The translations under genes were made by a program, and so were the position numbers. Positions 1 to 61,580 of a stretch of 61,580 nucleotides of DNA are shown in pieces. Source of the DNA: Gammaproteobacteria bacterium RIFCSPHIGHO2_12_FULL_63_22 (GTDB lineage Bacteria; Pseudomonadota; Gammaproteobacteria; Xanthomonadales; Xanthomonadaceae); contig MGYJ01000057.1 of NCBI GenBank assembly GCA_001801685.1, positions 1 to 61,580 on the forward strand, in the 5' to 3' direction. The notes below the pieces were generated by a model. The model was given only the letters and a program-made list of their open reading frames with translations. It ran no database searches and was not told where the DNA came from. Position 1 is the stretch's first letter, and each line of letters begins with the position of its first letter.

Positions 1-1119
1 CTCGGGATCAGTGGTTCCGACCAGTCGGCGAGCGACTTTCAGAGATGGGTTATCGAATCGAAAGACCGCTCTTCCTCGCTGCGCGCGACGTTGGCGCGAG
101 CCACGAGCGGGAAAGAGTATTCATCCTGGCCCACCGCGAGGGCCGAGGACTCGGAATCGGCTGGCAATCACCCGAACGCGACGGACAGCCTGACCGGGAT
201 GTCGAAGGGTTGGACCACGCCGACGGTGAGCATGGAGAACCAAGACCGTCGAGGGCAGGAGTCGATGCGGCGGGAAATGGAACGACCGAACGTCGGTCGC
301 AACCTCGCCTTGGATGTGGCGGCGTGGCCGACTCCGGACGCGCACTGCCGGGAGGGCTTCAATCAGAGTACATCGGAGGGCGCGACGGTACGACCACAAA
401 TTGCGCTTGCCGCGAAGAACTGGAAAACGCCGCACGGCATGGCGGGGATCGACCACACCGGGAAGGTGGGAGGCGGCGGCGAGTTCGCAAAGGAAGTCGA
501 AGCTTGGATGACGCCGAATGTGCCGAACGGCGGGCGCAAGCTCGCACCGGGACTGGTGGAGTCGAAGGGCACCGGCCCGGACGGCATCAAGAGGCAAGTG
601 GGGTTGGAGAACCAGGTCGAGTTGTGGGCGACGCCGCGCACGATCACGGGCGGCGCGGAGAGCGCCGAGCGGAAGAAGGAGCTGGGACGAGAGAACAGCG
701 GCGGAGGCGATCTGCAGGCGCAGATTCAATCGTGGCCGAGCCCAGCTGCGCGGGACTCGAAAGGCGAGAACAGCTTGCAGCACATGAATCGGACGGACGG
801 ACGGACGGACGAGCACGAATCATGCCGACCAACTGCCGAACTTCGTCATGCTGAACTTTTCGCCCCCGGACCAAGCGACCCAAAGTGGGGAGCAATCATC
901 GCCGAGCGCCCCGGCCTCGCGCCCGCGACTCAACCCGGCGTTCGGATGCTGGCTGATGGGGCTGGTCCCGCTGTGGACGAATCCCGGCGTGACCAACTCA
1001 GGGCAGTTGGAAATGGCGCAGTACCGCTCGCAGCTTCGCTCGCGCTTGTCATCCTTGCTCGCGAGGCTGGGTTGAGCGCCCTCCGCCCTAGCGCTACAGC
1101 AGAGAGCAGGAACAAGTGA
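1..1119 (+). CDS. 3' part of a phage cytosine-methyltransferase locus (W-x-TP repeat frame)
   Basis: This frame is open from the first base to a TGA at 1117-1119, so the gene starts outside the window. It carries regularly spaced W-x-[TS]-P blocks (WTTPT, WPTPD, WKTPH, WMTPN, WATPR, WPSPA), as seen in phage proteins linked to C5-methyltransferases, and ends with DQLRAVGNGAVPLAAS, which resembles methyltransferase motif X. The stop overlaps the GTG of the next gene (GTGA), supporting this frame as the 3' frame. However, the expected LNPAFGCWLMG block lies in another frame (about 910-1075), and motif VIII lies in a third frame at the 5' end. The locus may therefore be frameshifted at the GGAC repeat or dual-coding. 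The family link is by motif only. Confidence 0.6.
   Translation, partial: LGISGSDQSASDFQRWVIESKDRSSSLRATLARATSGKEYSSWPTARAEDSESAGNHPNATDSLTGMSKGWTTPTVSMENQDRRGQESMRREMERPNVGRNLALDVAAWPTPDAHCREGFNQSTSEGATVRPQIALAAKNWKTPHGMAGIDHTGKVGGGGEFAKEVEAWMTPNVPNGGRKLAPGLVESKGTGPDGIKRQVGLENQVELWATPRTITGGAESAERKKELGRENSGGGDLQAQIQSWPSPAARDSKGENSLQHMNRTDGRTDEHESCRPTAELRHAELFAPGPSDPKWGAIIAERPGLAPATQPGVRMLADGAGPAVDESRRDQLRAVGNGAVPLAASLALVILAREAGLSALRPSATAESRNK
3..854 (+). other. Alternative frame with C5-methyltransferase motif VIII
   Basis: In the third frame the start of the window reads LSEMGYRIERPLFLAARDVG and then ASHERERVFILA. This matches the region before and including motif VIII of bacterial C5-cytosine methyltransferases, where an arginine-rich segment precedes VFILA. 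Further on this frame has VADS, LDDA and VGDAA blocks at the same nucleotides that read W-x-TP in the first frame. It stops at 854. The motif X-like end lies one frame over, so an intact enzyme would need a one-base (mod 3) shift between about 780 and 850. It is listed because it is the best evidence that a DNA cytosine methyltransferase is encoded here. Confidence 0.5.
791..810 (+). repeat. Tetranucleotide repeat (GGAC)5
   Basis: Five perfect tandem GGAC units lie inside the methyltransferase locus. Upstream and downstream protein-like segments are offset by one frame across this point, in both overlapping readings. Removing one unit would rejoin them. Such tetramer tracts are typical slipped-strand contingency repeats in restriction-modification genes; that role here is inferred. 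Confidence 0.85.
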
Positions 1120-2324
1120 CCGTGCGCCTCATCCACGGCGACATGCGCGAGAAGCTGGCCGAACTGGTCGACGCTTCCGTGGACGCCATCGTGACCGATC
1201 CGCCCTATCACCTGACCACCGGGAAGAAGGGTGGCAGCGGCGCTGCTTCACTGAACGAAAATTCTCCGGCCGGGCGCTCGCGCATCGGCACCGGCTTCAT
1301 GGGTATGCGCTGGGACGGCGGAGACATTGCGATGCAACTGGCAACGTGGGCGCTCCTGCTGCGCGTAGCGAAGCCGGGAGCGCATCTGCTGGTGTTCAGC
1401 AGCAGCCGCACCTTCCATCGCGTGTGGACTGCCGTAGAGGACGCGGGCTGGGAGATCCGGGACACCTTGATGTGGTTGCACGGCGAAGGCTTCCCGAAGT
1501 CGAGCAACCAGGAAGGCGCCTGGAAGGGCTGGGGCACGGCGCTGAAGCCCGCCTTCGAGCCGATCCTGCTGGCGCGCAAGCCGCTGATCGGGACCGTGGC
1601 CGAGAACCTGCAGGCGCACCGCGTAGGGGCTCTGAACATCGACGCATGCCGCATCGCAGGCGCCGCTGGATCAGGCGTATGGGGCAGCAGCAATAAGACG
1701 TGCCAGGACGGGCGCATGTTCAACGCTTCGCCTAGCGGCGAGGAATACCGCAGCGAGTCGCATCAAGCTGGCCGCTGGCCGGCGAACGTGCTGCACGACG
1801 GCAGCGAGGAGGTAGTCGGCATGTTCCCTCAGTCGGCTGGCGCTCAGGGCGACGTGCGCGGTAATGAGCCGAGCGAGCCGCTGGGAGAAAATACCTACGG
1901 GCGCATGGCTGGTCGCGTTCCTTTTGCGGTGCGAGGTGACACCGGCAGCGCGGCCCGTTTCTTCTGGTGCCCGAAGGCGTCCAAGCGCGACCGCAACGAC
2001 GGCCTGCAGGGGATGCCGCGCCAAGCGGTGAACTGGTCCAGCGGCGAGCAATCCCCCGGCACCTTCCAGTCGCCGAACACTGACCGGGAGAACGAGAACT
2101 TCCACCCCACGGTCAAACCGACCGAGCTGATGGCCTACCTCTGCAGGCTGGTGACGCCGCCGGAGGGGATGATCCTGGACCCGTTCATGGGCAGCGGCTC
2201 GACCGGCAAGGCGGCTTTTGGCGCGGGCTATTCGTTCGTCGGCATCGAGATAGACGAGCGGTACATCGAGATCGCGCGCCGCAGAATCGTCGGCGTGGCC
2301 CCGCTATTCGCGGAGGTCCAGTGA
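1116..2324 (+). CDS. Site-specific DNA methyltransferase (N6-adenine or N4-cytosine type)
   Basis: A 402-residue amino-methyltransferase that transfers a methyl group from S-adenosylmethionine to a base amino group. The catalytic motif DPPYHL lies near residue 30, and the SAM-binding region DPFMGSGSTGKA lies near the C-terminus, followed by GIEIDERYIEIARRR. This order (catalytic motif first) is that of the beta class. The long middle section probably holds target recognition. The GTG start overlaps the stop of the preceding methyltransferase frame by four bases, so the two are probably translationally coupled. It may protect phage DNA from host restriction; no cognate endonuclease is visible nearby, so it looks like an orphan enzyme. 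Confidence 0.9.
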   Translation: MTVRLIHGDMREKLAELVDASVDAIVTDPPYHLTTGKKGGSGAASLNENSPAGRSRIGTGFMGMRWDGGDIAMQLATWALLLRVAKPGAHLLVFSSSRTFHRVWTAVEDAGWEIRDTLMWLHGEGFPKSSNQEGAWKGWGTALKPAFEPILLARKPLIGTVAENLQAHRVGALNIDACRIAGAAGSGVWGSSNKTCQDGRMFNASPSGEEYRSESHQAGRWPANVLHDGSEEVVGMFPQSAGAQGDVRGNEPSEPLGENTYGRMAGRVPFAVRGDTGSAARFFWCPKASKRDRNDGLQGMPRQAVNWSSGEQSPGTFQSPNTDRENENFHPTVKPTELMAYLCRLVTPPEGMILDPFMGSGSTGKAAFGAGYSFVGIEIDERYIEIARRRIVGVAPLFAEVQ

Positions 2325-2361
2325 AGCGGTGCAACGACATACAAAGCGAGGGAGAAAAGTA

Positions 2362-2967
2362 ATGCCGACCGGATACACCGCAACGCTGATGGAAAAGGGG
2401 CAGGACTTCCGCGCCTTCACCCTGACGTGCGCCCGCGCTTTCGTAGCTTGCGTCATGCAGCGCGACGAGCCGGTGGCCGCCCCACCGGAGAAACAGGCGC
2501 CGTCCAACTACAGCGCGACCCGCATGGCCGAAACTATGACCGAACTTGCGCGGCTAAACGACATGACGAGCGACGAACGATTCGCCTTCGGGCAGGACCG
2601 TAAGACAAAAGCCCTCACCAGCGCCGCCGAACATCTACAGCGCGAGAAGGAACAGAACCAGAGAATCGAAGAAATGATGGAGCAGGTCGTCGCCTGGAAG
2701 CCGCCCTCGACGGACCACTCCGGCCTCAAGGATTTCATGATCGAGCAGTTGACGATCTCGCGGCATGACCTGAAGTACGCCAATCAATCGCTCACCGAGG
2801 CCACAAAGAAGTCGGGCCGCGACTACTTCGACGAGGCTTTCGTTCAGGCGCAGCACGGCATCGAGTACCACCGCAAGGAGGTCTCTAAGGAGCATGAGCG
2901 CACCGAAGGGCGCAATCGGTGGATCGAGCAGCTTTATACGTCGCTCGATGGAGATTCGGGGCGCTAA
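2362..2967 (+). CDS. Conserved hypothetical phage protein
   Basis: A 201-residue soluble protein beginning MPTGYTATLMEKGQDFRAF. The ATG at 2362 is preferred to an in-frame GTG at 2329 because GAGGGA lies just upstream. The N-terminal part (FTLTCARAFVACVMQRDEP) followed by a charged helical region resembles small conserved proteins of temperate phages; the function is unknown. The middle and C-terminus are rich in Glu, Lys and Gln and likely helical or coiled coil. The stop overlaps the next start (TAATG), placing it in the same operon as the radical-SAM-like protein. Confidence 0.75.
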   Translation: MPTGYTATLMEKGQDFRAFTLTCARAFVACVMQRDEPVAAPPEKQAPSNYSATRMAETMTELARLNDMTSDERFAFGQDRKTKALTSAAEHLQREKEQNQRIEEMMEQVVAWKPPSTDHSGLKDFMIEQLTISRHDLKYANQSLTEATKKSGRDYFDEAFVQAQHGIEYHRKEVSKEHERTEGRNRWIEQLYTSLDGDSGR

Positions 2968-3950
2968 TGCACGTTCTCGCCATCCAGATCGACGGTGCGC
3001 TGCCCAACATGGCCCTGATGAAGCTCGGCCATTGGCATCTGTCGCATGGCGATACCGTCGAGTACGCGCGCACCTGGAAGCGTGACCTTTTCGACCGGCG
3101 CGCGGATCGCGTCTATATCTCAGCAATCTTCACCTTCAGCCAAGTCAGGTTGATGCAGGCCATGCACGCCTTCCCCGAAGCCGTCGTCGGCGGCACCGGA
3201 ACCCCGTTTAAGGGCACTGTCGAGGAGATCATCGGCGAGTCAGGCTACGAGCATTACGACTACAGCGGCTACCCGGACTTCAAGGAGTCCATTGGCTATG
3301 CGGCGCGCGGGTGCCGAATGGCGACCCCGAAATCAGTGTGCAGAAACTTCTGCGTGGTGCCAGACAAGGAAGGTAGACCCTACAGCGTAAACACCATCGC
3401 CGCGATCTGGCGCGGGAAGCCATTCCCGAGGAAGCTGAACCTGCTCGATAACGATTTCTTCGGCAACCCACAGTGGCGCGAGCGAGTCGCCGAGATCATA
3501 GAGGGCCGTTTCAAGGTCTGTCTGTCGCAAGGAATAAACGTCAGGTTGCTCAACGAGGAGTCGGCTGCGGCCGTCGCAACCATCGAGTACCGGAACACCG
3601 AGTTCAACGAACGGCGCCTCTACACCGCATGGGACAACTTCGGCGATGAGGGTGTGTTCTTTCGCGGCGTGGACATGCTGGAGAGGAACGGCGTCCCGCC
3701 AAAGCACCTAATGGCCTACATGCTGATCGGTTGCGATCCTGCCGAAACTTGGGAGCGCATTTGGCACCGTTTCAATCGCATGGTGGCGCGTGAGATCAAG
3801 CCTTATCCGATGGTGTTCAACCGCGCCAGGAAGGACTTGCTCTGCTTCCAGCGGTGGGTGTTGACTGGCCTCTACCGGATCATCCCGTGGGACAAATACG
3901 AGCGCGAAACAAAGTCGCCGGAGAGCGTGGCGGCATGGGAGGCAGCATGA
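2967..3950 (+). CDS. Radical-SAM-like phage protein with expanded cysteine motif
   Basis: A 327-residue protein. ARGC at residue 116 and CRNFCVVPDKEG at 125-136 mark the iron-sulfur cluster region of radical-SAM enzymes, followed by an IWRGKPFPRKLNLLDNDFFG segment and barrel-like strands. Family members usually have CxxxCxxC; here the spacing is C116-x8-C125-x3-C129. The N-terminus (RVYISAIFTFSQ, then GGTGTP) resembles the Rossmann-like part that precedes such barrels. If active it would cleave SAM to make a radical; the substrate is unknown. It lies between methyltransferase genes and the Gp37/Gp68-like gene with short overlaps on both sides, suggesting co-translation. Confidence 0.7.
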   Translation: MHVLAIQIDGALPNMALMKLGHWHLSHGDTVEYARTWKRDLFDRRADRVYISAIFTFSQVRLMQAMHAFPEAVVGGTGTPFKGTVEEIIGESGYEHYDYSGYPDFKESIGYAARGCRMATPKSVCRNFCVVPDKEGRPYSVNTIAAIWRGKPFPRKLNLLDNDFFGNPQWRERVAEIIEGRFKVCLSQGINVRLLNEESAAAVATIEYRNTEFNERRLYTAWDNFGDEGVFFRGVDMLERNGVPPKHLMAYMLIGCDPAETWERIWHRFNRMVAREIKPYPMVFNRARKDLLCFQRWVLTGLYRIIPWDKYERETKSPESVAAWEAA

Positions 3951-4195
3951 AGTGCGAGAAGTGCGGGCACGAACTAGCGCTCCAGCCGGAAGTCGAGCGA
4001 AGGGAGAAGACCATCCCCGAATTGCAGGCCGAGATCGGCAGGTTGACGCAGGAGTTTCAGTACCGTGTGCTCGGCCTTCCGTCGGAGGGGTTTACCGCAG
4101 CATCATGGCCTTCCTCCACACTTGTACCGCCTGAAAAGTCCGCCCTCAACCCGGCCGCGGCGTGGCCCTTCCCGGCAAGCAAGAAAGATGGCTGA
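3947..4195 (+). CDS. Small zinc-ribbon protein with AWPFP tail
   Basis: An 82-residue protein whose ATG overlaps the previous stop (ATGA). It begins MKCEKCGHEL, a CxxC knuckle likely to bind zinc, has a short helical stretch (IPELQAEIGRLTQEF), and ends NPAAAWPFPASKKDG. The AWPFP block also appears near or at the end of two other small proteins of this phage (56246-56389 and 60935-61429). The 3' end overlaps the next gene by eight bases. Function unknown; it may be a binding partner or adaptor. Confidence 0.7.
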   Translation: MKCEKCGHELALQPEVERREKTIPELQAEIGRLTQEFQYRVLGLPSEGFTAASWPSSTLVPPEKSALNPAAAWPFPASKKDG

Positions 4196-5063
4196 GACCA
4201 CCGGCATCGCCTGGACGAATGCGACATGGAACCCGGTGCGCGGCTGCGAGCGCGTCTCCGAGGGGTGCAAGAAGTGCTACGCCGAGGTTCTGGCCGCGCG
4301 CCACTCCTATAAGGGTGGTTGGGGTGAAGGGCTCGCCAAGTACGTCACCCGTCCCGACGGCACCAAGGAAGCTCGCTGGACCGGAGTGCTCAAGCCGGTC
4401 GAGAAGATGATCGACGCACCACTGCGGTGGAAGAAGCCGCGCCGCGTCTTCGTGAACAGCATGAGCGACCTATTCCACGACAAGATTAGGGACGCCTACA
4501 TCGACCTAGTGTTCGCGGTGATGGCGATCGCCAAGCAGCACACCTTCCAGATCCTCACAAAGCGCCCGGAGCGCATGCAGACCTACATGGTCGGCTTAGC
4601 GCGCAGTTACAACCGCCTGGAGGCGGCGGCACGCGACATTTGCTACACGCTCAAGTACGAAGACATTCCGCTGGTGCGATGGCCGATCCAGAACGTCTGG
4701 CTCGGTGTCAGCGCCGAGGACCAGGATACCTTCGACCAGCGCGTCGAGCTGCTTGGCCGCACGCCGGCCGCGATGCGCTTCGTCAGCGCCGAGCCGTTCC
4801 TCGGCGACATCGACATCGGCAATGCCTTCGACGACACGGACGGCGAGCCAACGAGCAAGTACGGCAAGCTGGACTGGGCAATCATCGGTGGGGAATCCGG
4901 CAGTGACTACCGCCCCATGGACATCGAGGCGGCGCGCGCGTTCATCCAGCAGGTCAAACTCATGGGCGGCGCGATGTTCGTAAAGCAGGACAGCGGCCCG
5001 CGGCCCGGAATGCGCGGCCGGTTCACCGATGCGGAGTGGGCGCTGAAGGAGTACCCGGCGTGA
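4188..5063 (+). CDS. Phage Gp37/Gp68 family (DUF5131) radical-SAM-like protein
   Basis: A 291-residue protein with the family hallmark GCERVSEGCKKCYAE, giving Cys20, Cys27 and Cys30 as likely iron-sulfur ligands. It continues with WTGVLKP, RVFVNSMSDLFH, ILTKRPER, WLGVSAEDQ and IIGGESGSDYRPMD, all characteristic of the phage Gp37/Gp68 family. The family is widespread in phages, is thought to have a radical-SAM-like fold and has no settled reaction. It is the second such protein in the operon and overlaps both neighbours, so a shared pathway, perhaps nucleotide or nucleic-acid modification, is possible but unproven. Confidence 0.88.
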   Translation: MAETTGIAWTNATWNPVRGCERVSEGCKKCYAEVLAARHSYKGGWGEGLAKYVTRPDGTKEARWTGVLKPVEKMIDAPLRWKKPRRVFVNSMSDLFHDKIRDAYIDLVFAVMAIAKQHTFQILTKRPERMQTYMVGLARSYNRLEAAARDICYTLKYEDIPLVRWPIQNVWLGVSAEDQDTFDQRVELLGRTPAAMRFVSAEPFLGDIDIGNAFDDTDGEPTSKYGKLDWAIIGGESGSDYRPMDIEAARAFIQQVKLMGGAMFVKQDSGPRPGMRGRFTDAEWALKEYPA

Positions 5064-5266
5064 CGATCCCATTCGAGCGCGTCATCTGGGACGCCGACCA
5101 GTGCGCCGAGTACCTTGGTTTGTCCTACAGCCAGTTCATCAAGCGAACGCAGTACCTCGAAGGCTTCCCGCCGCGCTGCCCGATACCAGGACATCCGCGC
5201 TGGCCCGCCAATGCTGTGACAGAATGGGTGCTAGGCATAAAGGAGGAAGAACATACCGATGGCTAG
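5060..5266 (+). CDS. AlpA/excisionase-like helix-turn-helix protein
   Basis: A 68-residue protein with GTG start overlapping the previous stop (GTGA). The sequence around WDADQCAEYLGLSYSQFIKR followed by FPPRCPIPGHPRWPANAV fits the winged helix-turn-helix of AlpA/Xis-type proteins, where a helix, a short turn with Pro, and an RW motif pack against DNA. Its position just upstream of the HNH gene, attP candidate and integrase makes it the best excisionase (recombination directionality factor) candidate. It could instead be a small transcription regulator. Confidence 0.65.
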   Translation: MTIPFERVIWDADQCAEYLGLSYSQFIKRTQYLEGFPPRCPIPGHPRWPANAVTEWVLGIKEEEHTDG

Positions 5267-5912
5267 TTTCCGACAGATCGCAAGTGGAAAATGGCAGGCT
5301 CAAGTGTGTCGCAAGGGCGTCCGCAAAAGCCAGTGTTTCGAGTACTTGGAACGCGCGCAACAGTGGGCCGAAAAGGTCGAAGCGACGATCAAAGCGGATG
5401 CCATCGGATTGCCTGAATCAGGCATCCGCTTGGACGGCAAGGAATTGACCGAGATTTACGTCCGCGCCAAGGATCACGCCCGCGAGAGGGGCATTCCGTT
5501 TGAGATAAACCGGGACGACATCGTGATGATCTACGGCCGCAGCAACGGCAAGTGCCAGGTATCCAGCATCACGTTCAACCGATTCCGGCCAGCGGGCAGC
5601 ACCAAGCGCCCTTGGTTCCCGAGCTTGGACCGGATCGACTCAGCAGCGGCCTACACGCCCAAAAACTGCCGGCTGGTGTGCGTAGCCGTGAACTTCGCCA
5701 TGGGTGAATGGGGCGAATGGGTCGTGCGGGCTCTCGCCAGTGCCATTTCCTTCGGACGTCCGGGGAGCCTCCGTAACGGTGCAGAAGCACTCCCGTATCA
5801 GTTCCCGGAGCTCGACGGAACCCCGACCTACCGGCAGCAGGCGAGACGAAAAGCACGACAGAAGAACCCATTCATGACCCACGGCTCAGAAATACAGATT
5901 AAAGCACACTAG
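5259..5912 (+). CDS. HNH-type protein with integrase-like N-terminal arm domain
   Basis: A 217-residue protein with AGGAGGA upstream of the ATG. Residues 1-50 align with residues 1-50 of the integrase encoded next door (about 23 identities, including GVRKS and a W-x-A-Q pattern), an arm-type DNA-binding domain. The rest has GKCQVSS, PSLDRIDSAAAYTPKNCRLV and VNFAMGEWG, which resembles HNH-type nucleases found as free-standing genes in phages. A fusion of an att-site-recognition domain with a nuclease would target the phage attachment region. Activity, and whether the HNH metal site is complete, cannot be judged from sequence alone. Confidence 0.7.
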   Translation: MASFRQIASGKWQAQVCRKGVRKSQCFEYLERAQQWAEKVEATIKADAIGLPESGIRLDGKELTEIYVRAKDHARERGIPFEINRDDIVMIYGRSNGKCQVSSITFNRFRPAGSTKRPWFPSLDRIDSAAAYTPKNCRLVCVAVNFAMGEWGEWVVRALASAISFGRPGSLRNGAEALPYQFPELDGTPTYRQQARRKARQKNPFMTHGSEIQIKAH

Positions 5913-5936
5913 AAACAGTATGTTAGATAACGCCAT

Positions 5937-5956
5937 GAGTCCCTTCCTCGGCACCA
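5937..5956 (+). other. Candidate attP core identical to a tRNA 3' end
   Basis: The 20 bases reading GAGT-CCCTT-CCTCGGC-ACCA fit positions 57-76 of a tRNA exactly: end of the T-loop, 3' T-stem, 3' acceptor strand, discriminator A and CCA. No matching 5' tRNA half is present. The site lies 98 bp upstream of the integrase start, in the only sizeable gap in this region. Integrases of this type commonly use tRNA 3' ends, so this is a likely attP core. The acceptor strand implies a GCCGAGG tRNA, possibly leucine. Confidence 0.6.
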
Positions 5957-6053
5957 CGAGTCTTTCAGCGGCTCACATTCTCATAGAGACATACTCGGGA
6001 AATCGTTGGCAGAATTGCCGCAATTTTGACATCTCTGAACCCACCGATAACCC

Positions 6054-6971
6054 ATGGCGGCGTTTTACAAACTCCCTTCCGGCCTTTGGCGCGCGCAGAT
6101 CAATAGGCGTGGGGTTCGCAAGTCTGCCACGTTTCCGTCCAAAGGAGCCGCTACCGCTTGGGCTGGGCGGGTTGAGTCCGAGATCATGGCCGGGGTCCGT
6201 GGGGAGATACCGAATCTTACCTTCGGAGACGTGCTGAAACGCTATGCCCGCGAGGTCTCGGCGAAGAAAAAGGGTGCCAGGTGGGAAGCAGTGCGCCTGG
6301 AGGCCGTCGGGCGCGACAGGATCGCCGCGGTGAAGCTGCGCCAGTTCGGCCCCTCCCACGTCGCCGACTGGCGCGAGCGGCGCCTACAGGACGTCTCAGG
6401 GGCTTCGGTGAGGCGGGAATGGAACCTGCTCTCCCACGTCTGCACCTTCGCGGTCAGGGAGTGGTCCTGGCTCAAGGTGAACCCGTTCAAGGGACTATCC
6501 AGGCCGCCGGACTCCAGGCCGCGGGACAGGACCGCCACCGAGGGCGAACTCGAGCGGCTCCTGGCCTTGGCCTCGCCGGCGTTGCGCCGGGTGATCCGGT
6601 TCGCAGTGGAGACCGGCATGCGGGCTTCCGAGATTGCGTCCAACCCGCCGGTCAAGGGACGGGTGGCCACCCTCTACGACACGAAGAACGGCACGTCCCG
6701 GGAGGTCCCGCTGTCCGCCGCGGCGCTGGAAGCCTGGCGCGAGGACTTCGGGCTCACCGCCGGGTCAATCTCGGCACTATTCGCTGGACTGTGCGACGAG
6801 GCCGGGATCAAAGGGCTGACCTTCCACGACTTGAAGCACACCGCCGCCACCAGGCTCGCCAAGAAACTATCCCCGCTGGAATTGGCTAAAATGATCGGCC
6901 ACCGGGATCTGAAGATGCTGTTGAACGTCTACTACAAGGCGGACATGGAAGAGGTTGCGAAAAAACTGTGA
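6054..6971 (+). CDS. int: Tyrosine recombinase (phage integrase)
   Basis: A 305-residue site-specific recombinase for integration of the phage. Residues 1-50 form an arm-type binding domain, about 60-150 a core-binding domain, and the rest the catalytic domain. Catalytic positions visible are Arg190 (TGMRASEI), Lys211 (DTKNGTS), His258 in HDLKH, His283 (GHRDLK) and the nucleophile Tyr293 (LNVYYKA). Residue 261, normally Arg in HxxR, is Lys here. attP lies just upstream. The stop overlaps the next GTG. The change at 261 may lower activity or be tolerated; otherwise the protein is full length. Confidence 0.92.
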   Translation: MAAFYKLPSGLWRAQINRRGVRKSATFPSKGAATAWAGRVESEIMAGVRGEIPNLTFGDVLKRYAREVSAKKKGARWEAVRLEAVGRDRIAAVKLRQFGPSHVADWRERRLQDVSGASVRREWNLLSHVCTFAVREWSWLKVNPFKGLSRPPDSRPRDRTATEGELERLLALASPALRRVIRFAVETGMRASEIASNPPVKGRVATLYDTKNGTSREVPLSAAALEAWREDFGLTAGSISALFAGLCDEAGIKGLTFHDLKHTAATRLAKKLSPLELAKMIGHRDLKMLLNVYYKADMEEVAKKL

Positions 6972-7255
6972 ACCGTCTTGCCATCGTTGGTACCGATGAA
7001 TTCTGGCGGCTGTCTTGTCAGCCCGCCTTTTACCGCGCTTCTTTCCATTGCGGTGTCATCGGGTCGCAGGGTTACTTTACGTTTGATCCCCCGGGGACGG
7101 AATATTTATTGCGCGTTATTGAAAGCATCGCGCGCGACCTCGGCCTTGACCGCCCGCATCCCATCGGCGACTTCATGTGGTCGATCGCAATCCAGTTGAT
7201 GTGGTCGGTTCTGTGCGGCATCTACGCAACCTTCTTGTGGTGGCTTTGGTTCTGA
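6968..7255 (+). CDS. Small hypothetical membrane protein
   Basis: A 95-residue protein with GTG start overlapping the integrase stop. Residues 1-65 are soluble-looking, and the C-terminus (MWSIAIQLMWSVLCGIYATF then LWWLWF) is a single Trp-rich membrane segment that ends the protein, as in a tail-anchored protein. No family is recognised. It overlaps the next gene by one base (TGATG), so these small genes form one transcript. Confidence 0.65.
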   Translation: MNRLAIVGTDEFWRLSCQPAFYRASFHCGVIGSQGYFTFDPPGTEYLLRVIESIARDLGLDRPHPIGDFMWSIAIQLMWSVLCGIYATFLWWLWF

Positions 7256-7608
7256 TGAACCGACGCGACTTCCTGGAGGTCGTGGCTGCGGCGTTCGCCG
7301 CACGCTCCGTGCCGGCGGTCCCGTCGTGGCTCGAAGGTGAGGAGGGCGAGTTCGTTTCCATCGACGCAATGCGCAGAGCCGCGCAGATCCTCAAAAACAA
7401 AAAATCGCCACTTCAGTACACCGTCTTCATGCACCCCGGCGCAGAAGCGGATCTACTGGCTGCGCTCACGCCGCGCGAAGCGTGGACACTAGCCTATCGA
7501 CAGGCTAGGTTGGGTCTGAAGCGATATGCGAAGAAGATCATGGCGAGTGGAGAGATTGGCAGCTACAGCAACGTCAGGTTCATCAAGTCGGAAAGGATTG
7601 CAGCATGA
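7255..7608 (+). CDS. Hypothetical protein with Tat-like N-terminus
   Basis: A 117-residue protein starting MNRRDFLEVVAAAFAARS, which looks like a twin-arginine signal (RRDFL followed by an Ala-rich hydrophobic stretch and a Pro/Val region). The C-terminal part has YTVFMHPGAEADLLAAL and GEIGSYSNVRFIKS. The latter loosely resembles the GEIG-x-x-x-x-V-R-F ending of N4-gp56-type capsid proteins, but the protein is too short to be one and this may be chance. The ATG at 7255 was chosen because it couples to the previous stop. Confidence 0.65.
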   Translation: MNRRDFLEVVAAAFAARSVPAVPSWLEGEEGEFVSIDAMRRAAQILKNKKSPLQYTVFMHPGAEADLLAALTPREAWTLAYRQARLGLKRYAKKIMASGEIGSYSNVRFIKSERIAA

Positions 7609-7796
7609 AGACCTTCGAGCAGTGGTGGACAAGCTTGCCGCGCACCCAAAAGCCGTTCGGCACCGCCTACGAGATCGTCGCCAAGAAGTCCTGGAATGCT
7701 GCTCTGGGAGAGGCCGCTAAATCAGCGATGGACGCTGAACCGCAATCAGGTCTACACGGCGAATTCAAGTCCATGCAGGTGAAAATAGACCGATGA
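7605..7796 (+). CDS. Small hypothetical protein
   Basis: A 63-residue protein beginning MKTFEQWWTSLPRTQKPF. Its start overlaps the previous stop (ATGA) and its stop overlaps the next start. The opening resembles small phage proteins that start with an F-x-x-WW helix, but no function is known. It has no signal or membrane segment. Confidence 0.65.
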   Translation: MKTFEQWWTSLPRTQKPFGTAYEIVAKKSWNAALGEAAKSAMDAEPQSGLHGEFKSMQVKIDR

Positions 7797-7861
7797 CCAT
7801 CGGCCTCGCCATCGGCGGTCTGCTCTTCCTCGCCTGCGCGATCGCGGGACCCCTGCTGTGA
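7793..7861 (+). CDS. Very small membrane peptide
   Basis: A 22-residue reading frame, MTIGLAIGGLLFLACAIAGP ending in two Leu, that is essentially one membrane helix. The start overlaps the previous stop (ATGA) and its stop overlaps the following GTG, the same coupling pattern as its neighbours, which argues it is translated. Function unknown. Confidence 0.5.
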   Translation: MTIGLAIGGLLFLACAIAGPLL

Positions 7862-8379
7862 GTAGTCCGCAAGTTCAAGAAATCCAGAGGCGCAGCAACG
7901 CGAAACGCTATGCCGCAAACCCTGACAAGTTCAAGGCGCGCTCAAAAGCATGGTACGACGCCAATAGAGAGCGGGCTGCCGATTACCACAAGGCCTACAG
8001 AGCAAGGAAGCGTGAGGAGAGGCGCGCGTACTTCAGGGCCTACTACGAGCGGAATGCCGAGTGCCTGAAAGCGCGTGCCCGCCAGCTAGGTCCGATATGG
8101 GCTGCGAAAAACGTCGCCAAGGTTCGTGCACGGGCAATGCGCAGGATCGCAGCGGCGCGACGCGCCACCCCACCTTGGGCAGATCACGATGCCATCAATG
8201 CAATCTACTCCGGGTGCGTCGAGATAGAACGCGAGACCGGAATCAGTCACCACGTTGACCATATCGTTCCGTTGCAGGGAAAGACCGTCTGCGGTCTGCA
8301 TGTGGCAGCGAACCTGCAAATCATGCCTGGGGCAGAAAACCAGTCAAAGGGCGCTCGATACTGGCCGGACATGCCGTAG
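7858..8379 (+). CDS. HNH endonuclease
   Basis: A 173-residue protein with GTG start. A long Lys/Arg-rich helical N-terminus (residues 1-110) is followed by HHVDHIVPLQGKTVCGLHVA and NLQIMPGAENQSKG, the DHI-VPL...GLHV-x-x-NLQ form of the HNH motif seen in phage homing-type endonucleases. The first motif His and the following Asn are present. It is probably a free-standing nuclease, or a packaging-associated HNH, although it lies far from terminase in this map. Confidence 0.82.
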   Translation: MSSPQVQEIQRRSNAKRYAANPDKFKARSKAWYDANRERAADYHKAYRARKREERRAYFRAYYERNAECLKARARQLGPIWAAKNVAKVRARAMRRIAAARRATPPWADHDAINAIYSGCVEIERETGISHHVDHIVPLQGKTVCGLHVAANLQIMPGAENQSKGARYWPDMP

Positions 8380-8531
8380 TGGACTACCCGTTCCTAGTCG
8401 GTTTCATCGTGCTCGGCATCGTTTGGCTAATAGGCTCCAGCGTTGAGCGCCTCCACAAATTTGCACGGCCAGCAGCAGTCTTAGCGACAATCGCTCTTAT
8501 TGCAGAGATGCTCTGGCTCGTTCTTCGGTAA
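8379..8531 (+). CDS. Small two-helix membrane protein
   Basis: A 50-residue protein, GTG start, last rightward gene before the convergence point. Two hydrophobic segments (FLVGFIVLGIVWLIG and AVLATIALIAEMLWLVL) are separated by a charged loop with SSVERLHKFARP. It overlaps the 3' end of the opposing giant gene by 35 bases, so no dedicated terminator separates the two operons. Function unknown. Confidence 0.6.
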   Translation: MDYPFLVGFIVLGIVWLIGSSVERLHKFARPAAVLATIALIAEMLWLVLR

Positions 8532-11500
8532 GTTGCGCGATCCTATTGCGGGTCGCATACAGCATGTCCAGGCGCTCGCGCTTGGATTCCGCATCTCCGG
8601 AACGGTACTGCACCATCTTGATCTGCCGGTTGACATTCTGCAACTGCGTCTCGGCGCGGGTATAGAGGCGGTACAGGCGGATTTTGTCGCCCCTGTCCTC
8701 CAGAAGCTTCTTGGCCTCCTCGGTGGCACCGACCTTCTGCAACTCCTTCAGGTCCGCCATCGCCTGCTGCACTTCTTTCATCTGTTCGTAGAGGCGCGTC
8801 ACGTATTTCGACTGGTACGCTGGCATGTCCTTCACGAAGTCACCCACCACCAGCATCTCATCCACGCGCCACGCCGGCTTGCCAGGTAGGTCCATCGCTG
8901 GACGCAGAGCAAGGTCAGCCGTCGAGACGATGTGCGAGCCCAACCAACCGAAGTAGCCGCTGACCAGGTGGTCTATCTGCACCGGGGACACGAAGCCGTT
9001 CTTGCCAAGAAGTTGCGCGGTGGCGGACGTTTGCGGTCCCGACCTGCGTTCCTTCGACACGCGCTCCATGCCGATGCCCTCGATGGGGCGGTCGGTGAAA
9101 CTGTCTCGGTTGGCGTACAACTCGATCAGCGGCATGGCGAGCTGCGGTACTGGGTTCATGGAAAGCTGTTGGCTCACGATGCTAAAGACCCGATGTGCAA
9201 ACTGCTTGCCGGTGAGGTCGTCGGACACCATCGCCTCGAGTCCGCGTTCTGCGATGGTAGCGATGGCGCCAATCTCGAATGGCTTCGGAATGCGGAAAGC
9301 CTTGTCTCCAATCTTGAACCACCAGAATGTCTCGCGGTCCCAATCTTCGCGCCGCTTCCAGTCGTCGTCGTCACGGTAGGCGAGAAAAAGAGCGAGGGAA
9401 GCCAACGTGGCTCCACCGACTACGATACCGAACCGGCGTGGATCTTCTGCGGCACCGCGGCCGAGCTTGTAGAGCCCCTGAAGCCTGGCGTTGAAGAACG
9501 GTACGGTCTGCGACAGGAACCGAATCGCCGCCCACGTCCCCTGCATGGAGAAGTCCATGGTGTCGCGGGCGGCGAAGCTCGCCTCCAGATGAGTCTTTCC
9601 ATCTGCACGCAGCTTCTTGTAGAGGGCGGCGCGGTTCACGTTCTCAGCCCGATCCCCGACGCGCTGCCACCAGTCCCACGCCTGCTGCATGGCGTCCTTG
9701 ACCCTTTCCGGGGTCGTCAGGATGGTCTGGTCGTCAACCCCAGACGCGATCAGGCGCTTGACGTGCTCTGCCCTATCACCGTCAAGAATTGTCCCGAAGC
9801 GCATGACACCACCACCAGCCATGATCGAGGCGTATTCCGGAGTGTTGCTTTTCGTGGACTTCCAACCAGTCAGCACGTTGTCGAGGACGTTGTAGCTTGC
9901 CGGGTTCGCCCCGATCATTTGCAGAGAGTCTCGGATCACGTTGCGGATCCTGAAGGTCGGCGAAACGGTGACGCCCATCGTCAGCCATTTCTTGAACTTC
10001 TGCATGACCTTCATACCGACGCCTTGGAACCCGGTGAAGCCGATCCCCTTGATCGCGTCTAGCAGGAAGGGATCTTCCACCATGAACCAACGCTGCGTCC
10101 CCCGGTCGGTGAACGACACCACGGCATCCTTCAAACCAGACGCCTTCGACATCTGGCGCACTGTAGCCTCTTCGCCCTCGACCACTGCGCCGACGCGCTG
10201 CGCCGCGAGAATAGATTCCTTAGCTGCCTGATTCTTCAGGCTTGCATCGAGCAGGTGCGACCAGTTCTTGAGTATGTTCTCCATTGGATCGCCGAGGGCT
10301 TGCTCGCCACCCTTGAGCACCTTGAAGGCGTACTGGTTGACGAGCCCCTTGGATGGCATCGGCCCCTTGATCTGGTCAGCGTCTTCCATCAAGCGATAGA
10401 ACGGGACGTAGAAGTCATTCTCCCACACTGCGCGGTCAGCGCCGTCGATGAGACCAGCTCTTTCGGCGATGTCGAGCACGGCCTTGTTATAGCGGTCCAG
10501 CTCGGCGCGGACTCTCGCATATTCCTGTGACCGCGACGTTCCATCCAGCATCGTGCCGTGGCTCAAATCTTTTAGTCGTTTCACGTCCTGCGCGGTGAAA
10601 TTGTGCTCCCGGCCTTCGGCGAGAAGACGTTCAGCCCGATTGCCGATCACCCAAGCTAGGAACCGGTCGTGCTCGCCACCAAGCTTCGACATGATGCCGA
10701 GGAACCCACCCTTCTCGAAATTCACGTCCACGGCACCGTCCTGGTCAAGGTAAACCGTACCGTAGTTCAGGAGCCCGTCGAGGGCGTTGTCCGCGCCACG
10801 GGTCATGCGCGCGAGTATATAGGCGTGGTAGTCGTATTCCTTGATGGGATCGAACTGGTCAACCACACCTTGCTTCAAGCGTTTCTGCCAGTCCGTGGAC
10901 CAGTCTTTGACCCTGGCCTTGAGAGTCGGTGGGGTGAACCAGACGCCTGCCTTGCGCAGCGCCTCTTGCGTGTCCATCGGTTGCTGGTCAATCCATGCGG
11001 CGCGATGAAACGCCGGCGGAGGTACGGCGTTATCTTCAGCCTGCGCCAACTCGACATCTTGGTCGACAGCCGACAGCCAGCCAGAATCGTTCTTTGCTTC
11101 CTCGATCAGTTGAAAACTGGCGTCGAACAAATCCTCGAGCGCGCTTCGCGTATTCGCGTTGGCATCGACAATGCCGAGGATGCGGCTGATGATGTCGATG
11201 AAACTCTTCCAAGCCGTACCCTTGTTCTCGACCTTTACGTCTCGCAGGATCTTCTGGAAGACCGGGTGGGTCAAACCCCACGCGACAAACTCGTCAATGT
11301 TGCTGGTCGCCGCGCGGATGATGTTCCTCTCGAAGCCTTCGTCCGGATGCGAGGCCAGCGCGCGCGACACTTCCTGCCGCAGTTCTTCCAGGCGAGCCAC
11401 AGCCGCGTTCTTGGGGTGGGCCCGGATGAACCCCATGGTCCCGGCATGAATGCCCTCGTGCAAGATCGTGGTCTCGGTAAGACCGGTGTCTGAACGCAGG

Positions 11501-14500
11501 AAGATGCGCCGCGAGTCTTTGTGCTGTGCGCTCAAAACCGTCGCGCCGTGCGAATACTTCAGGCTGCCGGGAAACGGGTCGACGTAGTAGGTGCCTGGCG
11601 TGATGATTCGAACGCGCACATCCTCGACCAACGGCAGGATGCGCTTCGCCAACTCCCGGTAAACCCGGTTCTCGCTGTTTTCGGCAATCCACGCGACAGG
11701 TTCCTTGGCGGTGCCGTTGTCGGTGACAACGAGGGTTGGAGTCACTGCCTTGACCGATGGCGCGATAGAAGAAATCATCAAGGCCATGGACCGGCCAAGA
11801 AAGTCCCTGCGGCCGACATCCGTGCCTTGGCGATTGAAGCGGATGTCGGGGTTCTGGGCGTCGAACGTGCCGCGGTTGCCGATGGCTGACTTGACCTGAT
11901 CCTGCTCGAGGACAACGTAGTGCGTCACCGGCCCAGCTGAACCGACCGAATCTGTGTAGTCAACGATCAGACCGTCGTACCCATTGTTTACAAGATTGAT
12001 CTTCAGGTCGAGCATTTGTTGCGCGTTCGGCATTTCGTTTTCCCAATTCCTCGGCTGACGTCCAGTCAGCTTCTCATAGACATCTGACCAGGTTCCGTTG
12101 TAGCCAGCATTGAACGGGTTCTCGATCTTCAAATACACCGGATAGATGGAAGACGCGCCATCTTCAGGAGTGTGGTTCGCGTAATCTTCGGCATCGGTTG
12201 AATCGCTAGTAAAATAGATGCCGCGACCGAGAAGGCCGCTGGTCGATGTCTTAAATTTGTCGAAGTCGCCTTTCGCAGTGCCGTGGTATACGACGCGCGG
12301 TTGACCGTTCTCGTCGACCACCTTCGAATCGCCAAACCAGCGCTGGAATGCCTCGCTCGCGGTCTGGTCGCGCCCGAACGCCGGGACAGCCTGACCAGTT
12401 GTCTCCGCCTGCTGGCCCTCGACGAAGGCGCGAGCCGGCTCGATGAAGTTGGAGATGATGTCGACTTCCGATAGGTCGATGGAAACGCCAAGATCGCGCA
12501 GGAACTGGCGGATCGCAGCGATGAGGCGCTGCACGAAGCTCGAGCGCGGCATGGACTGGGCGAGCTCGGCGAGGACCTCCTCGGCGGCCGTCCGGCGCTG
12601 TTCGATGTCGTTGACGTCGAGGCCGTAATCACGAGCCTTTGCTTCGACGCGGCCCTTCAGAGACTTGGCGACATCGTCGAGGATGGGATCTAGGGCTTCC
12701 CCGAACGTCCCACGCAGCCCGTAGTGCCCGAGGGCCTCATGGAAGATCGCGCGCTGCACCGCCCACGGGGAAGAGAGTTGGTCAGCGAAGAGATGCACCC
12801 GGCCGTGAAGGATGGTCGCGTCGACTCCCCCCGTTGCGCCGGCTGTAGCCCGCTTCTCGTTCTCCGCGCGGATCGCCTGCGGGACGCTGGGCGCGTCGAT
12901 GGAGTCGTGGACGACGATGTCAGGGGCGTTGCCCCAGTTCCTGATGAGGGGTGCTACGACCTTCCGGACTGCGTCAGTACCGAGGCCGCGGCCTTGCGCC
13001 GGGCCCCTGAAGGCTAATGCTTGACCGCCACCTTCGCTTCCAGCGTCGCCTGGTCCTTCCGGGCCTTCGCCGACAGGGGCTTGCCCTTCGCCCGCTCCAG
13101 GGCCACGTCCGCCCGGGCGCGCATCGTCTCGAGCTGCCTTCGCGTTACGGTAATTTTCGAGGGTGAGGATGCCATTTTCGTCGCCGTCTTCGTCGTTGAT
13201 GAACTCGGCCCCCATCTTCTCCCAGAAGCCACGGGCCTTTGGTAGGACCGAGACCGCCGTCAGCGGGATGCCATCGTTGTGTGAAAGGATACCACGAACG
13301 ACCTCCTCGGCGATGCCCTGGCCTCGAAGGTTGGTGTGGGTCTTGATGTAGAGCAACTGCCTGACGTTGCCGTACCTGTTTTTGTTGCCGTCCCACAACA
13401 GAATGACGATGCCGAGGGACCTGTCTCCTCTGGCGATCGTGTACTGGTAGGCGTCACCGCCAGGGAAATACATGCCGACTTTGGTCGGCTCGGTGATCTG
13501 AACGCGCTCGAAAGCGAGAAGCGGTTTGCCGCCTTCGTCGGTGGTGTAGGTAGGTGCGCGGTGGAACGCAGGCGCCTCCGAAGGTTTGTCGACAATGAGC
13601 ATGCGGATCGCAACACCGGTGGTCTTGACCTCACGCTTGTCGGTAAAGGCGCCCTCGAGCTTCTCCGACGTGCCGCCGACCTGGTCGAACCACTCACGGA
13701 AGGCGCGGCTCTTCGCGTCATCGCGGAAGAAGATACCCTCGCCGGTGATCGCCACCAGCTTACCGCCAGGCTTCAGCATGCCGTAGGCGCGCTGGACGTG
13801 CTCGGCATCCATGCCGTTCGAGAACGGCGGGTTCATAATGACCCGGTCGTACTGCTCCTCGGGCTGGAAGTCCATGAAGTCGTTGCCGACCAAGGGGTAA
13901 TTCTTCGCTTCGAGTATTTCGCGCAGGGTGGCGGATTGCTCGACAGTGTCGATCTCGGCGGCGGGCTCCGCGGCGCGCACGGCGTCGGCGAGGTTGCCTT
14001 TCCCGGCTGAAGGCTCCAGCACGCTCATGCCGGGCTGCAGCTCGAGTGCCTCGGCCATGCGCTGGGCGAGATCCACAGGCGTCGGGAAGAAGTCGATGCC
14101 GATACCGCCTTGCCCGGCAAGATTGCGCTCGAGCTCCTTCACCTTGTCGGCCTTCGGCTGCGCGCCCTTGTACTGGACAAATTCGCGCAGTGCGGCGCGC
14201 AGGGACGGTAGGTCTGGGATGTTTGCAGCCTCGAGGCGCTTCACGGTCGCTATGCGGCTCTCCCAGTACCAGGGCGCCGCGTTGTCGTAGCTGTTCTGGG
14301 TGTTGCCACCCTTCTCCAGCGTGGCCTCGACGACAGAACGTGGAATGGTGATCCACTTGTCGGGATCGTTCGTCGTCTCGGCGAGCCGCTTCAGCTGCCC
14401 GGAGAGCATCGTGGTCGCGGGCTTACCCTTCAGTTTGTTGATCGCGTGGAACAGCTGCTCATGGCGCGCGTCGAATGACCACGGCGACTTCGTAAGCTCG

Positions 14501-17500
14501 GCGATGTCGTCGACCTCGACCGCCCGGTCCTTGTGCCTCTCGAAGTCTATCGACGACAGGTACTGCTTCCGGAGGCGATCGTTCTTGGCCTGCGTCGCCA
14601 GCTGACCGAGGGTCTCGACCTGGGCCTTGGTCCGGATGCCGTCCAGGTGCGTCGCCGTGCCATCCTCGATCGCGTTGGACAGATTGCGCAGCGTCTTGGC
14701 CATGGCGATGTTGGCGCGGGCGTCGGCATCTGCGGAGGCAGCCTGGCGCGCGCGTTTCGCGGTGTTGGCGAGCCGGTCCCTGCCCATGGACTCATTCGCG
14801 GCCTCTTCCATCTTGTCGGCCATGGCGGCGAGCCGCTCTGCCGCGGAGTTCTTCTTCTCATCGCGGCGGTCAGTCCGGCGCTCGACTACGGCTTCCTGCA
14901 CGGCCTGGGTATCGCCCTCGGTGGCGAGCTTCTGGAATGCGTCGGCCGCCTCGCGGGTCTTGAATTGGAACCCTGGCACAGCTCCGTCCTTGGCGTAGGA
15001 TGAGAAGTACCCGCCCAATTTCTTCGCGGCAGTGTTCAGCCGGTTGTAGTCATCTCGCTCGACGCGCTTCTCCAGCTGCACGACGAAGAGGTCATGCCCC
15101 TTCTGGGTATGCTTGGTTTCGACAACCTTGGCGCCGACCTTCTCACCGGCGGCCTGCACGGTGGCCTTGGCTTCCTGCTGCTGCACGCGGCGCGCGCGAC
15201 CGGATTTGGCGAGCAGTTCGTCATAACGGGCCATCTGCTCAGGCGTGAGGTCCTTCGTGCCTTTGACGCGGGACACCAGGTCGAAGTCATCCAGCGTCTG
15301 CGGGTTCTTGAAGCCCTCGATGCGCTTCGCGCGCTCGTCGCGCATCTCCTTCACGCGGTCGGCGTAGGCAGCAAGGTCCGCTTCGGTGGTCGACGCGACC
15401 ATCTTGCGGATTGCGTCCTCCATCGCGTTCGGGGTGGTGAGCATGTAGCTTACGCCCCTACCAAGAGTGAAGTCCTGCAGAACGTCGGTGTAGGCCATAC
15501 TGACCAAGCGGTCCTTCTTGGTCTGGCCCATGCGCTGCCCGACACGCTTCTCTAGCTGGTCTTTGGTCAGCTTCGACAGTTCGGCGGTGATCTGCTCTTT
15601 GTTCTCGACCGCCCGTTCGTAGGCGGCTTGAAACTCGTCGACCTGCAGGTTGCCATCGCGCGCGCGATCCATTGTCGCGTCGTGCTCGGCGAGTTTTCCT
15701 TCTGGCACGGAGGCTGGAAGTACCGGCGTTTTCTTCTCGGCGGCAGGCTTCGGCGCCACCGCTTCCTTCATCGCGTTCGCGGCTTGGATCATGGCGTCGG
15801 CGGCAGCCACAATCGGATCAGGTTGCGCGGCGGGGATATTCGGCAGAGGGCTCCCCTCTTTGCGGCTGGCACGGTCGCCAACCTGATTTACAACGTCCGG
15901 CTGCGCGAACAACCCCCCACCGGTCTCCGGCGGCGGGGCCTCGCGCTTCTGAGCCGTCGCGGCAACAGTCTCCGTCCCGAACAACCCACCCTGCTGCGTC
16001 GGCTGCGCCTGCAGTTCTTTCGGCGGTGCGGCGCCCTCCGGAGACGTCAGGACGGCGGTGTCTCTGTCCCGAACTGCGGCGGTCTGCTCTTCGACGTTTC
16101 CAGTGGCGGCTTGGGATTCCTTCGCCTTCAAGTCATCCTTGGATGGCGCTGCCAGCTCGAGCGCTGGGCGCTGATCCACGTCCTTGACCCGCTGCTGCTC
16201 CCAAGATGCAATCTCTCGGTTCATCCTGGCGACGTCGTCCGTCAGGTGCTCGACGATGCGCTGCCGATTGGAGAAATACTCTTTCCAGGTGTCGAAGCGG
16301 TTGTCGTGCTTCTCGATCGTGAGGCCTGCCTTCTGCCGCACCTTTTCGTTTTCGATTTCCTTTTTGTCTCGCGCAATAGAGGTATCGGTCTCGGCGATTC
16401 GCTTGCGCAGGTCGTCGATACGGGCGCTCACAGCCGCGTTGATTTTCTCCGGGTCTCCTTCGGAGCGGCCACGCTCGATCTCCGCCGCAGATTCTTTGCG
16501 GAAGGCGTCGACGTCTCCGGCGATGTAGCGCCCTTTGGCTGAGTCGAAGTCTTCCATCTTCCCGTTCGGAGAGATGATCTTCGATGGTTTCCCGTTGGCA
16601 TCGGTGGCCACCACGATCTGCGGATTGGCCTGCTCGTTCTTGGATCGGAACTGCTTGAACGCTCGAAGCGGATCGCCGCCGTGAGGCACATTGATAGTTC
16701 CGGTTTCACGCTCTCCGCTCTCCCATGTAGAGGCGAAGACATACAGGGTATCTGGCTGCAGCTTGCCGGCGTCGAGGCCCATAGTACGCAACGGGCCAAC
16801 GTCCGTGCCAGCACGACGTTCCGGGATAGTGGGTAGTTGAGTACCCTCTGTGGGGCGCGGCGTGGTGGCGGTGGACTTACCCTCCAATTCTCGCTTTGGA
16901 GGTAAAGAGGGCGCTACTTCGTCGTCTTCGCCCGGCTGGCGCTCTCGCGGTCCCACTTCTTCCGCAAGAGTTTGCGCGCGAACTTCTTCACCGCTGGCGA
17001 CTTGTCCTTCAGATGGGCGAAGCCCTGGAATTTGGTCGAGTTCGGCATTCTTTTCGTCCTCCGTCATTGTACTCCAGGCGTCATGGCCTGTTGGGGCTGT
17101 GTCCACCACCGCCTGCACGTCAGCGGCTTCCTGCGGGGTGATCTCTGGTGCCGCTTCCACGCCAGCCGTATCGTCCTCGGCAAGGCGCACCATGAACTTC
17201 ACGACTTCCTTCTGCTTGCGGGTCAGGCCCTCCCCGGTAAGCGCAGCCTGGACCGCGTTCCGGTAGAACTGCTCGTTTTCCTGAACAGGGCGGTCAGCCC
17301 ACCACTCGGCCTTGGGAATCCATTTCGTGCGACTGAGTTTCTCGTCGCCCGCGAGCTCGCTGCCGACCTTGGTTTTCTGGCGGATCAGGTGCCCGCCGCG
17401 CTCCGCCCAGCCGGCGCTGTCGGCAAGCCCGGGAAGGGCCTCGCGGACGGCAGGGGTCTTGAGTTTGTCTGCAAGCTCCTGGTCAGCCGCCTTGAGCGCG

Positions 17501-19854
17501 GTGCTCTCCTTCACCGCGGACTCGCGCAGCGTCGCGGTCTTGCCCTTTTGGGAGACGACCTCGAGTTCCTTGTCGGTGAGCTGATCGACTGTCCTGCCGA
17601 GAACGGTCTCGCCGGTACGGTCACGGCGCTTCAGTTCCTTCTCCGCAGCGATCTTCTGGTCGAAGTACGGCGCCGACTTCGCCGCAGACTGCAGTTGCTC
17701 AACGCTCATCTCATGCGGCAGGAGGCCGCCAATACGGACCACAGGCGCCTGCTGTTCAGTCGTGGCAGGCTGTTCACGCTTCTTGAACGCCTCTGGTTTC
17801 TGAACACGCTGCGCGCCCGGCTGCGCCTTGGTGAAGGCAGTGACGTCCTGGAGCTTCTGCTTGAATGTCTCCATCGGCATCGGCGTGATGCCTTGGATGC
17901 CGTCCCAGCCGGCTTCGTAGTTCCGGCGATAGAGTGTCACCGCTTCGTCGAGGGTAGAGGCCCCGATCACCACCTTGGGTTCATCGAAGCTGCCGTCTTT
18001 CTTCTTCTGGTCGACGACGAAGACGGGGCCGTTGAATGCCTCCGTAGTGCCTGGTTTGATGAAGACGTCGACGTGCTCCTTGTCGGAGGCCTTGGCAGGC
18101 ACGCCCTTGATGTAGCCGTAGTGATCCTGCAGCGCTACCCATTCCGGCCGGCGCTTGGAGCCCGCCGGATTTTCAATGCTGATGTCGAGTCCGGAGACGT
18201 TGAGATGCCCCTTCTGGTAGTTGCCGGCATCCTTTTGCGCGTCGGTAGGCTCCGGCAGAGGGTTCTGCGAGGATGGTGCAGCCTCGTGAGCAGCGGCATC
18301 CACTGTACTCAATTCGCGTACGTTCGTGCCAATTTCAGGAAGTGCAGTCTCCCCTCCAATCTGAGAATCGGAGGTAACACCTTTCGCGCGTTCCATCGCC
18401 TCCATGCGATCGAGGATGACCTTACCCAACGCTGCGGACATGGCAGACTGCGGCTGAGTCTGACCGCTTGCCTGCTGTTCCGCCTCGCGCTCCTGGCGCA
18501 GGCTGGTCTGGATCGCTGACTCTGCTTCAACGTCCCGACGCTCGCCGACCATGGCGTTGAGGTCCTGACTCTTCTGCGACTCGAGCTGCTGGTAGGCGGG
18601 TTCCTCACGCGCCGCGCGCTCACCACGATCGACGGCCCACTCCATGGCTCCGGTGATGAGACCGCCCATTGGAGAGGCTGCAACGTCTGATTCGAAGATG
18701 GTGGCGGACGTCGCCTGGGTGGCTGCAGCGATCGCTTCTTCAATCGTGCCAGCGCCGCTGATGCTGGTAATGGCATCGGCGACCTTGGCGTCTTCCTTGG
18801 CTGCTGGTGGCTGGGCAGGTTGTTCCTGCGGCTTGAAAATGCCGGTGGCCACACCACCACCACCGCCGGCAGCGCCCTCGGCGATCGCCCCCATGACAAA
18901 CTGCTGCAGCGTGTCGGCCGTCACTGGGCGGTTTCCGCCAGCGGCCAGATTCGAGCCGATGTTCTGGCCGATCTGCTCGATGGCTTCCTCTGTACCGCCG
19001 AGCGGCGCGCCGGCCGCAAGACCGACTGCAGCCTTACCGAGAACACCCTTTCCGGGGATGGTCAAACGTCCACGGGTCAGGGCGCCGATCAAGAAGTTCT
19101 CGAACGCCCCCTCGGCCGCAGACGGGATAGCGTTTCCAAGACCACCGCCAAGGGCCGCGGCTTCGGCAACGGAGTTCTTGGCGACGTCAGGATCGACACC
19201 CGTGTTGAGGAGTTCGCGGTAGAGCCTGGAGTTCGCCAGAAGCTCCTCATGACTCATGGCTTGAAACTTGGTGCGCTCCTCCTCCACACCGCCGCCAAGG
19301 GCCTGCAGGCCGCCCACGGTGGCGCCTATGGCCAGCTGTGCAGGAATGCTCGCTCCTGCCGTCCCGATGGCGATGGCGAGGTTCGGCGCGAACTGGCCGA
19401 TGGCGTTCAGCCCTTGTAGGGCGAGGCCCTTGACGCTGGGGTCAGTGCCGAAGGACCAAGTGTCGGTGTCGAAGAGGCTGCCGGTGATCTGGGTGTTGGC
19501 CTCGGCCCGCTTCGCCCCCGGACTCTTCGACTGCTCGAGCCAGTCGATCGCGCCCTTGAGCGGGTTCTCGGCGCGCAACTCCGTGCCCGCAACCGCATTC
19601 ACGCCGCGCGCTAGTACCTCTCCGCCGCCCTGGGCGATCATGCCAGCGCCAGACAAAACACCGGATGCCGCTGATTTCAGGTAGTCCGTTGGACCGGTGG
19701 TGTCAAGGGACTCAAGGTGCTGCAGGATCTCCTCGTCCTTGTACCCGGCCTGCCGAGCGGCAGGGACATCGAAATTCAGCGAACCGCCGAGATAATCGGC
19801 AAGCTCCGTATCGCTGTAGCCCGCCTTGCGGGCGCCGGCGAGGTCAAAATCCAT
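8497..19854 (-). CDS. Giant polyvalent virion protein (3785 residues)
   Basis: Last gene of the late operon. Approximate layout: 1-50, two short repeats (FDLAGARKAGYSD, FDVPAARQAGYKD); 60-340, Gly/Ala-rich hydrophobic region; 550-660, inorganic-pyrophosphatase-like polyvalent domain (GHLNVSGLDISIENP, HYGYIKG); 1930-2080, adenine-methyltransferase-like (LEPSAGKGN, NPPFSNGMD); 2095-2230, GNAT-like (LRGQGIAEEVV); 2290-2470, zincin-like (HEALGHYG); 2500-2670, ADP-ribosyltransferase-like (VVYHGTAKGDFDKF, GRGIYFT); 2680-2910, second zincin-like (LHEGIHAG); 2945 to the end, LPD38-like, with a membrane-like segment near 3460. Such proteins are thought to be ejected with the DNA to modify host targets and protect the genome. 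Domain calls rest on motifs. Confidence 0.88.
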   Translation of the reverse strand: MDFDLAGARKAGYSDTELADYLGGSLNFDVPAARQAGYKDEEILQHLESLDTTGPTDYLKSAASGVLSGAGMIAQGGGEVLARGVNAVAGTELRAENPLKGAIDWLEQSKSPGAKRAEANTQITGSLFDTDTWSFGTDPSVKGLALQGLNAIGQFAPNLAIAIGTAGASIPAQLAIGATVGGLQALGGGVEEERTKFQAMSHEELLANSRLYRELLNTGVDPDVAKNSVAEAAALGGGLGNAIPSAAEGAFENFLIGALTRGRLTIPGKGVLGKAAVGLAAGAPLGGTEEAIEQIGQNIGSNLAAGGNRPVTADTLQQFVMGAIAEGAAGGGGGVATGIFKPQEQPAQPPAAKEDAKVADAITSISGAGTIEEAIAAATQATSATIFESDVAASPMGGLITGAMEWAVDRGERAAREEPAYQQLESQKSQDLNAMVGERRDVEAESAIQTSLRQEREAEQQASGQTQPQSAMSAALGKVILDRMEAMERAKGVTSDSQIGGETALPEIGTNVRELSTVDAAAHEAAPSSQNPLPEPTDAQKDAGNYQKGHLNVSGLDISIENPAGSKRRPEWVALQDHYGYIKGVPAKASDKEHVDVFIKPGTTEAFNGPVFVVDQKKKDGSFDEPKVVIGASTLDEAVTLYRRNYEAGWDGIQGITPMPMETFKQKLQDVTAFTKAQPGAQRVQKPEAFKKREQPATTEQQAPVVRIGGLLPHEMSVEQLQSAAKSAPYFDQKIAAEKELKRRDRTGETVLGRTVDQLTDKELEVVSQKGKTATLRESAVKESTALKAADQELADKLKTPAVREALPGLADSAGWAERGGHLIRQKTKVGSELAGDEKLSRTKWIPKAEWWADRPVQENEQFYRNAVQAALTGEGLTRKQKEVVKFMVRLAEDDTAGVEAAPEITPQEAADVQAVVDTAPTGHDAWSTMTEDEKNAELDQIPGLRPSEGQVASGEEVRAQTLAEEVGPRERQPGEDDEVAPSLPPKRELEGKSTATTPRPTEGTQLPTIPERRAGTDVGPLRTMGLDAGKLQPDTLYVFASTWESGERETGTINVPHGGDPLRAFKQFRSKNEQANPQIVVATDANGKPSKIISPNGKMEDFDSAKGRYIAGDVDAFRKESAAEIERGRSEGDPEKINAAVSARIDDLRKRIAETDTSIARDKKEIENEKVRQKAGLTIEKHDNRFDTWKEYFSNRQRIVEHLTDDVARMNREIASWEQQRVKDVDQRPALELAAPSKDDLKAKESQAATGNVEEQTAAVRDRDTAVLTSPEGAAPPKELQAQPTQQGGLFGTETVAATAQKREAPPPETGGGLFAQPDVVNQVGDRASRKEGSPLPNIPAAQPDPIVAAADAMIQAANAMKEAVAPKPAAEKKTPVLPASVPEGKLAEHDATMDRARDGNLQVDEFQAAYERAVENKEQITAELSKLTKDQLEKRVGQRMGQTKKDRLVSMAYTDVLQDFTLGRGVSYMLTTPNAMEDAIRKMVASTTEADLAAYADRVKEMRDERAKRIEGFKNPQTLDDFDLVSRVKGTKDLTPEQMARYDELLAKSGRARRVQQQEAKATVQAAGEKVGAKVVETKHTQKGHDLFVVQLEKRVERDDYNRLNTAAKKLGGYFSSYAKDGAVPGFQFKTREAADAFQKLATEGDTQAVQEAVVERRTDRRDEKKNSAAERLAAMADKMEEAANESMGRDRLANTAKRARQAASADADARANIAMAKTLRNLSNAIEDGTATHLDGIRTKAQVETLGQLATQAKNDRLRKQYLSSIDFERHKDRAVEVDDIAELTKSPWSFDARHEQLFHAINKLKGKPATTMLSGQLKRLAETTNDPDKWITIPRSVVEATLEKGGNTQNSYDNAAPWYWESRIATVKRLEAANIPDLPSLRAALREFVQYKGAQPKADKVKELERNLAGQGGIGIDFFPTPVDLAQRMAEALELQPGMSVLEPSAGKGNLADAVRAAEPAAEIDTVEQSATLREILEAKNYPLVGNDFMDFQPEEQYDRVIMNPPFSNGMDAEHVQRAYGMLKPGGKLVAITGEGIFFRDDAKSRAFREWFDQVGGTSEKLEGAFTDKREVKTTGVAIRMLIVDKPSEAPAFHRAPTYTTDEGGKPLLAFERVQITEPTKVGMYFPGGDAYQYTIARGDRSLGIVILLWDGNKNRYGNVRQLLYIKTHTNLRGQGIAEEVVRGILSHNDGIPLTAVSVLPKARGFWEKMGAEFINDEDGDENGILTLENYRNAKAARDDARPGGRGPGAGEGQAPVGEGPEGPGDAGSEGGGQALAFRGPAQGRGLGTDAVRKVVAPLIRNWGNAPDIVVHDSIDAPSVPQAIRAENEKRATAGATGGVDATILHGRVHLFADQLSSPWAVQRAIFHEALGHYGLRGTFGEALDPILDDVAKSLKGRVEAKARDYGLDVNDIEQRRTAAEEVLAELAQSMPRSSFVQRLIAAIRQFLRDLGVSIDLSEVDIISNFIEPARAFVEGQQAETTGQAVPAFGRDQTASEAFQRWFGDSKVVDENGQPRVVYHGTAKGDFDKFKTSTSGLLGRGIYFTSDSTDAEDYANHTPEDGASSIYPVYLKIENPFNAGYNGTWSDVYEKLTGRQPRNWENEMPNAQQMLDLKINLVNNGYDGLIVDYTDSVGSAGPVTHYVVLEQDQVKSAIGNRGTFDAQNPDIRFNRQGTDVGRRDFLGRSMALMISSIAPSVKAVTPTLVVTDNGTAKEPVAWIAENSENRVYRELAKRILPLVEDVRVRIITPGTYYVDPFPGSLKYSHGATVLSAQHKDSRRIFLRSDTGLTETTILHEGIHAGTMGFIRAHPKNAAVARLEELRQEVSRALASHPDEGFERNIIRAATSNIDEFVAWGLTHPVFQKILRDVKVENKGTAWKSFIDIISRILGIVDANANTRSALEDLFDASFQLIEEAKNDSGWLSAVDQDVELAQAEDNAVPPPAFHRAAWIDQQPMDTQEALRKAGVWFTPPTLKARVKDWSTDWQKRLKQGVVDQFDPIKEYDYHAYILARMTRGADNALDGLLNYGTVYLDQDGAVDVNFEKGGFLGIMSKLGGEHDRFLAWVIGNRAERLLAEGREHNFTAQDVKRLKDLSHGTMLDGTSRSQEYARVRAELDRYNKAVLDIAERAGLIDGADRAVWENDFYVPFYRLMEDADQIKGPMPSKGLVNQYAFKVLKGGEQALGDPMENILKNWSHLLDASLKNQAAKESILAAQRVGAVVEGEEATVRQMSKASGLKDAVVSFTDRGTQRWFMVEDPFLLDAIKGIGFTGFQGVGMKVMQKFKKWLTMGVTVSPTFRIRNVIRDSLQMIGANPASYNVLDNVLTGWKSTKSNTPEYASIMAGGGVMRFGTILDGDRAEHVKRLIASGVDDQTILTTPERVKDAMQQAWDWWQRVGDRAENVNRAALYKKLRADGKTHLEASFAARDTMDFSMQGTWAAIRFLSQTVPFFNARLQGLYKLGRGAAEDPRRFGIVVGGATLASLALFLAYRDDDDWKRREDWDRETFWWFKIGDKAFRIPKPFEIGAIATIAERGLEAMVSDDLTGKQFAHRVFSIVSQQLSMNPVPQLAMPLIELYANRDSFTDRPIEGIGMERVSKERRSGPQTSATAQLLGKNGFVSPVQIDHLVSGYFGWLGSHIVSTADLALRPAMDLPGKPAWRVDEMLVVGDFVKDMPAYQSKYVTRLYEQMKEVQQAMADLKELQKVGATEEAKKLLEDRGDKIRLYRLYTRAETQLQNVNRQIKMVQYRSGDAESKRERLDMLYATRNRIAQLTEERARASLQ

Positions 19855-19859
19855 GGTCT

Positions 19860-20864
19860 TCAGATATTCCCGCCGTACTGGCCTTCAAACGCCGCACCTT
19901 CACGGGACCTGATGCGACCTTTCATGCGCTCAATGCGCTCGCGCTCGAGCTTCGCGGCATTGTCCTCCGGGGGTTGATCGAAGCCGACGGGGTTCCTGTC
20001 TCCGACCTCGAGCGCATCCGCCACTGGTGCCGCAGCAGGCGCGGCGTCGGACACCTGCGGACGCTTCGACTTGTCGAAGGTGTCCAGAGGCGGGCGATCT
20101 CCTGGCTTTGGCACGGCTTTCTCGTTCGACTCCACCCAGTTGCCTCGCTTTTTGTCGAAAATCTTGTAGCCGGTGACGTTGCCCATGTCGTCTTTGAGAG
20201 GAACGGGCAGGTAGTTGTCGTTGTCTTTCCCGGTGAGTAGCTGGATCGACTCGCTGATCTCCTTCTGCCGCGCCGGATTCGCGTCCGGAAATTCCTTGCG
20301 CAGCTCGTCGACGCGCTTTGCATTGTCGAGCGTGAGTTGCTTGATCTGGCGATCCAGTGCCGCGCCCTTCGCCTGCACATCGAAGTTCTTCGCCTGAAGG
20401 TCGAGTTGACGCTCGCCGCGGTTGTTGTCGGCGGTGCGATCGAGGGCGGTCTGGTTGTCGCGCTGACGGGTCTGCTCGGTGGTGCGTACCTGCATGGCTT
20501 CTGAGACCAGCCCCTGCCGGCGATAGGCCCCCTCTTCGGCATCGGCCATCTCTTCTTTGGTTTTCGGGCGCGCGGTGCCGGAAAGATCATCCACGGGAGA
20601 TGCGCGCGAGGCCTCGATCTCCTTGGCTGCTTCCATCCCGGGCTTGCGGCGCAGGGTATCGGCGTACTCGAGTTCACCCTTGCGCTGCTCGGCAAGGCGC
20701 GCGTCGCGGGTGGCTTCGAATTCGCGCAGACGCGCGTCGCGCGCCTCTTGGATGTCGGCGGCCTCCTTCTGTATCTGCGACCTGGACAGGTACTCGATAC
20801 CCTGATGAGCAACTCTCTCTAGGGCACCGCCACCACCTGACATCGCTCCAGCGATGATTCCCAT
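19860..20864 (-). CDS. Internal virion / ejection protein candidate
   Basis: A 334-residue protein with a Gly-rich start (MGIIAGAMSGGGGALERVA) and a long charged coiled-coil middle (residues about 30-230), including RDARLREFEATRDARLAEQR, a near 11-residue repeat. The C-terminus is Pro- and Ala-rich with a short basic tail. Its place between the giant protein and other Gly/Ala proteins matches the internal-core block of podoviruses. Only five bases separate it from the giant gene, so the two are co-translated. Confidence 0.65.
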   Translation of the reverse strand: MGIIAGAMSGGGGALERVAHQGIEYLSRSQIQKEAADIQEARDARLREFEATRDARLAEQRKGELEYADTLRRKPGMEAAKEIEASRASPVDDLSGTARPKTKEEMADAEEGAYRRQGLVSEAMQVRTTEQTRQRDNQTALDRTADNNRGERQLDLQAKNFDVQAKGAALDRQIKQLTLDNAKRVDELRKEFPDANPARQKEISESIQLLTGKDNDNYLPVPLKDDMGNVTGYKIFDKKRGNWVESNEKAVPKPGDRPPLDTFDKSKRPQVSDAAPAAAPVADALEVGDRNPVGFDQPPEDNAAKLERERIERMKGRIRSREGAAFEGQYGGNI

Positions 20865-20865
20865 A

Positions 20866-21429
20866 TCACGCCCCCATCATCTTGTCGGCCACGAGGCCTT
20901 GTGGACCTTCAGCCATTTCCTGCTTCGGAGGTTCCTCGACAGGCTCCGCCTCATCGGGTGCGGCAGAAGCCTGACCCTGCCCACCCTGCTGCATGGCGCG
21001 CGCGGCCTCCGTCACCTTCTTGTTGAGTTCCGGGCTGTCTTCCACGGCACCGGAAGCCACCGCGAGTTCGGTGACAAGGACGGCCACCGGAAGAATAGTG
21101 CGCTGCACGAATTCCGGCGGGACGCCCTTCGCCTGGGACTTCACCTGCTCGACGATCGCCTTGGACACCTGCATGATGGCCGCGACTGGATCATCGCTGT
21201 TCTGCACCGCCTGGGCGATCTGCTCGGCCCCTTTTGACGTTGAGTACAGCAGCTTCATCTCGGCGAGCAGGATCCCGCGCGCGGCCGTGGCGATCTTGGG
21301 GTAGCGAGACGACAGACTTCCGGCCTGCGCCGCGGCAGGTTTCTCCTGCGGCTTCTGTTCCTGAACGGGTGACTTGCCTGGCATGCCTTCCGCCATCTTG
21401 CCGGGTGCTGAAGAGTTCGGTTGCATCAT
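20866..21429 (-). CDS. Hypothetical virion-associated protein
   Basis: A 187-residue protein with a flexible Pro/Gln/Lys-rich N-terminus, a helical central region (residues about 45-145, with ILLAEMKLLYSTSKGAEQIA and FVQRTILPVAVLVTELAVA) and an acidic C-terminal tail. It has no catalytic motif. Context suggests an internal core or ejection component. Its stop lies next to the following gene start, consistent with coupled translation. Confidence 0.6.
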   Translation of the reverse strand: MMQPNSSAPGKMAEGMPGKSPVQEQKPQEKPAAAQAGSLSSRYPKIATAARGILLAEMKLLYSTSKGAEQIAQAVQNSDDPVAAIMQVSKAIVEQVKSQAKGVPPEFVQRTILPVAVLVTELAVASGAVEDSPELNKKVTEAARAMQQGGQGQASAAPDEAEPVEEPPKQEMAEGPQGLVADKMMGA

Positions 21430-21438
21430 CGCTGCTCC

Positions 21439-22374
21439 TTACTTCATCTGGCTGTTGATGAGGCCTGGGTTGCCTATTCCGGCATGCAACGGGGCGCCGG
21501 TCGAGCGACGGGTCGCCACCCCCGTCCCGGGTCGCATATTCACGTTGGCGTCGTAATACGACCCCCCCTGCACGAACTGGCGCTTCCACTGTTCCATTTC
21601 CTGCGCGTCCTTCTTCTTCTGCTCCTGCAGGTCCATGGCGGTTTGGTATCCACCGACTCCCATCGCCACACCGCCGGCGAGCGACATGGCGCCGAGCGTG
21701 AGGGCCGGGTTTTTTTGCCCGAACTGCAGCACGGAGTCGATGATCCCTGGACTCGCCGCAGCAGTCGTCGCAGGCGCAACTCCAAGCGCAGCATTCTGCG
21801 CGGCGGACTCTGCAGCCATCCCTTCCCATCCGGTTGCAAGGGCCTCGCCAGTGGCAGCATCTAGACCGAAGGTTGCTGGCGCAGCGAAAGTTTCAGCTAC
21901 GGGTGATATTCCAGCCGTCGTAGCTGCTGCCCCAGAAATGGTAGTTGCTGCCGGAGCGGCCGCGCCAGCCGTACCGCCAGCGAGGAACTCACCTGCTTGC
22001 GGGGAGATCCCAGCAGACGAAGCACTCATTTCCGCGATGGAGGTCTCGAGGGCGGTGGCATCTGCGGCGGTGTTCACCCCCAGCATGTCGGCCATGAAGA
22101 GTTCAGATGAGCCTTCCGCAGCCGCCGTACCGCCCAAGCCAGCTGCAGACCCGCCAACAGCTGCGGTGACCACCACCAACGCACGTTCGACGGTGGACAT
22201 ATCGTTCCAGCCCTCTGCGAGGTCGGTGGCCTCGTTCACCCCAAGGGAATCGACGGCATCCTGATTGACTTCCAGTGTGACCGGATTGAATCCAACGACC
22301 TGGGACGCGACATCGCCGACATCCTTGACGGTGTCTTCGATGTCCGCTAGAGCATTTGATACAGATCCGCCCAT
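21439..22374 (-). CDS. Ala/Gly-rich internal virion protein candidate
   Basis: A 311-residue protein with very high Ala, Thr and Gly content and two hydrophobic stretches (ALVVVTAAVGGSAAGLGGTA and LTLGAMSLAGGVAMGVGGYQ). After the second there is a charged helix (QEQKKKDAQEMEQWKRQF) and a short Gly-rich tail. Hydrophobic Gly/Ala proteins in this position of podovirus operons often form the channel by which DNA crosses the cell envelope; that role is inferred. Confidence 0.6.
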   Translation of the reverse strand: MGGSVSNALADIEDTVKDVGDVASQVVGFNPVTLEVNQDAVDSLGVNEATDLAEGWNDMSTVERALVVVTAAVGGSAAGLGGTAAAEGSSELFMADMLGVNTAADATALETSIAEMSASSAGISPQAGEFLAGGTAGAAAPAATTISGAAATTAGISPVAETFAAPATFGLDAATGEALATGWEGMAAESAAQNAALGVAPATTAAASPGIIDSVLQFGQKNPALTLGAMSLAGGVAMGVGGYQTAMDLQEQKKKDAQEMEQWKRQFVQGGSYYDANVNMRPGTGVATRRSTGAPLHAGIGNPGLINSQMK

Positions 22375-22377
22375 GAT

Positions 22378-22692
22378 CTACCCCTTGTTTAATACGACTC
22401 GCAGAAGAAACCACTCTTGGTTTGCTCCACATGCTGAAAATCCCATGAGACGGCAAAACTTGTGGAGTTTGAAGTTTGACCTCTGGCAGCGCGCGTACAC
22501 GCGGTCATAGCCGAGCGCGCGAAGGATGTGCGACAACGACGGCCTCAGTCCGATGAGACGACGAATCGAAGCGATCGGCCTGCGCAGGATGTCCACATGC
22601 AGATAGGCGCGTCTACGCTTGAATTCCATGCGCAGAAACAGATCCTCGTCGTCAACGAGAATTGCCATATCGTGCTCGGGGAAATTCATCAT
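22378..22692 (-). CDS. GNAT-like acetyltransferase-fold protein, small
   Basis: A 104-residue protein. The end (VYARCQRSNFKLHKFCRLMG) has the N-x-x-x-x-x-F-x-x-x-x-GF pattern that closes GNAT folds, and the N-terminus (LRMEFKRRRAYLHVDILRR) fits the first strands. The acetyl-CoA loop (R/Q-x-x-G-x-G/A) is not evident, so it may be a degenerate structural relative, as known among small internal proteins of T7-like phages. It overlaps the next gene by four bases. Confidence 0.55.
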   Translation of the reverse strand: MMNFPEHDMAILVDDEDLFLRMEFKRRRAYLHVDILRRPIASIRRLIGLRPSLSHILRALGYDRVYARCQRSNFKLHKFCRLMGFSACGANQEWFLLRVVLNKG

Positions 22693-24839
22693 GGTGCAGT
22701 GCTGAAGTCGATCAGGCCGCTGATGTCGATGTCGGCGATGCCGGCAACGAACGTGAGGCCGGTGTTCAGGTTGTTGGTGATCTTGTCCACCGCCAACTGC
22801 TTTTGCTCCGTGCTCGTGTTGGTGTCGCCCATGATCGCGGCGATCGACTTCAGGGCGTCCGAGAACAGCGCACCGCCTGAAGCGGAGGTCTGCAGCAGTT
22901 CCTTGTAGGTCGACTCGATGGTAGCGAGGTTCGTCGCCTGGTCGCCCTTCAGCGTCTGGAGCTGGACGTCGATCTGGCCCTTGAGGGTGTCGATTTCCTT
23001 GTCCAGCGCTGCCTTTTGCGTCTGCAGCGTGGACTCCGCCTGCATTCTGGAACCGATCAGCCCCTGCTCTGCGGTGGCTCGCGCACCCACGAGTCCTTCT
23101 TCAATCTGCCCCTGCAACGTGCGCAGCCGCGTGTCTGCCTGCTCCTGCGTGGAGATCAGCCCCTTGGCGATCTCGCCCTGCACGATGGATTGCGCCTGCG
23201 CTTGAGCCGCCTGTTGCGCCGACAGGCCGGACTCGACCTGCCCCTTGGCGGCAATCAGCCCCTGCTCGAGCGTCGCCCGCTCTGCCTGTAGAGTGGACTC
23301 CGCGCCGGCCCTGGCACCGATGAGTCCGGTCTCCAGCCCTGCTTGTAACTGGGACTGCGCCTGCGCCTCGCCAGCGCGCTGCGCCTGAAGGATGGACTCG
23401 GCGTCCGCCCGGGTCTGAACGAGCCCTGATTCAAGGATGGCATTCAACTTCGCCTGCTCGACCTCGGCAAGAGTGCGCTGGGTCAGGATCTGCTTCTCGG
23501 CATCTGTGCGAACACTGATGAGGCCGGATTCCACGTCACCCTGCAGCCTGGTAAGAACCTGCTGCTCGGCCGCGCGCTGTGACTGAAGCAGACCCTCTGC
23601 CTGCGCACGGTCGGTGATAAGCCCGCTCTCGAGGACAGCGCCAAGCCGCGCTTGGTCCAGCGCCTGCTGTGACCGCTGCGCTTGGAGCTGAGACTCAGCG
23701 GTGGCGCGCTGACCGATGAGGATGCCCTCGATCTGCCCCTGCACCCCAGCGAGCTGCTGCGCTTGGGTTGCGCGCTCGGTCTGAAGTTGCGATTCGGCGC
23801 CTGTTCTAGTGCCGATGAGGGCGGCCTCAATCTGGCCTGAGAGTTCCCGCAGTCTCGCGTCGGCATCCGCCCGGGTCGTAATCAGGCCGTTTTCGATCTC
23901 TCCCTGGAGCACCGTCTTCGCTTGTTCCTGCGCTGCCTGCTGGGCCGACAGGCCCCTGGTCTGCATGGCCTCCTGTGCCGACAAGACGCTCTGCTGCTGC
24001 GCTCGTTCAGCCTGTAGGGTAGATTCCACCCCACCGCGAACGCCGATCAAACCGCGCTCGATCTCGCCAGCCAATTGCCGAAGGCGAGCGTCGATCTCCG
24101 CCTGGGTGTTCAGGAGGCCGCGCTGAATCTCACCTTGGACGATGGACTGCGCCTGCTCTTGGGCGGCTTGCTGCGCAGAAAGACCCCTGGTCTGCATGGC
24201 CTCCTGTGCAGAAAGTACGCTTTGCTGGGTCGCGCGTTCCGCCTGCAACGTGGACTGGATCTGCCCGCCGGCCGCTTGGGTCTCGCGTTCCTGTGCACCG
24301 CGCGCAGCGACAAGACCCGTCTCCTGCGCAGCGCGTTCCGACTGCAGCCTGGATTCCGCACCCGTTCTCGCGCCGATCAAACCCGTTTCGAGTTCGGCGC
24401 CATAACCCAGCTTGGTGATGTCGTTCTGCGCGCCCGCGTTTGCCCTCGCGTTGACGTTCAACTCGCCGGCACTGAACTGCGCGGCCTGGTTGCTCGCCGC
24501 GGCGTTCTCGCGCGACGCCATGTCATAGATGCCGGCGTCCGCATTGGCAATCGGCAGGGCGGAGTCGATGGCCGCGAGTTCCCCAGCCCCCGCCGCCATC
24601 GAGGAATTCAGCAGCCCCCTCGCGTTCGCCGTTTGCTGAGCGCCTGTCCGTGCCCTCGTCATCAACGGGGAGCCCTTGGCGAGCAGGGTGTCGAGCTGTC
24701 CGGCCACCGTGCCGGTGGGCTTGTTGATCGTGCGCTGCGTGGCGTCGTAGGTCGCTGTCTTCGCTTGTGCGACGGGCTGGCCAAGCACATCGAGTTTCCT
24801 CGTGTCCTCTAGCATCGTGTCCTGGATGAGTCCGGCCAT
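22689..24839 (-). CDS. Long hendecad-repeat coiled-coil virion protein
   Basis: A 716-residue protein made mostly of Gln/Ala/Glu-rich repeats. From about residue 140 to 610 the pattern GLI-x-x-R-x-x-AES-x-LQ-x-x-R recurs every 33 residues (three 11-residue turns), predicting a very long, probably right-handed, coiled coil. Two stretches of 26 residues (QQSVLSAQEAMQTRGLSAQQ and on) are nearly identical and 77 residues apart, which is seven 11-mers. The C-terminus is globular. Likely part of the internal core or an extended tail needle. It sits between fibre-like genes and ejection proteins. Confidence 0.65.
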   Translation of the reverse strand: MAGLIQDTMLEDTRKLDVLGQPVAQAKTATYDATQRTINKPTGTVAGQLDTLLAKGSPLMTRARTGAQQTANARGLLNSSMAAGAGELAAIDSALPIANADAGIYDMASRENAAASNQAAQFSAGELNVNARANAGAQNDITKLGYGAELETGLIGARTGAESRLQSERAAQETGLVAARGAQERETQAAGGQIQSTLQAERATQQSVLSAQEAMQTRGLSAQQAAQEQAQSIVQGEIQRGLLNTQAEIDARLRQLAGEIERGLIGVRGGVESTLQAERAQQQSVLSAQEAMQTRGLSAQQAAQEQAKTVLQGEIENGLITTRADADARLRELSGQIEAALIGTRTGAESQLQTERATQAQQLAGVQGQIEGILIGQRATAESQLQAQRSQQALDQARLGAVLESGLITDRAQAEGLLQSQRAAEQQVLTRLQGDVESGLISVRTDAEKQILTQRTLAEVEQAKLNAILESGLVQTRADAESILQAQRAGEAQAQSQLQAGLETGLIGARAGAESTLQAERATLEQGLIAAKGQVESGLSAQQAAQAQAQSIVQGEIAKGLISTQEQADTRLRTLQGQIEEGLVGARATAEQGLIGSRMQAESTLQTQKAALDKEIDTLKGQIDVQLQTLKGDQATNLATIESTYKELLQTSASGGALFSDALKSIAAIMGDTNTSTEQKQLAVDKITNNLNTGLTFVAGIADIDISGLIDFSTAP
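23920..24229 (-). repeat. 231-bp-spaced direct repeats inside the coiled-coil gene
   Basis: Two segments of about 78 bp, near 23920-23998 and 24151-24229, are almost identical, both containing CCCTGGTCTGCATGGCCTCC. They are exactly 231 bp (77 codons) apart, keeping the coiled-coil phase. They suggest expansion of the rod by recombination in units of 11 codons. Confidence 0.75.
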
Positions 24840-24840
24840 G

Positions 24841-25011
24841 TCAGTTCCCCTTTTTCTCTTTCAACTCCGTAATTTCCTTGCGGAGCGACTCGTTTTCGTT
24901 CTGGAATTGCACGGAGCGCGCCATCGCCGCCGCAGCGTCATTCATCGCCCGGTTGCGCTGCTCTTGGATCGCCTCGATAAGCAGTTGGGCATTAACAGTG
25001 ATTTCGCTCAT
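24841..25011 (-). CDS. Small coiled-coil protein
   Basis: A 56-residue protein (MSEITVNAQLLIEAIQEQRN at the start, LRKEITELKEKKG at the end). Its ATG overlaps the stop of the tail-fibre-like gene upstream (ATGA) and its stop is two bases from the next start. Almost the entire length is predicted helical with a heptad pattern. It could be an assembly helper for the adjacent rod protein, or a short structural part. Confidence 0.6.
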   Translation of the reverse strand: MSEITVNAQLLIEAIQEQRNRAMNDAAAAMARSVQFQNENESLRKEITELKEKKGN

Positions 25012-26117
25012 GGTGTAAAGAAGGCCACGAAGCCTCCGGAAAGTTTGGGGAGAACATCGTCAAAGATCCAACCAGAGTTGTTTCCACCGTTGGTGGAGTT
25101 ATCGCCGGCGAGCCAAGTGCGACTGGGGGAGGCCTGCGAACGGCTGATGGACAGGAAGTCGCACAGCACATCACCAGCGCCTGTGTTACCAGTCTTCAGA
25201 AGGTTGTGGTTTGCCGCCGTGATGCTGGTGATCGTTACGAGATTGCCAAGAGTTCCTGAAGGAAACCCATCGTCATCCTCGATGGTCGTAGTCGTGCCAG
25301 CCGTGAAACGGATTGTGGCTGGAGGGGTGATGACTGAGATATTTTTTAGTGTGTTCGAGGCAGAGAAATCAAGTGACGCACTGCCTGGAGAACCAGTAAA
25401 TTGTATTGATGGATAAGTCTTACCGCCCCCGTTAAACGTGATCGTTGCTGTGGCTGAAGTCTGCGGAATCTTGATCGTTGACGTGCCTCTATTCACCGTG
25501 AGATTCGTACTAGTCAACGCCTGCCAAACAACCGTATTGCCACCATCGCCTCCAGTCAGCGTCCAATCTCCACTTCCCATCGTCACCACGCGGACGTTGG
25601 AGTTATTAGTTGAGAATTGCCCGCACGTCACATTTTGGTTATTAGCGTCAAAAGTCCCGTTCGTCAACCTCAGGGGCTGTACATTGCTTAGTGTTATTGC
25701 ATCAACCAGTTGCCATGTCCCGCCCACGCCGTCTAACGTCACAGGACAATCCATGGTGATTGCATTGCTGGTTATTGTCTTGGCGCTCGTTGCATTGAAA
25801 GTGATCGTCCCTGTGTAGGTTGTTATCATTCCGGCGAGAAGCAGCATTGAGCCAGAGATAGTCATTGGGCTTGCTCCGGTCCAAGTGATTGTGCCGCCGC
25901 CGGAAGGCGCGGCGTTTAAGGTGAAGTCAAGGCACAGTGCGGATTCGTTGACCGTCATCGTGTACGCACCTGGATTTCCGGAATTCGCGTCGAAGATCGC
26001 GTTGTCAGACGCCGTGGGTTTGTTGCCGCCCCCAGGGGCACCACCGGACGAAGTGGCCCAGTGGTTCGTGTCGTCGGACCAGTTGCCAGTGCCTCCTACC
26101 CAGTAGCGGTCAGCCAT
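25008..26117 (-). CDS. Beta-rich tail fibre / receptor-binding candidate
   Basis: A 369-residue protein starting MADRYWVGGTGNWSDDTNHW, an opening shared by many phage fibre proteins, followed by Thr/Ser/Asn-rich short strands suggestive of a beta-helix or beta-prism. Residues such as FDANSGNPGAYTMTVN and TWTLTGGDGG-like turns recur. Base composition is clearly less GC-rich than the flanking genes, a sign of recent exchange. It lies with two other fibre-like genes. Likely contacts host surface structures; no enzymatic motif is seen. Confidence 0.65.
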   Translation of the reverse strand: MADRYWVGGTGNWSDDTNHWATSSGGAPGGGNKPTASDNAIFDANSGNPGAYTMTVNESALCLDFTLNAAPSGGGTITWTGASPMTISGSMLLLAGMITTYTGTITFNATSAKTITSNAITMDCPVTLDGVGGTWQLVDAITLSNVQPLRLTNGTFDANNQNVTCGQFSTNNSNVRVVTMGSGDWTLTGGDGGNTVVWQALTSTNLTVNRGTSTIKIPQTSATATITFNGGGKTYPSIQFTGSPGSASLDFSASNTLKNISVITPPATIRFTAGTTTTIEDDDGFPSGTLGNLVTITSITAANHNLLKTGNTGAGDVLCDFLSISRSQASPSRTWLAGDNSTNGGNNSGWIFDDVLPKLSGGFVAFFTP

Positions 26118-26120
26118 GAC

Positions 26121-26414
26121 TCAGTACTCCATGTTGCCGGTCCAGCACTTCCAGACCTCGAGGCCGAGCGTCTCCAAGCGGGCGTGGTCGCCGCTGTGGC
26201 GTGGAGCCACCACCATGACCTTGCAGCCTCCGGCCACAGTGATCGGACGCCAGCAGCCGTAGTTCGGCAGGACGCTTTGGCCGCAGTTCGGTTTCTCCCT
26301 GAGCTCGATGTCGTTTTTGAGCATGACGAGCTGCAACGGGCGCGTGTCGCCCTGGTCGCCGCACCCCACGGGAGCAAGCAGGAGAATCGCCAGCAGAATG
26401 ATCTTCGCGCACAT
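26121..26414 (-). CDS. Small lipoprotein-like protein in the fibre block
   Basis: A 97-residue protein. The start at 26414 is preferred to one at 26450 because it couples to the upstream stop (ATGA) and begins a signal sequence, [19 protein letters not shown]. Cys19 is a possible lipidation site, although the residues before it (APVG) fit the lipobox only loosely. The mature part has four further Cys residues and is probably disulfide-bonded. Could modify the cell surface after infection; this is inference. Confidence 0.6.
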   Translation of the reverse strand: MCAKIILLAILLLAPVGCGDQGDTRPLQLVMLKNDIELREKPNCGQSVLPNYGCWRPITVAGGCKVMVVAPRHSGDHARLETLGLEVWKCWTGNMEY

Positions 26415-27265
26415 CAGGTGTATCCCTGCGCTGAGGCAACCAAGTCCCACTTGGTATCGGTGCTGTTGTAGAGAAAACCAAGGTAGTCAGTCTTGCTCGA
26501 TCCGCTCAAGGCGGTGGGCAGCGCGACATCCGTCGAGCCGCGGTAGATCGCGTTGAACGAGTAGGTATGCGCGTTCGTGGACTTGATGCGGATCACCAAG
26601 CGCTGCCCTTCCGTCGGCGTGCCGGTTGGCGCGTTCACCGTCAGCGTGCCCAGGCCCTGCGTGTTGGTGTGCGTCGCCTCGTCGGTGGAGTCTGCGGCCG
26701 GTGTGATGGAGGTCGCATCCGCAAGGTTGTTGACCCGCCAGGTTACGCGCTTGTTGGTCAGGGTGTCGGTGGTCGCGCGCCCGACATAGGTGTCGGTGCC
26801 TTGCAGGGTAATCGTCGCGCCGTCGCTGCCCGCGAAGGTCAGGGTGTTCGAGAACGCGGCCGTCTTCGCGTTCGTGATGGTCAGTGTACCCGTCGAACTT
26901 GTGATCGTCAGGCCGTTGATGCTCTTGTTGGTGAGCGCCTCGTTTCCGGTCAGCGTGGCAAGCGTTCCGCTGGTAGGTAGCGTGATACTCGTGGACCCAG
27001 TGGTGTTCAGGGTGACCGCATCATCTCCAACGGTGGAGAAGGCCGCAGAGATGTTGAGGTTTCCGGTCAGGGTAAGTGTGCCGGTGGTGACGGACAGAGC
27101 CGTGCCGCCGGCATTGATGACGACGGCTTTCGAGCCGTTCCCGGAGAGGGCGGGCAGCAGGTCGAAGCCTGCCTCGATCGCCTCAAACTCCGAGCGCATG
27201 ACCGAGGACGATCCAGAGGAACTCGTCGCCGGCGACCCGGTTGGTGCATAAAATTCGTTTGCCAT
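26414..27265 (-). CDS. Tail fibre-like protein
   Basis: A 283-residue protein with a short N-terminal helix ([20 protein letters not shown]), then [29 protein letters not shown] and DTLTNKRV blocks. These ALTNKS/TLTNKR blocks are a common signature of phage fibre shafts (short triple beta-helices). The C-terminus ([13 protein letters not shown]... [18 protein letters not shown]) is like trimeric fibre tips. It overlaps the gatekeeper gene by one base and the small lipoprotein by four. Confidence 0.75.
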
Positions 27266-29352
27266 TAGTGCAAAGCCCTCCGGGGTGTAAAGTGGACTAC
27301 CGCACCACTCAGTTTGTGCGGTAGGAAATAGTCTGAACTGCTGAAAATCTTCAGAGAGATGTTGGTTCCGGTTCCCTCGAGTTCGACTTCAGACGGCAGC
27401 AGAGTGCGACCATCCCAGAAGAATGCGTCCCAGGTGAAGGCGTCCCAGATCGTGCGCGCGAACTGCGACACGAGAGAGACCTGATCCGGTTGCCCGACAT
27501 CGGTGCTGCCGTAGTCCAACTCGTAAGAAAATTGGACGGCAGCGTAGCCATCGCCGCTGACTTCCAGCATGGCGCGGCGGTAGCGCTTGCGGACCCTCGG
27601 GCTGACCGAGTGATTGAAGACAAGGTGCATGAAGCCCTCGATGGCGTCGCCGTCGAAGCTCGTGCCCTTCTCCATCTGAAACACCCATCCGTCGTCAGAC
27701 CCGAAGAAGATGGCCTCGGTGCCGTCGGAGTCCTCGAGCGAGCACATGCAGCGCACGACGTCCACGAAGGCGATCGGCATCAGACCTACGACCTTCCTGC
27801 CAACGATCGTCACATACAACCCCGTGAGATCCGTGAAGAAGATGCGGTACTGGCTGCGATCCCTCGAGATGCAGGACGCCGACACAGCTTGGCGGCGATC
27901 CGTCAGGAAGGTGCGAACAAGATCCGAGAGCGTCGCGTGCGCGAAGTTACCGTAGGTCTGTGCGGTTTGGATGTTGGTCAGCCCGCGGTCATCCAAGAAC
28001 ACCGTGTAGCCCACGTCCTGAATCGTGTCAGAGAACGCTCCCAACTCTTCTCGATAGGAAACGAGTTCCCAATCCGCGCTGCTCGAACCGTACAGGATGC
28101 TCAATCGGTTGCGGGTAAAGATCGCCAATGCACCGCCAGCCTCTGAGCCCGGCTGCAGGGCAAACCCGGCGATGGTGTCACCCATAGCAAGTTCTAAGGC
28201 GCCGGTGATCGGCGTCCACTGGTAGGGCGTTCCGATGCCGGAGTGCTGCGCTGACCCAGCAAACGAGAAGAACAGGTGATTCTTGTGAGCGAAGATGTGC
28301 ATCGGCGTATCGGTGGTCATGCCAGTGACAATCGGCACCAGAACCGTGCCATCAAATTCGAACCCGCGATTGACGCCGTCGGCCCCGTAGATGCGGGTGG
28401 TGTTGGTCCCGCCGCCAAAGTTTGCGTTGACGAACCGATATCGCCCGCTGGGGGATAGCGTGATTGCTGTTTCAGCCCCGCTGCAGGTCGCCACGATGCC
28501 GGCGGTGAAGGCACCGGCGGCAAAGCTGCCACCAGCAGGCGCAGCGACGATCATGCGCCCCGCCGCCGTGCCACCAGCGAAGGTCCCGGACTGCAGTACC
28601 AGGCGCTTGAGGATGGCGGTGACAGCACCCTGGGTGATGGTGTCCCCTTCACTCGGCGCTGTGCCGCTTGCGGCCGTGAAGCTCACTTCGTAGAACAGCG
28701 TGACCGCCTGCCAGCCTGTAGAACTCGACTTGTAGATAGCGGCAGCCGTGCCGCCAGCGTTGTTGCGCCAAGCGTAGGTTACGTCGTTGTGGCGCCAGAC
28801 GCCGAGGATCGCGCCTGAACCAGGGACGGCGCCGATGTCATCCCGATACTCGTCCGCCGCCAAGTTCGTATACTGGGCGTGCAAGAGTGCGGTGGAAGCC
28901 CCGTCGACAACGGCAGTCGAGCTCGTGGTTCCCTGCGGGGCGGCCGACACATTCAGGGTCTCCCCTGAAATGAAGGCCCCGCTGATCTTGGTGACAACAA
29001 GGTAGTCCGGCGTGCCGCTCGTGACCACCGCAATCACCACAGCCGTCGCAAGGGACGTGACCCCGGCGATCGTGTTGCCCACTGCGAAGGACCCGGTGAT
29101 AGTGACGTTCAGGATGGCGTAGACCGCGGCAGACGGCTTGGAGCGACCGTCAAAGCGCTCATAGCCGGCGATACGCCGATAGCCGCCCTCGAAGTCGGCC
29201 TCGTAGTTCTGCGCCTCGCGGCAGAATCCCTTCTTGGTGAAGAGGGGCGGCGTGACGAGATCCAGCCCACCAGCGAAAGCGATGAACTCGTGCTTCGCTG
29301 CTGCAGCGTCGAGCTGCCGGGCGATGTTCTGGACCACTGCCGAACGGCTCAT
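27265..29352 (-). CDS. Tail stabilisation / nozzle-like protein
   Basis: A 695-residue protein. It contains [20 protein letters not shown] near the start and [48 protein letters not shown] and [13 protein letters not shown] further on. These are typical of the beta-propeller tail nozzle or stabilisation proteins of P22- and T7-like phages. An inserted Ala/Gly/Thr-rich beta domain lies at about residues 80-300. It directly follows the connector gene and precedes fibres, the canonical order. Would close the portal channel and join fibres to the tail. Confidence 0.78.
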
Positions 29353-30056
29353 GCGAGAGGCGCTCCCAGGCCAATTCCAGGTAGCTGATTGGCCTCCAAC
29401 GCCCTCATCAGCGGAGTGCCCTCGCGCATCGCGCGCACCATGATTTCCGAGGCGGCGTCGTAGCCAGCGACCTTCTTCATGGCCTCGTACATGATGACCT
29501 TGTCGAATGCCGATGGCAGCTCCGGAACGTCGGCATCGGCGGAGAATACCTGCGGCGACATCTGGTACTCACCCGACACCACGAAGATTGCGTTCGGCAC
29601 GGGCCCCAGCACCAGGTTGTTCTGCGGGTCGATGCTGTAGTGCGCCGGCGTGCCGTTTGTTTGTGTGCCGCGCCGGTACAAGCCCCGAAAGTCCGACCAC
29701 GGCAGAAAGACCAACCAGCCCTCAGTGCCTACCCCAGCAGACTGCAGGTAGCTCTTGACGTTGAAGCCATCGTTCTCATCGTAGGGCAACCAGCGGCTGA
29801 AGCGCGTGATGGTGTCCACAAGACGGGAGTCGGTGCAGTCGGTCCCGGCGTAGATGCCATCGGCCGCAACCGTATTCACCGAGAACGTCGATCGCATCCA
29901 GCGCCAGTCTGGGTGCTGAAGCTGAATTTCCTTCCATGCGTCCTTCACCCAGTTGACCACGCGCTCGAGTTCGCCGGTCTGGCTCGCCACCGTGGTCAGC
30001 GTGCCAGTGATGCCGCACTCACGCTTCACGTCCTGGCAGAGCGCGAGATAGGTCAT
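29349..30056 (-). CDS. Head-tail connector / adaptor protein
   Basis: A 235-residue protein with MTYLALCQDVKRECGITGTL and WVKDAWKEIQLQHPDWRWMR at the N-terminus, WLVFLPWSDFRGLYRRG in the middle and an FDKVIMYEAMKKVAGYD helix near the end. This pattern is that of adaptor proteins (P22 gp4 / T7 gp11-like) that form the ring below the portal. Its ATG overlaps the next stop, and gene order portal - capsid - adaptor - nozzle supports the call. Confidence 0.78.
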   Translation of the reverse strand: MTYLALCQDVKRECGITGTLTTVASQTGELERVVNWVKDAWKEIQLQHPDWRWMRSTFSVNTVAADGIYAGTDCTDSRLVDTITRFSRWLPYDENDGFNVKSYLQSAGVGTEGWLVFLPWSDFRGLYRRGTQTNGTPAHYSIDPQNNLVLGPVPNAIFVVSGEYQMSPQVFSADADVPELPSAFDKVIMYEAMKKVAGYDAASEIMVRAMREGTPLMRALEANQLPGIGLGAPLA

Positions 30057-30283
30057 CGCTTGGTTCTCGATTGGTCATCGAGCAGAACGGCGCGCAGCGC
30101 CTCTTTCTCTGCTTCAGGCATGGCGCGAACGCGCTCGCGCGCCGAAACCTGCGCCTTCCTGCTTTGGATCGGCGTATGCACCTGGCGCCTCTCGTCCATG
30201 ACGCGAACAAACTCATCTGCCAGACGTCGGAACTCGTCATCGAGCTGCACGAGCGTCATGGCAGAGTAGTCTGGCGCCGGCAT
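30053..30283 (-). CDS. Small hypothetical structural-operon protein
   Basis: A 76-residue, highly charged, probably all-helical protein (LDDEFRRLADEFVRVMDERR in its first third). It overlaps the adaptor gene by four bases. No family recognised. It may be a small assembly factor. Confidence 0.6.
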   Translation of the reverse strand: MPAPDYSAMTLVQLDDEFRRLADEFVRVMDERRQVHTPIQSRKAQVSARERVRAMPEAEKEALRAVLLDDQSRTKR

Positions 30284-30286
30284 GGT

Positions 30287-30847
30287 CTAGCCCTCCGCGA
30301 GGATCGCCTTCAGCCATGCGCCGCCGCGCACATTCGGATCCGAGACCACGGCGAACGGAACGAGCAGCGCGCTGTGCGGGACGTTGCGATAACCCTCGTT
30401 GTTCGGAAGCCTCTCCTGGGTGAAGGTCACCCTCTTCATGCGCGCAAGGATCTCGACGAACTTGCGCTTGACCGGCTGCTCCTTGCCGCGAATCAGCAGC
30501 ATGCTGACGCCGTCGTTCCAGACCATCGGCGTCGGGTCGTCGGTCGGATTGGTGCTGTCGTGGATGTTGACGATGAGAACGTCCTCCATGAACTTCAGGA
30601 GCTCGGCCTTCTCCAGATTCAGCGGCTGGTCCACCGGCTGAACCAGAGGCGGATCCAGCCGCGCCGGTCCTTCCGCAGGCATGTCGCGCGGATGGTCCTG
30701 GCCGACCTTGTGATCCATCGTGTCGGTGTCGAGACGACGCGAGCGCACGGGCTGCGTGCGCTTTTCGTTGACCGCTCTCAAGCGTGCGGCCCCTGCCTCG
30801 CGCGCGGCGACTTGCGCCGGGCTCGGTTCCTTTTGCAACCTGGGCAT
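30287..30847 (-). CDS. Hypothetical structural-operon protein
   Basis: A 186-residue protein with a basic, disordered N-terminus (residues 1-70, rich in Arg, Pro and Ala) and a folded C-terminal half with LLKFMEDVLIVNIHDSTNPT, VEILARMKRVTFTQERLPNN and HSALLVPFAVVSDPN. It lies between the decoration-like gene and the adaptor. The C-terminal half looks like a small head-completion protein, but no family match is claimed. Confidence 0.6.
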   Translation of the reverse strand: MPRLQKEPSPAQVAAREAGAARLRAVNEKRTQPVRSRRLDTDTMDHKVGQDHPRDMPAEGPARLDPPLVQPVDQPLNLEKAELLKFMEDVLIVNIHDSTNPTDDPTPMVWNDGVSMLLIRGKEQPVKRKFVEILARMKRVTFTQERLPNNEGYRNVPHSALLVPFAVVSDPNVRGGAWLKAILAEG

Positions 30848-30862
30848 ACGATTCTCCTTGGT

Positions 30863-30894
30863 AAAAACCTCCCCCGCCGGAATGGCGGGAGAGG
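30863..30894 (-). terminator. Intrinsic terminator after the decoration-like gene
   Basis: On the leftward strand an 11-bp stem (CCTCTCCCGCC with GGCGGGGGAGG, one G-U pair, 5-base loop) is followed by TTTTT. It lies just past the stop of the 30904-31512 gene and should end or reduce transcription into the connector genes. Confidence 0.8.
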
Positions 30895-30903
30895 ATGAAA
30901 CTC

Positions 30904-31512
30904 TCAGCCTACGCGGTAGGCGACGAACGTGTTCGCTGCCGTGCGGCGGAATCGGAATGTGCCTTGCGAGGGCACCGCCACGGTGACGACCGCGTTTCCG
31001 ACAATCGTGATGCCGGCTGCTGCCGTGAGCGTGATGTCATCCCCCGCACCACCGAGGTTGATGATGGTGAGATCGAACGAGTCGCCGTTTTCCACCTGGA
31101 ATCCGGCGGCGAGCAGCGCCGCTTCGAGTTGTGTTCCGGTCCTCACGGTGTAGGCCGCCGCCGCCGTAGGCGTGGCCGCCAGGATGCCCGTGAGCATCTG
31201 CGCATCGGTAAGCCCTGCGGTATCGGCTGCGGTCTCCGGTGCCGCCTGCGGGGTAAAGAGCTTTCCCGTCATGCGGAAGGAGTCGGTGTTCTTCGTTGCC
31301 CCGAGCACGACTGCCTTACCTGCGGCGTTCTCGCCGTTGGTGATGCCGTCGATCTTGGCAAGGTCTGCGGCACCGATTGAGTCGAGCGCGGTAAGCTCCG
31401 CCATGTTGAGCGTGCTGACCACTCCGACATCGCTGGTGACCTTCATCACCGCGCCCTTCTTGAACAGCAACGTCTTCTCGACTACTGCGTTTGTCCACTT
31501 TCTCCAAAGCAT
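30904..31512 (-). CDS. Head decoration / fibre-like protein candidate
   Basis: A 202-residue protein with a basic N-terminus, a central segment AELTALDSIGAADLAKIDGI and a C-terminal beta-rich domain (DITLTAAAGITIVGNAVVTV and FRFRRTAANTFVAYRV). The TALD-IG-AA-LAKIDGI pattern and the C-terminal strands recall capsid-attached fibre or decoration proteins. It lies alone between two terminators downstream of the capsid gene, consistent with its own expression level. Its exact role is uncertain. Confidence 0.6.
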   Translation of the reverse strand: MLWRKWTNAVVEKTLLFKKGAVMKVTSDVGVVSTLNMAELTALDSIGAADLAKIDGITNGENAAGKAVVLGATKNTDSFRMTGKLFTPQAAPETAADTAGLTDAQMLTGILAATPTAAAAYTVRTGTQLEAALLAAGFQVENGDSFDLTIINLGGAGDDITLTAAAGITIVGNAVVTVAVPSQGTFRFRRTAANTFVAYRVG

Positions 31513-31564
31513 GGTCTTCTCCTGCTTATGGACAGCGATGTTCCGCTGTCATATTTATGGGATG

Positions 31565-31586
31565 AAAAGAGCGCCCGAAGGCGCCC
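31565..31586 (-). terminator. Intrinsic terminator between decoration-like genes
   Basis: On the leftward strand a 7-bp stem (GGGCGCC with GGCGCTC) closes a TTCG tetraloop and is followed by TTTTC. It lies between the stop at 31611 and the next start at 31512. It probably attenuates rather than stops transcription. Confidence 0.75.
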
Positions 31587-31610
31587 TTCCCTGCTGCAGT
31601 TGCTTTAGGC

Positions 31611-32084
31611 TTACGACGCCAACGGCGCCGTCGGCATTCCGCCGCCGAAGTCGTAGTAGGTGTCGGTCACGTCCGAGGCACTGAAGTTCGTGGTCCCCAG
31701 GGTGAACGTCGCCGCGTTCTCGCACTTCACCTTGACCGCCCCGATCGGGCAGGTGTCGGCGGTGGGCTGCGGCCAGTGCAGAACCCGTGTGCCGGCCGCG
31801 AGGTCGGCATTCAACTGTTCCGTGCCCTTGACCGTGGTCAGCGTACCGCCCGAGTCGAGCAGCAGCAGGTAAATGCAGGTCGTGAGTGCCGCCTGCACCG
31901 CCGCGGCGCCGGTGTCGATGTTGTCGGCGTCGGCCGCGTGATAGGCGATGCCGTCGATGGCGTAGTCGATCCCCGCGCCGTTGGGCGCCGTGATCTTGAC
32001 GCGATCCGCCGTACCCGCGATGCCAAGGCCCGCCTTGGAAAGGCAGCCAGTGAAACCGCGGGGAATGTCGAGTGTTTCGTTCAT
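31611..32084 (-). CDS. Capsid-associated (decoration) protein candidate
   Basis: A 157-residue, mostly beta protein immediately downstream of the capsid gene. Segments include DRVKITAPNGAGIDYAIDGI and VQAALTTCIYLLLLDSGGTL, with a Gly/Ala/Pro-rich C-terminus. Small, Thr/Asp-rich proteins right after the major capsid gene are often decoration proteins. Terminator-like hairpins flank it on both sides, suggesting stoichiometric control. No catalytic motif is seen. Confidence 0.6.
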   Translation of the reverse strand: MNETLDIPRGFTGCLSKAGLGIAGTADRVKITAPNGAGIDYAIDGIAYHAADADNIDTGAAAVQAALTTCIYLLLLDSGGTLTTVKGTEQLNADLAAGTRVLHWPQPTADTCPIGAVKVKCENAATFTLGTTNFSASDVTDTYYDFGGGMPTAPLAS

Positions 32085-32109
32085 TTGATTCTCTCCTGAA
32101 AAGTGTGGA

Positions 32110-32135
32110 GATCAGGGGCCCGAAAGCCCCAGATC
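32110..32135 (-). terminator. Hairpin after the major capsid gene
   Basis: On the leftward strand GATCTGGGGC pairs with GCCCCTGATC (nine of ten pairs) around a short TTTCGG loop. The U-run that follows is weak (ACTTTTC, some bases later), so it may act as a partial terminator or a 3' stabiliser of capsid mRNA. Confidence 0.55.
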
Positions 32136-32142
32136 AGGTTGC

Positions 32143-33177
32143 TCAGACGTCGGTGACGCCGGCCTCGATGACGCCCATCCATCCGCCGTTGGTCACGAGG
32201 ACCGCCGACCAGAAGGTGGCGCCGACGTAGCCGCGCTGGCCCAGGGGATCCGACTTGTCCTTCTGGGTGTGCGGCAGGTGGGTCACGTTGAACGAATTCA
32301 GGCCGCGCAGCGCGATGTCGAAGGCCGCCTCTTCACCCATGACGATGAAGGGGTAGACGTCGATGGTTGACGCGCCGGTGGACACCAGGCCCGTTGCGCC
32401 AACCGATGCGCCGGAATCGGCGTAGGGGGTCAGCTCCGGGCTGCAGATGAACCTGAATTCCTCGCACGAGCCGAGCTCGAACTCGTTGATCGGCGAGCGG
32501 TTGGCGTACTTCGCCACCGGCACGAAGTTCGGGAGATCCCGGATGTCCGGTTCCGCGTCCGAGGACACGAACACGATGAAGCCGGCTTCGATCGCCGACG
32601 TATCGTAGTTCGCGCTCGCGGACAGGATGCGCGTCTTCTTCTTCGCGTGGTTGCGCTTGAGCGTCTTGGTCATCCTGCGAAGGATGTTGAGGCCGATGGC
32701 CTCGTCCACGGTCAGGCGGGTCGTGCCGCCGGCGTACATCACGTTCGACGCCGCCTTGAGCGAACCGAAGCGGATCATCTCCCGCACCAGGCCCATGCGC
32801 TCGCCGGTCTGGGTCTTCATCTCGTCCGGCATGTCGTCTTCGTACAGGTCGGCGGTCTTGTCGGTGTAGCTGTACAAGCAGCCGAACTGCTGGATCGTGA
32901 CGCTCACGTCGACCGGGGTCATCGAGTCTGCCGTCGGGGTCACCCCTTCCGACAGGGCATGCGCAGCCGCGGTGACAACCGGGCGGTTCTGCGTGTGCAC
33001 GGTGCTCGACGTCGCGCCGAAGGGAAGCCATCGCCGATAGACGATGTTGTCGCCCTGGTTCTTGGCCATCGGCTTCATCTTGCAGCCGAGCGCCAGCACT
33101 TCCACCGGGACCGCGTGGGCGAGGATCTCGCCCTTGATCTTGTTTACGCGGCCGGTATTGGTTGCGTAGTTCAACAT
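32143..33177 (-). CDS. Major capsid protein, N4-gp56-like family
   Basis: A 344-residue protein. The segments VYRRWLPFGAT, VSVTIQQFGCLYSYTDKTAD, SLKAASNVMYAGG, NRSPINEFELGSCEEFRFIC and GYVGATFWSAVLVTNGGWMG are characteristic of the N4-gp56-type HK97-fold capsid proteins. Position directly after the scaffold gene fits. The protein would assemble the icosahedral shell. A hairpin after the stop may boost its relative expression. Confidence 0.88.
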   Translation of the reverse strand: MLNYATNTGRVNKIKGEILAHAVPVEVLALGCKMKPMAKNQGDNIVYRRWLPFGATSSTVHTQNRPVVTAAAHALSEGVTPTADSMTPVDVSVTIQQFGCLYSYTDKTADLYEDDMPDEMKTQTGERMGLVREMIRFGSLKAASNVMYAGGTTRLTVDEAIGLNILRRMTKTLKRNHAKKKTRILSASANYDTSAIEAGFIVFVSSDAEPDIRDLPNFVPVAKYANRSPINEFELGSCEEFRFICSPELTPYADSGASVGATGLVSTGASTIDVYPFIVMGEEAAFDIALRGLNSFNVTHLPHTQKDKSDPLGQRGYVGATFWSAVLVTNGGWMGVIEAGVTDV

Positions 33178-33194
33178 CTGAATGCTCCTTGGGG

Positions 33195-34163
33195 TTATTT
33201 CGCCTTAGCCACCTTGTTGAATCCGGCGGCAAATTCGGCTTCGTCACTTGGGGTGCTCGGTCTTGGCGAAGCCGCACCCTTGGGCGTGGTCGCTTGCTCG
33301 AGCCGCTGTTGCTTCTTGAGGCGTTCCTCTTCGGGCGTGAGAGTGGCTTTGCCCGTCTGCTTTACCTTGAAGGCATCGAGCAGCTTGATCGCATCGCGCG
33401 CTTTGTCGCTTGCGGCCAGTGCCTGAACATCCGTGGGCTGGGTTGTAAGCCAGGCCTTGAAGTCGGGCGTCTTGACCGTGTCCTCCCAATCGGGGTGCGA
33501 GGAGTCGACGCGGGTGAATTCCCTGATCCGGCGTTCGCTCTCCTGCAGCGTGGGTTTCAGCGACTGCGCTACCTGCTTCGACAACGCATCGGTGTCGACG
33601 GGTTTTGCTTTCGCAATCTCGGCGCGAATCGCTCCGAGTTCCTCTTCGACAGGACCTGCCCAATCGGGAAAGTCCTCTTTCAGCTTCTCCCAGGCCTTCG
33701 GGTTGGACATCGCCGCCTTGACTTCTTTGTCCGTCGGCGCAGCGCCCGATCCGGCGGCCTTGGTCGCGGCGGCTTTCGCGGCCGTCAAGGCTCCGTCGAG
33801 CTTGCTGTTCAGTCCTCCGATGTGGCCGGCGAGGTTGCGCACCTGACCAGGCAAGGCATCGAGCGCGGTCAGACGTTCCCGCACGACTGCCGGGACACCT
33901 TCCCACACCTTCTCCTCGGCTGCTTTGCGTTCGGTCTCTTCCTTCGCCTTCGCTTCCGCAGCAAGCTCGGTCGCCGATTTCTCGGGGGCCTTGACTTCTG
34001 CGGGTTGCGATTCGGGCTCCGGCTTCTCGGAAGGCTTCTCGTCATGCGCCTTGTGGACGCTGTTGAAACCATCCGCGAAGCCCTGCTCGGCCTCACGCGC
34101 TGCAACTTTCGGGTCTTCCGCCTTCTCCTGGTCTGCGCCTGCTGTTTGCGTCGTTTCGCTCAC
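33195..34163 (-). CDS. Scaffolding protein
   Basis: A 322-residue, strongly charged, Ala/Lys/Glu-rich helical protein with predicted coiled coils at about residues 60-130 and 150-230 and a basic C-terminal helix (FAAGFNKVAKAK), the usual capsid-contact element of scaffolds. It lies between portal and capsid genes. No protease domain is evident, so scaffold is likely released rather than cleaved. Confidence 0.78.
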   Translation of the reverse strand: MSETTQTAGADQEKAEDPKVAAREAEQGFADGFNSVHKAHDEKPSEKPEPESQPAEVKAPEKSATELAAEAKAKEETERKAAEEKVWEGVPAVVRERLTALDALPGQVRNLAGHIGGLNSKLDGALTAAKAAATKAAGSGAAPTDKEVKAAMSNPKAWEKLKEDFPDWAGPVEEELGAIRAEIAKAKPVDTDALSKQVAQSLKPTLQESERRIREFTRVDSSHPDWEDTVKTPDFKAWLTTQPTDVQALAASDKARDAIKLLDAFKVKQTGKATLTPEEERLKKQQRLEQATTPKGAASPRPSTPSDEAEFAAGFNKVAKAK

Positions 34164-34210
34164 GTTCTCGCCTCACGAAAAATCAAACATCGAAAAACGG
34201 AGGGCACCAG

Positions 34211-34450
34211 TTACTTCTCAGTGTCGTCCGCGTCTACAGATGGCGCCGGTTGATCCAGGGCCATCAATTCCTTGACCTCGGCGATGCGCCCGCGCAGCTT
34301 CGCGGTCTTCGTGTCGTCGAGTTCCTTGTCGTTGCGCTCCCGGAGTGCCTGAATCCGTTGCTCCAAGTGCGCTGTGATCTTTTTCCAGACAGCCGTCTGC
34401 AGATCCTGGTCGTTCAAGACCGGTGCGGCCTTTTTCTCAAACATCGGCAT
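34211..34450 (-). CDS. Small hypothetical protein near portal
   Basis: A 79-residue charged helical protein (WKKITAHLEQRIQALRERND in the middle). It overlaps the upstream gene by 14 bases. It is similar in setting to small head-assembly helper proteins, but no family is recognised. Confidence 0.6.
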   Translation of the reverse strand: MPMFEKKAAPVLNDQDLQTAVWKKITAHLEQRIQALRERNDKELDDTKTAKLRGRIAEVKELMALDQPAPSVDADDTEK

Positions 34451-34637
34451 GCCTTTCCGCCCGATACCAGGCTGACTCTCCGGAGAGGTCGTCGCAGTTG
34501 AAGCACATCTCGCCGGCGATCATCTGCGCCACGTTGCGCTCATCCTTGACCCATGCTGGGACGTCCTGCGGTGGCACCGGCGTCCACGGATCGCGCCCAT
34601 TCGGCGACCGGTAGATCACCAGCAAAGCGAGCGGCAT
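34437..34637 (-). CDS. Small hypothetical protein near portal
   Basis: A 66-residue protein (MPLALLVIYRSPNGRDPWTP at the start, EMCFNCDDLSGESAWYRAER near the end). Its start is one base from the portal stop region, and it overlaps the next gene. A CFNC pair might bind metal. Function unknown. Confidence 0.6.
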   Translation of the reverse strand: MPLALLVIYRSPNGRDPWTPVPPQDVPAWVKDERNVAQMIAGEMCFNCDDLSGESAWYRAERHADV

Positions 34638-34638
34638 A

Positions 34639-36930
34639 TCAGTGCTGGTAGGCCTGCCCTGGTTGTGCTCGCCCGGCGGGTTCCGTCGGCGGCTTGCCAG
34701 CGATGTTGTCGTCGCGCTTCGATAGGTCGCGCTGCGCGCGAACCTTGATGACCGTGTCGGCGAGCTTCCCTTTCAGGGTATTCAACGAGATGTCCTTGCC
34801 GCTCATCTGCTCCATCTCGGCGATGATGTAATCGAGCTGCCGGTCGCGCTCCTGGCCGTGCTCCTCGACCTGGCGCTGCTTCTCCGCTTCCATCGACTTC
34901 CAGCCTTGATCGAGTTCCTGGAGCTTGACCTCGACCTGCGCGCGAAGCTGTGCAATCGCCAGCCGCGGGTCTTGTGCGCCCTTCGACATATTCTGGACAA
35001 TCTGCTTCCACTCCTCGTCGTCGAACTCGAAGCGCTTCGCGTCTAGACGCTGGCTCTTGAGGAATTCCTGCGCCCATCTCTTCGGGTCCAGCCCGAACAC
35101 CGGGTTCTGCGCGATGCTCGCCATCTGCGCTACGGCCTGGTTCTGCAGGTCGCGCTCGACCAAGGCGGACGATCCGCGTGCGTCGATGCAGTAGTCTCCC
35201 TTCTCCGAGTCCTCGCCGTACTGCAGCAGGAAGTGGTAGTAGCGCCGAACATGAGGTTCGGTGACGCGGTCATCGAAGAGCCGCGCGAGCCGGCGCAGTA
35301 CCGCGCTCGCGTTGTTACTGAGCATCTGCATGCCGCCCAGGGTGTCCGGAGCCTTACCCATTTGCCCTTGCAGCAGGGCGGGAAGTCCAGTCACGTCCTC
35401 GGCGAGCTTCAGACCCAGCTGAATGATCTTCAACAGGTCGTCCACCATCATGTCGACCTTGATAACGCCGATCGCCTTGGTGGCGTCGGCGTACTCCTCG
35501 GCGTCCTTGTGGATGTACCAGAGGCGCCGCGGGGCAATGCTGGGGGCTTTGCCGTCGGCCGGCGTGATGACGCCCTGCCGGAACACCAGCATGGGGCCGG
35601 CGGCGATCCCTGCGTTGTCCATCAGGTTGCGCGAAGCTGCGGTGACGATGCGCTGCGGCGTGCGGATCTGGCGCGCAACACCGATGCCCGTCCACGAGCC
35701 GGCGCGCTTCTGCCACACCATCACGTCATAGGGGAACTCCCCGGTATCGAGCGGGTTCAGCGCCGCCTTGATGACGCGGTTGTTGACCATGACCAACATC
35801 ACCGGTAGATGCGGGTCCTGATCCTCGCCGTCTACATTGACGCCGGCGGCCTCGAGGTCTTCCTTCTCGGCAACGCCGTGGTAGTACCAAATCTCGTACC
35901 GTTCCCGCATCCGGTCGTCTGCGACGGCGTCCGGTGTCGGCTTGTACTCGGCGGTCGCAGTCTGCGGACCCTCCACCAGGCACAGGTCGATCTGCGAGTC
36001 GATGTATCCCTGCTGCCCTTTCAACTTTCGCAGCTGGGACTTCGTGATGTAGTCTCGCTCCCAGGTGTAGGAGCCGTTGTGGATGTTCTCCCCGCAAGCA
36101 CCGTCGGGATAGAAGTTCCATGGGTCGATCCACTTGGAGACCGGCTTCGTCTCCGAGACCATCGTGATGCTGTTCTTGCGCCAGACCGTGCGGTCCTTGC
36201 GCTCCGGCATCGGGCCCTTCAAAACTCCTGTTCCGATGCGCGCCGAATCCTCGATCACCGTCCTGACGTGCGCGTGCCACTGGCATTCGATGTGCCAGTC
36301 CTCGATCCTGGTCTGCGCCTTCTCCGCCTTCGCCTTAGCATCTGCCATGACCTCGAGGGCGGCTTGCGTGGCGATCGCCAGGGTGCGCTTCGCACCCTCC
36401 GGGTTTCCGGGATTCGCTCCGGCAGCCTGCTCGATGACGGGCTGCGGAAACTTGCCATTCGAGACGTCCTCCACATCGGGGACCGGCGTGGGGCTGATCG
36501 CCCACGACCTGTCATCCGTCGGCAGCAGCATGTCGGCGATGCGCGCCGCAGCGGCGTCCACATACGGCCGCGTGATGTTCGGGAACACCGTGCTGCGTGT
36601 GGCAGCTGCAGGCGTGGCAGTCGCCTGTCCGGGCGGCTTCGAACGCCAGAACGACTTGTGCTCGCTGCGGTTCGAGTCGTCGATGCCCTGGTAGAACTCC
36701 TCGTCCTCGAGCCACTCATCCTCGACACCGGAATTCAGGCGCGCGGCGATTGCTGAAGAGCGTGTCTTGGCGAGGGACTGCCCCAGCGCCTCGAGCCGCG
36801 CCATGTCGGCCTCGTCCTTGAGCCTCTGCGCCTCGGTGTCCTCGAAGGAGGGCTCGACCATCCCCTCGGCGATGGTGCTGGGCGCGACTGATCCACCGGC
36901 CTGAATGTTCGGGTCGGTGTTCAGCGCCAT
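34639..36930 (-). CDS. Portal protein
   Basis: A 763-residue protein that would form the dodecameric channel for DNA entry and exit. Landmarks are MVWQKRAGSWTGIGVARQIR, ASRNLMDNAGIAAGPML, LPALLQGQMGKAPDTLGGMQ and FDDRVTEPHVRRYYHFLLQY, which match large portal proteins of podoviruses, and a long Gln/Glu-rich coiled coil in the last 130 residues (barrel and inner extension). It follows the large terminase by 15 bases and precedes the scaffold, the standard order. Confidence 0.88.
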   Translation of the reverse strand: MALNTDPNIQAGGSVAPSTIAEGMVEPSFEDTEAQRLKDEADMARLEALGQSLAKTRSSAIAARLNSGVEDEWLEDEEFYQGIDDSNRSEHKSFWRSKPPGQATATPAAATRSTVFPNITRPYVDAAAARIADMLLPTDDRSWAISPTPVPDVEDVSNGKFPQPVIEQAAGANPGNPEGAKRTLAIATQAALEVMADAKAKAEKAQTRIEDWHIECQWHAHVRTVIEDSARIGTGVLKGPMPERKDRTVWRKNSITMVSETKPVSKWIDPWNFYPDGACGENIHNGSYTWERDYITKSQLRKLKGQQGYIDSQIDLCLVEGPQTATAEYKPTPDAVADDRMRERYEIWYYHGVAEKEDLEAAGVNVDGEDQDPHLPVMLVMVNNRVIKAALNPLDTGEFPYDVMVWQKRAGSWTGIGVARQIRTPQRIVTAASRNLMDNAGIAAGPMLVFRQGVITPADGKAPSIAPRRLWYIHKDAEEYADATKAIGVIKVDMMVDDLLKIIQLGLKLAEDVTGLPALLQGQMGKAPDTLGGMQMLSNNASAVLRRLARLFDDRVTEPHVRRYYHFLLQYGEDSEKGDYCIDARGSSALVERDLQNQAVAQMASIAQNPVFGLDPKRWAQEFLKSQRLDAKRFEFDDEEWKQIVQNMSKGAQDPRLAIAQLRAQVEVKLQELDQGWKSMEAEKQRQVEEHGQERDRQLDYIIAEMEQMSGKDISLNTLKGKLADTVIKVRAQRDLSKRDDNIAGKPPTEPAGRAQPGQAYQH

Positions 36931-36945
36931 CAGTGATCTCCTGGG

Positions 36946-38409
36946 TTACATCCCCATGCCTTTGTCAAGCGGCTCCCACGACTCAACCATAGAACTTATT
37001 CCTGACGGCACAGTTTTCCAGTGCTTCATGCCGGAGAGCATCAGGTATCGCGTGTCGTCCATCAGGTGATCGTTTTCTTTCACGACCCGACCTTTTTCGT
37101 CGCGGTGGTACATGCGATACTCGCTGCGCCAATTCTGCAAACTCTTGAACACCTTCAGGCTGCCAGTGGAAAGTCCTGTCCAAACAGCCAGAATCCCGGC
37201 CTCGACATCGTTGTCGGCGAATTGGAGCGAGAGCCCAAGTTTCTTGTACTGCACCGCGAGTTGCTTTCCATCGCCTTGCCCGCGACCAACAGAAGCTGGG
37301 TCGATCACCCCTGAAATCCAATCGCCGCGAGCCCGCACAGCAGCGGCGTGAATCGGCGGTTCTGCCTGGCCGCGGTAATACTCGGCGTACAGGTAAACAA
37401 TCTTCGCTTCAGGATCCAGCGCACCCCATAGAGCGGCTGTGCGGTTCCAGCCAACATCGAAGGCATAACCTCGCGGCCAATGCTGCGGGATCTGGAAATC
37501 GTACACCACGAATTCAGACTCGGCGATCGGGTAAATAGCGCCAGAGCCAATGCTGGGAATGCCCTTGGAGCGCGCGTCGATCATGTGCGGCGGCGTTTCA
37601 GCGAGCATCTTCTTCTTCTGCTCTTCGGTCAGGTGCGGGACATCGTCCCAACCAGCCATCACCAACGCCTTGTTCTCGGTCACCGCTTCTGTCATGCCTT
37701 CCTCGTAGCCGTTCGGCAGGTAATTCATCACGACATTGGTTAACCCCTTGAGAGGGGTGAAGGTCTCAATCAGGATGCCGTCGGTAGTCATCAGCCGCAG
37801 CACACACTCACCGCGGACGCCTTCGTCGGATTCCTCATCGAGCCAGATGACCTCCTGCTCGGTGCCTTGAAACGCTTCTCGGCCCTGGTCGAAGGATTTG
37901 AAGACGAGGCGCGAAGTACCGTCCTGCACCAAGTCACCAGTGCGCTCGAATCTATCCACGTCGTAGTGCCTGATCCAAACCGTTCCGACAGCCTCCGGAA
38001 CACCTGGCATCGGCGTCCACTTGACGATGTCGTCGCCGGGAATGATGCCGGTCCCGAAGCGCCCATAGTCGCCAAGCAGCTTCTGCTGAATGATTTCCTT
38101 GGTGGTCTGCCGGGTGTCTCCAGCTGCCCAAGCCCTGACGTACTGCGTGAACTGCGCACCCTCCCACCACTTCGGATACCGCCCAGTCAGGTGCGCCGTC
38201 AGTTCGTAGCCACCACCACCCTCAGTCTTGCCGACACGGTTCGCGGACATGAACCCGCGCGTCTGACATGTCGCTCCAAACTTGAAGAACGCCAGGTGTT
38301 TCTTGTACAACGCCCGTCGCAGCGGCCCTGTGTCGGGATAGTAGGTGAAGAACTTACGTCGCGCGGCTCGATGTTTGAGCGCGGCGTGCGCCTCGGCCTT
38401 TACGATCAT
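36946..38409 (-). CDS. terL: Terminase large subunit
   Basis: A 487-residue packaging motor. The ATPase has Walker A SANRVGKTEGG (about residues 55-65), Walker B VIWLDEESDEG and a coupling segment after LRLMTTDGILIETFTPLKG. The C-terminal nuclease has GYAFDVGWNRTAALWGALDP with its first acidic residue. The start at 38409 is preferred because GAGGTAAGG lies six bases upstream and the overlap with the small subunit is shortest (56 bases); in-frame ATGs at 38445 and 38478 are possible. Works with the portal to package DNA, probably by headful. Confidence 0.88.
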   Translation of the reverse strand: MIVKAEAHAALKHRAARRKFFTYYPDTGPLRRALYKKHLAFFKFGATCQTRGFMSANRVGKTEGGGGYELTAHLTGRYPKWWEGAQFTQYVRAWAAGDTRQTTKEIIQQKLLGDYGRFGTGIIPGDDIVKWTPMPGVPEAVGTVWIRHYDVDRFERTGDLVQDGTSRLVFKSFDQGREAFQGTEQEVIWLDEESDEGVRGECVLRLMTTDGILIETFTPLKGLTNVVMNYLPNGYEEGMTEAVTENKALVMAGWDDVPHLTEEQKKKMLAETPPHMIDARSKGIPSIGSGAIYPIAESEFVVYDFQIPQHWPRGYAFDVGWNRTAALWGALDPEAKIVYLYAEYYRGQAEPPIHAAAVRARGDWISGVIDPASVGRGQGDGKQLAVQYKKLGLSLQFADNDVEAGILAVWTGLSTGSLKVFKSLQNWRSEYRMYHRDEKGRVVKENDHLMDDTRYLMLSGMKHWKTVPSGISSMVESWEPLDKGMGM

Positions 38410-39001
38410 CGCGCGCCTTACCTCTGGCTCGAGCGATGACTGCATCTGCTTCGTCGATTGTCCTGCGGAGCTCGTCATCGGTCATCCTGTCAAATGCCCC
38501 CGGTTCACCGACTTCCTTGCGGTCAATGAACATGCCGTTTTCTTTTCCAATCAACTCAAGCGAGCGGTTCGCACCCATGGAGTTGAATTCGAACGCCGGC
38601 ACCACTCCACCATGCTCGGTAGCAGTCAGCACAGGGTTGCCCTTCTTGTCTAGGACCGGCGCGGCTTGGAGGCATCGTTCGGCCACCGTCTTCAGGCGCC
38701 GCATGACCCAAGCCTTATCCGTGGATGCCTCATCAATGGCCTGCTGCGTGATGATCGCCCGGAGGGTCTTTACCCTTGTAGCAACCTTGTAGTCGGCCGA
38801 GAGCTTGCTCGCCGCTGGATGTAGGGTCTCCGGCTTCCATTCCTGACTACCGGGATACGCCGAACGGTAGGCATCGGCTTGGGACCGTCCAGACGCGAGC
38901 AGTTGGGCGAAGGACTCCTGCTGCCAAGTGAGGCCGTGCTCATTCTTGGACGGCGTCTTGACGCGCTCCGCCTTCGCCTTTGAGGCGCGCTTCTTCGTCA
39001 T
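38354..39001 (-). CDS. terS: Terminase small subunit
   Basis: A 215-residue protein, basic at both ends, with a helix-turn-helix-like N-terminal region (LTWQQESFAQLLASGRSQAD then AYRSAYPGS, a terminase-small pattern) and RVKTLRAIITQQAIDEASTD and VMRRLKTVAERCLQAAP helices for oligomerisation. It overlaps the large subunit gene. It would recognise the packaging start site on phage DNA. Confidence 0.82.
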   Translation of the reverse strand: MTKKRASKAKAERVKTPSKNEHGLTWQQESFAQLLASGRSQADAYRSAYPGSQEWKPETLHPAASKLSADYKVATRVKTLRAIITQQAIDEASTDKAWVMRRLKTVAERCLQAAPVLDKKGNPVLTATEHGGVVPAFEFNSMGANRSLELIGKENGMFIDRKEVGEPGAFDRMTDDELRRTIDEADAVIARARGKARDDRKGRGARRAQTSSRAT

Positions 39002-39246
39002 GCCATCCTCTCGGGCTCACCCTGCGGGGACATCACTGGCCCGCGGAACTCGGCGAAAGCGGCAAGTGGAGCCGTGCGGAAGACCTCCACAGCGCGGCGC
39101 GCCTCCTCCGGGCTGAGGCCTGCGCCTACCTCAAGCTGCGCTTCGTGCGTGACCTCGCGCCTGAAGTAGCGCTTCATGCCCAGGGTGGGACCGTCGATCA
39201 CCACCAAGGGGAAGCTGCTCCTGAACAGGTTGAAGGGGAATGACAT
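38998..39246 (-). CDS. Small hypothetical protein
   Basis: An 82-residue protein (MSFPFNLFRSSFPLVVIDGP; then SPEEARRAVEVFRTAPLAAF). The start at 39246 has AGGAG upstream and follows the previous stop by seven bases; an earlier in-frame ATG at 39339 would overlap the upstream repeat gene and was rejected. The stop overlaps the small terminase start. Function unknown. Confidence 0.6.
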   Translation of the reverse strand: MSFPFNLFRSSFPLVVIDGPTLGMKRYFRREVTHEAQLEVGAGLSPEEARRAVEVFRTAPLAAFAEFRGPVMSPQGEPERMA

Positions 39247-39253
39247 GGATCTC

Positions 39254-39988
39254 CTATCGTCTTGCAAGTCTGCGCCTGGCGATGCGGATAAAACTCGTGT
39301 CTGCTGCCGCAGCCCCATTAAAGTAGGTGAGATCAACATTCGAGCCGTTAACCGTGTACGAACCCCCGGAGGCCGTGAGCTTCCGCATCATTTCCAGAGA
39401 TGCGTCCACACCGGAGAAGCCGTAGGTCCCCGCAACGGGCGTCAACTTGAGTCCACGCTTCAGGGCTGCGTCTGTACCGGCCAGGACGAAAGAGCCGCTA
39501 TTCGCCGCGACCTTGTGCCCGTACTTCAGAGAGGCGACCTGTCCCAGTAGGCTGTAACCACCAGCTGCTGGAGAGATCAACAACCCACGTTTAAGGGTGG
39601 CAGCCGTGCCACTCTCGGTGAAGGCACCAACTCCAGCGACGACAACGTAACCGCGCCTGAACGTGACCGCGCTACCGGAAAGCGTGTAGGCCCCAGCCGT
39701 CGCCGTGAGTGGGTAGCCATGACTTAGCGCCGCCGCAGTACCAGAGAGGCTGATCGAACCAGCCGCGGCAGATAGCTTGTAGCCGACCTTCAGCGTCGCC
39801 GCAGTGCCGGCGAGCGTGAACGAAGCAGCATCAGCAACCAGAGTGTAGTTCGTGACGCCAGCCGGCGTCTCCAGCGGCAGGTTCGGGATCGCCGGGTCCT
39901 GCGTGGTCCGCGCGATCTGCCAGAAGTCTTGAATCGGGCCGCTGGCAAGCCGCCCGGACTTCCTCCGGAACCGCCGCTGGTCGCTCAT
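39254..39988 (-). CDS. 22-residue-repeat beta protein
   Basis: A 244-residue protein. From about residue 45 to 225 it consists of eight tandem 22-residue units of the form Y-x-L-x-A-x-AG-x-Y-x-L-x-GTAATL-x-x-G (for example YKLSAAAGSISLSGTAAALS). This predicts a regular beta solenoid or fibre shaft. N- and C-termini are basic (RRFRRKSGR, ARRRLARR). It lies in a block of capsid- or tail-decorating candidates upstream of terminase. No enzyme motif is present. Confidence 0.7.
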   Translation of the reverse strand: MSDQRRFRRKSGRLASGPIQDFWQIARTTQDPAIPNLPLETPAGVTNYTLVADAASFTLAGTAATLKVGYKLSAAAGSISLSGTAAALSHGYPLTATAGAYTLSGSAVTFRRGYVVVAGVGAFTESGTAATLKRGLLISPAAGGYSLLGQVASLKYGHKVAANSGSFVLAGTDAALKRGLKLTPVAGTYGFSGVDASLEMMRKLTASGGSYTVNGSNVDLTYFNGAAAADTSFIRIARRRLARR

Positions 39989-39991
39989 GGA

Positions 39992-41149
39992 CTACGCCGC
40001 CGCGCTGGTGGCGTGCAGTTGCCCCGTGTAGGTCGTCGCCGTGGTCGCGGGCTTGTTGATCTCCAGGAACGCGATATAGGCATCGTCGAAGATGCGCGGC
40101 GCCTGGTCGCGGTTTGTGAGCCAGTCGAACGGCAGCACCGAGTTGATGACCGGGAACGACATGAACCCCAGCGGGTGCCCGATCACGAAGTTGATGAGGC
40201 CGGTCGCCACCGACGCGGAGCACTGCATTTGCGTCCACGCCTTCATGCCAACGTCGCCTGCCTCCAGCGGCGCGAACCATCGCTGCACCGGGTGGTCCAG
40301 GCGATGCGTGATCGCCCCGGAATTCCCCGTCAGCGAAGGAAGCGTGCTCGCTGCGTTCGCCTGGTCCAGATAAGTGCAGACCGTCCAGTTGTGAGCCGTC
40401 GCGGCCAAAGCCGTGAGACCGACCTCTACAAATCCGAAGTTGCCGCCGATGTAGTCCGGGTTCGTGTTCGTTGTGGACTGGTAGCGCGTCGGCACGCCGG
40501 TCACAGCCTGCGTGGCCGTCGAGGCCATCGCCTTCAACACACCGAAGATGCGGTCGTAGCACAGCAGCGTGTTGTTGATCACCGAGGCTGAAACATCCGC
40601 CCCGACCAGGTGCAGGGTCGCACCGCCGGACGGGTTGGTGAAAATCATCCCGCCCGTGTCCGTGTCCACGAACGCCGTGCCGCCGGGCGCCGCCGCGGCC
40701 GCCACGCCGGCGATCGGCTGCGGCCCGAGCTTGTGCAGGCTGGTGGTGACGCCCACCACGCCGGTCGGGCCGACGGTGTTGAACATGCCGCCGGGCTTCT
40801 GGCTGAAGCCGGAAGACGCACGCAGCAGCGCATCCGAAATGCTCGCGAAACCCACGTCCGCGCAGCCGTACTGCACGCGCCCGCCGGCGCGCCAGAGGCG
40901 CTGCAGGTGCTCGCGCAGAGCGTCCATGGCGCTCGCGGCGTAGCCGCGCTCGAACGGGCCGATGAAGTCGCCGTCGCCGCACACCCGCACCGATCCGGGC
41001 ACGTCGATGAGATGGATCGGCGGGCCGTACCAGCCGCGCATGCTGCGGCTGATGTGGGCGACTTTTTCAGCCCCGAGCCAGCGCTCCAGCCGGTCGGAAT
41101 GCACCGACCGCAGCGTCTCGCCCCTTTGCTTACGAATCACGCCGCGCAT
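39992..41149 (-). CDS. Hypothetical fibre-block structural protein
   Basis: A 385-residue protein with a basic N-terminal 30 residues, then WYGPPIHLIDVPGSVRVCGD, GDFIGPFERGYAASAMDALR and a long Gly/Thr-rich beta region. It is co-transcribed with the 22-residue-repeat protein and the 139-residue protein, with near-zero spacing. The composition suggests a virion structural protein. No family is recognised. Confidence 0.6.
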   Translation of the reverse strand: MRGVIRKQRGETLRSVHSDRLERWLGAEKVAHISRSMRGWYGPPIHLIDVPGSVRVCGDGDFIGPFERGYAASAMDALREHLQRLWRAGGRVQYGCADVGFASISDALLRASSGFSQKPGGMFNTVGPTGVVGVTTSLHKLGPQPIAGVAAAAAPGGTAFVDTDTGGMIFTNPSGGATLHLVGADVSASVINNTLLCYDRIFGVLKAMASTATQAVTGVPTRYQSTTNTNPDYIGGNFGFVEVGLTALAATAHNWTVCTYLDQANAASTLPSLTGNSGAITHRLDHPVQRWFAPLEAGDVGMKAWTQMQCSASVATGLINFVIGHPLGFMSFPVINSVLPFDWLTNRDQAPRIFDDAYIAFLEINKPATTATTYTGQLHATSAAA

Positions 41150-41568
41150 CAGGTGACCGTAAGGATCGACGTGCCGAAGTCGACCGTGAAGGTCTCGCCA
41201 GCGAGTAGAGTCACCGCGCTAGCGTAGTCCCACCAGCCGATCAACTTGTTGCCCGCGCCGAGACCCCCAACCTGGTTATAGAGGACTGCATACTGGAACG
41301 GGCCGAACCCAGTTGTTGCCGTGAATACGATGTCCGTGCCGACCACGGTCATCGTCCCCGCGGGGGACTCCGAAGCCGTATTCTGGGTATCTGCGCCACC
41401 AGCCGTGTAGCCACCGCCCGTGGACAAGTCTGCGATGTTCGCGCGCGTCGTGTCGGTGGCAAGCGGCAGCTCGTTGGTGAGAAAGACATAGAGCGGATCG
41501 GCGTTGAGGTCGTGCTGCTTCAACCCCATCTGCTCGACGAAGTCGTTGAATTTGTTGAACGTAGCCAT
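41149..41568 (-). CDS. Hypothetical structural protein
   Basis: A 139-residue protein with MATFNKFNDFVEQMGLKQHD at the start, then LYVFLTNELPLATDTTRANI and a beta-rich rest (FGPFQYAVLYNQVGG, LLAGETFTVDFGTSILTV). Such small beta proteins beginning with a helix occur in capsid- and fibre-associated blocks of several phages. It overlaps the neighbour by one base. Role unassigned. Confidence 0.62.
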   Translation of the reverse strand: MATFNKFNDFVEQMGLKQHDLNADPLYVFLTNELPLATDTTRANIADLSTGGGYTAGGADTQNTASESPAGTMTVVGTDIVFTATTGFGPFQYAVLYNQVGGLGAGNKLIGWWDYASAVTLLAGETFTVDFGTSILTVT

Positions 41569-41580
41569 GGTGAGCGTCCT

Positions 41581-42114
41581 CTACGCGAGCATCCGCTTGA
41601 CTTCGGCGCGAGCCTTGGTGATCTTTTCGTCGAGGTCCTTCAACTCGCTCCTGCGCGCTTCGACGTCCTTCTCGAGCGACTTCAGCGTTTCCTGCGCGGT
41701 CTGGGCGCAGCCTTCGGCAGATGCCTGCAGGCGTGCGGCCTCGGCTTTCACGCGCGAGGCCTCGGCCTTCGCGGTTGCCACCACTACATCGGCCTTCGCG
41801 GCGGCCGTCTCACGAGTCTTGTTGGCATCCTCGACCCCCTGCGCCCTGATGGTGTCGGCAGCCGCGCGCGCCATGGACTCCGCCGTTTCCAGCGCCGCCG
41901 TGCGCTTCCGCGCCTCTTGCTCGAGGCCGGCCAGCCGCTCGTCCGCGACCTTCACCTTGGCCTGGATCTCGGAGTACCGACGCTTGGCGTCTTCCTCGGC
42001 CTGCTCGAGGCTGCCGATGCGCTTCAGGACGTCCGCGGCATCCCGCAGCCCGGATAGACGGTTCAGCTCGCGCTCGATGGCGTCCGCTGCACTCAGTAGT
42101 TTCGACACGGTCAT
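41581..42114 (-). CDS. Coiled-coil hypothetical protein
   Basis: A 177-residue protein, almost entirely a long coiled coil (residues about 10-175) rich in Ala, Glu, Lys and Arg. Start at 42114 couples to the upstream stop (ATGA). No transmembrane segment. It may organise the tandem paralogues upstream, or form a structural rod. Function unknown. Confidence 0.6.
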   Translation of the reverse strand: MTVSKLLSAADAIERELNRLSGLRDAADVLKRIGSLEQAEEDAKRRYSEIQAKVKVADERLAGLEQEARKRTAALETAESMARAAADTIRAQGVEDANKTRETAAAKADVVVATAKAEASRVKAEAARLQASAEGCAQTAQETLKSLEKDVEARRSELKDLDEKITKARAEVKRMLA

Positions 42115-42488
42115 ACCTCCTGTCCGCTCCGGCTGCGCCGGCATACGATTGAGACATCAAGATCGGTGGTGCCGTCTCCTGCAGAGACGAACGGCCTGGT
42201 TAGCAACGGCACTTCGAGAATCTGCTCGATCTTCGCCGCCGTGATGTCCAGCGCGTTCCCCTGCGCATCCGCCAGGGCGGCGTAGGTCACGGCGTCGTCG
42301 TTCGATCCCTGGATGCGCAGATTGCCGCCGACCCCAGGCGTGCCGGTCACCTGCACCGTGCGGTCGACAAAGGCCATGTACTTCGACGGGATCGGGGTTC
42401 CACGATCGTTCGTGGTGGTGAGCGTCTCCCAGAAAAACTTCACGGTGTTCTCGTTGATGCGCGTGACGACTGGAACGATAGTTGCCAT
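42111..42488 (-). CDS. Hypothetical protein, paralogue of upstream gene
   Basis: A 125-residue protein beginning MATIVPVVTRINENTVKFFW. It aligns along its length with the 136-residue product of the adjacent upstream gene: shared MATIVP-V-T, FVDRTVQV-G, GSN, IT-AKIEQI-EVPLL and a final SGxxV. A tandem duplication is the simplest explanation. Mostly beta; no motif of known function. Probably part of the virion or its assembly. Confidence 0.65.
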   Translation of the reverse strand: MATIVPVVTRINENTVKFFWETLTTTNDRGTPIPSKYMAFVDRTVQVTGTPGVGGNLRIQGSNDDAVTYAALADAQGNALDITAAKIEQILEVPLLTRPFVSAGDGTTDLDVSIVCRRSRSGQEV

Positions 42489-42899
42489 CTAGACCCCCAA
42501 GCCGCTGCGAGCTCGTCTCGCAACAATGATGACGGTGACGCTGCTGACCCCGATCTCCCCGTCGCTCAATCGCGGGCGCATGAGCAGCGGGACTTCCATG
42601 ATCTGTTCGAGTTTTGCTGCGGTGATCGACAGCGCGGTCCCCTGCGGATCGTTCAGTGTGGCGTAGGTGCCACCGTGGTTTGACCCCTCGATGAGGATGG
42701 TGCCGTCCGCCCCGAATGTGCCCTTGACCTGTACGGTGCGATCGACGTAATCCATGAAGGATTCTGGAATCGGGCTGCCGTCGTCGAACTCCTCCACCAC
42801 GGGGGCACCAGGGTCGGTGTCGATCACCGTCATCGCCGCCCAGGTAAAGCGCACGGTGTCCCGGTCAATATGGGTCACCGTCGGCACGATCGTCGCCAT
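42489..42899 (-). CDS. Hypothetical protein, paralogue of downstream gene
   Basis: A 136-residue protein beginning MATIVPTVTHIDRDTVRFTW, the longer partner of the tandem pair. It differs from the downstream copy mainly by an insertion (DTDPGAPVVEEFDDG). The two genes abut without a gap. Keeping both suggests a heteromeric or specialised pair. No known domain recognised. Confidence 0.65.
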   Translation of the reverse strand: MATIVPTVTHIDRDTVRFTWAAMTVIDTDPGAPVVEEFDDGSPIPESFMDYVDRTVQVKGTFGADGTILIEGSNHGGTYATLNDPQGTALSITAAKLEQIMEVPLLMRPRLSDGEIGVSSVTVIIVARRARSGLGV

Positions 42900-43292
42900 T
42901 CACTGCTCCTTGATTTGGGTGTCGGATTGAGTGTGGCGAGCAACGGACCCAGTCAGCCTGCGCTCCATCCACTGCTCGGCCATGAAGATCGCCCGGCTAC
43001 CCATATGTCCGATCACTCCGACCACGGCGGCCGTCAACCACTCGTTCATGCCGAGGCCCTTGCAGACCCACCAAGCGAAGACCCCACACACCCCGGAAAC
43101 AAAGAGTTCGCCGACGAGCTCCATGACGTTGAAGACCCTGACCTTCCCGGCCTTCCACTTCTGCCAGAAGTTGATCGCCCCACCCAACATCGCAACAGCC
43201 GCCATGATGAGAGTCGGGGTAATCTGATCGCTTGAGAGCGGCCCGTCAGGAGCTGCTGGCGGATTGGATGCCTGCTGCGTTTCGGATGGCAC
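42900..43292 (-). CDS. Holin candidate
   Basis: A 130-residue membrane protein with three hydrophobic segments (about LIMAAVAMLGGAINF, VGELFVSGVCGVFAWWVC and WLTAAVVGVIGHMG), short loops and a charged C-terminus, which fits a class I-type holin that forms lesions for endolysin release. The GTG at 43292 is chosen because GGGAGG lies five bases upstream; an ATG at 43313 would overlap the spanin gene. It directly follows Rz/Rz1 in the lysis cassette. Confidence 0.65.
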   Translation of the reverse strand: MPSETQQASNPPAAPDGPLSSDQITPTLIMAAVAMLGGAINFWQKWKAGKVRVFNVMELVGELFVSGVCGVFAWWVCKGLGMNEWLTAAVVGVIGHMGSRAIFMAEQWMERRLTGSVARHTQSDTQIKEQ

Positions 43293-43294
43293 GG

Positions 43295-43960
43295 CTACCT
43301 CCCTCGATCCCATGCGTCCGCCGCGGATTCGACGCTGTTCATCATGGCTTTGAACTGCCGTCGGTCCCGGCTGCAGGCTTGGAAGTTTTCGGCGACGACG
43401 TCTCGGACGTCCTCGGCGGTGTATGGAGAAGCACCGGCTCGGAAGGCGGCGTCACCCCCAAGAGCAGCTTGCGATACGGGTTTTCCGTCGAGTCCGGTCC
43501 AAGCGCTATCGAGCGCGAACACGAACTCCCAAGTAAAACGAACGCCAGGAGCAGCACGAGGAGCAGGATCGACACCAGCGGATGCCGACGGCCGCAGCCC
43601 TGCGCCAGCGTTGACAGCGGGCCCATCGGGTTCGGTAGCTCCTGGCTTGGACGTCGGCGTATGCACGACCAAGGGCCTACGGTTTCGGTCTGCCTCACGT
43701 TTGGCCTCCTTCCATTTGCGTTCGTTGTCCTGTGCCTGCTGTTCCGCGGTGGCGCGCCCCTTGTCTGCCTCAAGAAGTGCGAGGCTGACGGCGGCAGCGC
43801 GTTTCTGCCCGGCCTCGATCTGCATGGCCGTGGCCTTGTCCCACTCGACCTGCTTCGCGTCCTGGCCGGCGGAGTAAGACCACCACCCGAAGGTGCCTAG
43901 TGCACCAAGAATGCCGAGAAGAATGAGAACCTCGACGGTGCCGAACCCGGTCTTACGCAT
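43295..43960 (-). CDS. Rz: i-spanin (Rz-like)
   Basis: A 221-residue protein with an N-terminal membrane anchor (VEVLILLGILGALGTFGWWS) and a periplasmic coiled coil (residues about 30-95, EWDKATAMQIEAGQKRAAAV and on), then a Pro-rich and helical C-terminus. With the embedded lipoprotein it would bridge the inner and outer membranes and fuse them at the last step of lysis. It is longer than typical Rz (about 150), with an added C-terminal section. Confidence 0.78.
   Translation of the reverse strand: MRKTGFGTVEVLILLGILGALGTFGWWSYSAGQDAKQVEWDKATAMQIEAGQKRAAAVSLALLEADKGRATAEQQAQDNERKWKEAKREADRNRRPLVVHTPTSKPGATEPDGPAVNAGAGLRPSASAGVDPAPRAAPGVRFTWEFVFALDSAWTGLDGKPVSQAALGGDAAFRAGASPYTAEDVRDVVAENFQACSRDRRQFKAMMNSVESAADAWDRGR
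43342..43626 (-). CDS. Rz1: o-spanin (Rz1-like) embedded in Rz
   Basis: A 94-residue reading frame lying entirely inside Rz in another frame. It has a signal sequence ending at a lipobox-like site (LLVLLLAFVLLGSSC) and a short Pro-rich mature part (VTPPSEPVLLHTPPRTSETS), the hallmarks of outer-membrane Rz1 lipoproteins. Nested Rz/Rz1 is a known arrangement. The ATG chosen is the nearest good start before the signal region; the true start may be further downstream. Confidence 0.7.
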   Translation of the reverse strand: MGPLSTLAQGCGRRHPLVSILLLVLLLAFVLLGSSCSRSIALGPDSTENPYRKLLLGVTPPSEPVLLHTPPRTSETSSPKTSKPAAGTDGSSKP

Positions 43961-44084
43961 TCGGACCTCCGAAGAGAATGAAAATAAATCGAAACACCGC
44001 GACTATCACTACGGACCAGATGGCGATACCCAAACACAGCAGGCCAACCAGTACCGCCGCGCACTGCTGCTCACCGGCGAGCAC
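43953..44084 (-). CDS. Small membrane protein in the lysis cassette
   Basis: A 43-residue frame not long enough for usual gene calling: GTG start with GGAGG a few bases upstream, then a long hydrophobic stretch (AAVLVGLLCLGIAIWSVVIV) and FRFIFILFGG. It ends overlapping the Rz start (AATGCGTAA). Placement beside Rz and the lipoprotein suggests a second holin or antiholin. Not confirmed by homology. Confidence 0.5.
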   Translation of the reverse strand: MLAGEQQCAAVLVGLLCLGIAIWSVVIVAVFRFIFILFGGPNA

Positions 44085-44397
44085 CCAGCCTCCGTTCGCA
44101 CTCGGCGATGTAGGCCGCCTTCAACTTTTCCGCAGGCCAGTCTCGGTAGGCGGGGGTGTAGACAAAGCCGATGGCGTGCTCGATGATCTCCTGTAACTCC
44201 GGGTCGAGCGGCAACTCGACGGCGACTTCCATGTACAGCGCTCGCTCGATCTTCCACCCGCCATCAACGTAAACGCGACGCATGCGCTCGATGTTCGGCG
44301 CGTATTTCCTGGCGCATCGCTCGGGGTCCGTCCAGTTGATCGGTGAAGAGCTGGCGCAGCCCACTAGGACAGCGCAGAATAGCGCGACGCATCGCAT
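44071..44397 (-). CDS. Small lipoprotein
   Basis: A 108-residue protein whose signal sequence MRCVALFCAVLVGCASSSP has a clear lipobox (LVGC). The mature part contains NWTDPERCARKYAPNIERMR and ends with a basic helix. The ATG at 44397 couples to the upstream stop (ATGA). It is between an outer-membrane-like protein and spanins, so an envelope role is likely, for example superinfection blocking or lysis. No known family. Confidence 0.65.
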   Translation of the reverse strand: MRCVALFCAVLVGCASSSPINWTDPERCARKYAPNIERMRRVYVDGGWKIERALYMEVAVELPLDPELQEIIEHAIGFVYTPAYRDWPAEKLKAAYIAECERRLGARR

Positions 44398-44831
44398 CAG
44401 AACCTCCGCTTGATCTGCAAAGCAAGTACCCAGTTCCCGCCGTCGTATGGAGGGATGGCCAACAGGTTCGCGCCGTACCGCTTGCCCTCGATAGTGGCCA
44501 CCCCAGCAACCAATGGCGCCAAGTGCCCTCTGTTGTACCCGGTGACCACGCCGGCAGTGCTGCCAAGGCGGACGGCACCAAGCGACACCGGCGTCCAACT
44601 GCCAGCGACGTATTTACTCAGGCGGAGCGAGCTGTTCCAATACTCACCGGCTGCCACGCTCCAGCGCGAATTGATCGCGTACTCAATGCCGGGCCCGTAG
44701 TTCCGCTCGTTGTAAGGCGACGACCGGTCCATGTGGTACGAGCGCACCGTGGCAACAATCCACAGCTGAGACTCATCGGCATACGCCAAACTCGCACTCG
44801 CCAAAAATACGGCGAGAGCGACGCGCTTCAT
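44397..44831 (-). CDS. Outer-membrane beta-barrel protein
   Basis: A 144-residue protein with a cleavable signal (MKRVALAVFLASASLAYADE) and short alternating strands: YGPGIEYAINSRWSVAAGEY, GNWVLALQIKRRF. The C-terminal Phe is the usual barrel sorting signal. It resembles small barrel proteins carried by phages and bacteria (8-stranded, PagP-size). It may alter the host surface or act in lysis; neither is shown. It sits between the endolysin and spanin genes. Confidence 0.72.
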   Translation of the reverse strand: MKRVALAVFLASASLAYADESQLWIVATVRSYHMDRSSPYNERNYGPGIEYAINSRWSVAAGEYWNSSLRLSKYVAGSWTPVSLGAVRLGSTAGVVTGYNRGHLAPLVAGVATIEGKRYGANLLAIPPYDGGNWVLALQIKRRF

Positions 44832-44836
44832 CTATT

Positions 44837-45466
44837 TCAATCCAAGGCTGCCCTTGCGAGCTGGTAGAGAGCCGCGCGCTCCGGAAGGCCGTTCAGTCCA
44901 CCGTTGAGGCGCCTCGTGATGCCCTTGATGTCGTTGCGGTCAGCGAGGTCGTTGAGACCGTTCGCCTGCCAGAACCACCCGCCAACACGGCAGGCTGGCG
45001 CGGCAGAAAGCAACTGATCCGGACTGTCGATCAGGTCGAGGTTCAGCGCCTCCCCGGCCTTCTCGTAGTTCTCGCGCCCCGTCAGGTGCGGCAACCCACG
45101 CCCGCGGAACATCCAGCCGTCGCCGGAAGCCTCATCCCCGTTGCCCATGCGGCTCGCATAGATCCGGTTCGCCAGGCGCTCCGGCTGGTTGAGGTAACCC
45201 CATGCCTCGTCGGCATCCAATGGGTCCCACCGAGGCTTCGTGGCGGCCATCAGCGCCTCGACCGTGGTGTAGCGCAGCTTCTCCTCGAGCCAGCGGAACC
45301 CGCCGGTCTCGTGCGCGTACTGCGCGAGGAAAGCAGCCTGACGAATATCCGTGTTGGCCTCGATCTCCTCGAAAACCTCCAACAGCGGAGCGACGAAGAC
45401 CTCGAGCGTATCGACGGGCGAGGCAGGACACACCAGCCGCAGCGCGCCCAGCGTGAGAGACTTCAC
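44837..45466 (-). CDS. Endolysin, GH19 (chitinase-like)
   Basis: A 209-residue muralytic enzyme of glycoside hydrolase family 19. Evidence: FLAQYAHETGGFRWLEEKLR with the first catalytic Glu in HETGGF, YASRMGNGDEASGDGWMFRG and GLPHLTGRENYEKAG with the family GRG-x-x-x-LTGR-x-NY motif (His replacing the usual Gln). No signal peptide is visible, so release depends on a holin. It would cut peptidoglycan glycan strands. Confidence 0.88.
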   Translation of the reverse strand: MKSLTLGALRLVCPASPVDTLEVFVAPLLEVFEEIEANTDIRQAAFLAQYAHETGGFRWLEEKLRYTTVEALMAATKPRWDPLDADEAWGYLNQPERLANRIYASRMGNGDEASGDGWMFRGRGLPHLTGRENYEKAGEALNLDLIDSPDQLLSAAPACRVGGWFWQANGLNDLADRNDIKGITRRLNGGLNGLPERAALYQLARAALD

Positions 45467-45467
45467 G

Positions 45468-45881
45468 TCAACTTTCTATGCCGAATAACGGGTCCATGTC
45501 CCCGCGCAGTTGCACGCACATCGCAGCCAAGACAGAGGCAAAATCAGACGGCGACGTTTTTCGATCCGTCTCCGCTTGACGGTAAGCAAGGCCGACGATC
45601 TGCACAGCAAGTTTCTGACCATCGTCCCCACGACTCTGAAGAAGCGCGCCGTATATGTCAGGCACCATCGCCATGGTTTGTGCCTTCGAAATTCCGTGCC
45701 GAGCATGGGTTGAAGCGACGAGTGCCATGTCCGCAAACACCACACACTCTTCTGCGGATTGCGCTTTGGGTGCCGCGAAACCGCGGCTGGCGAAGACCAA
45801 TGCGCCCAGGACGCCGATCACGATGGCGATCAGGAAATACTGAAACCACGCGGGAAGCCGCCTCAGTCCGATCAGTGTCAT
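45468..45881 (-). CDS. Membrane-anchored periplasmic protein
   Basis: A 137-residue protein with an N-terminal membrane anchor (FQYFLIAIVIGVLGALVFAS) and a periplasmic helical domain of about 95 residues with two Cys. It is next to the endolysin and separated by one base, so it may be a lysis accessory or an antiholin-like factor. No family recognised. It overlaps the DUF6378 gene by four bases. Confidence 0.6.
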   Translation of the reverse strand: MTLIGLRRLPAWFQYFLIAIVIGVLGALVFASRGFAAPKAQSAEECVVFADMALVASTHARHGISKAQTMAMVPDIYGALLQSRGDDGQKLAVQIVGLAYRQAETDRKTSPSDFASVLAAMCVQLRGDMDPLFGIES

Positions 45882-46171
45882 GGCCGTTCTCCAGATTTTT
45901 TCTCAAACTCTATGCACATTTGCGCACACTCAAAATACCCGGCACCGTCTATCCGGTTGTCTTCTTTCGGCATCCCGGCCTCTCTGGATAACTTCACCGC
46001 CACCATCATCAGGCACGCAAAATCTGGCGTGAGAGGAACATCAACCCCGTAACGGCGTTTGATGAGCGCCCGCCACATGATTGCCGTGCATTCGTAATCA
46101 ACGTGCGGGTGTCCGTAAGCGCCACCACGATCACCATGAACTAGACTCTGTGCGATTTCTAGAATGCTCAC
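45878..46171 (-). CDS. DUF6378-like phage protein
   Basis: A 97-residue protein with HGDRGGAYGHPHVDYECTA and FACLMMVAVKLSREAGMPKE, followed by NRIDGAGYFECAQMC. This arrangement is that of the small DUF6378 family common in phages, whose function is unknown. It overlaps both neighbours (ATGA type). Confidence 0.8.
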   Translation of the reverse strand: MSILEIAQSLVHGDRGGAYGHPHVDYECTAIMWRALIKRRYGVDVPLTPDFACLMMVAVKLSREAGMPKEDNRIDGAGYFECAQMCIEFEKKSGERP

Positions 46172-46497
46172 GGTTCGACGTACTCCACTGGAATTCCTAT
46201 CGCGCGAGCGACGCTGATTTCCTCGGAAACGCCACTAGATTCCATCCACCCGGGGAGCATCAGCACCGCGAGCTTTTCGCAGTGCTTGAGAATTTCTCGA
46301 TCCTGCTGCATCCAAAAATCGTGGTTCACCGCGTCGCCCATCATCAACCCAATCTCGTGGGTGTGGGCAATTGGGCTAAAAACGCATTCCCCAGACTTCA
46401 TCATCTCTGCCGCTTTCATCACGGAAGACCAGTAGCGCATCCGACGGACCTCTGGATCCTGGTGAGAATAGGGCGCAGCCAGATAGGTCAGAGCCAT
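46168..46497 (-). CDS. DUF1937-like (nucleoside deoxyribosyltransferase-fold) protein
   Basis: A 109-residue protein starting MALTYLAAPYSHQDPEVRRM, with KSGECVFSPIAHTHEIG and REILKHCEKLAVLMLPGW. The YLAAPYSH start, SPI-x-HTHEI and W-x-x-SSGVSEEI segments match DUF1937, related to the nucleoside 2-deoxyribosyltransferase fold. It may act on nucleotides or NAD-like compounds. The ATG at 46497 is preferred to one at 46566 because homology begins there. Confidence 0.78.
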   Translation of the reverse strand: MALTYLAAPYSHQDPEVRRMRYWSSVMKAAEMMKSGECVFSPIAHTHEIGLMMGDAVNHDFWMQQDREILKHCEKLAVLMLPGWMESSGVSEEISVARAIGIPVEYVEP

Positions 46498-46670
46498 CGC
46501 GCTACCCTCGAAATCTGCGGCCATAGCAACGCGACGTTTGCACAAGCGTAAAACCACAACGCCCATGTCATGTGCTTCTCTGGAGTCCCAGACACGAACC
46601 AGCCCCAGCCAAGATAGAGCAGCGTAGAGGCTGAACCGAAAGCAAGGGCGCCGAGATCGTATTTGTTCAA
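46488..46670 (-). CDS. Small membrane protein
   Basis: A 60-residue protein with a TTG start right after the phosphoesterase stop. Two membrane segments (ALAFGSASTLLYLGWGWFVS and MTWALWFYACANVALLW) are separated by a short loop (GTPEKH). Function unknown. The start is uncertain because no strong ribosome site is visible. Confidence 0.55.
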   Translation of the reverse strand: MNKYDLGALAFGSASTLLYLGWGWFVSGTPEKHMTWALWFYACANVALLWPQISRVARWL

Positions 46671-46671
46671 G

Positions 46672-48132
46672 CTACCCGCGCCACGAACCGGATACGATGA
46701 AGATGTGCTGCCTCTTGCCGTCCGCGTGCAGCAGTACATGGGCATTCAGCCATGACGAAGCGCCGTGGTTGTATTCGAGTTGCAGCCGCGTAGATGTCCC
46801 GGCCTGATACGCGCCCTCGTCAATTCCCGCTGCGTGGCTATGGCCCAATATGCTCTTGACGCCGATGCGCCGCAGATTGTGGATGCTGCCGCGAGCACCG
46901 TTCGGGCCCTGGTCGCCGTGCATACCAAGCTCCACCCCGCCCAACATGAAACTCTCGTCCACGTCCAGCACGCGGCTGTTCGGAACCACGGCCTGCCTGA
47001 ACCAGTACGCGAACGGGTCAGGATATTCAGTCCCTTTCCCGGTCATCTTGGTGCCGCGAACCATCGCAAGAGCTGTTTCCAGGTAGAACTCTGCATTCAC
47101 CGGATCTCGGCGCCAGTCGTTCGATACGATCCAACGCCTGAGCATGTCGTTGTGGTTGCTGCCGACCACCACGGATTTGATGTCCTTCGTGGTGCGTTTC
47201 GCCACGAACTCAATAGCCCGCTGGACCTCGGCCCTGGCATCATCGGTTCCGCTTTGGCGCTTCGCCACTGCATTGAACGGGTTGCCGTCGTGGTGCGGGT
47301 TCACGCTGTATGAATCCAGCAGATCGTGCCAGATCAGGTATTGCGGATTCAGAGTATCGACAATCCCGCCATCACCGAACGTCGCCTGTTCGACCACAGG
47401 GCATATCGCATCAACGTGGGTATCGCCCATCGACAAAGCAAGGGGCCGCGGTGCCCTGCCAGAGCCTTTCTCCGTGTACCTCGTTTCCAGATCCGTGCAG
47501 CTCTTGGTCTTGGCGTCGAAATGAACCGGCCGCATGTAGAAGCGTTTGCCGTCAACCTCCACCAGGATCGCGCTCAACGAGTGGTGAAACTCCCCGATTC
47601 TCCCGGCCCTTGAATCCGTATAGTTCGCCTCGGTGCAGGCACCGGAGGTCGTCAGCAGCTTTGCCATGCGCCCCGGCGCCGTAGGGATTGACCGCAACTG
47701 CAACTTCGTGTGGCCGATGATCCCAGAACTTTCAAGGGAAACAGCCTCGGCCCCGGATAGCGGGCTTGCTGCCGTAGGTTGAATCTTCAAATCGGCAAGC
47801 ACTGTCAGGTTTTGGTTCAGCGCATGCCGCACGTTCCACAGGAACGGTCGGACTTCGGTAGCCCAATGCTCGGCGTTCTGCTGACTCCCCGACCACTGGC
47901 TCGTCGGGTTTTTGTAGCGCATCGGGATCACCAGTAATTCCGCCCCGAGCTTCTTGGTCATGGTCCGCAACACTCGCCACCATGCCTTGTGTACCGGGGT
48001 TGCGTTCTGCGCCGCTGTAATCAGGTAACGCTTGGCGCCTGCGGCGAGCTCTCTGCTGTAAACAGTCGTCGGCGCGAGAATCTTGTAGGTCGGGTCGTGC
48101 GCCTCCTTGAACTCGTCGAGCGTGCGGCTCAT
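46672..48132 (-). CDS. Calcineurin-like metallophosphoesterase
   Basis: A 486-residue protein. Metal-binding motifs are visible in order: SMGDTHVDA, WHDLLDSYS, VVVGSNHNDMLRRW (GNH-D/E type), and near the end MHGDQGPNG and LGHSHAAGIDEG. These fit a two-metal phosphoesterase. The N-terminus (TLDEFKEAHDPTYKI) shares a motif with the helix-turn-helix protein just upstream. Substrate unknown; a nucleic acid or nucleotide is likely. It lies early in the late operon. Confidence 0.82.
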   Translation of the reverse strand: MSRTLDEFKEAHDPTYKILAPTTVYSRELAAGAKRYLITAAQNATPVHKAWWRVLRTMTKKLGAELLVIPMRYKNPTSQWSGSQQNAEHWATEVRPFLWNVRHALNQNLTVLADLKIQPTAASPLSGAEAVSLESSGIIGHTKLQLRSIPTAPGRMAKLLTTSGACTEANYTDSRAGRIGEFHHSLSAILVEVDGKRFYMRPVHFDAKTKSCTDLETRYTEKGSGRAPRPLALSMGDTHVDAICPVVEQATFGDGGIVDTLNPQYLIWHDLLDSYSVNPHHDGNPFNAVAKRQSGTDDARAEVQRAIEFVAKRTTKDIKSVVVGSNHNDMLRRWIVSNDWRRDPVNAEFYLETALAMVRGTKMTGKGTEYPDPFAYWFRQAVVPNSRVLDVDESFMLGGVELGMHGDQGPNGARGSIHNLRRIGVKSILGHSHAAGIDEGAYQAGTSTRLQLEYNHGASSWLNAHVLLHADGKRQHIFIVSGSWRG

Positions 48133-48136
48133 CTGG

Positions 48137-48592
48137 CTATCTCGTCATCTCGCGCATGCGTTCGGCCGTTGCTTTAGTGCCCGCCCAAGCACGCTTTGAC
48201 TTCTCGACGACAACGACGTGTTCATCGAACATTGAGCGGAACGCGCTCAAATCCCCGAGACCGATGCCGGCCAGTTTTGCAAAACTCTGTTCATAGTCCC
48301 ATCCGTTCCCGAGGGCCTTCAGCGCTTCCCGGATCTTCTTCGGTACGATGAAACTCTTGTCGTGCGTCTCACGGAACTCGCTCAGGCTGCGACCCTTGGT
48401 GTTCGCTTGAGCTGGTCCGGCAGCAATTCCGCCCAGCGCACCAAACCGCTCGCGCGCTCGTTTCAACCGATTTTGCATGGAAGAGTGGGTGATGCCCAAT
48501 GCTTTGGCCGACGCGGACGTGTGGTGCCCGGACTTCTCCCACGCCGCCACAGTGGCTTTTAGTACCTCATCGCTCATTGCTGGTGTCGGCAT
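48137..48592 (-). CDS. Helix-turn-helix DNA-binding protein
   Basis: A 151-residue protein with an N-terminal helix-turn-helix (SASAKALGITHSSMQNRLKR at residues about 25-45) and a C-terminal part with SLSEFRETHDKSFIVPKK. This motif resembles the start of the adjacent phosphoesterase, suggesting that both derive from a DNA-binding-phosphoesterase fusion that split here, or that they interact. The start at 48592 is chosen over 48808 because the domain starts there. Confidence 0.72.
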   Translation of the reverse strand: MPTPAMSDEVLKATVAAWEKSGHHTSASAKALGITHSSMQNRLKRARERFGALGGIAAGPAQANTKGRSLSEFRETHDKSFIVPKKIREALKALGNGWDYEQSFAKLAGIGLGDLSAFRSMFDEHVVVVEKSKRAWAGTKATAERMREMTR

Positions 48593-48603
48593 ATTCCCTT
48601 TCG

Positions 48604-49023
48604 TTAGTCGAGAACGATCCCGCGCTCCGCAGCCACCCCCTGTAGCAGCGCCCAACTGAAGCGCGCGTACTTCTGCAGCAGGTAAAAGTGGGTCCGGACG
48701 AACTTCTTCCCGTGAGTGCATGGACCCAAGGCATGCGTCAACTCGTGCAGCAGCACCAGCACGTTTCTTTGACCCCTCGCCAACACAATCTCCGAATAGC
48801 CGAGGCAAAAAGAAAGCAACTGGTTGCCATGCCTCACGCCCTTCCCGGCAGCAATCGAGGGAAACTTCCGGCCGGGCGCCTCAGCATTCCAGATCCTGAG
48901 CGCGAGACGATTCAGATACGCCATGTCGCGCTGGGTGTTGGCAAATTTGTTCGCTGAAAGCGCGACTCCTTCCGCGCGGTAGAGCCAGCGTGTTTCAACG
49001 GCGCGGCGCGTCTTGGCTTGCAT
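48604..49023 (-). CDS. SprT-like zinc metallopeptidase-fold protein
   Basis: A 139-residue protein with LVLLHELTHALGPCTHGKKF, giving HExxH and a following H-G-K-K-F that resembles the SprT/Wss1 zincin pattern, and a helical C-terminal part (FYLLQKYARF). It could bind zinc and cut proteins bound to DNA, or be structural. Start: ATG at 49023; an in-frame TTG at 49044 also exists. Confidence 0.72.
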   Translation of the reverse strand: MQAKTRRAVETRWLYRAEGVALSANKFANTQRDMAYLNRLALRIWNAEAPGRKFPSIAAGKGVRHGNQLLSFCLGYSEIVLARGQRNVLVLLHELTHALGPCTHGKKFVRTHFYLLQKYARFSWALLQGVAAERGIVLD

Positions 49024-49033
49024 GCCGGCGTCT

Positions 49034-49213
49034 TCAGTGGACAACCGCTGCTTTCGGCACGATCACGGCGATGACGAACGATCTGGCAAAAATAATCTGC
49101 CGGCCATCATCAAGAGCGAAGTGCATCCCGCCATCGCCAAGTTCCCAGCTAGTCAGCGCGTGACCCATGATCCCGTTCAACACGGCTTCGTCTGCGGTGC
49201 TGGTTTGGTCCAT
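49034..49213 (-). CDS. Small hypothetical protein next to the tRNA
   Basis: A 59-residue protein (MDQTSTADEAVLNGIMGHAL at the start; MHFALDDGRQIIFARSFVIA in the second half), with CCGGAGG upstream of the ATG. It follows the tRNA by 15 bases, being the first coding region of the late transcript. It resembles small phage proteins with a G-x-x-L-x-F-x-L-D-DGR-x-I-x-F segment. Function unknown. Confidence 0.6.
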   Translation of the reverse strand: MDQTSTADEAVLNGIMGHALTSWELGDGGMHFALDDGRQIIFARSFVIAVIVPKAAVVH

Positions 49214-49228
49214 GTCGCCTCCGGAAAT

Positions 49229-49302
49229 TGGTTGCGGATCGAGGGGTCGAACCTCGTTCTGCGCGGTATGAACGCGCCGTAGAACCGTTCTACTAATCCG
49301 CG
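49229..49302 (-). tRNA. tRNA with CAT anticodon (Met / initiator-like)
   Basis: Read on the leftward strand: acceptor CGCGGAT with ATCCGCA, D-stem GTAG/CTAC, anticodon stem GCGCG/CGCGC with loop TTCATAC, variable AGAA, T-stem CGAGG/CCTCG with loop TTCGACC, then A-CCA encoded. All arms pair fully, total 74 bases. The first base pair is C1:A72, the mismatch that marks bacterial initiator tRNA, but the D-stem has T11:A24, the elongator form, and the anticodon stem lacks three consecutive G:C pairs in GGG:CCC order. It may serve as Met, Ile2 or a variant initiator. Confidence 0.88.
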
Positions 49303-49663
49303 GTTGTTTGGTGCCCTACGTCGCGCCAAGACATGGATAAAACGGCGCCGGACAAATGTGCACAGCAGTTCTCGTAGATCTCTTACCACGCGATTGGCGA
49401 GAAATGCTGTGCACCAAAGATATTGCCCGTGCGCAGGAAGCCAGCGGCCTACAAAGGAGGCGACAGTAGCCGTTCCACCGAAGCGGAACGGAGGGTGATA
49501 GATGAGGGCGGCGATTGGTCTGGCCAATCCGACGTGTATCCACACGCTTGACCGCCCGACCGACCCGCAAGCCGGCTGGATAGTAGTCCTGGGATATCGC
49601 CCCCAGGGGCGACCACGTCGCCCTTCAGTCTGTTGGACAGGGTGTAAGGGGGCTGTGGGTTTA
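49303..49663 (-). other. Structured non-coding leader between terminator and tRNA
   Basis: No convincing gene is seen in these 361 bases. It holds a long inverted repeat (49358-49414), a 7-bp hairpin (CCGTTCC with GGAACGG, 49470-49491) and a hairpin near 49590 (CCTGGG with CCCAGG). An AAAGGAGG and a GGAGGG occur on the rightward strand, the second before an ATG at 49502, but that reading runs antisense into the antiterminator gene. Likely the untranslated leader of the late transcript. Confidence 0.6.
49358..49414. repeat. Long inverted repeat
   Basis: Arms GTGCACAGCAGTTCTCG (49358-49374) and CGAGAAATGCTGTGCAC (49398-49414) pair at 16 of 17 positions, around a 23-base loop. This is the strongest secondary structure in the late leader. 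It may be an RNA processing signal before the tRNA, a protein-binding site or an antiterminator-loading element. Confidence 0.8.
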
Positions 49664-49698
49664 GAAAAGAAAAAGCCCGCGCGGGTTTGCCGGCGGGC
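49664..49698 (-). terminator. Intrinsic terminator just after the late promoter
   Basis: Leftward strand: stem GCCCGC / GCGGGC with a further GC-rich interior, followed by TTTTTCTTTTC. It begins about 37 bases after the predicted start of transcription, the lambda tR'-type position, so the late genes would be silent until antitermination. Confidence 0.8.
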
Positions 49699-49741
49699 CT
49701 TCTCGAATTCTGCGGGCGTGACTCTTCCACACCCGCGCGGG

Positions 49742-49770
49742 ATAGTAGGGCATCCGGAATACCACTGCAA
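49742..49770 (-). promoter_or_regulatory. Putative late promoter
   Basis: Leftward strand: TTGCAG, 17-base spacer, TACTAT (three and four of six consensus bases at -35 and -10). It follows the Q-like gene by a few bases and lies just before the terminator. The same order as lambda Q - pR' - tR' makes this the likely late promoter, but it is a prediction. Confidence 0.6.
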
Positions 49771-49772
49771 GT

Positions 49773-50279
49773 TCATAACGGAAGACCCCTTCGTTTTACT
49801 ATTGGAATCAAGGCGATTTCAGCGCGGTCCGCGAGGTTGTCGGCCTCCATTAGAGACAAGTCCTGAAGGCGTCCTGACCGAAAGACACGTATCTTGATGC
49901 CGGCACCGGGCATGAGGCCCTCGTTCAGGTAGCGCACGCGCAACGCTGCGCGCATCATCGCGCCGTCCAGCTTGTCGATCAGATCGTCGATGGAAGCGTC
50001 GACCACTGCCATCGCCCATCCATCGGATTGTGCGAGGAGCTCGCTCGCTTCTGGGCTGGCGGTTTTCATGTAGTCGGAGAGCGAGGACCGCGTCATCCCG
50101 AGCTTCGGCCCGTGGTCCGCTTGGCGTGTTGCCCAAGAGAGGAGGTATGCCTTCAGCCTCTCTAGTTCGAGCTGCTCACGGGTTTTCATCGTCGACTCGG
50201 CTGCCAAGGACTCCAGGCGCGCGCGACCGCGCACACGGTTGAACAGCCTGGCGATCTTCAGGCCTGGGGATTCGCTCAT
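49773..50279 (-). CDS. Candidate late antiterminator (Q-like)
   Basis: A 168-residue protein, last gene of the early leftward operon. A helical N-terminus with LERLKAYLLSWATRQADHGP is followed by DLIDKLDGAMMRAALRVRYL and a beta-rich end (IKIRVFRSGRLQDLSLMEAD). The DLIDKLDGxMRAALRVRYL helix resembles that of several phage antitermination regulators with a sigma-like helix. The strongest evidence is position: directly before a promoter-terminator pair and the late genes. It could instead be a terminase-like or regulatory HTH protein. Confidence 0.55.
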   Translation of the reverse strand: MSESPGLKIARLFNRVRGRARLESLAAESTMKTREQLELERLKAYLLSWATRQADHGPKLGMTRSSLSDYMKTASPEASELLAQSDGWAMAVVDASIDDLIDKLDGAMMRAALRVRYLNEGLMPGAGIKIRVFRSGRLQDLSLMEADNLADRAEIALIPIVKRRGLPL

Positions 50280-50746
50280 AACTCCAGGACCTCAATGCCA
50301 TGACAGGCACGGAGAATTTTCTTCGTCCTCGCCCAATCCCGCCGGCTGCGCGTCGCAGGGCTCTTTGCATCCGCCACCACGAGCTTTCCTTGCTCTTTCC
50401 AGACGAGGTCGCTGGTATATGTCCCGATGTGCTCGCCCTTACAGGTGCCGCCTGGGTCGAAGAGACTGAACTTGACGTGGACGCGAAGATCCTTGATCTC
50501 CCCAGCGCGCTCCCTGAGCTTCGCCTCGCGGTAGCAGTGGTATTCGTGTTTCGAGCCGAAAATATTGTGACTGCCACGAATACGCGTGGCGTTGTACTTA
50601 TTCACGGGAGGCCGTTCCGGCGCGACCTGCACCGGCTTCGCCTGCGCGGGGTTCTTCCCGCTGCGCACCGTGCGAATCTGACGCTCGGCCTGCTCGCGGA
50701 ACCGAGCCGGCAAATCAGCGACCGACGGGTAACGCATACCGCTCAT
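50276..50746 (-). CDS. DUF1064-like PD-(D/E)XK endonuclease
   Basis: A 156-residue protein with KYNATRIRGSHNIFGSKHEY, LRERAGEIKDLRVHVKFSLF, TYTSDLVWKEQGKLVVADAK. The SKxE, D and D-x-K residues fit the DUF1064 nuclease core (a Holliday-junction or structure-specific nuclease type). Typical of the ninB/rusA region of lambdoid phages. Overlaps its neighbours by four bases on both sides. Confidence 0.8.
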   Translation of the reverse strand: MSGMRYPSVADLPARFREQAERQIRTVRSGKNPAQAKPVQVAPERPPVNKYNATRIRGSHNIFGSKHEYHCYREAKLRERAGEIKDLRVHVKFSLFDPGGTCKGEHIGTYTSDLVWKEQGKLVVADAKSPATRSRRDWARTKKILRACHGIEVLEL

Positions 50747-51018
50747 GCGTCAAGCCTCGCAAGTTCTCGGTTTGTCCAAGCGAGTAAGAGAATGTCGGTC
50801 GCCTTCCACATCCGCTCGAACGCGCGCCGGTGCAAGCCGTGAACCCCGGTGGCCCCTTGGTGATGCTCTTTACACAAAGAGGCCGTTGCAAAGTCGTCCC
50901 GGTCTTCCCCGGTGCCTACGTGGTGCGCATCGCACGGGGTCGTGTTGCGGCCGAACCGATGCAGGCAAATCACGCACCTACATCGCTTCACGCGCTCGAT
51001 GTGTTCGGCCCCGCTCAT
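50743..51018 (-). CDS. HNH nuclease (Ref/DUF968-like)
   Basis: A 91-residue protein with two CxxC-type pairs (RCRCVICLHRFG) and CDAHHVGTGEDRDDFATASL then CKEHHQGATGVHGLHRRAF, the zinc-containing HNH arrangement (AHH, DD, C-x-x-HH) of small recombination-associated nucleases in the nin region. Probably processes recombination intermediates. Overlaps the DUF1064 gene by four bases. Confidence 0.82.
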   Translation of the reverse strand: MSGAEHIERVKRCRCVICLHRFGRNTTPCDAHHVGTGEDRDDFATASLCKEHHQGATGVHGLHRRAFERMWKATDILLLAWTNRELARLDA

Positions 51019-51020
51019 CG

Positions 51021-51389
51021 TCAGACCGCGTGCGTTCCTTCGACGCCGCGGCGCATCCGCTCCATGGTGCGGCTCTGGAGCCAGTGCATCGCCTCCTCGA
51101 TGTGCGTCAGCGCACAGGCGTTCGCCTTGCAGGAGAACTTCCCTGTCTGGAAGCTGCGCAGCCGGTCAGCCACGATCGCCAGCAGGACTTCGTGGGTCAG
51201 GCCGTTGACGCCGTTTCCCTCGATGCTGATGGCACCGTTCTGGAACTTGATCTCCGTTCGCACGGACTCGTTGGTCTCGTGCGCCACGACGTAGTGGTGG
51301 CTAGCGCCGCCGAGGCCGGGCTCGTCCACCGCCGCAACTTCAAGAGTGTCGTTTGCTGGATTGACCTTGTGTCCGTTGATGTATCGCAT
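51021..51389 (-). CDS. Conserved phage protein with RGVEGTH ending
   Basis: A 122-residue protein. The middle contains NGLTHEVLLAIVADRLRSFQ and NACALTHIEEAMHWLQSRT, ending RMRRGVEGTHAV. This two-helix arrangement with a conserved RGVEGTH tail occurs in many temperate phages, usually in this region, with no known function. The ATG at 51389 is preferred to one at 51410 because GGAGG-like bases precede it. It does not have the typical Acb2/Tad1 hairpin sequence. Confidence 0.68.
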   Translation of the reverse strand: MRYINGHKVNPANDTLEVAAVDEPGLGGASHHYVVAHETNESVRTEIKFQNGAISIEGNGVNGLTHEVLLAIVADRLRSFQTGKFSCKANACALTHIEEAMHWLQSRTMERMRRGVEGTHAV

Positions 51390-51406
51390 GCTCGCCTCCT
51401 TAAAAA

Positions 51407-51880
51407 TCACGTTTCAAATTCTCGTAGCAGCGCCTCGACCATCTCCCACGTTTGAACTTCTGAGAGATGCGGCCATAGGTAGCGGCGCGCGTGCTCGCCG
51501 CGGAAGAAAGACTTCACCGCCGAGTGCACGTCGCCGAATTCAACATCGTCTAGGCTGGTGTAGTCGATGCTGCGCGGCACGGCGATCAGTTCGCCCTGCG
51601 CTCCAGGCAGGAAGTCACAGTGCCCGGCGCCAACCTCCGCCCACTTGCGAAACTTGTAATCGTCGGTGAGGACTTCCTGGCTCTCGTACACCGTCGACAA
51701 CATGACAAAGTGCAACCGATGAAATCGCGGCGCACGGGGAACGCGGTAGTCGAAGGACAGCATCTCGCCAACCTCGAGCGCACTCACCGCACCGAGGAAT
51801 TTGGCGTAGGTCTTCGCGCCGCGCTGGCCGAAGCCCTCCAGCTTACCCATCTCGTTCTTCACGATGAGGACGCTGGGCAT
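51407..51880 (-). CDS. DUF1367-like protein
   Basis: A 157-residue protein with MPSVLIVKNEMGKLEGFGQR, FHRLHFVMLSTVYESQEVLT, WAEVGAGHCDFLPGAQGELI and a WPHLSEVQTWEMVEALLREF ending. These blocks match the DUF1367 family found in nin-like regions of temperate phages; the function is not known. Start at 51880 is chosen because homology begins there; the longer frame to 51964 overlaps the upstream gene. Confidence 0.78.
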   Translation of the reverse strand: MPSVLIVKNEMGKLEGFGQRGAKTYAKFLGAVSALEVGEMLSFDYRVPRAPRFHRLHFVMLSTVYESQEVLTDDYKFRKWAEVGAGHCDFLPGAQGELIAVPRSIDYTSLDDVEFGDVHSAVKSFFRGEHARRYLWPHLSEVQTWEMVEALLREFET

Positions 51881-52215
51881 GCGCCGTGCACCGTAGACTT
51901 CCATACCGGACAAGGATTCGCGTGACGATGTGGATCCTGGGTGTAACCATCTTTTTTGATCCAACCCAACCGCGCCGCTTTAGTGAAAATTGATCCCCAT
52001 GCTTTCCGTGTCGGCGGCGTCGGCACGGCTCCGACTAGGTCAGCGGCCTGGGTGACAAACCAACCCGGAAAGCGATCATGTGTTTTCGCGTACTCTTCTA
52101 GGTACGCCAGCGCGCGATCTCCCCAGTCGGGAACGTCCCGTTCCGCGTGTTCCAGTGCGCGCCGCATGCCGTCAATGGCCTGGGCAACGGCACTGTCGAG
52201 TTCCAGATGCTTCAC
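51859..52215 (-). CDS. Hypothetical replication-region protein
   Basis: A 118-residue protein with GTG start overlapping the upstream stop. The C-terminal half (GWFVTQAADLVGAVPTPPTR, KAARLGWIKKDGY) resembles a small winged-helix DNA-binding domain. It follows the replication gene cluster. No known function. Confidence 0.6.
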   Translation of the reverse strand: MKHLELDSAVAQAIDGMRRALEHAERDVPDWGDRALAYLEEYAKTHDRFPGWFVTQAADLVGAVPTPPTRKAWGSIFTKAARLGWIKKDGYTQDPHRHANPCPVWKSTVHGACPASSS

Positions 52216-52457
52216 GCGAAGAGGCCGTCCTGGTTGTGGTTTCGCATCAAGGCCCAAACGTCGGTGCGCAACTTGTCGGCCGCCTCGTCACCGCGGCGCT
52301 CGCGTACCCCGCCACTTCCTTCGATATACCAAGTACGCCTCGCGTTGGTCTCGAGGCCGGCGACCAGCTTGACCTCGTTGCGGTGGCGTTTCGATTGGTC
52401 GAGAGAATTGCCCTGCAGCTCGGCGAAGTAAGCGATGGAGGTCTTGTCGACGGTCAT
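52212..52457 (-). CDS. Small hypothetical protein
   Basis: An 81-residue protein (MTVDKTSIAYFAELQGNSLD first, KLRTDVWALMRNHNQDGLFA last). Mostly helical and charged. ATGA coupling to the upstream gene. No family recognised. Confidence 0.6.
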   Translation of the reverse strand: MTVDKTSIAYFAELQGNSLDQSKRHRNEVKLVAGLETNARRTWYIEGSGGVRERRGDEAADKLRTDVWALMRNHNQDGLFA

Positions 52458-52855
52458 GCGGCGAGTTGCTGAAGACGTCGATTGCCGCGTCCAGGCATGA
52501 GTCTGAAATCCTTGGCGAGCACCCGCTCGCGCACCGCATCCTGGTTGAGGCCGAGAACACCGCAGATCCATAGGAAACAGCCGGGTTCAAGACGGTCAGA
52601 CTCGAACCACTGGCGGGCGTGATACCGCATCGTGTTCATCGCCCGGCCGCGAAGGTTGTGTAGCTCCATCCGGGTGAGCGACTTTTTCCGTATGTCTTGG
52701 CCAACCATTTCGTACAGTTCTCCGTAGCTCAGACACGGCTTGCCTGATACGTCGATCACCGCGTACATCAGGACTGATGACCAGAGATTTCGGAGCGCTT
52801 GCATCTGCTCATCCATCTGTGGTTCGATTTTTCCGTCGATGTGGTGGGTCTTCAT
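52454..52855 (-). CDS. Hypothetical early protein
   Basis: A 133-residue protein starting MKTHHIDGKIEPQMDEQMQA; the second half has LTRMELHNLRGRAMNTMRYH and AVRERVLAKDFRLMPGRGNR. Two or three helices may form a DNA-binding unit. It lies immediately downstream of the replication protein gene and overlaps it. Function unknown. Confidence 0.6.
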   Translation of the reverse strand: MKTHHIDGKIEPQMDEQMQALRNLWSSVLMYAVIDVSGKPCLSYGELYEMVGQDIRKKSLTRMELHNLRGRAMNTMRYHARQWFESDRLEPGCFLWICGVLGLNQDAVRERVLAKDFRLMPGRGNRRLQQLAA

Positions 52856-53769
52856 GCTCGTGCCTCGATCGTCGCGTTGATGCGGCCCTTGAGATTTGCC
52901 CATGACTCACCGCCACGCGGCGTGAGCCCAAGTTCCTTCGCCTTGGCGAGGATGCCATCCTCCGTCGCCCACCAGTTCGCGCCATTCTTCCCGCCAGTAG
53001 CCCGGCGCCGAATGTCGCCCCAATCGTCCCGGATGCAGTTGATGAAGGCTTCGTCCCAATCGACGTAGCGAGCACCACGAGCCTTGACCGAACTGATGAA
53101 TTTCTCCAGGTGCTGGTCGAGCAGGGAATCAAAGCCCTTCTCCGTGGCCCATTTCCGTACTCGTTCTGAAATTACGAAGTCTTCGGGGAGGGAAGTGCGG
53201 CGCGCCGTGGCGCCGCCTCTTCTCTTTGTAGTTGCATCTGCATCTGCATCTGCATGGGCGACATCCGCGACCGGATGGCGACTTATGGCGACATCACTGT
53301 TTTCCCTGCGTTTTTCTGAAATACGGTCACGGTCAGCTGCGCGCTTGGCAGCCATATCACGCAGCGCCCGGTACTTCCCGTGGTTGACGAGCCGCCAGCC
53401 CCAAGGCCGGTGGTCATCAAGCAGCACGATCCGACGACCTTCGTTGCCGGGTGTCCGGCTGAACTGGTCTGGTTCGGAGAGAACTTTGACGCCCTTCGTG
53501 ATGATGTCGATCGGGATTGACGTCCTGGCGGAGATGGTCTGCGGCGTCATGTCGACGACACCATCGGCACTGGACAGCACGATCATCTGCTGCAGCGTCA
53601 CGATGGCTTCCCAGTGGCCGTATAGGGTGCCGTCGTAGATCGTGTCGAAGACCTTGCCGTAAATTTGGCTACCCTCCAGTCTCAGCGCGGTGTACGGCGA
53701 GATGACACGGCCTGCATAACCAGCGCACCTGTAGCGGCTTTGAATAATCATCGTGGTGACACTGGACAT
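52852..53769 (-). CDS. Phage replication protein (O-like)
   Basis: A 305-residue protein. The part from about residue 30 (LRLEGSQIYGKVFDTIYDGT, then VTLQQMIVLSSADGVVDMTP and ISARTSIPIDIITKGVKVLS) resembles phage replication initiation proteins with a winged-helix N-terminus. A charged linker with a His/Asp/Ala repeat is followed by a C-terminal helical domain that usually recruits helicase. The 5' end overlaps the neighbouring HNH gene by up to 101 bases, so the true start may be later (ATG at 53751, or a non-ATG codon near 53680). Confidence 0.7.
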   Translation of the reverse strand: MSSVTTMIIQSRYRCAGYAGRVISPYTALRLEGSQIYGKVFDTIYDGTLYGHWEAIVTLQQMIVLSSADGVVDMTPQTISARTSIPIDIITKGVKVLSEPDQFSRTPGNEGRRIVLLDDHRPWGWRLVNHGKYRALRDMAAKRAADRDRISEKRRENSDVAISRHPVADVAHADADADATTKRRGGATARRTSLPEDFVISERVRKWATEKGFDSLLDQHLEKFISSVKARGARYVDWDEAFINCIRDDWGDIRRRATGGKNGANWWATEDGILAKAKELGLTPRGGESWANLKGRINATIEARA

Positions 53770-54073
53770 CGTTGCTGCCGCACGACTCGCACGGGAGGGG
53801 TTTGAGAAGGCCGCGTCGAACGTAAACTCTTGCGTAGGCGCGAGCGTTGTGCCGCTTTCTGGCTTCCGGTTCTAATTTGTTGGTTTTAGGCCGGCTGATC
53901 CGCATGTACTCCGCGTGGCATGGGCGGCAGTAGCGCTTGCCTTCCCGGTCGCGCGGGCCACCGCACCGTGAGCATGTACCGTCGGTTTTATGCGTCGAAG
54001 GAATGTAGTGGCCCCAGGCGGTCTTCCACCGGCGCCCAGGTTCCACGGCGCACATCGTTCCACGCACCCCCAT
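53669..54073 (-). CDS. HNH-type zinc-binding nuclease
   Basis: A 134-residue protein with two zinc knuckles (CSRCGG...CRPC at the N-terminal half and CESCGSNDVQCHHDDYSKPL ... WLCRPCHLAVH at the C-terminal half). The second is a recognisable HNH metal site (HHDDYSKPL). Overlaps the replication gene. Likely a nicking or homing-type endonuclease. Confidence 0.8.
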   Translation of the reverse strand: MGVRGTMCAVEPGRRWKTAWGHYIPSTHKTDGTCSRCGGPRDREGKRYCRPCHAEYMRISRPKTNKLEPEARKRHNARAYARVYVRRGLLKPLPCESCGSNDVQCHHDDYSKPLQVRWLCRPCHLAVHRAETGG

Positions 54074-54133
54074 CGACCACCCTCCGCGACCGACTGCTTG
54101 AGGAACCGGCTTGCGCCGGACCCACCACCTACA

Positions 54134-54415
54134 TCACGAACATTCCCGAGACTTTCCTGAGACGACAACCACGCGCCGCGCGTACATCATCTTCACCGTG
54201 TCTTCACCATGCGCCCGCACCACCAAGAGCTCGCGCACGAACTCCTGCAGCGGCAAGCCGACCCTGCGCGCTTCATGTTCGAGCGCGGCCTTGGTCTCGC
54301 CAGATAGCCGAATGGCTGGAATCTGCTCGGTCAGTTTCCCGAAAGGCGATGTGCTGCCGTTGCGCGAAAACGCGGGGTCACGTCTGCTAGGATGGGGAGG
54401 CGACGTAACCACCAT
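54134..54415 (-). CDS. Ribbon-helix-helix-like regulator candidate
   Basis: A 93-residue frame. The core IPAIRLSGETKAALEHEARR with VGLPLQEFVRELLV has a strand then two helices, as in ribbon-helix-helix proteins. The N-terminal 30 residues look unstructured. The start near 54415 lies close to the divergent lipoprotein gene. Likely a small regulator, but the start is uncertain. Confidence 0.5.
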   Translation of the reverse strand: MVVTSPPHPSRRDPAFSRNGSTSPFGKLTEQIPAIRLSGETKAALEHEARRVGLPLQEFVRELLVVRAHGEDTVKMMYARRVVVVSGKSRECS

Positions 54416-54429
54416 CACCGGGAGACCAC

Positions 54430-54630
54430 ATGGATAAAGCCACCACGTTCGCGCTGCTGCTGGCCCTGTCGGCCTGTTCGACAACGCCGACCACCTACCG
54501 CGACCTGGGGTGGGCAAAGGGTTCGGCAGCACAGGCCGAAGCCGAGTGCATAGCCCACGTCAACAGCCTTGCGGGATTTGGTTCGAATGTGTACCTCTGC
54601 ATGCGGGGAAAGGGCTGGGAAGAAAATTGA
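54430..54630 (+). CDS. Small lipoprotein
   Basis: A 66-residue protein with GGGAG upstream, a signal sequence (FALLLALSACSTTPTTY) with a clear lipobox (LSAC), and three Cys in total. It lies on the rightward strand inside an otherwise leftward block next to the Cro-like gene. Such isolated lipoproteins in prophages often block superinfection, but this is not established here. Confidence 0.65.
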   Translation: MDKATTFALLLALSACSTTPTTYRDLGWAKGSAAQAEAECIAHVNSLAGFGSNVYLCMRGKGWEEN

Positions 54631-54646
54631 GCGGCTGCGATGAATG

Positions 54647-54868
54647 TCAGCGCGCATCGCGGATTTCCATTTCGAGACCGAAATGACCAAGCAGCTTTTC
54701 CAGCGTGCTCAATCTTGGGTTATGGGTATGACCCTGTCCGATCTTCTCGAGCGTTCCATATGGAATTCGTGCCGCACGAGCGATAGATGGCCAAGTGCCT
54801 TGCGCCTCGTTCAAGCGTCGCCTGACCTCGGCGACGACATTCTTCGGGCTCAAAGTTTTCTTAGCCAT
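54647..54868 (-). CDS. Cro-like helix-turn-helix regulator
   Basis: A 73-residue protein with WPSIARAARIPYGTLEKIGQ, a compact XRE-type helix-turn-helix, and a short beta end (FGLEMEIRDAR). It is divergent from the repressor gene and its start codon lies within an operator copy, so it can be shut off by the repressor and may regulate itself. Leads the leftward early operon. Confidence 0.75.
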   Translation of the reverse strand: MAKKTLSPKNVVAEVRRRLNEAQGTWPSIARAARIPYGTLEKIGQGHTHNPRLSTLEKLLGHFGLEMEIRDAR

Positions 54869-54901
54869 GTGCGGCTAAGATACTACGCCACAAACGGCTA
54901 A
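54861..54901. promoter_or_regulatory. Operator pair between cro-like and repressor genes
   Basis: Two near-palindromes of the form TTAGCC-N6-GGCTAA: 54861-54878 (perfect six-base arms) and 54884-54901 (one change, TACGCC). Their centres are 23 bp apart. The first covers the Cro-like start codon. The same motif recurs at 55640-55701. Confidence 0.82.
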
Positions 54902-54915
54902 GTCAAATCCATAAG

Positions 54916-55437
54916 ATGCCGGGTATGGGTGAAAGACGTAAAAAGGTCGATCTTCCAAACAACTTACGGGGCACGCTCGCCAGGAATCTGGAGGCGTTGA
55001 TGAAAGCCAGGTGGGATCTTGGCAGCCAGACCAAGGTGGCGGCCAAGTCTAGGATCGGCCAATCGTCGATCGGACGGGCTTTCCGTGCTGAATCCGGGAC
55101 AAGGCTCGAGACGGTCGAGTTGATCGCCGCCGCCTTTGGTCTGCACGCATGGCAGCTGCTCTGGCCTGGGCTTCAGCCGGAGGCCCCACCCCAAGCTGAG
55201 TCGATGCCGGTCAAACTATCACCGGAGGACATCGCCGGCGCCAAGCGGGCGCGCGATCTGTTCGCTGGCCTCAATCCCGCCCAGCGGGATCTATTTCTGC
55301 GCGAGGGATGGCTGAAGGACCTCGTACAAGGTCCACATATAGATGACGCGGTGGTTGCTAGGGCTTTCGGCCGCCCTCCCCACACACTTCATCAACCGCG
55401 AGGCGGTTACGACGTCAAGCGTCAGAGGAAGAGTTGA
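54916..55437 (+). CDS. CI-like repressor without a peptidase domain
   Basis: A 173-residue protein. N-terminal helix-turn-helix at about residues 30-70 (TKVAAKSRIGQSSIGRAFRA then GTRLETVELIAAAFGLHAWQ). The C-terminal half has no Ser-Lys autoproteolysis signature of lambda-type repressors. It contains a helical segment (AGAKRARDLFAGLNPAQRDL) and a basic tail. It is the most likely repressor of both operator sets. Induction might therefore not depend on RecA-stimulated cleavage. Confidence 0.72.
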   Translation: MPGMGERRKKVDLPNNLRGTLARNLEALMKARWDLGSQTKVAAKSRIGQSSIGRAFRAESGTRLETVELIAAAFGLHAWQLLWPGLQPEAPPQAESMPVKLSPEDIAGAKRARDLFAGLNPAQRDLFLREGWLKDLVQGPHIDDAVVARAFGRPPHTLHQPRGGYDVKRQRKS

Positions 55438-55560
55438 ATGGAGGCTGTGCTCATCCTGATTATCTTTGGACTCGTGGTTTACATCATCTCGCTGGAGCAG
55501 AAGGAGCGGGCCGATGACGCGCGTCGTTGGTGGGACCGCATCCGTCGAAAGAGTGACTGA
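55438..55560 (+). CDS. Small membrane protein following the repressor
   Basis: A 40-residue protein: an N-terminal membrane helix (VLILIIFGLVVYIISLEQ) and a short basic tail (RRWWDRIRRKSD). A ribosome site (AGAGGAAG) precedes the ATG, which directly follows the repressor stop. Expressed in the prophage with the repressor, it could be a superinfection-exclusion protein; not demonstrated. Confidence 0.6.
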   Translation: MEAVLILIIFGLVVYIISLEQKERADDARRWWDRIRRKSD

Positions 55561-55639
55561 CCAGAAGCCCGTAGTCACCGCTTAATCCCGTTGTCCGGTA
55601 TTCGCAGCTCGTAGGTCCGCGCCGCCCCTTTTTCTATTG

Positions 55640-55701
55640 TTAGCCACATCCGGCTTGACAGACTAGCCGTTTCAGGCTCTATAATAGCCGTATATGGCTA
55701 T
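55640..55701 (+). promoter_or_regulatory. Early rightward promoter with three operators
   Basis: TTGACA (55655-55660) and TATAAT (55680-55685), both perfect, 19-bp spacing. Three operator copies of TAGCC-N6-GGCTA occur: 55640-55657 (covers the -35), 55663-55680 (spacer to -10) and 55684-55701 (perfect, after the -10). Centres are 23 and 21 bp apart. This is classic immunity control, so the repressor should block this promoter. Confidence 0.85.
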
Positions 55702-55716
55702 TCCGCAGAGGGTCTG

Positions 55717-56025
55717 ATGAACACAGGAACGTGCAGCGTGAATAGGGACGTTGCCGACGCGCTGCAATCCGAAGCCTACATCTCAGGCCGCCGGGCGGGT
55801 GCGGGGCTCCTCAGTCCCTCCCTGAACCCCCATCCACCCGGAACGCCGGAGCATCTGCAGTGGTATCAGGGCTGGCACAGTTCAACCGCCACCAAGGCGC
55901 AGGAAGCCCTGCTCGAGAACGCGCGCTTTGTGGCGCGCATCCATGCGCCGTGGCCCCCGTGTCCCTACCGGAGTTCCGTCGCCTGCGACTGCGGTGGCCG
56001 CGGCCTTTGTTTGGATGTCGCTTGA
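55717..56025 (+). CDS. Small hypothetical early protein with CDCGG zinc motif
   Basis: A 102-residue protein, first gene of the rightward early operon. GAGGG lies upstream of the ATG. It ends CDCGGRGLCLDVA, a possible zinc-binding finger, and the middle contains TPEHLQWYQGWHSSTATKAQ. Function unknown. Confidence 0.6.
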   Translation: MNTGTCSVNRDVADALQSEAYISGRRAGAGLLSPSLNPHPPGTPEHLQWYQGWHSSTATKAQEALLENARFVARIHAPWPPCPYRSSVACDCGGRGLCLDVA

Positions 56026-56249
56026 CCCCGTCGACCAAACCCGTCCGCCGCGAGACCAGCGCCTTCGTGCGCGAGCGCGGCCTTCGCCCTCTCGTCGCCA
56101 CGATCCATGGAAGCCTTCTTCTACTGCGCCCGAAGGGGCTGCGGAGCGAAGAGGCGCTGGACCTCGGTTCCGCCTGGAGCCTTGCCGTGAAGCAGCGCGT
56201 CGCCCGCCAGCAAGCCGAGAAGCGTGCGGCTCGGAAGGCGAAGCGATGA
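56022..56249 (+). CDS. Small basic hypothetical protein
   Basis: A 75-residue protein, TTG start overlapping the previous stop (TTGA). Sequence ETSAFVRERGLRPLVATIHG, then a strongly basic C-terminus (QQAEKRAARKAKR). A common kind of small early phage protein of unknown role; may bind nucleic acid. Confidence 0.55.
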   Translation: MTPSTKPVRRETSAFVRERGLRPLVATIHGSLLLLRPKGLRSEEALDLGSAWSLAVKQRVARQQAEKRAARKAKR

Positions 56250-56389
56250 TTAAGTGCCGCGGCATCCCGTTTCGTGATTGCGACGACGCCTACGATTACT
56301 TCCGGCAGCGCGAGATCGACGACGAGGCCGAGAAGGTACGCCTACTCGATCCAGAACACGCATGGCCATTTCCAAGAAAAGAAAAATGA
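56246..56389 (+). CDS. Small protein ending in AWPFP
   Basis: A 47-residue protein (MIKCRGIPFRDCDDAYDYFR, ending DPEHAWPFPRKEK). The AWPFP followed by basic residues is shared with two other small proteins in this phage. The ATG overlaps the previous stop and its own stop overlaps the HNH gene start. Confidence 0.6.
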   Translation: MIKCRGIPFRDCDDAYDYFRQREIDDEAEKVRLLDPEHAWPFPRKEK

Positions 56390-56868
56390 ATCGTTGGCAT
56401 CGAGGACGCGCCAGCCGGGGTCTTTCCGAGAAAGCTAGGTTGCAAAAATATTTGCTGCCTACGCCAACCGGATGTATCGAATGGACTAGCTACAAGAACC
56501 AGTTGGGATACGGATATATCAGGCTCAACGGGAAAAACGTAGCCGCGCATCGGTTGGCTTGGAAATTAGCGTATGGGGCCATTCCAGATGGCATGTGGGT
56601 TCTCCATCGTTGCGACAATCCTCCATGCTGCAATCCGCAACATCTTTTTCTTGGCACGGCCGCTGACAATATGCGAGACAAGGTTTCCAAGGGGAGACAA
56701 GCCAAGGGCTCTGATTTTGTAGATACCAAACTCACGATGAAACAGGTTGTGGCAATCAGAACGTCAAAAATTTCACAACGTAAAACAGCAAAAAAACTCG
56801 GAGTATCTAAATCACTGATTGGCGCTATCCGGCGCAACGAGTGTTGGGCTTGGGTAGTTTTAGCATGA
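56386..56868 (+). CDS. HNH homing-type endonuclease
   Basis: A 160-residue protein. RLNGKNVAAHRLAWKLAYGA and VLHRCDNPPCCNPQHLFLGT show the HNH_3-type nuclease core. The C-terminal helix-turn-helix-like part (ISQRKTAKKLGVSKSLIGAI) probably recognises DNA. Base composition is clearly AT-richer than neighbours, suggesting acquisition as a mobile nuclease gene, with coupled start and stop on both sides. Confidence 0.82.
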   Translation: MNRWHRGRASRGLSEKARLQKYLLPTPTGCIEWTSYKNQLGYGYIRLNGKNVAAHRLAWKLAYGAIPDGMWVLHRCDNPPCCNPQHLFLGTAADNMRDKVSKGRQAKGSDFVDTKLTMKQVVAIRTSKISQRKTAKKLGVSKSLIGAIRRNECWAWVVLA

Positions 56869-57056
56869 ACTTCAGCCACATCTTCTCCGGCTTTGTCGGC
56901 ATGGGGCTGTTCGCCAGCGCGCAGATGTTCTTGGATTGGAATGAGCGCCGCACCGAGGAGCAGGTAGCACAGGCTTGCGTGAAGCAGCAGGGCAACGGGA
57001 AGTGGACGCCGGTAGCCTGCGTGACGGCAAAGATAACCAGGAAGGAACCACGATGA
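56865..57056 (+). CDS. Small membrane protein
   Basis: A 63-residue protein, ATG overlapping the HNH stop (ATGA). N-terminal membrane segment FSHIFSGFVGMGLFASAQMF, then a charged short soluble part with two Cys (QACVKQQGNGKWTPVACVTA). Function unknown. Confidence 0.58.
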   Translation: MNFSHIFSGFVGMGLFASAQMFLDWNERRTEEQVAQACVKQQGNGKWTPVACVTAKITRKEPR

Positions 57057-57202
57057 ACATCGTTTGCTGGCTGATTCGTCTGTTCGGCGGGGCGCACAAA
57101 TGGCGCCGGCCCAAGGTTGGCGAAGTAGCCGACTCGCGCTACTGCCGCCGTTGCGGTGTTGGACGCGCTGTTAAAAAACGCAAGCCCAAGGAGAACGCAT
57201 GA
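57053..57202 (+). CDS. Small zinc-finger-like protein
   Basis: A 49-residue protein (MNIVCWLIRLFGGAHKWRRP; YCRRCGVGRAVKKRKPKENA). The CxxCG pair with a basic tail may bind zinc and nucleic acid. Start and stop overlap neighbours (ATGA type). Confidence 0.6.
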   Translation: MNIVCWLIRLFGGAHKWRRPKVGEVADSRYCRRCGVGRAVKKRKPKENA

Positions 57203-58266
57203 GCGCAGTCGCAGGAACCGCCGTCCAGACCTGGGCGCAAGCCATTGCCGAGGCCGAGCGCAAGTTCACCGAGATCGCCGTCCCGGATGGAAACCTCGTC
57301 ACCTTCCAGCGCGAGGCGATGTTCGCCATGCAGCGGATCGGCGCCGACGCGACCATGCAGAAGTGCGAATACAACTCCGTCAGGAATTCCCTCATCAACG
57401 TAGCGGCCGTCGGCCTCACGCTCAACCCGGCCATGCGGCTTGCCTACCTCGTCCCGAGAAACGACAGGGACAAGGGAATGCTGTGCTGCCTGGACATCAG
57501 CTACATCGGGCTGGTGAAGATCGCCACCGACTCAGGCGGTGTCAGGGCTGTGTCGGCAACCATCGTGCGCAAGAACGACCCGTTCGTGTTCCGCGGCGCC
57601 TTTGAGAAACCGGATCACGCCTATGACCCATTCGCCACCGCCGAGCAGCGCGGCCCGATCATCGGCGTCTACTCGACTGCCCTCCTTCCGAACGGAACGA
57701 CGCAGATCGACGCCATCGGCATGGAGGAAATTGCCAAGATTCGCACGATGTCGAAGGCGAAGTCCGGACCGTGGTTCGACTGGGAAGAGGAAATGATTAA
57801 GAAGTCGGTGCTCAAGCGCGCATCGAAACTCTGGCCGCGAACCGAAAGACTTTCTCAGGCCGAGCAGATCCTGAACGAGCACCAAGGCAACGAGAAGACC
57901 ATCGACGGATCGGCGGAAGTCATCCAGATGCCGCAGTCGAAGTCACGGCCCGTCACCATTGACGCCTCTACCGGGGAGATCATCGAACCGAAATCCGCGC
58001 CCGCCGCCCCCTCCGCTTCCTCCTCCTCGGAATCCTCCTCAGGAGCGGCGGTGGGCGGCGCGGCGGCGGATGCAGTACCGCAGCCGATGAAGCCCTCACA
58101 AGCGAACATCATCAGAGCCAAGTTGAAGAATGCGGCACTCACCGAGGTTGACCTCGAAGCCGCATTCCAGGGAAAGAGTCTGGAACCGAAGGCCGGGAAG
58201 GAGTTGTTCGCGTTCGGTGAATTCGCGGCCTTAGTGGAGTGGATCAGCAAGAACGCCAAAGGCTGA
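57199..58266 (+). CDS. RecT-family single-strand annealing protein
   Basis: A 355-residue recombinase. Landmarks of the RecT family: FQREAMFAMQRIGADATMQK, SVRNSLINVAAVGLTLNPAM, YLVPRNDRD and LDISYIGLVKIATDSGGVRA, WFDWEEEMIKKSVLKRASKL. The C-terminal region is Ser/Ala-rich, then a helical tail. It would anneal homologous single strands made by the exonuclease encoded next. Works with the SSB encoded downstream. Confidence 0.92.
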   Translation: MSAVAGTAVQTWAQAIAEAERKFTEIAVPDGNLVTFQREAMFAMQRIGADATMQKCEYNSVRNSLINVAAVGLTLNPAMRLAYLVPRNDRDKGMLCCLDISYIGLVKIATDSGGVRAVSATIVRKNDPFVFRGAFEKPDHAYDPFATAEQRGPIIGVYSTALLPNGTTQIDAIGMEEIAKIRTMSKAKSGPWFDWEEEMIKKSVLKRASKLWPRTERLSQAEQILNEHQGNEKTIDGSAEVIQMPQSKSRPVTIDASTGEIIEPKSAPAAPSASSSSESSSGAAVGGAAADAVPQPMKPSQANIIRAKLKNAALTEVDLEAAFQGKSLEPKAGKELFAFGEFAALVEWISKNAKG

Positions 58267-58267
58267 C

Positions 58268-58846
58268 GTGCTGACTTTCGATCCTGTCGAGCATCGCTAC
58301 TTCTGGAACGGCGTTCGCGTGCCCAATGTCACGGGGATCATTGGCGACCTGACGGACCTCTCGATGGTCCCGCCGGCCACGCTCGAGATCGCGCGTCAGA
58401 AAGGAATCGCCGCGCACAAACTGGTCGAGCTTGATGCCAAGGGCGATCTGGACGAAAGCACGTTGCCGGAGTGGATGAACCCCATCCTCGCCCAGTGGCG
58501 CGCGTTCGTCTCGCAATTCGGCTTCAAGGTCATCGCCTCCGAGAAAAAGGTCTATCACCCGACCCATCGCTACGCCGGTACGCTGGACCTGTTCGGCGAA
58601 AGCAATTGTGGCCTCGCCTACGTCGATGTGAAGCGCAGCTTCATGGCGGGACGTGCGATCGGCTTGCAACTCGCCGCGTACCAAGCCGCCGACGTTCAGG
58701 AGCACAAGGACCGTCGGCAAGCGAGGCGCTATGCCCTGCGTCTGAAAGAGGGCGAGCCATATCGCATGCAGGAATACTCGGACAACAACGACTTCAACGT
58801 CTTCACCGCCTGCCTCATCAGGCACCAATGGAAAGGAAAAAAATGA
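58268..58846 (+). CDS. PD-(D/E)XK exonuclease
   Basis: A 192-residue protein, GTG start. Core: AHKLVELDAKGDLDES, YHPTHRYAGTLDLFGESNCG and LAYVDVKRSFMAGRAIGLQL; the E/D...D-x-K residues fit the RecB/Cas4-like nuclease fold. Paired with RecT, it would resect DNA ends. It starts one base after the RecT stop, a typical exonuclease-annealase pair. Confidence 0.85.
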   Translation: MLTFDPVEHRYFWNGVRVPNVTGIIGDLTDLSMVPPATLEIARQKGIAAHKLVELDAKGDLDESTLPEWMNPILAQWRAFVSQFGFKVIASEKKVYHPTHRYAGTLDLFGESNCGLAYVDVKRSFMAGRAIGLQLAAYQAADVQEHKDRRQARRYALRLKEGEPYRMQEYSDNNDFNVFTACLIRHQWKGKK

Positions 58847-59751
58847 GCGCCGTTCTGCAGGAAAGGCCGGAACAGGCCGAAACCCCGACCACGCAGACCA
58901 TCGTACTGCCGGTCAACGAGCAGTTGATGGCCGGTCTCCGTCCGGCTGGTGCCGTGGTCGAGGCGCAGGCATGGGAGATCACCGATGCCGATATGGCGCA
59001 GCTCGCAAGCGCCCAAAGAACGACCTGGGCGAAACGCATCGACGCGATCAAGGCCATGCGCAAGGACTTTGTCGAACCCGCGCAGTTGATTCTGGAACGC
59101 GCGAAAAAGTGGTTCCTGCCGCCGATCGAGGACCTGGAGGCCGGCCGCGAGATCCTTGGGCAAAAACTGCTGGCGTGGGATCAACAGGAAAAGGCCCGTC
59201 TCGCCCGCGAGCAAGCCGAGCGCGACGCCGCCACCAGGCGGCTCCGGCAGGAAGCCGAGGCCAAGGCAGCCGCCGAAAGAGCCCGCGCCGAGGAACAGGC
59301 CCGTGAAGCCCGCAGGAAGGAGCAAGAGGCGCAGGAGGCGCAGCGCAAAGCACTGGCCGAGGGCAACGCCCGCGCCGCTGCTGCGGCTGCGGCAGAGGCC
59401 GCCAAGCAGGCCGAGAGGGCACAAGCAGCCGTAGAGAACGGTGAGGCCAAAGCGCAGGCCGCGCAGTTGGAAGCCGCCGCCCAAGTCGCCGCGGCGCCGG
59501 TCAGCGAAGCGGTCAAGGTCTCCGGTCAATCGGTCAAAGATAACTGGGTGGCCGAACTGCAACCCGGACTCACCGAGGACGACGCCAAAGCTAGGATCGT
59601 GTCCGAAGCCGCCACGCGCCCTGAACTTCTCGGTCTCCTGAAACTCGATACCGGCGCCGTCAACAAGATGGCAAAGGCCCTCAAGACCTCCATGCGTGTG
59701 CCGGGCTTCGTCGCCGTCAACCGGCAGCAGATCGCTGGCGCCCGTAAATAG
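58843..59751 (+). CDS. Coiled-coil protein in the recombination operon
   Basis: A 302-residue protein. Helical start (TDADMAQLASAQRTTWAKRI), a long Ala/Glu/Arg coiled coil (residues about 100-215), and a globular C-terminus (LLGLLKLDTGAVNKMAKALK then MRVPGFVAVNRQQIAG). Proteins of this type are common next to RecT genes; the function is not known. It overlaps the exonuclease by four bases. Confidence 0.65.
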   Translation: MSAVLQERPEQAETPTTQTIVLPVNEQLMAGLRPAGAVVEAQAWEITDADMAQLASAQRTTWAKRIDAIKAMRKDFVEPAQLILERAKKWFLPPIEDLEAGREILGQKLLAWDQQEKARLAREQAERDAATRRLRQEAEAKAAAERARAEEQAREARRKEQEAQEAQRKALAEGNARAAAAAAAEAAKQAERAQAAVENGEAKAQAAQLEAAAQVAAAPVSEAVKVSGQSVKDNWVAELQPGLTEDDAKARIVSEAATRPELLGLLKLDTGAVNKMAKALKTSMRVPGFVAVNRQQIAGARK

Positions 59752-59771
59752 GTCTCCAAAGGAGAACATCA

Positions 59772-60056
59772 ATGCCGAAATCCACCATCGCCCTTTGCCC
59801 CTGCGACTCCACCCGTATTCACGCCCACGGCTTTGATCCGGCCACCGGAATCCTGGCGCTGCAGTTCAAGGCAAAGGGCGGCGCGCCGGGTCACGTCTAC
59901 CACTACTCCGGCGTCACGCCGGAGGTATACGCGGAGCTACAGGCCGCGCCGAGCCTCGGCAAGTTCTTCGGTGAACGCATCAACGCCAAGGACGACGCCG
60001 GTGCGCTGAAGTACCCCTTCACCAAGATGGTCCCGGACGAGGCAGCGCCGGCATGA
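59772..60056 (+). CDS. KTSC-domain protein
   Basis: A 94-residue protein. HAHGFDPATGILALQFKAKG, HVYHYSGVTPEVYAELQAAP and SLGKFFGERI are the KTSC-domain pattern (small beta domain linked to single-strand annealing and DNA metabolism in phages). AAAGGAG lies upstream of the ATG. It probably aids recombination or DNA binding. Confidence 0.85.
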   Translation: MPKSTIALCPCDSTRIHAHGFDPATGILALQFKAKGGAPGHVYHYSGVTPEVYAELQAAPSLGKFFGERINAKDDAGALKYPFTKMVPDEAAPA

Positions 60057-60499
60057 GTTTCTTCGGACCATCAAGGGCTCGCACCAATCTGCGGATGATG
60101 GCGGCGATGGCCGCCGGCGTGTTCGCGTCTTTGGTTAAGAGAAAGCCGGAAGCGAAGGGGATGACTTCAATGCCGCTGGCGCCGGTCATTCCGCTCTTCG
60201 GGAAGAAGCGGTCAAGGAACCTTGCCAGGGAGCGCCGCAACTTCGAGCACTACATTCTCCACGGGTTTAAGGGAGAGACCCCGCCAAAGGTCAGGGCAGG
60301 GTACTTCTGGAAGCGCGCCATCAACGGCCGACGTTGGCGGCTCTACAAGACGCCGGCCGGCGACCCCGGGGCGCGCGTCGTCAATCACCCGACGGAGCCG
60401 GAGCTGGTGATCGTGTACAGCGCCCACGGCTACCTCAAGCCCGTGGTGAAGCACCGTGACCAACTTCGACACGAGAGGAATCTCATATGGCAAGCGTGA
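60053..60499 (+). CDS. Hypothetical protein
   Basis: A 148-residue basic protein. An N-terminal amphipathic stretch ([20 protein letters not shown]), then a soluble part with [20 protein letters not shown] and [20 protein letters not shown]. It overlaps both neighbours. Function unknown. Confidence 0.62.
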
Positions 60500-60933
60500 A
60501 CAAAATCATTCTGGTCGGCCACTTGGGCGCAGATCCGGAAACACGGTATCTCCCCAGCGGAGAAGCCGTCACCAACGTATCTCTGGCGACCACCGAGAAG
60601 TGGAAGGACAAGGCCTCCGGGGAGCAGAAGGAACGAACCGAGTGGTGGCGCATCGAGTTCTGGGGACGGCTCGCCGAGGTCGCTGGCGAGTACCTGAAGA
60701 AAGGCGCCATGGTCTACGTCGAAGGCACCGGGTACACCCAGAAGTGGCAGGACAAGGAAGGGGTGGACCGTTACACCTTCAAGGTCCGCGGCAATTTACT
60801 ACAGATGCTGAGTCGCAAGGAAAACGGCAGCGAGCCGTCCGAACAGCACGGCGAACCACGCGACGACGCCAAGCCAGCAGCGAAGAAGCCCGCCGGCAAG
60901 TTCGACGACATGGAAGACGACATCCCGTTCTGA
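60487..60933 (+). CDS. ssb: Single-stranded DNA-binding protein
   Basis: A 148-residue protein with the canonical SSB start ([20 protein letters not shown]), [20 protein letters not shown] and [20 protein letters not shown] segments of the OB fold, a flexible linker and the acidic tip DMEDDIPF that recruits partner proteins. It would protect and organise single-stranded DNA during replication and recombination. Confidence 0.93.
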
Positions 60934-60934
60934 T

Positions 60935-61429
60935 ATGGCCTGCGTCGAGACAGGAAAGGAGTGCGCCACGGTCCCGTGTAAATCGTGTCCGTGGCCCACC
61001 AACCACAAGCCAACGGCGCCAGTGTTGGACCCGGTCGTCGCTTGGCCGTTTCCAGAAATTCCAAAGGAGAAAACTGATCGAGAAGATCAAGGCGCGCACA
61101 TGAAAACGGGATTTACAACTGGCAGCGCGACGATACGGACCAGTCGTTCAAACGGAAGGACGCCGAGGCTCTGCTGCGTGATGGCGACAGGTCAGCTTCG
61201 GTATGCGCGTTCGAGTCGCGCCGGGTCCGGCCATCGCGCCCCAATGACTGATAGGAACGCAAAGAGATGGCCGGTCATCATGCCGGTCGAGCCGCCATAC
61301 GAAGTGCTGTGCTGGCTATCCGGGAATCCGTTAATTCTGGCCGCGAGCGTTGAGCAGAGCTACCGGATGATGTGGGCAGAGTTGCGCGAAATGCTCAAAG
61401 AAGCCGCCGTTAAAAGGAGACGCAGATGA
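60935..61429 (+). CDS. Small AWPFP protein, with uncertain extension
   Basis: The frame is open for 164 residues, but probably covers more than one gene. The first 45 residues read plausibly (CVETGKECATVPCKSCPWPT, then LDPVVAWPFPEIPKEKTD, the AWPFP motif). The middle (about 61100-61240) looks like an out-of-frame reading, while another frame there reads NGIYNWQRDDTDQSFKRKDA and EALLRDGDRSASVC, ending at 61251. The last 62 residues, from an ATG at 61244 (MTDRNAKRWPVIMPVEPPYE), look real again. A frameshift or two small genes are possible. Confidence 0.5.
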   Translation: MACVETGKECATVPCKSCPWPTNHKPTAPVLDPVVAWPFPEIPKEKTDREDQGAHMKTGFTTGSATIRTSRSNGRTPRLCCVMATGQLRYARSSRAGSGHRAPMTDRNAKRWPVIMPVEPPYEVLCWLSGNPLILAASVEQSYRMMWAELREMLKEAAVKRRRR

Positions 61430-61575
61430 GCGCACCAAGCACGGAAACGAACGACCAAGTGGAATTTGAAATCGACTTCATCGCCGCCAGCTACATGTTC
61501 AGCGGCATGAACTACGAGGAAGCGCGAGAGAAAGCTATTGAGGAGTGGAAGAAGATAAAAGCAGATGGCTCCTGA
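61426..61575 (+). CDS. Small acidic hypothetical protein
   Basis: A 49-residue protein (FEIDFIAASYMFSGMNYEEA; REKAIEEWKKIKADGS). AAAAGGAGA lies upstream and the ATG overlaps the previous stop. It is the last complete frame in the window, five bases before the end. No family recognised. Confidence 0.6.
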   Translation: MSAPSTETNDQVEFEIDFIAASYMFSGMNYEEAREKAIEEWKKIKADGS

Positions 61576-61580
61576 CAGCT

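Follow-up and report, generated by a model that had tools for sequence, protein, structure and literature searches.

We describe here a nuclease gene that lies beside a phage attachment site in the window (the whole stretch of DNA that was analysed, 61,580 nucleotides) and whose product joins a PacI-like HNH nuclease domain to an N-terminal arm-binding domain of the integrase type. On balance we consider it probable, if only just, that this protein belongs to a family of chimeric homing endonucleases, free-standing (intronless) and directed against the attachment sites of phages, a reading that we draw from comparisons of sequences.

All features of the locus lie on the forward strand. An excisionase-like small HTH gene (5042..5266; phrog_668 HTH, 4.5e-9; phrog_66 excisionase, 0.0029) overlaps by the 8 bases at its end with the start of the gene for the arm-domain HNH endonuclease (5259..5912, 217 aa; phrog_3322, 1.2e-19; relatives found). 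Downstream follows a tyrosine integrase gene (6054..6971, 305 aa; Pfam Phage_integrase, 2.9e-17), whose product has the same kind of N-terminal domain. Both the HNH-like and the integrase open reading frame, from which a sequence-only reading of this DNA had started, are real and correctly placed.

The integrase-type arm-binding domain of the HNH protein covers residues 1-50 (5259..5408), as supported by homology, profile and predicted structure. A BLASTP comparison of the HNH protein with the integrase gave E=3e-11 for the N-termini, so that their likeness is not due to chance, and the first 50 residues share 23 identities without gaps, GVRKS among them, a recount that bears out the approximately 23 identities of the sequence-only reading. 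Since, in addition, the profile matches integrase N-termini, the earlier assignment of an integrase-type arm-binding domain to this protein stands. The profile search revealed sequence homology to many integrase N-termini, and the structure model predicts a beta-beta-beta-alpha arrangement (E2-6, E12-18, E21-27, H30-50), with the second model averaging a pLDDT of more than 90 across residues 1-40. In these two respects the domain resembles the arm domains of tyrosine integrases, from which it differs in being joined to a nuclease and not to a recombinase. The integrase arm domain 3jtz came up in a Foldseek look-up of the window nuclease only at E=1.4 and was not among the VIA-align matches listed. 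This domain type is common among integrases. On the nuclease-family profile, unrelated integrases reach 39.5 bits compared to 39.8 bits for the neighbouring integrase, and the integrases of L019, L075 and L005 outscore the neighbour. The earlier proposal that one of the two domains arose from the other is thus unsupported, as the domain of the neighbour is not the closest one and unrelated integrases match equally well; a direct origin from the neighbouring integrase, with other integrases scoring equal or higher, is unproven.

The nuclease domain (approximately residues 61-167; 5439..5759) was delineated by family matches, alignment and a structure model. Its best family match is phrog_3322 'endonuclease' (1.2e-19), an entry that is silent on integrases and att sites and whose first ~52 positions are left unmatched; phrog_3118 and phrog_1035 (endonuclease VII, 4.3e-11) match as well. 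Neither Pfam nor NCBIfam gave a match at E up to 1. A search of PADLOC with 3 proteins equally gave no match at E up to 1, and membership of a defence system was dropped for that reason. The classical HNH histidine is missing and R125 is found instead. A dead nuclease (H to R) was nevertheless rejected because the PacI-type motif D124 R125 ... Y132 ... N136 ... N145 (5628..5693), which aligns to the DR..D....Y...N motif of PacI, is invariant: these five residues are identical throughout an alignment of 40 of the 49 available sequences, the remaining nine keep them too, and so do 63/63 non-redundant viral loci. Loss of the catalytic residues in homologues, which the sequence-only reading had named as refuting its claim, is not seen in the relevant sense. 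The patterns used to scan for relatives included PS.DR or N.R.VC..N, by which D, R and N were partly selected for; Y132 and C99 lay outside them. The tyrosine of the window nuclease, as the D-R...Y...N motif has it, stands where the classical histidine is expected, and in PacI the tyrosine is placed as general base (available text of PMC4081073). Among PDB entries PacI (3ldy) was the only plausible match of the modelled nuclease, with weak matches, in a fold search for which only the second structure model (mean pLDDT 82) was used, the first being poor (mean pLDDT 51). The Cys4 zinc motif is not conserved, C99 being the sole invariant cysteine in the 40 sequences and C141 nearly so. We therefore call the nuclease PacI-like in its catalytic motif only and not a relative of PacI, from which it also differs by the added N-terminal arm domain. 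Conservation of the catalytic residues in such divergent viral relatives argues for cutting, and the window protein is probably a DNA-cutting enzyme.

The gap between the HNH gene and the integrase gene contains the attP core GAGTCCCTTCCTCGGCACCA (5937..5956), 20 bp that correspond to the 3' end of a tRNA-Leu and that were recognised as a shared 20-mer and by the tRNA match. A first viral scan returned the window itself, two phages with the same gene order HNH-gap-integrase (L003 and L004, with HNH proteins 60% and 45% identical to that of the window) and one integrase (L005). In the gaps of the three phages the core is invariant, and it is separated from the nuclease stop codon by 24 bp in the window, 25 bp in L003 and 10 bp in L004. 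The 20-mer occurs at four places in the viral collection, namely in these three phages and in L019, which has no HNH gene. With one mismatch, it forms the 3' end of tRNA-Leu(CAG) in 3 of the 100 related genomes searched. In the host genome it is present in the window only, with up to 2 mismatches allowed, and the host tRNA-Leu(CAG) differs from it at three positions, so that an attB in the host genome was not retained as a candidate. By eye, a small open reading frame before the HNH gene of L004 is excisionase-like, and so is one directly 5' of the core in the HNH-less L019; the L003 contig starts just before the HNH gene.

Direct repeats flank the core in all four phages, each consisting of two like halves 11 bp apart. 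In the window these are the left (P) arm-type repeat AACCCATTCATGACCCAC (5865..5882), inside the 3' end of the HNH gene, and the right (P') arm-type repeat AACCCACCGATAACCCAT (6038..6055), which runs into the start codon of the integrase gene and covers its first bases. The right repeat is found at 78-81 bp from the core in each phage, the left one at 54-58 bp in the three HNH phages and at 27 bp in L019. The repeats are of the type AACCCA in the window and L003, TACGC in L004 and TCACGA in L019. In shuffle tests L003 and L019 gave p values of 0-0.002, the window and L004 of ~0.02-0.04, those of the window repeats being ~0.02-0.03. The arm pattern, which was derived from the window repeats and L003 and hence from the very sites that it then found, has no further occurrence anywhere in the window. 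The attP beside the HNH gene, which the sequence-only reading had merely asserted, is in this way supported by an invariant core, a tRNA-Leu end and flanking repeats.

The architecture, for which the sequence-only reading had advised a search elsewhere, recurs in many phages. Viral scans yielded 13 further loci and subsequently 80 loci, being the best 80 of 161 relatives; after removal of loci with an identical nuclease domain, 63/80 were left for the family counts. A tyrosine integrase is encoded within 1.5 kb in 43/63 of these non-redundant loci, and the tyrosine integrase profile detected none within that distance in the other 20. This profile was built from 61 integrases of the present analysis and therefore overlooks serine integrases as well as distant types. 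As a control we took another HNH family, that of window positions 7858-8379, for which an integrase lies within 1.5 kb in 0/65 loci (79/80 used of the best 80 of 472 relatives, 65 after duplicates were removed); the window's own control copy (L228), 886 bp from the integrase, was left out, and including it gives 1/66. For the family, distances were measured from the complete open frame, for the control from the tblastn match. Among the family loci whose nuclease match is strong and whose N-terminus is extended by at least 50 residues, 37/43 have an integrase. The six without one are L131, which is the same contig as L122 (its protein being that of G396), L157 and L171 with arm-like N-termini, L179 and L185 with an apparently different N-terminus, and L178. 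Outside the viral scans, genome searches found nuclease relatives with other N-termini, and a scan of genome contigs with the three closest proteins gave no match. Isolated phages gave, for three queries, part-length matches only, none covering 80%, which concerned the nuclease domain or, in one search, also an integrase N-terminus; plasmids gave one part-length match.

In aggregate, the N-terminal domain of the nuclease follows the domain type of the neighbouring integrase. For the pairing test we required an integrase no further than 1.5 kb away and a match spanning 120 residues or more; 42 viral loci qualified, and with two pairs added by hand (G286, G176) the set comprised 44. The mean local score of nuclease N-terminus against integrase arm domain is 60.8, compared to 29.8±2.1 for shuffled pairs (0/10,000), and a strict set of 37 pairs gives 60.8 versus 29.5±2.3 (0/10,000 permutations). 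Two null controls showed no such effect, i.e. nuclease domain against integrase N-terminus (22.8 versus 23.9) and nuclease N-terminus against integrase C-terminus (25.8 versus 25.0, reached by 726/5,000). The nearest integrase was always used, even for L138 where the upstream integrase is the clear partner, and in four pairs the N-terminal window was adjusted manually so that it began with the methionine. Taken singly, 20/44 pairs score above the 95th percentile of 1,870 unrelated pairs, 12 of them above the 99th, and 24/44 lie at or below the 95th percentile. Among the latter are the tRNA-Pro group, whose scores (23-36) equal background and which served for the comparison with and without the gene described below, L146, which lacks an N-terminal arm domain, and L138 with its wrong nearest integrase. 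L168 and L189, likewise among these 24, are real mismatches, in which the nuclease has another N-domain type than the neighbouring integrase. By eye the pair of L166 is striking (MRPRKVNADLPPCVYEKHGAFYFV in the nuclease, MRPRKKNRELPSCVYLKHGAYWYV in the integrase), as are those of L130, L142, L151, L154, L170 and L172.

Position at a tRNA is not limited to the window and its closest relatives. In L132, L134, L151, L224 (G286), L225 (G176) and L226 (G396), 32-72 bp separate the stop codon of the nuclease gene from the 3' end of a tRNA. A tRNA scan of 50 viral loci, most of them on contigs without host flanks, detected a tRNA beside the nuclease gene in three (L132, L134, L151) and none in 45; L140 has a tRNA between integrase and nuclease gene, and L158 a distant tRNA-like match. 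In the bacterial genomes G087, G176, G286 and G396, the nuclease gene is located at the 3' end of a tRNA. A search for duplicated ends, done for G087, G286 and G396 where enough flanking sequence had been fetched, found the tRNA 3' end of all three duplicated 36-49 kb away (repeats of 48-59 bp), which identifies these elements as prophages with the nuclease gene at an att end. The integrase gene is directly upstream of the nuclease gene in G087, G176 and G286; in G396 it is found at the opposite end of the prophage, i.e. across attP.

The presence of the gene is optional. Integrases of a tRNA-Pro group were found in 14/297 genomes of the host family, four of them partial, and three members carry the nuclease gene (G087, G286, G176). 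In five others (G236, G198, G030, G019, G273) the integrase gene is followed by ATAGGGTG-type repeats with an 11-bp step and then by the tRNA, without a nuclease gene; in G098 the tRNA is as far from the integrase gene as in these five, and the repeats are weaker. Within 1.5 kb of G044, G181 and other, partial integrases, neither the nuclease motif nor the integrase-repeats-tRNA layout was found. The integrases of G176 (with the gene) and G019 (without) are 96% identical in protein and 90% in DNA, and the extra open reading frame of G176 sits between the last integrase codons and the 11-bp-step repeats. In a tree of the 10 full-length integrases, the four partial ones of the 14 being left out, the gene is present in three and absent in seven, two of which (G044 and G181) have no tRNA or repeats in view. 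The G176 and G019 integrases group as sisters (support 1.0), separately from the G087/G286 pair, so the gene was gained or lost more than once, or recently. Likewise, in the group of the window, L019 has the excisionase-like open reading frame, the core and the integrase gene and lacks the HNH gene, and its integrase is sister to that of the gene-carrying L003 (support 0.976). In both comparisons (G176/G019 and L003/L019) an optional gene lies between sites that are conserved in gene-less relatives, as known for homing genes, and the active site is conserved as in free-standing members of that class.

An optional gene inserted beside arm repeats points first to intronless homing. In such a mechanism, the protein would attach to the arm-type repeats of attP, or of attL/attR, by its N-terminal integrase-type domain, upon which the PacI-like nuclease would cut beside these repeats in a related phage or prophage without the gene. 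With the break repaired from the copy that carries it, the nuclease gene would come to lie between the integrase (or excisionase) gene and the arm repeats, and since this insertion would itself part the cut site from the arms, the carrier may be spared. We infer arm binding, cleavage, homing and self-protection alike. The arm-type repeats are intact in carriers of the nuclease gene, so self-protection must be assumed. The same linkage to the integrase would be expected if the intact gene benefits the phage, which would count against homing.

Exclusion of rivals is likely a by-product of homing or an alternative to it, and the two are hard to separate by sequence. As an explanation in its own right, which we consider rather unlikely, exclusion would mean that the nuclease is a weapon with a DNA-binding domain borrowed from a competitor, destroying attP, or the att junctions, in rival phages or in satellites with the same arms. 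The aggregate match of the N-domain type to the local integrase is in line with this, as is the overlap with, or close succession to, the excisionase or integrase gene, and a chimeric logic of this kind is that of Odn, an origin-cutting nuclease with a parasite-like DNA-binding domain (available text of PMC8263062). However, the carrier itself has arms of this type and self-harm would have to be avoided, PADLOC gave no match as stated above, and insertion at the arm array together with sporadic presence fits homing at least as well. A weapon of this type would benefit the phage and not the nuclease gene itself.

The arm domain shared with the integrase and the place at att would also suit an accessory of recombination, i.e. 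a competitor or helper of the integrase at the arm sites that sets direction or timing and in which the nuclease domain is vestigial or structural. The overlap with the excisionase-like gene in the window, and elsewhere the position directly after the integrase gene, agree with such a role; we regard it as improbable, given that the catalytic residues are kept in all 63 viral loci and that in close relatives the nuclease gene is missing from the same integration module. Least probable of all is that an Endo VII-like nuclease recruited by the arms processes Holliday junctions at att, resolving or aborting integrase intermediates. Integrases do make Holliday junctions, and phrog_1035 does match the nuclease domain, but tyrosine recombinases resolve such junctions themselves, the nuclease finds its best match in motif and fold in PacI, a sequence-specific cutter, and not in Endo VII, and again the gene is absent in close relatives. 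Finally, an ordinary HNH gene might have acquired a generic DNA-binding domain by recombination and hitch-hike with no att target. We hold this to be very improbable, for although the N-domain is common among integrases and AP2 domains are present in other phage HNH homing enzymes (available text of PMC10448857), it leaves unexplained the tracking of the neighbour's domain, the 43/63 linkage and the position at att ends.

Homing at attachment sites, which remains our preferred reading, has known counterparts in part. Free-standing homing genes are optional, are inserted between conserved genes and cut the gene-less copy, as the available text of PMC6083498 describes. With free-standing homing endonucleases such as F-CphI and HNH-AP2 the window nuclease shares that the genes are optional and lie beside their target, a putative one in the case of the window (available text of PMC6083498 and PMC10448857), and with HNH-AP2 that a nuclease domain is joined to a DNA-binding part. 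It differs from F-CphI, which has a DHHRN Endo VII motif and targets psbA, and from HNH-AP2, where the added domain is C-terminal; that of the window protein is N-terminal and of the integrase type, and in its family it varies along with the integrase next to it. Odn (Gp88) of Vibrio phage ICP1 has a DNA-binding domain resembling that of its parasite's replication protein and cuts the parasite's origin (available text of PMC8263062). It is alike in being a chimeric nuclease with an N-terminal DNA-binding domain similar to that of the key binding protein of another element; in Odn this domain guides the cut to the site of that protein. Whereas Odn, following the same text, borrows the origin binder RepA of a satellite and its cutting was tested, the window protein has the arm type of its own neighbouring integrase, a domain shared with this resident and with many other integrases, and a PacI-like HNH nuclease whose cutting is predicted. 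In the titles and abstract openings of the open-licence papers listed by searches aimed at this architecture we found no prior description of nucleases with the arm domain of a neighbouring integrase. What is new here is likely the integrase-matched domain together with att as the likely target, homing and chimeric nucleases being already known.

A broader picture, which we put forward as a serious possibility and somewhat more tentatively than homing itself, is that of integrase-shadowing nucleases, widespread phage genes that adopt the arm-domain type of the neighbouring integrase and for which attachment sites serve as targets of homing. Such nucleases would cut attP as well as the att junctions of resident prophages, spread their own gene and thereby push change in arms, integrases and att sites. 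For dozens of loci this predicts that the nuclease beside a given integrase binds the arm repeats of that integrase and cuts next to them. If true, arm-domain PacI-like enzymes would represent a natural re-aiming of a nuclease by exchange of a small domain. Attachment sites would then be battlegrounds on which a selfish or weaponised nuclease reads the arm code of the integrase, which could help to explain both the swapping of integration modules and the differing arm sequences of phages that have a common core.

The attP core (window 5937-5956) differs at three positions from the tRNA-Leu(CAG) gene of the host genome (contig C35 of genome G000, 21030-21109) and at only one from the tRNA-Leu(CAG) of three other genomes of the same order. 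Because the core is closer to these three genomes, the usual host or integration site of the window phage may, judging by this sequence comparison, lie elsewhere. Moreover, attP is unsplit in the window contig and therefore this copy of the phage is not integrated at that site.

A second HNH gene, of the Endo VII-like kind (window 7858-8379, forward strand; phrog_26577, 8e-29; phrog_1035, 1e-12), is located 886 bp downstream of the integrase gene. In its family, linkage to an integrase was found in none of the 65 loci elsewhere that were obtained from the best 80 of 472 relatives, the window copy being excluded. Among the other genes of the window, a DUF5131 protein (4188-5063, forward strand; Pfam, 2e-69) is encoded immediately 5' of the xis-like gene, and a putative DNA cytosine methylase gene, judged as such by eye, lies in 1-1119 and is truncated by the left contig end. 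The open frame of the latter shifts between 854 and 1119, which suggests a frameshift or two genes. On the reverse strand, a single ORF of 3785 aa (8497-19854) was judged by eye to encode a putative giant multi-domain phage protein.

We compared viral-collection loci with the nuclease gene (L004) and without it (L019). Their cores are identical, whereas the flanking arm-type repeats (L004, 2264-2283 and 2438-2457; L019, 8966-8985 and 9110-9129) are quite different in sequence, with the right repeat at almost equal distance from the core. In these two loci, core and layout thus appear constant while the arm code varies.

In loci L119-L121, which encode an identical protein, and in L163, the same nuclease is without the N-terminal arm domain and adjoins a different integrase type; the L119-L121 protein has a C-terminal stretch that is AP2-like by eye, and the L163 protein is extended at its C-terminus by about 100 residues. 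Locus L138 (2887-5959) carries two tandem integrases with differing N-terminal domains and the nuclease gene between them. The nuclease N-terminus agrees with that of the upstream integrase, and the arrangement is possibly a module caught mid-exchange. In L168 and L189, the nuclease (near 3740-4310) and the neighbouring integrase, encoded on the opposite strand, differ in N-terminal type; by their sequences, these nucleases are candidates for aiming at another element.
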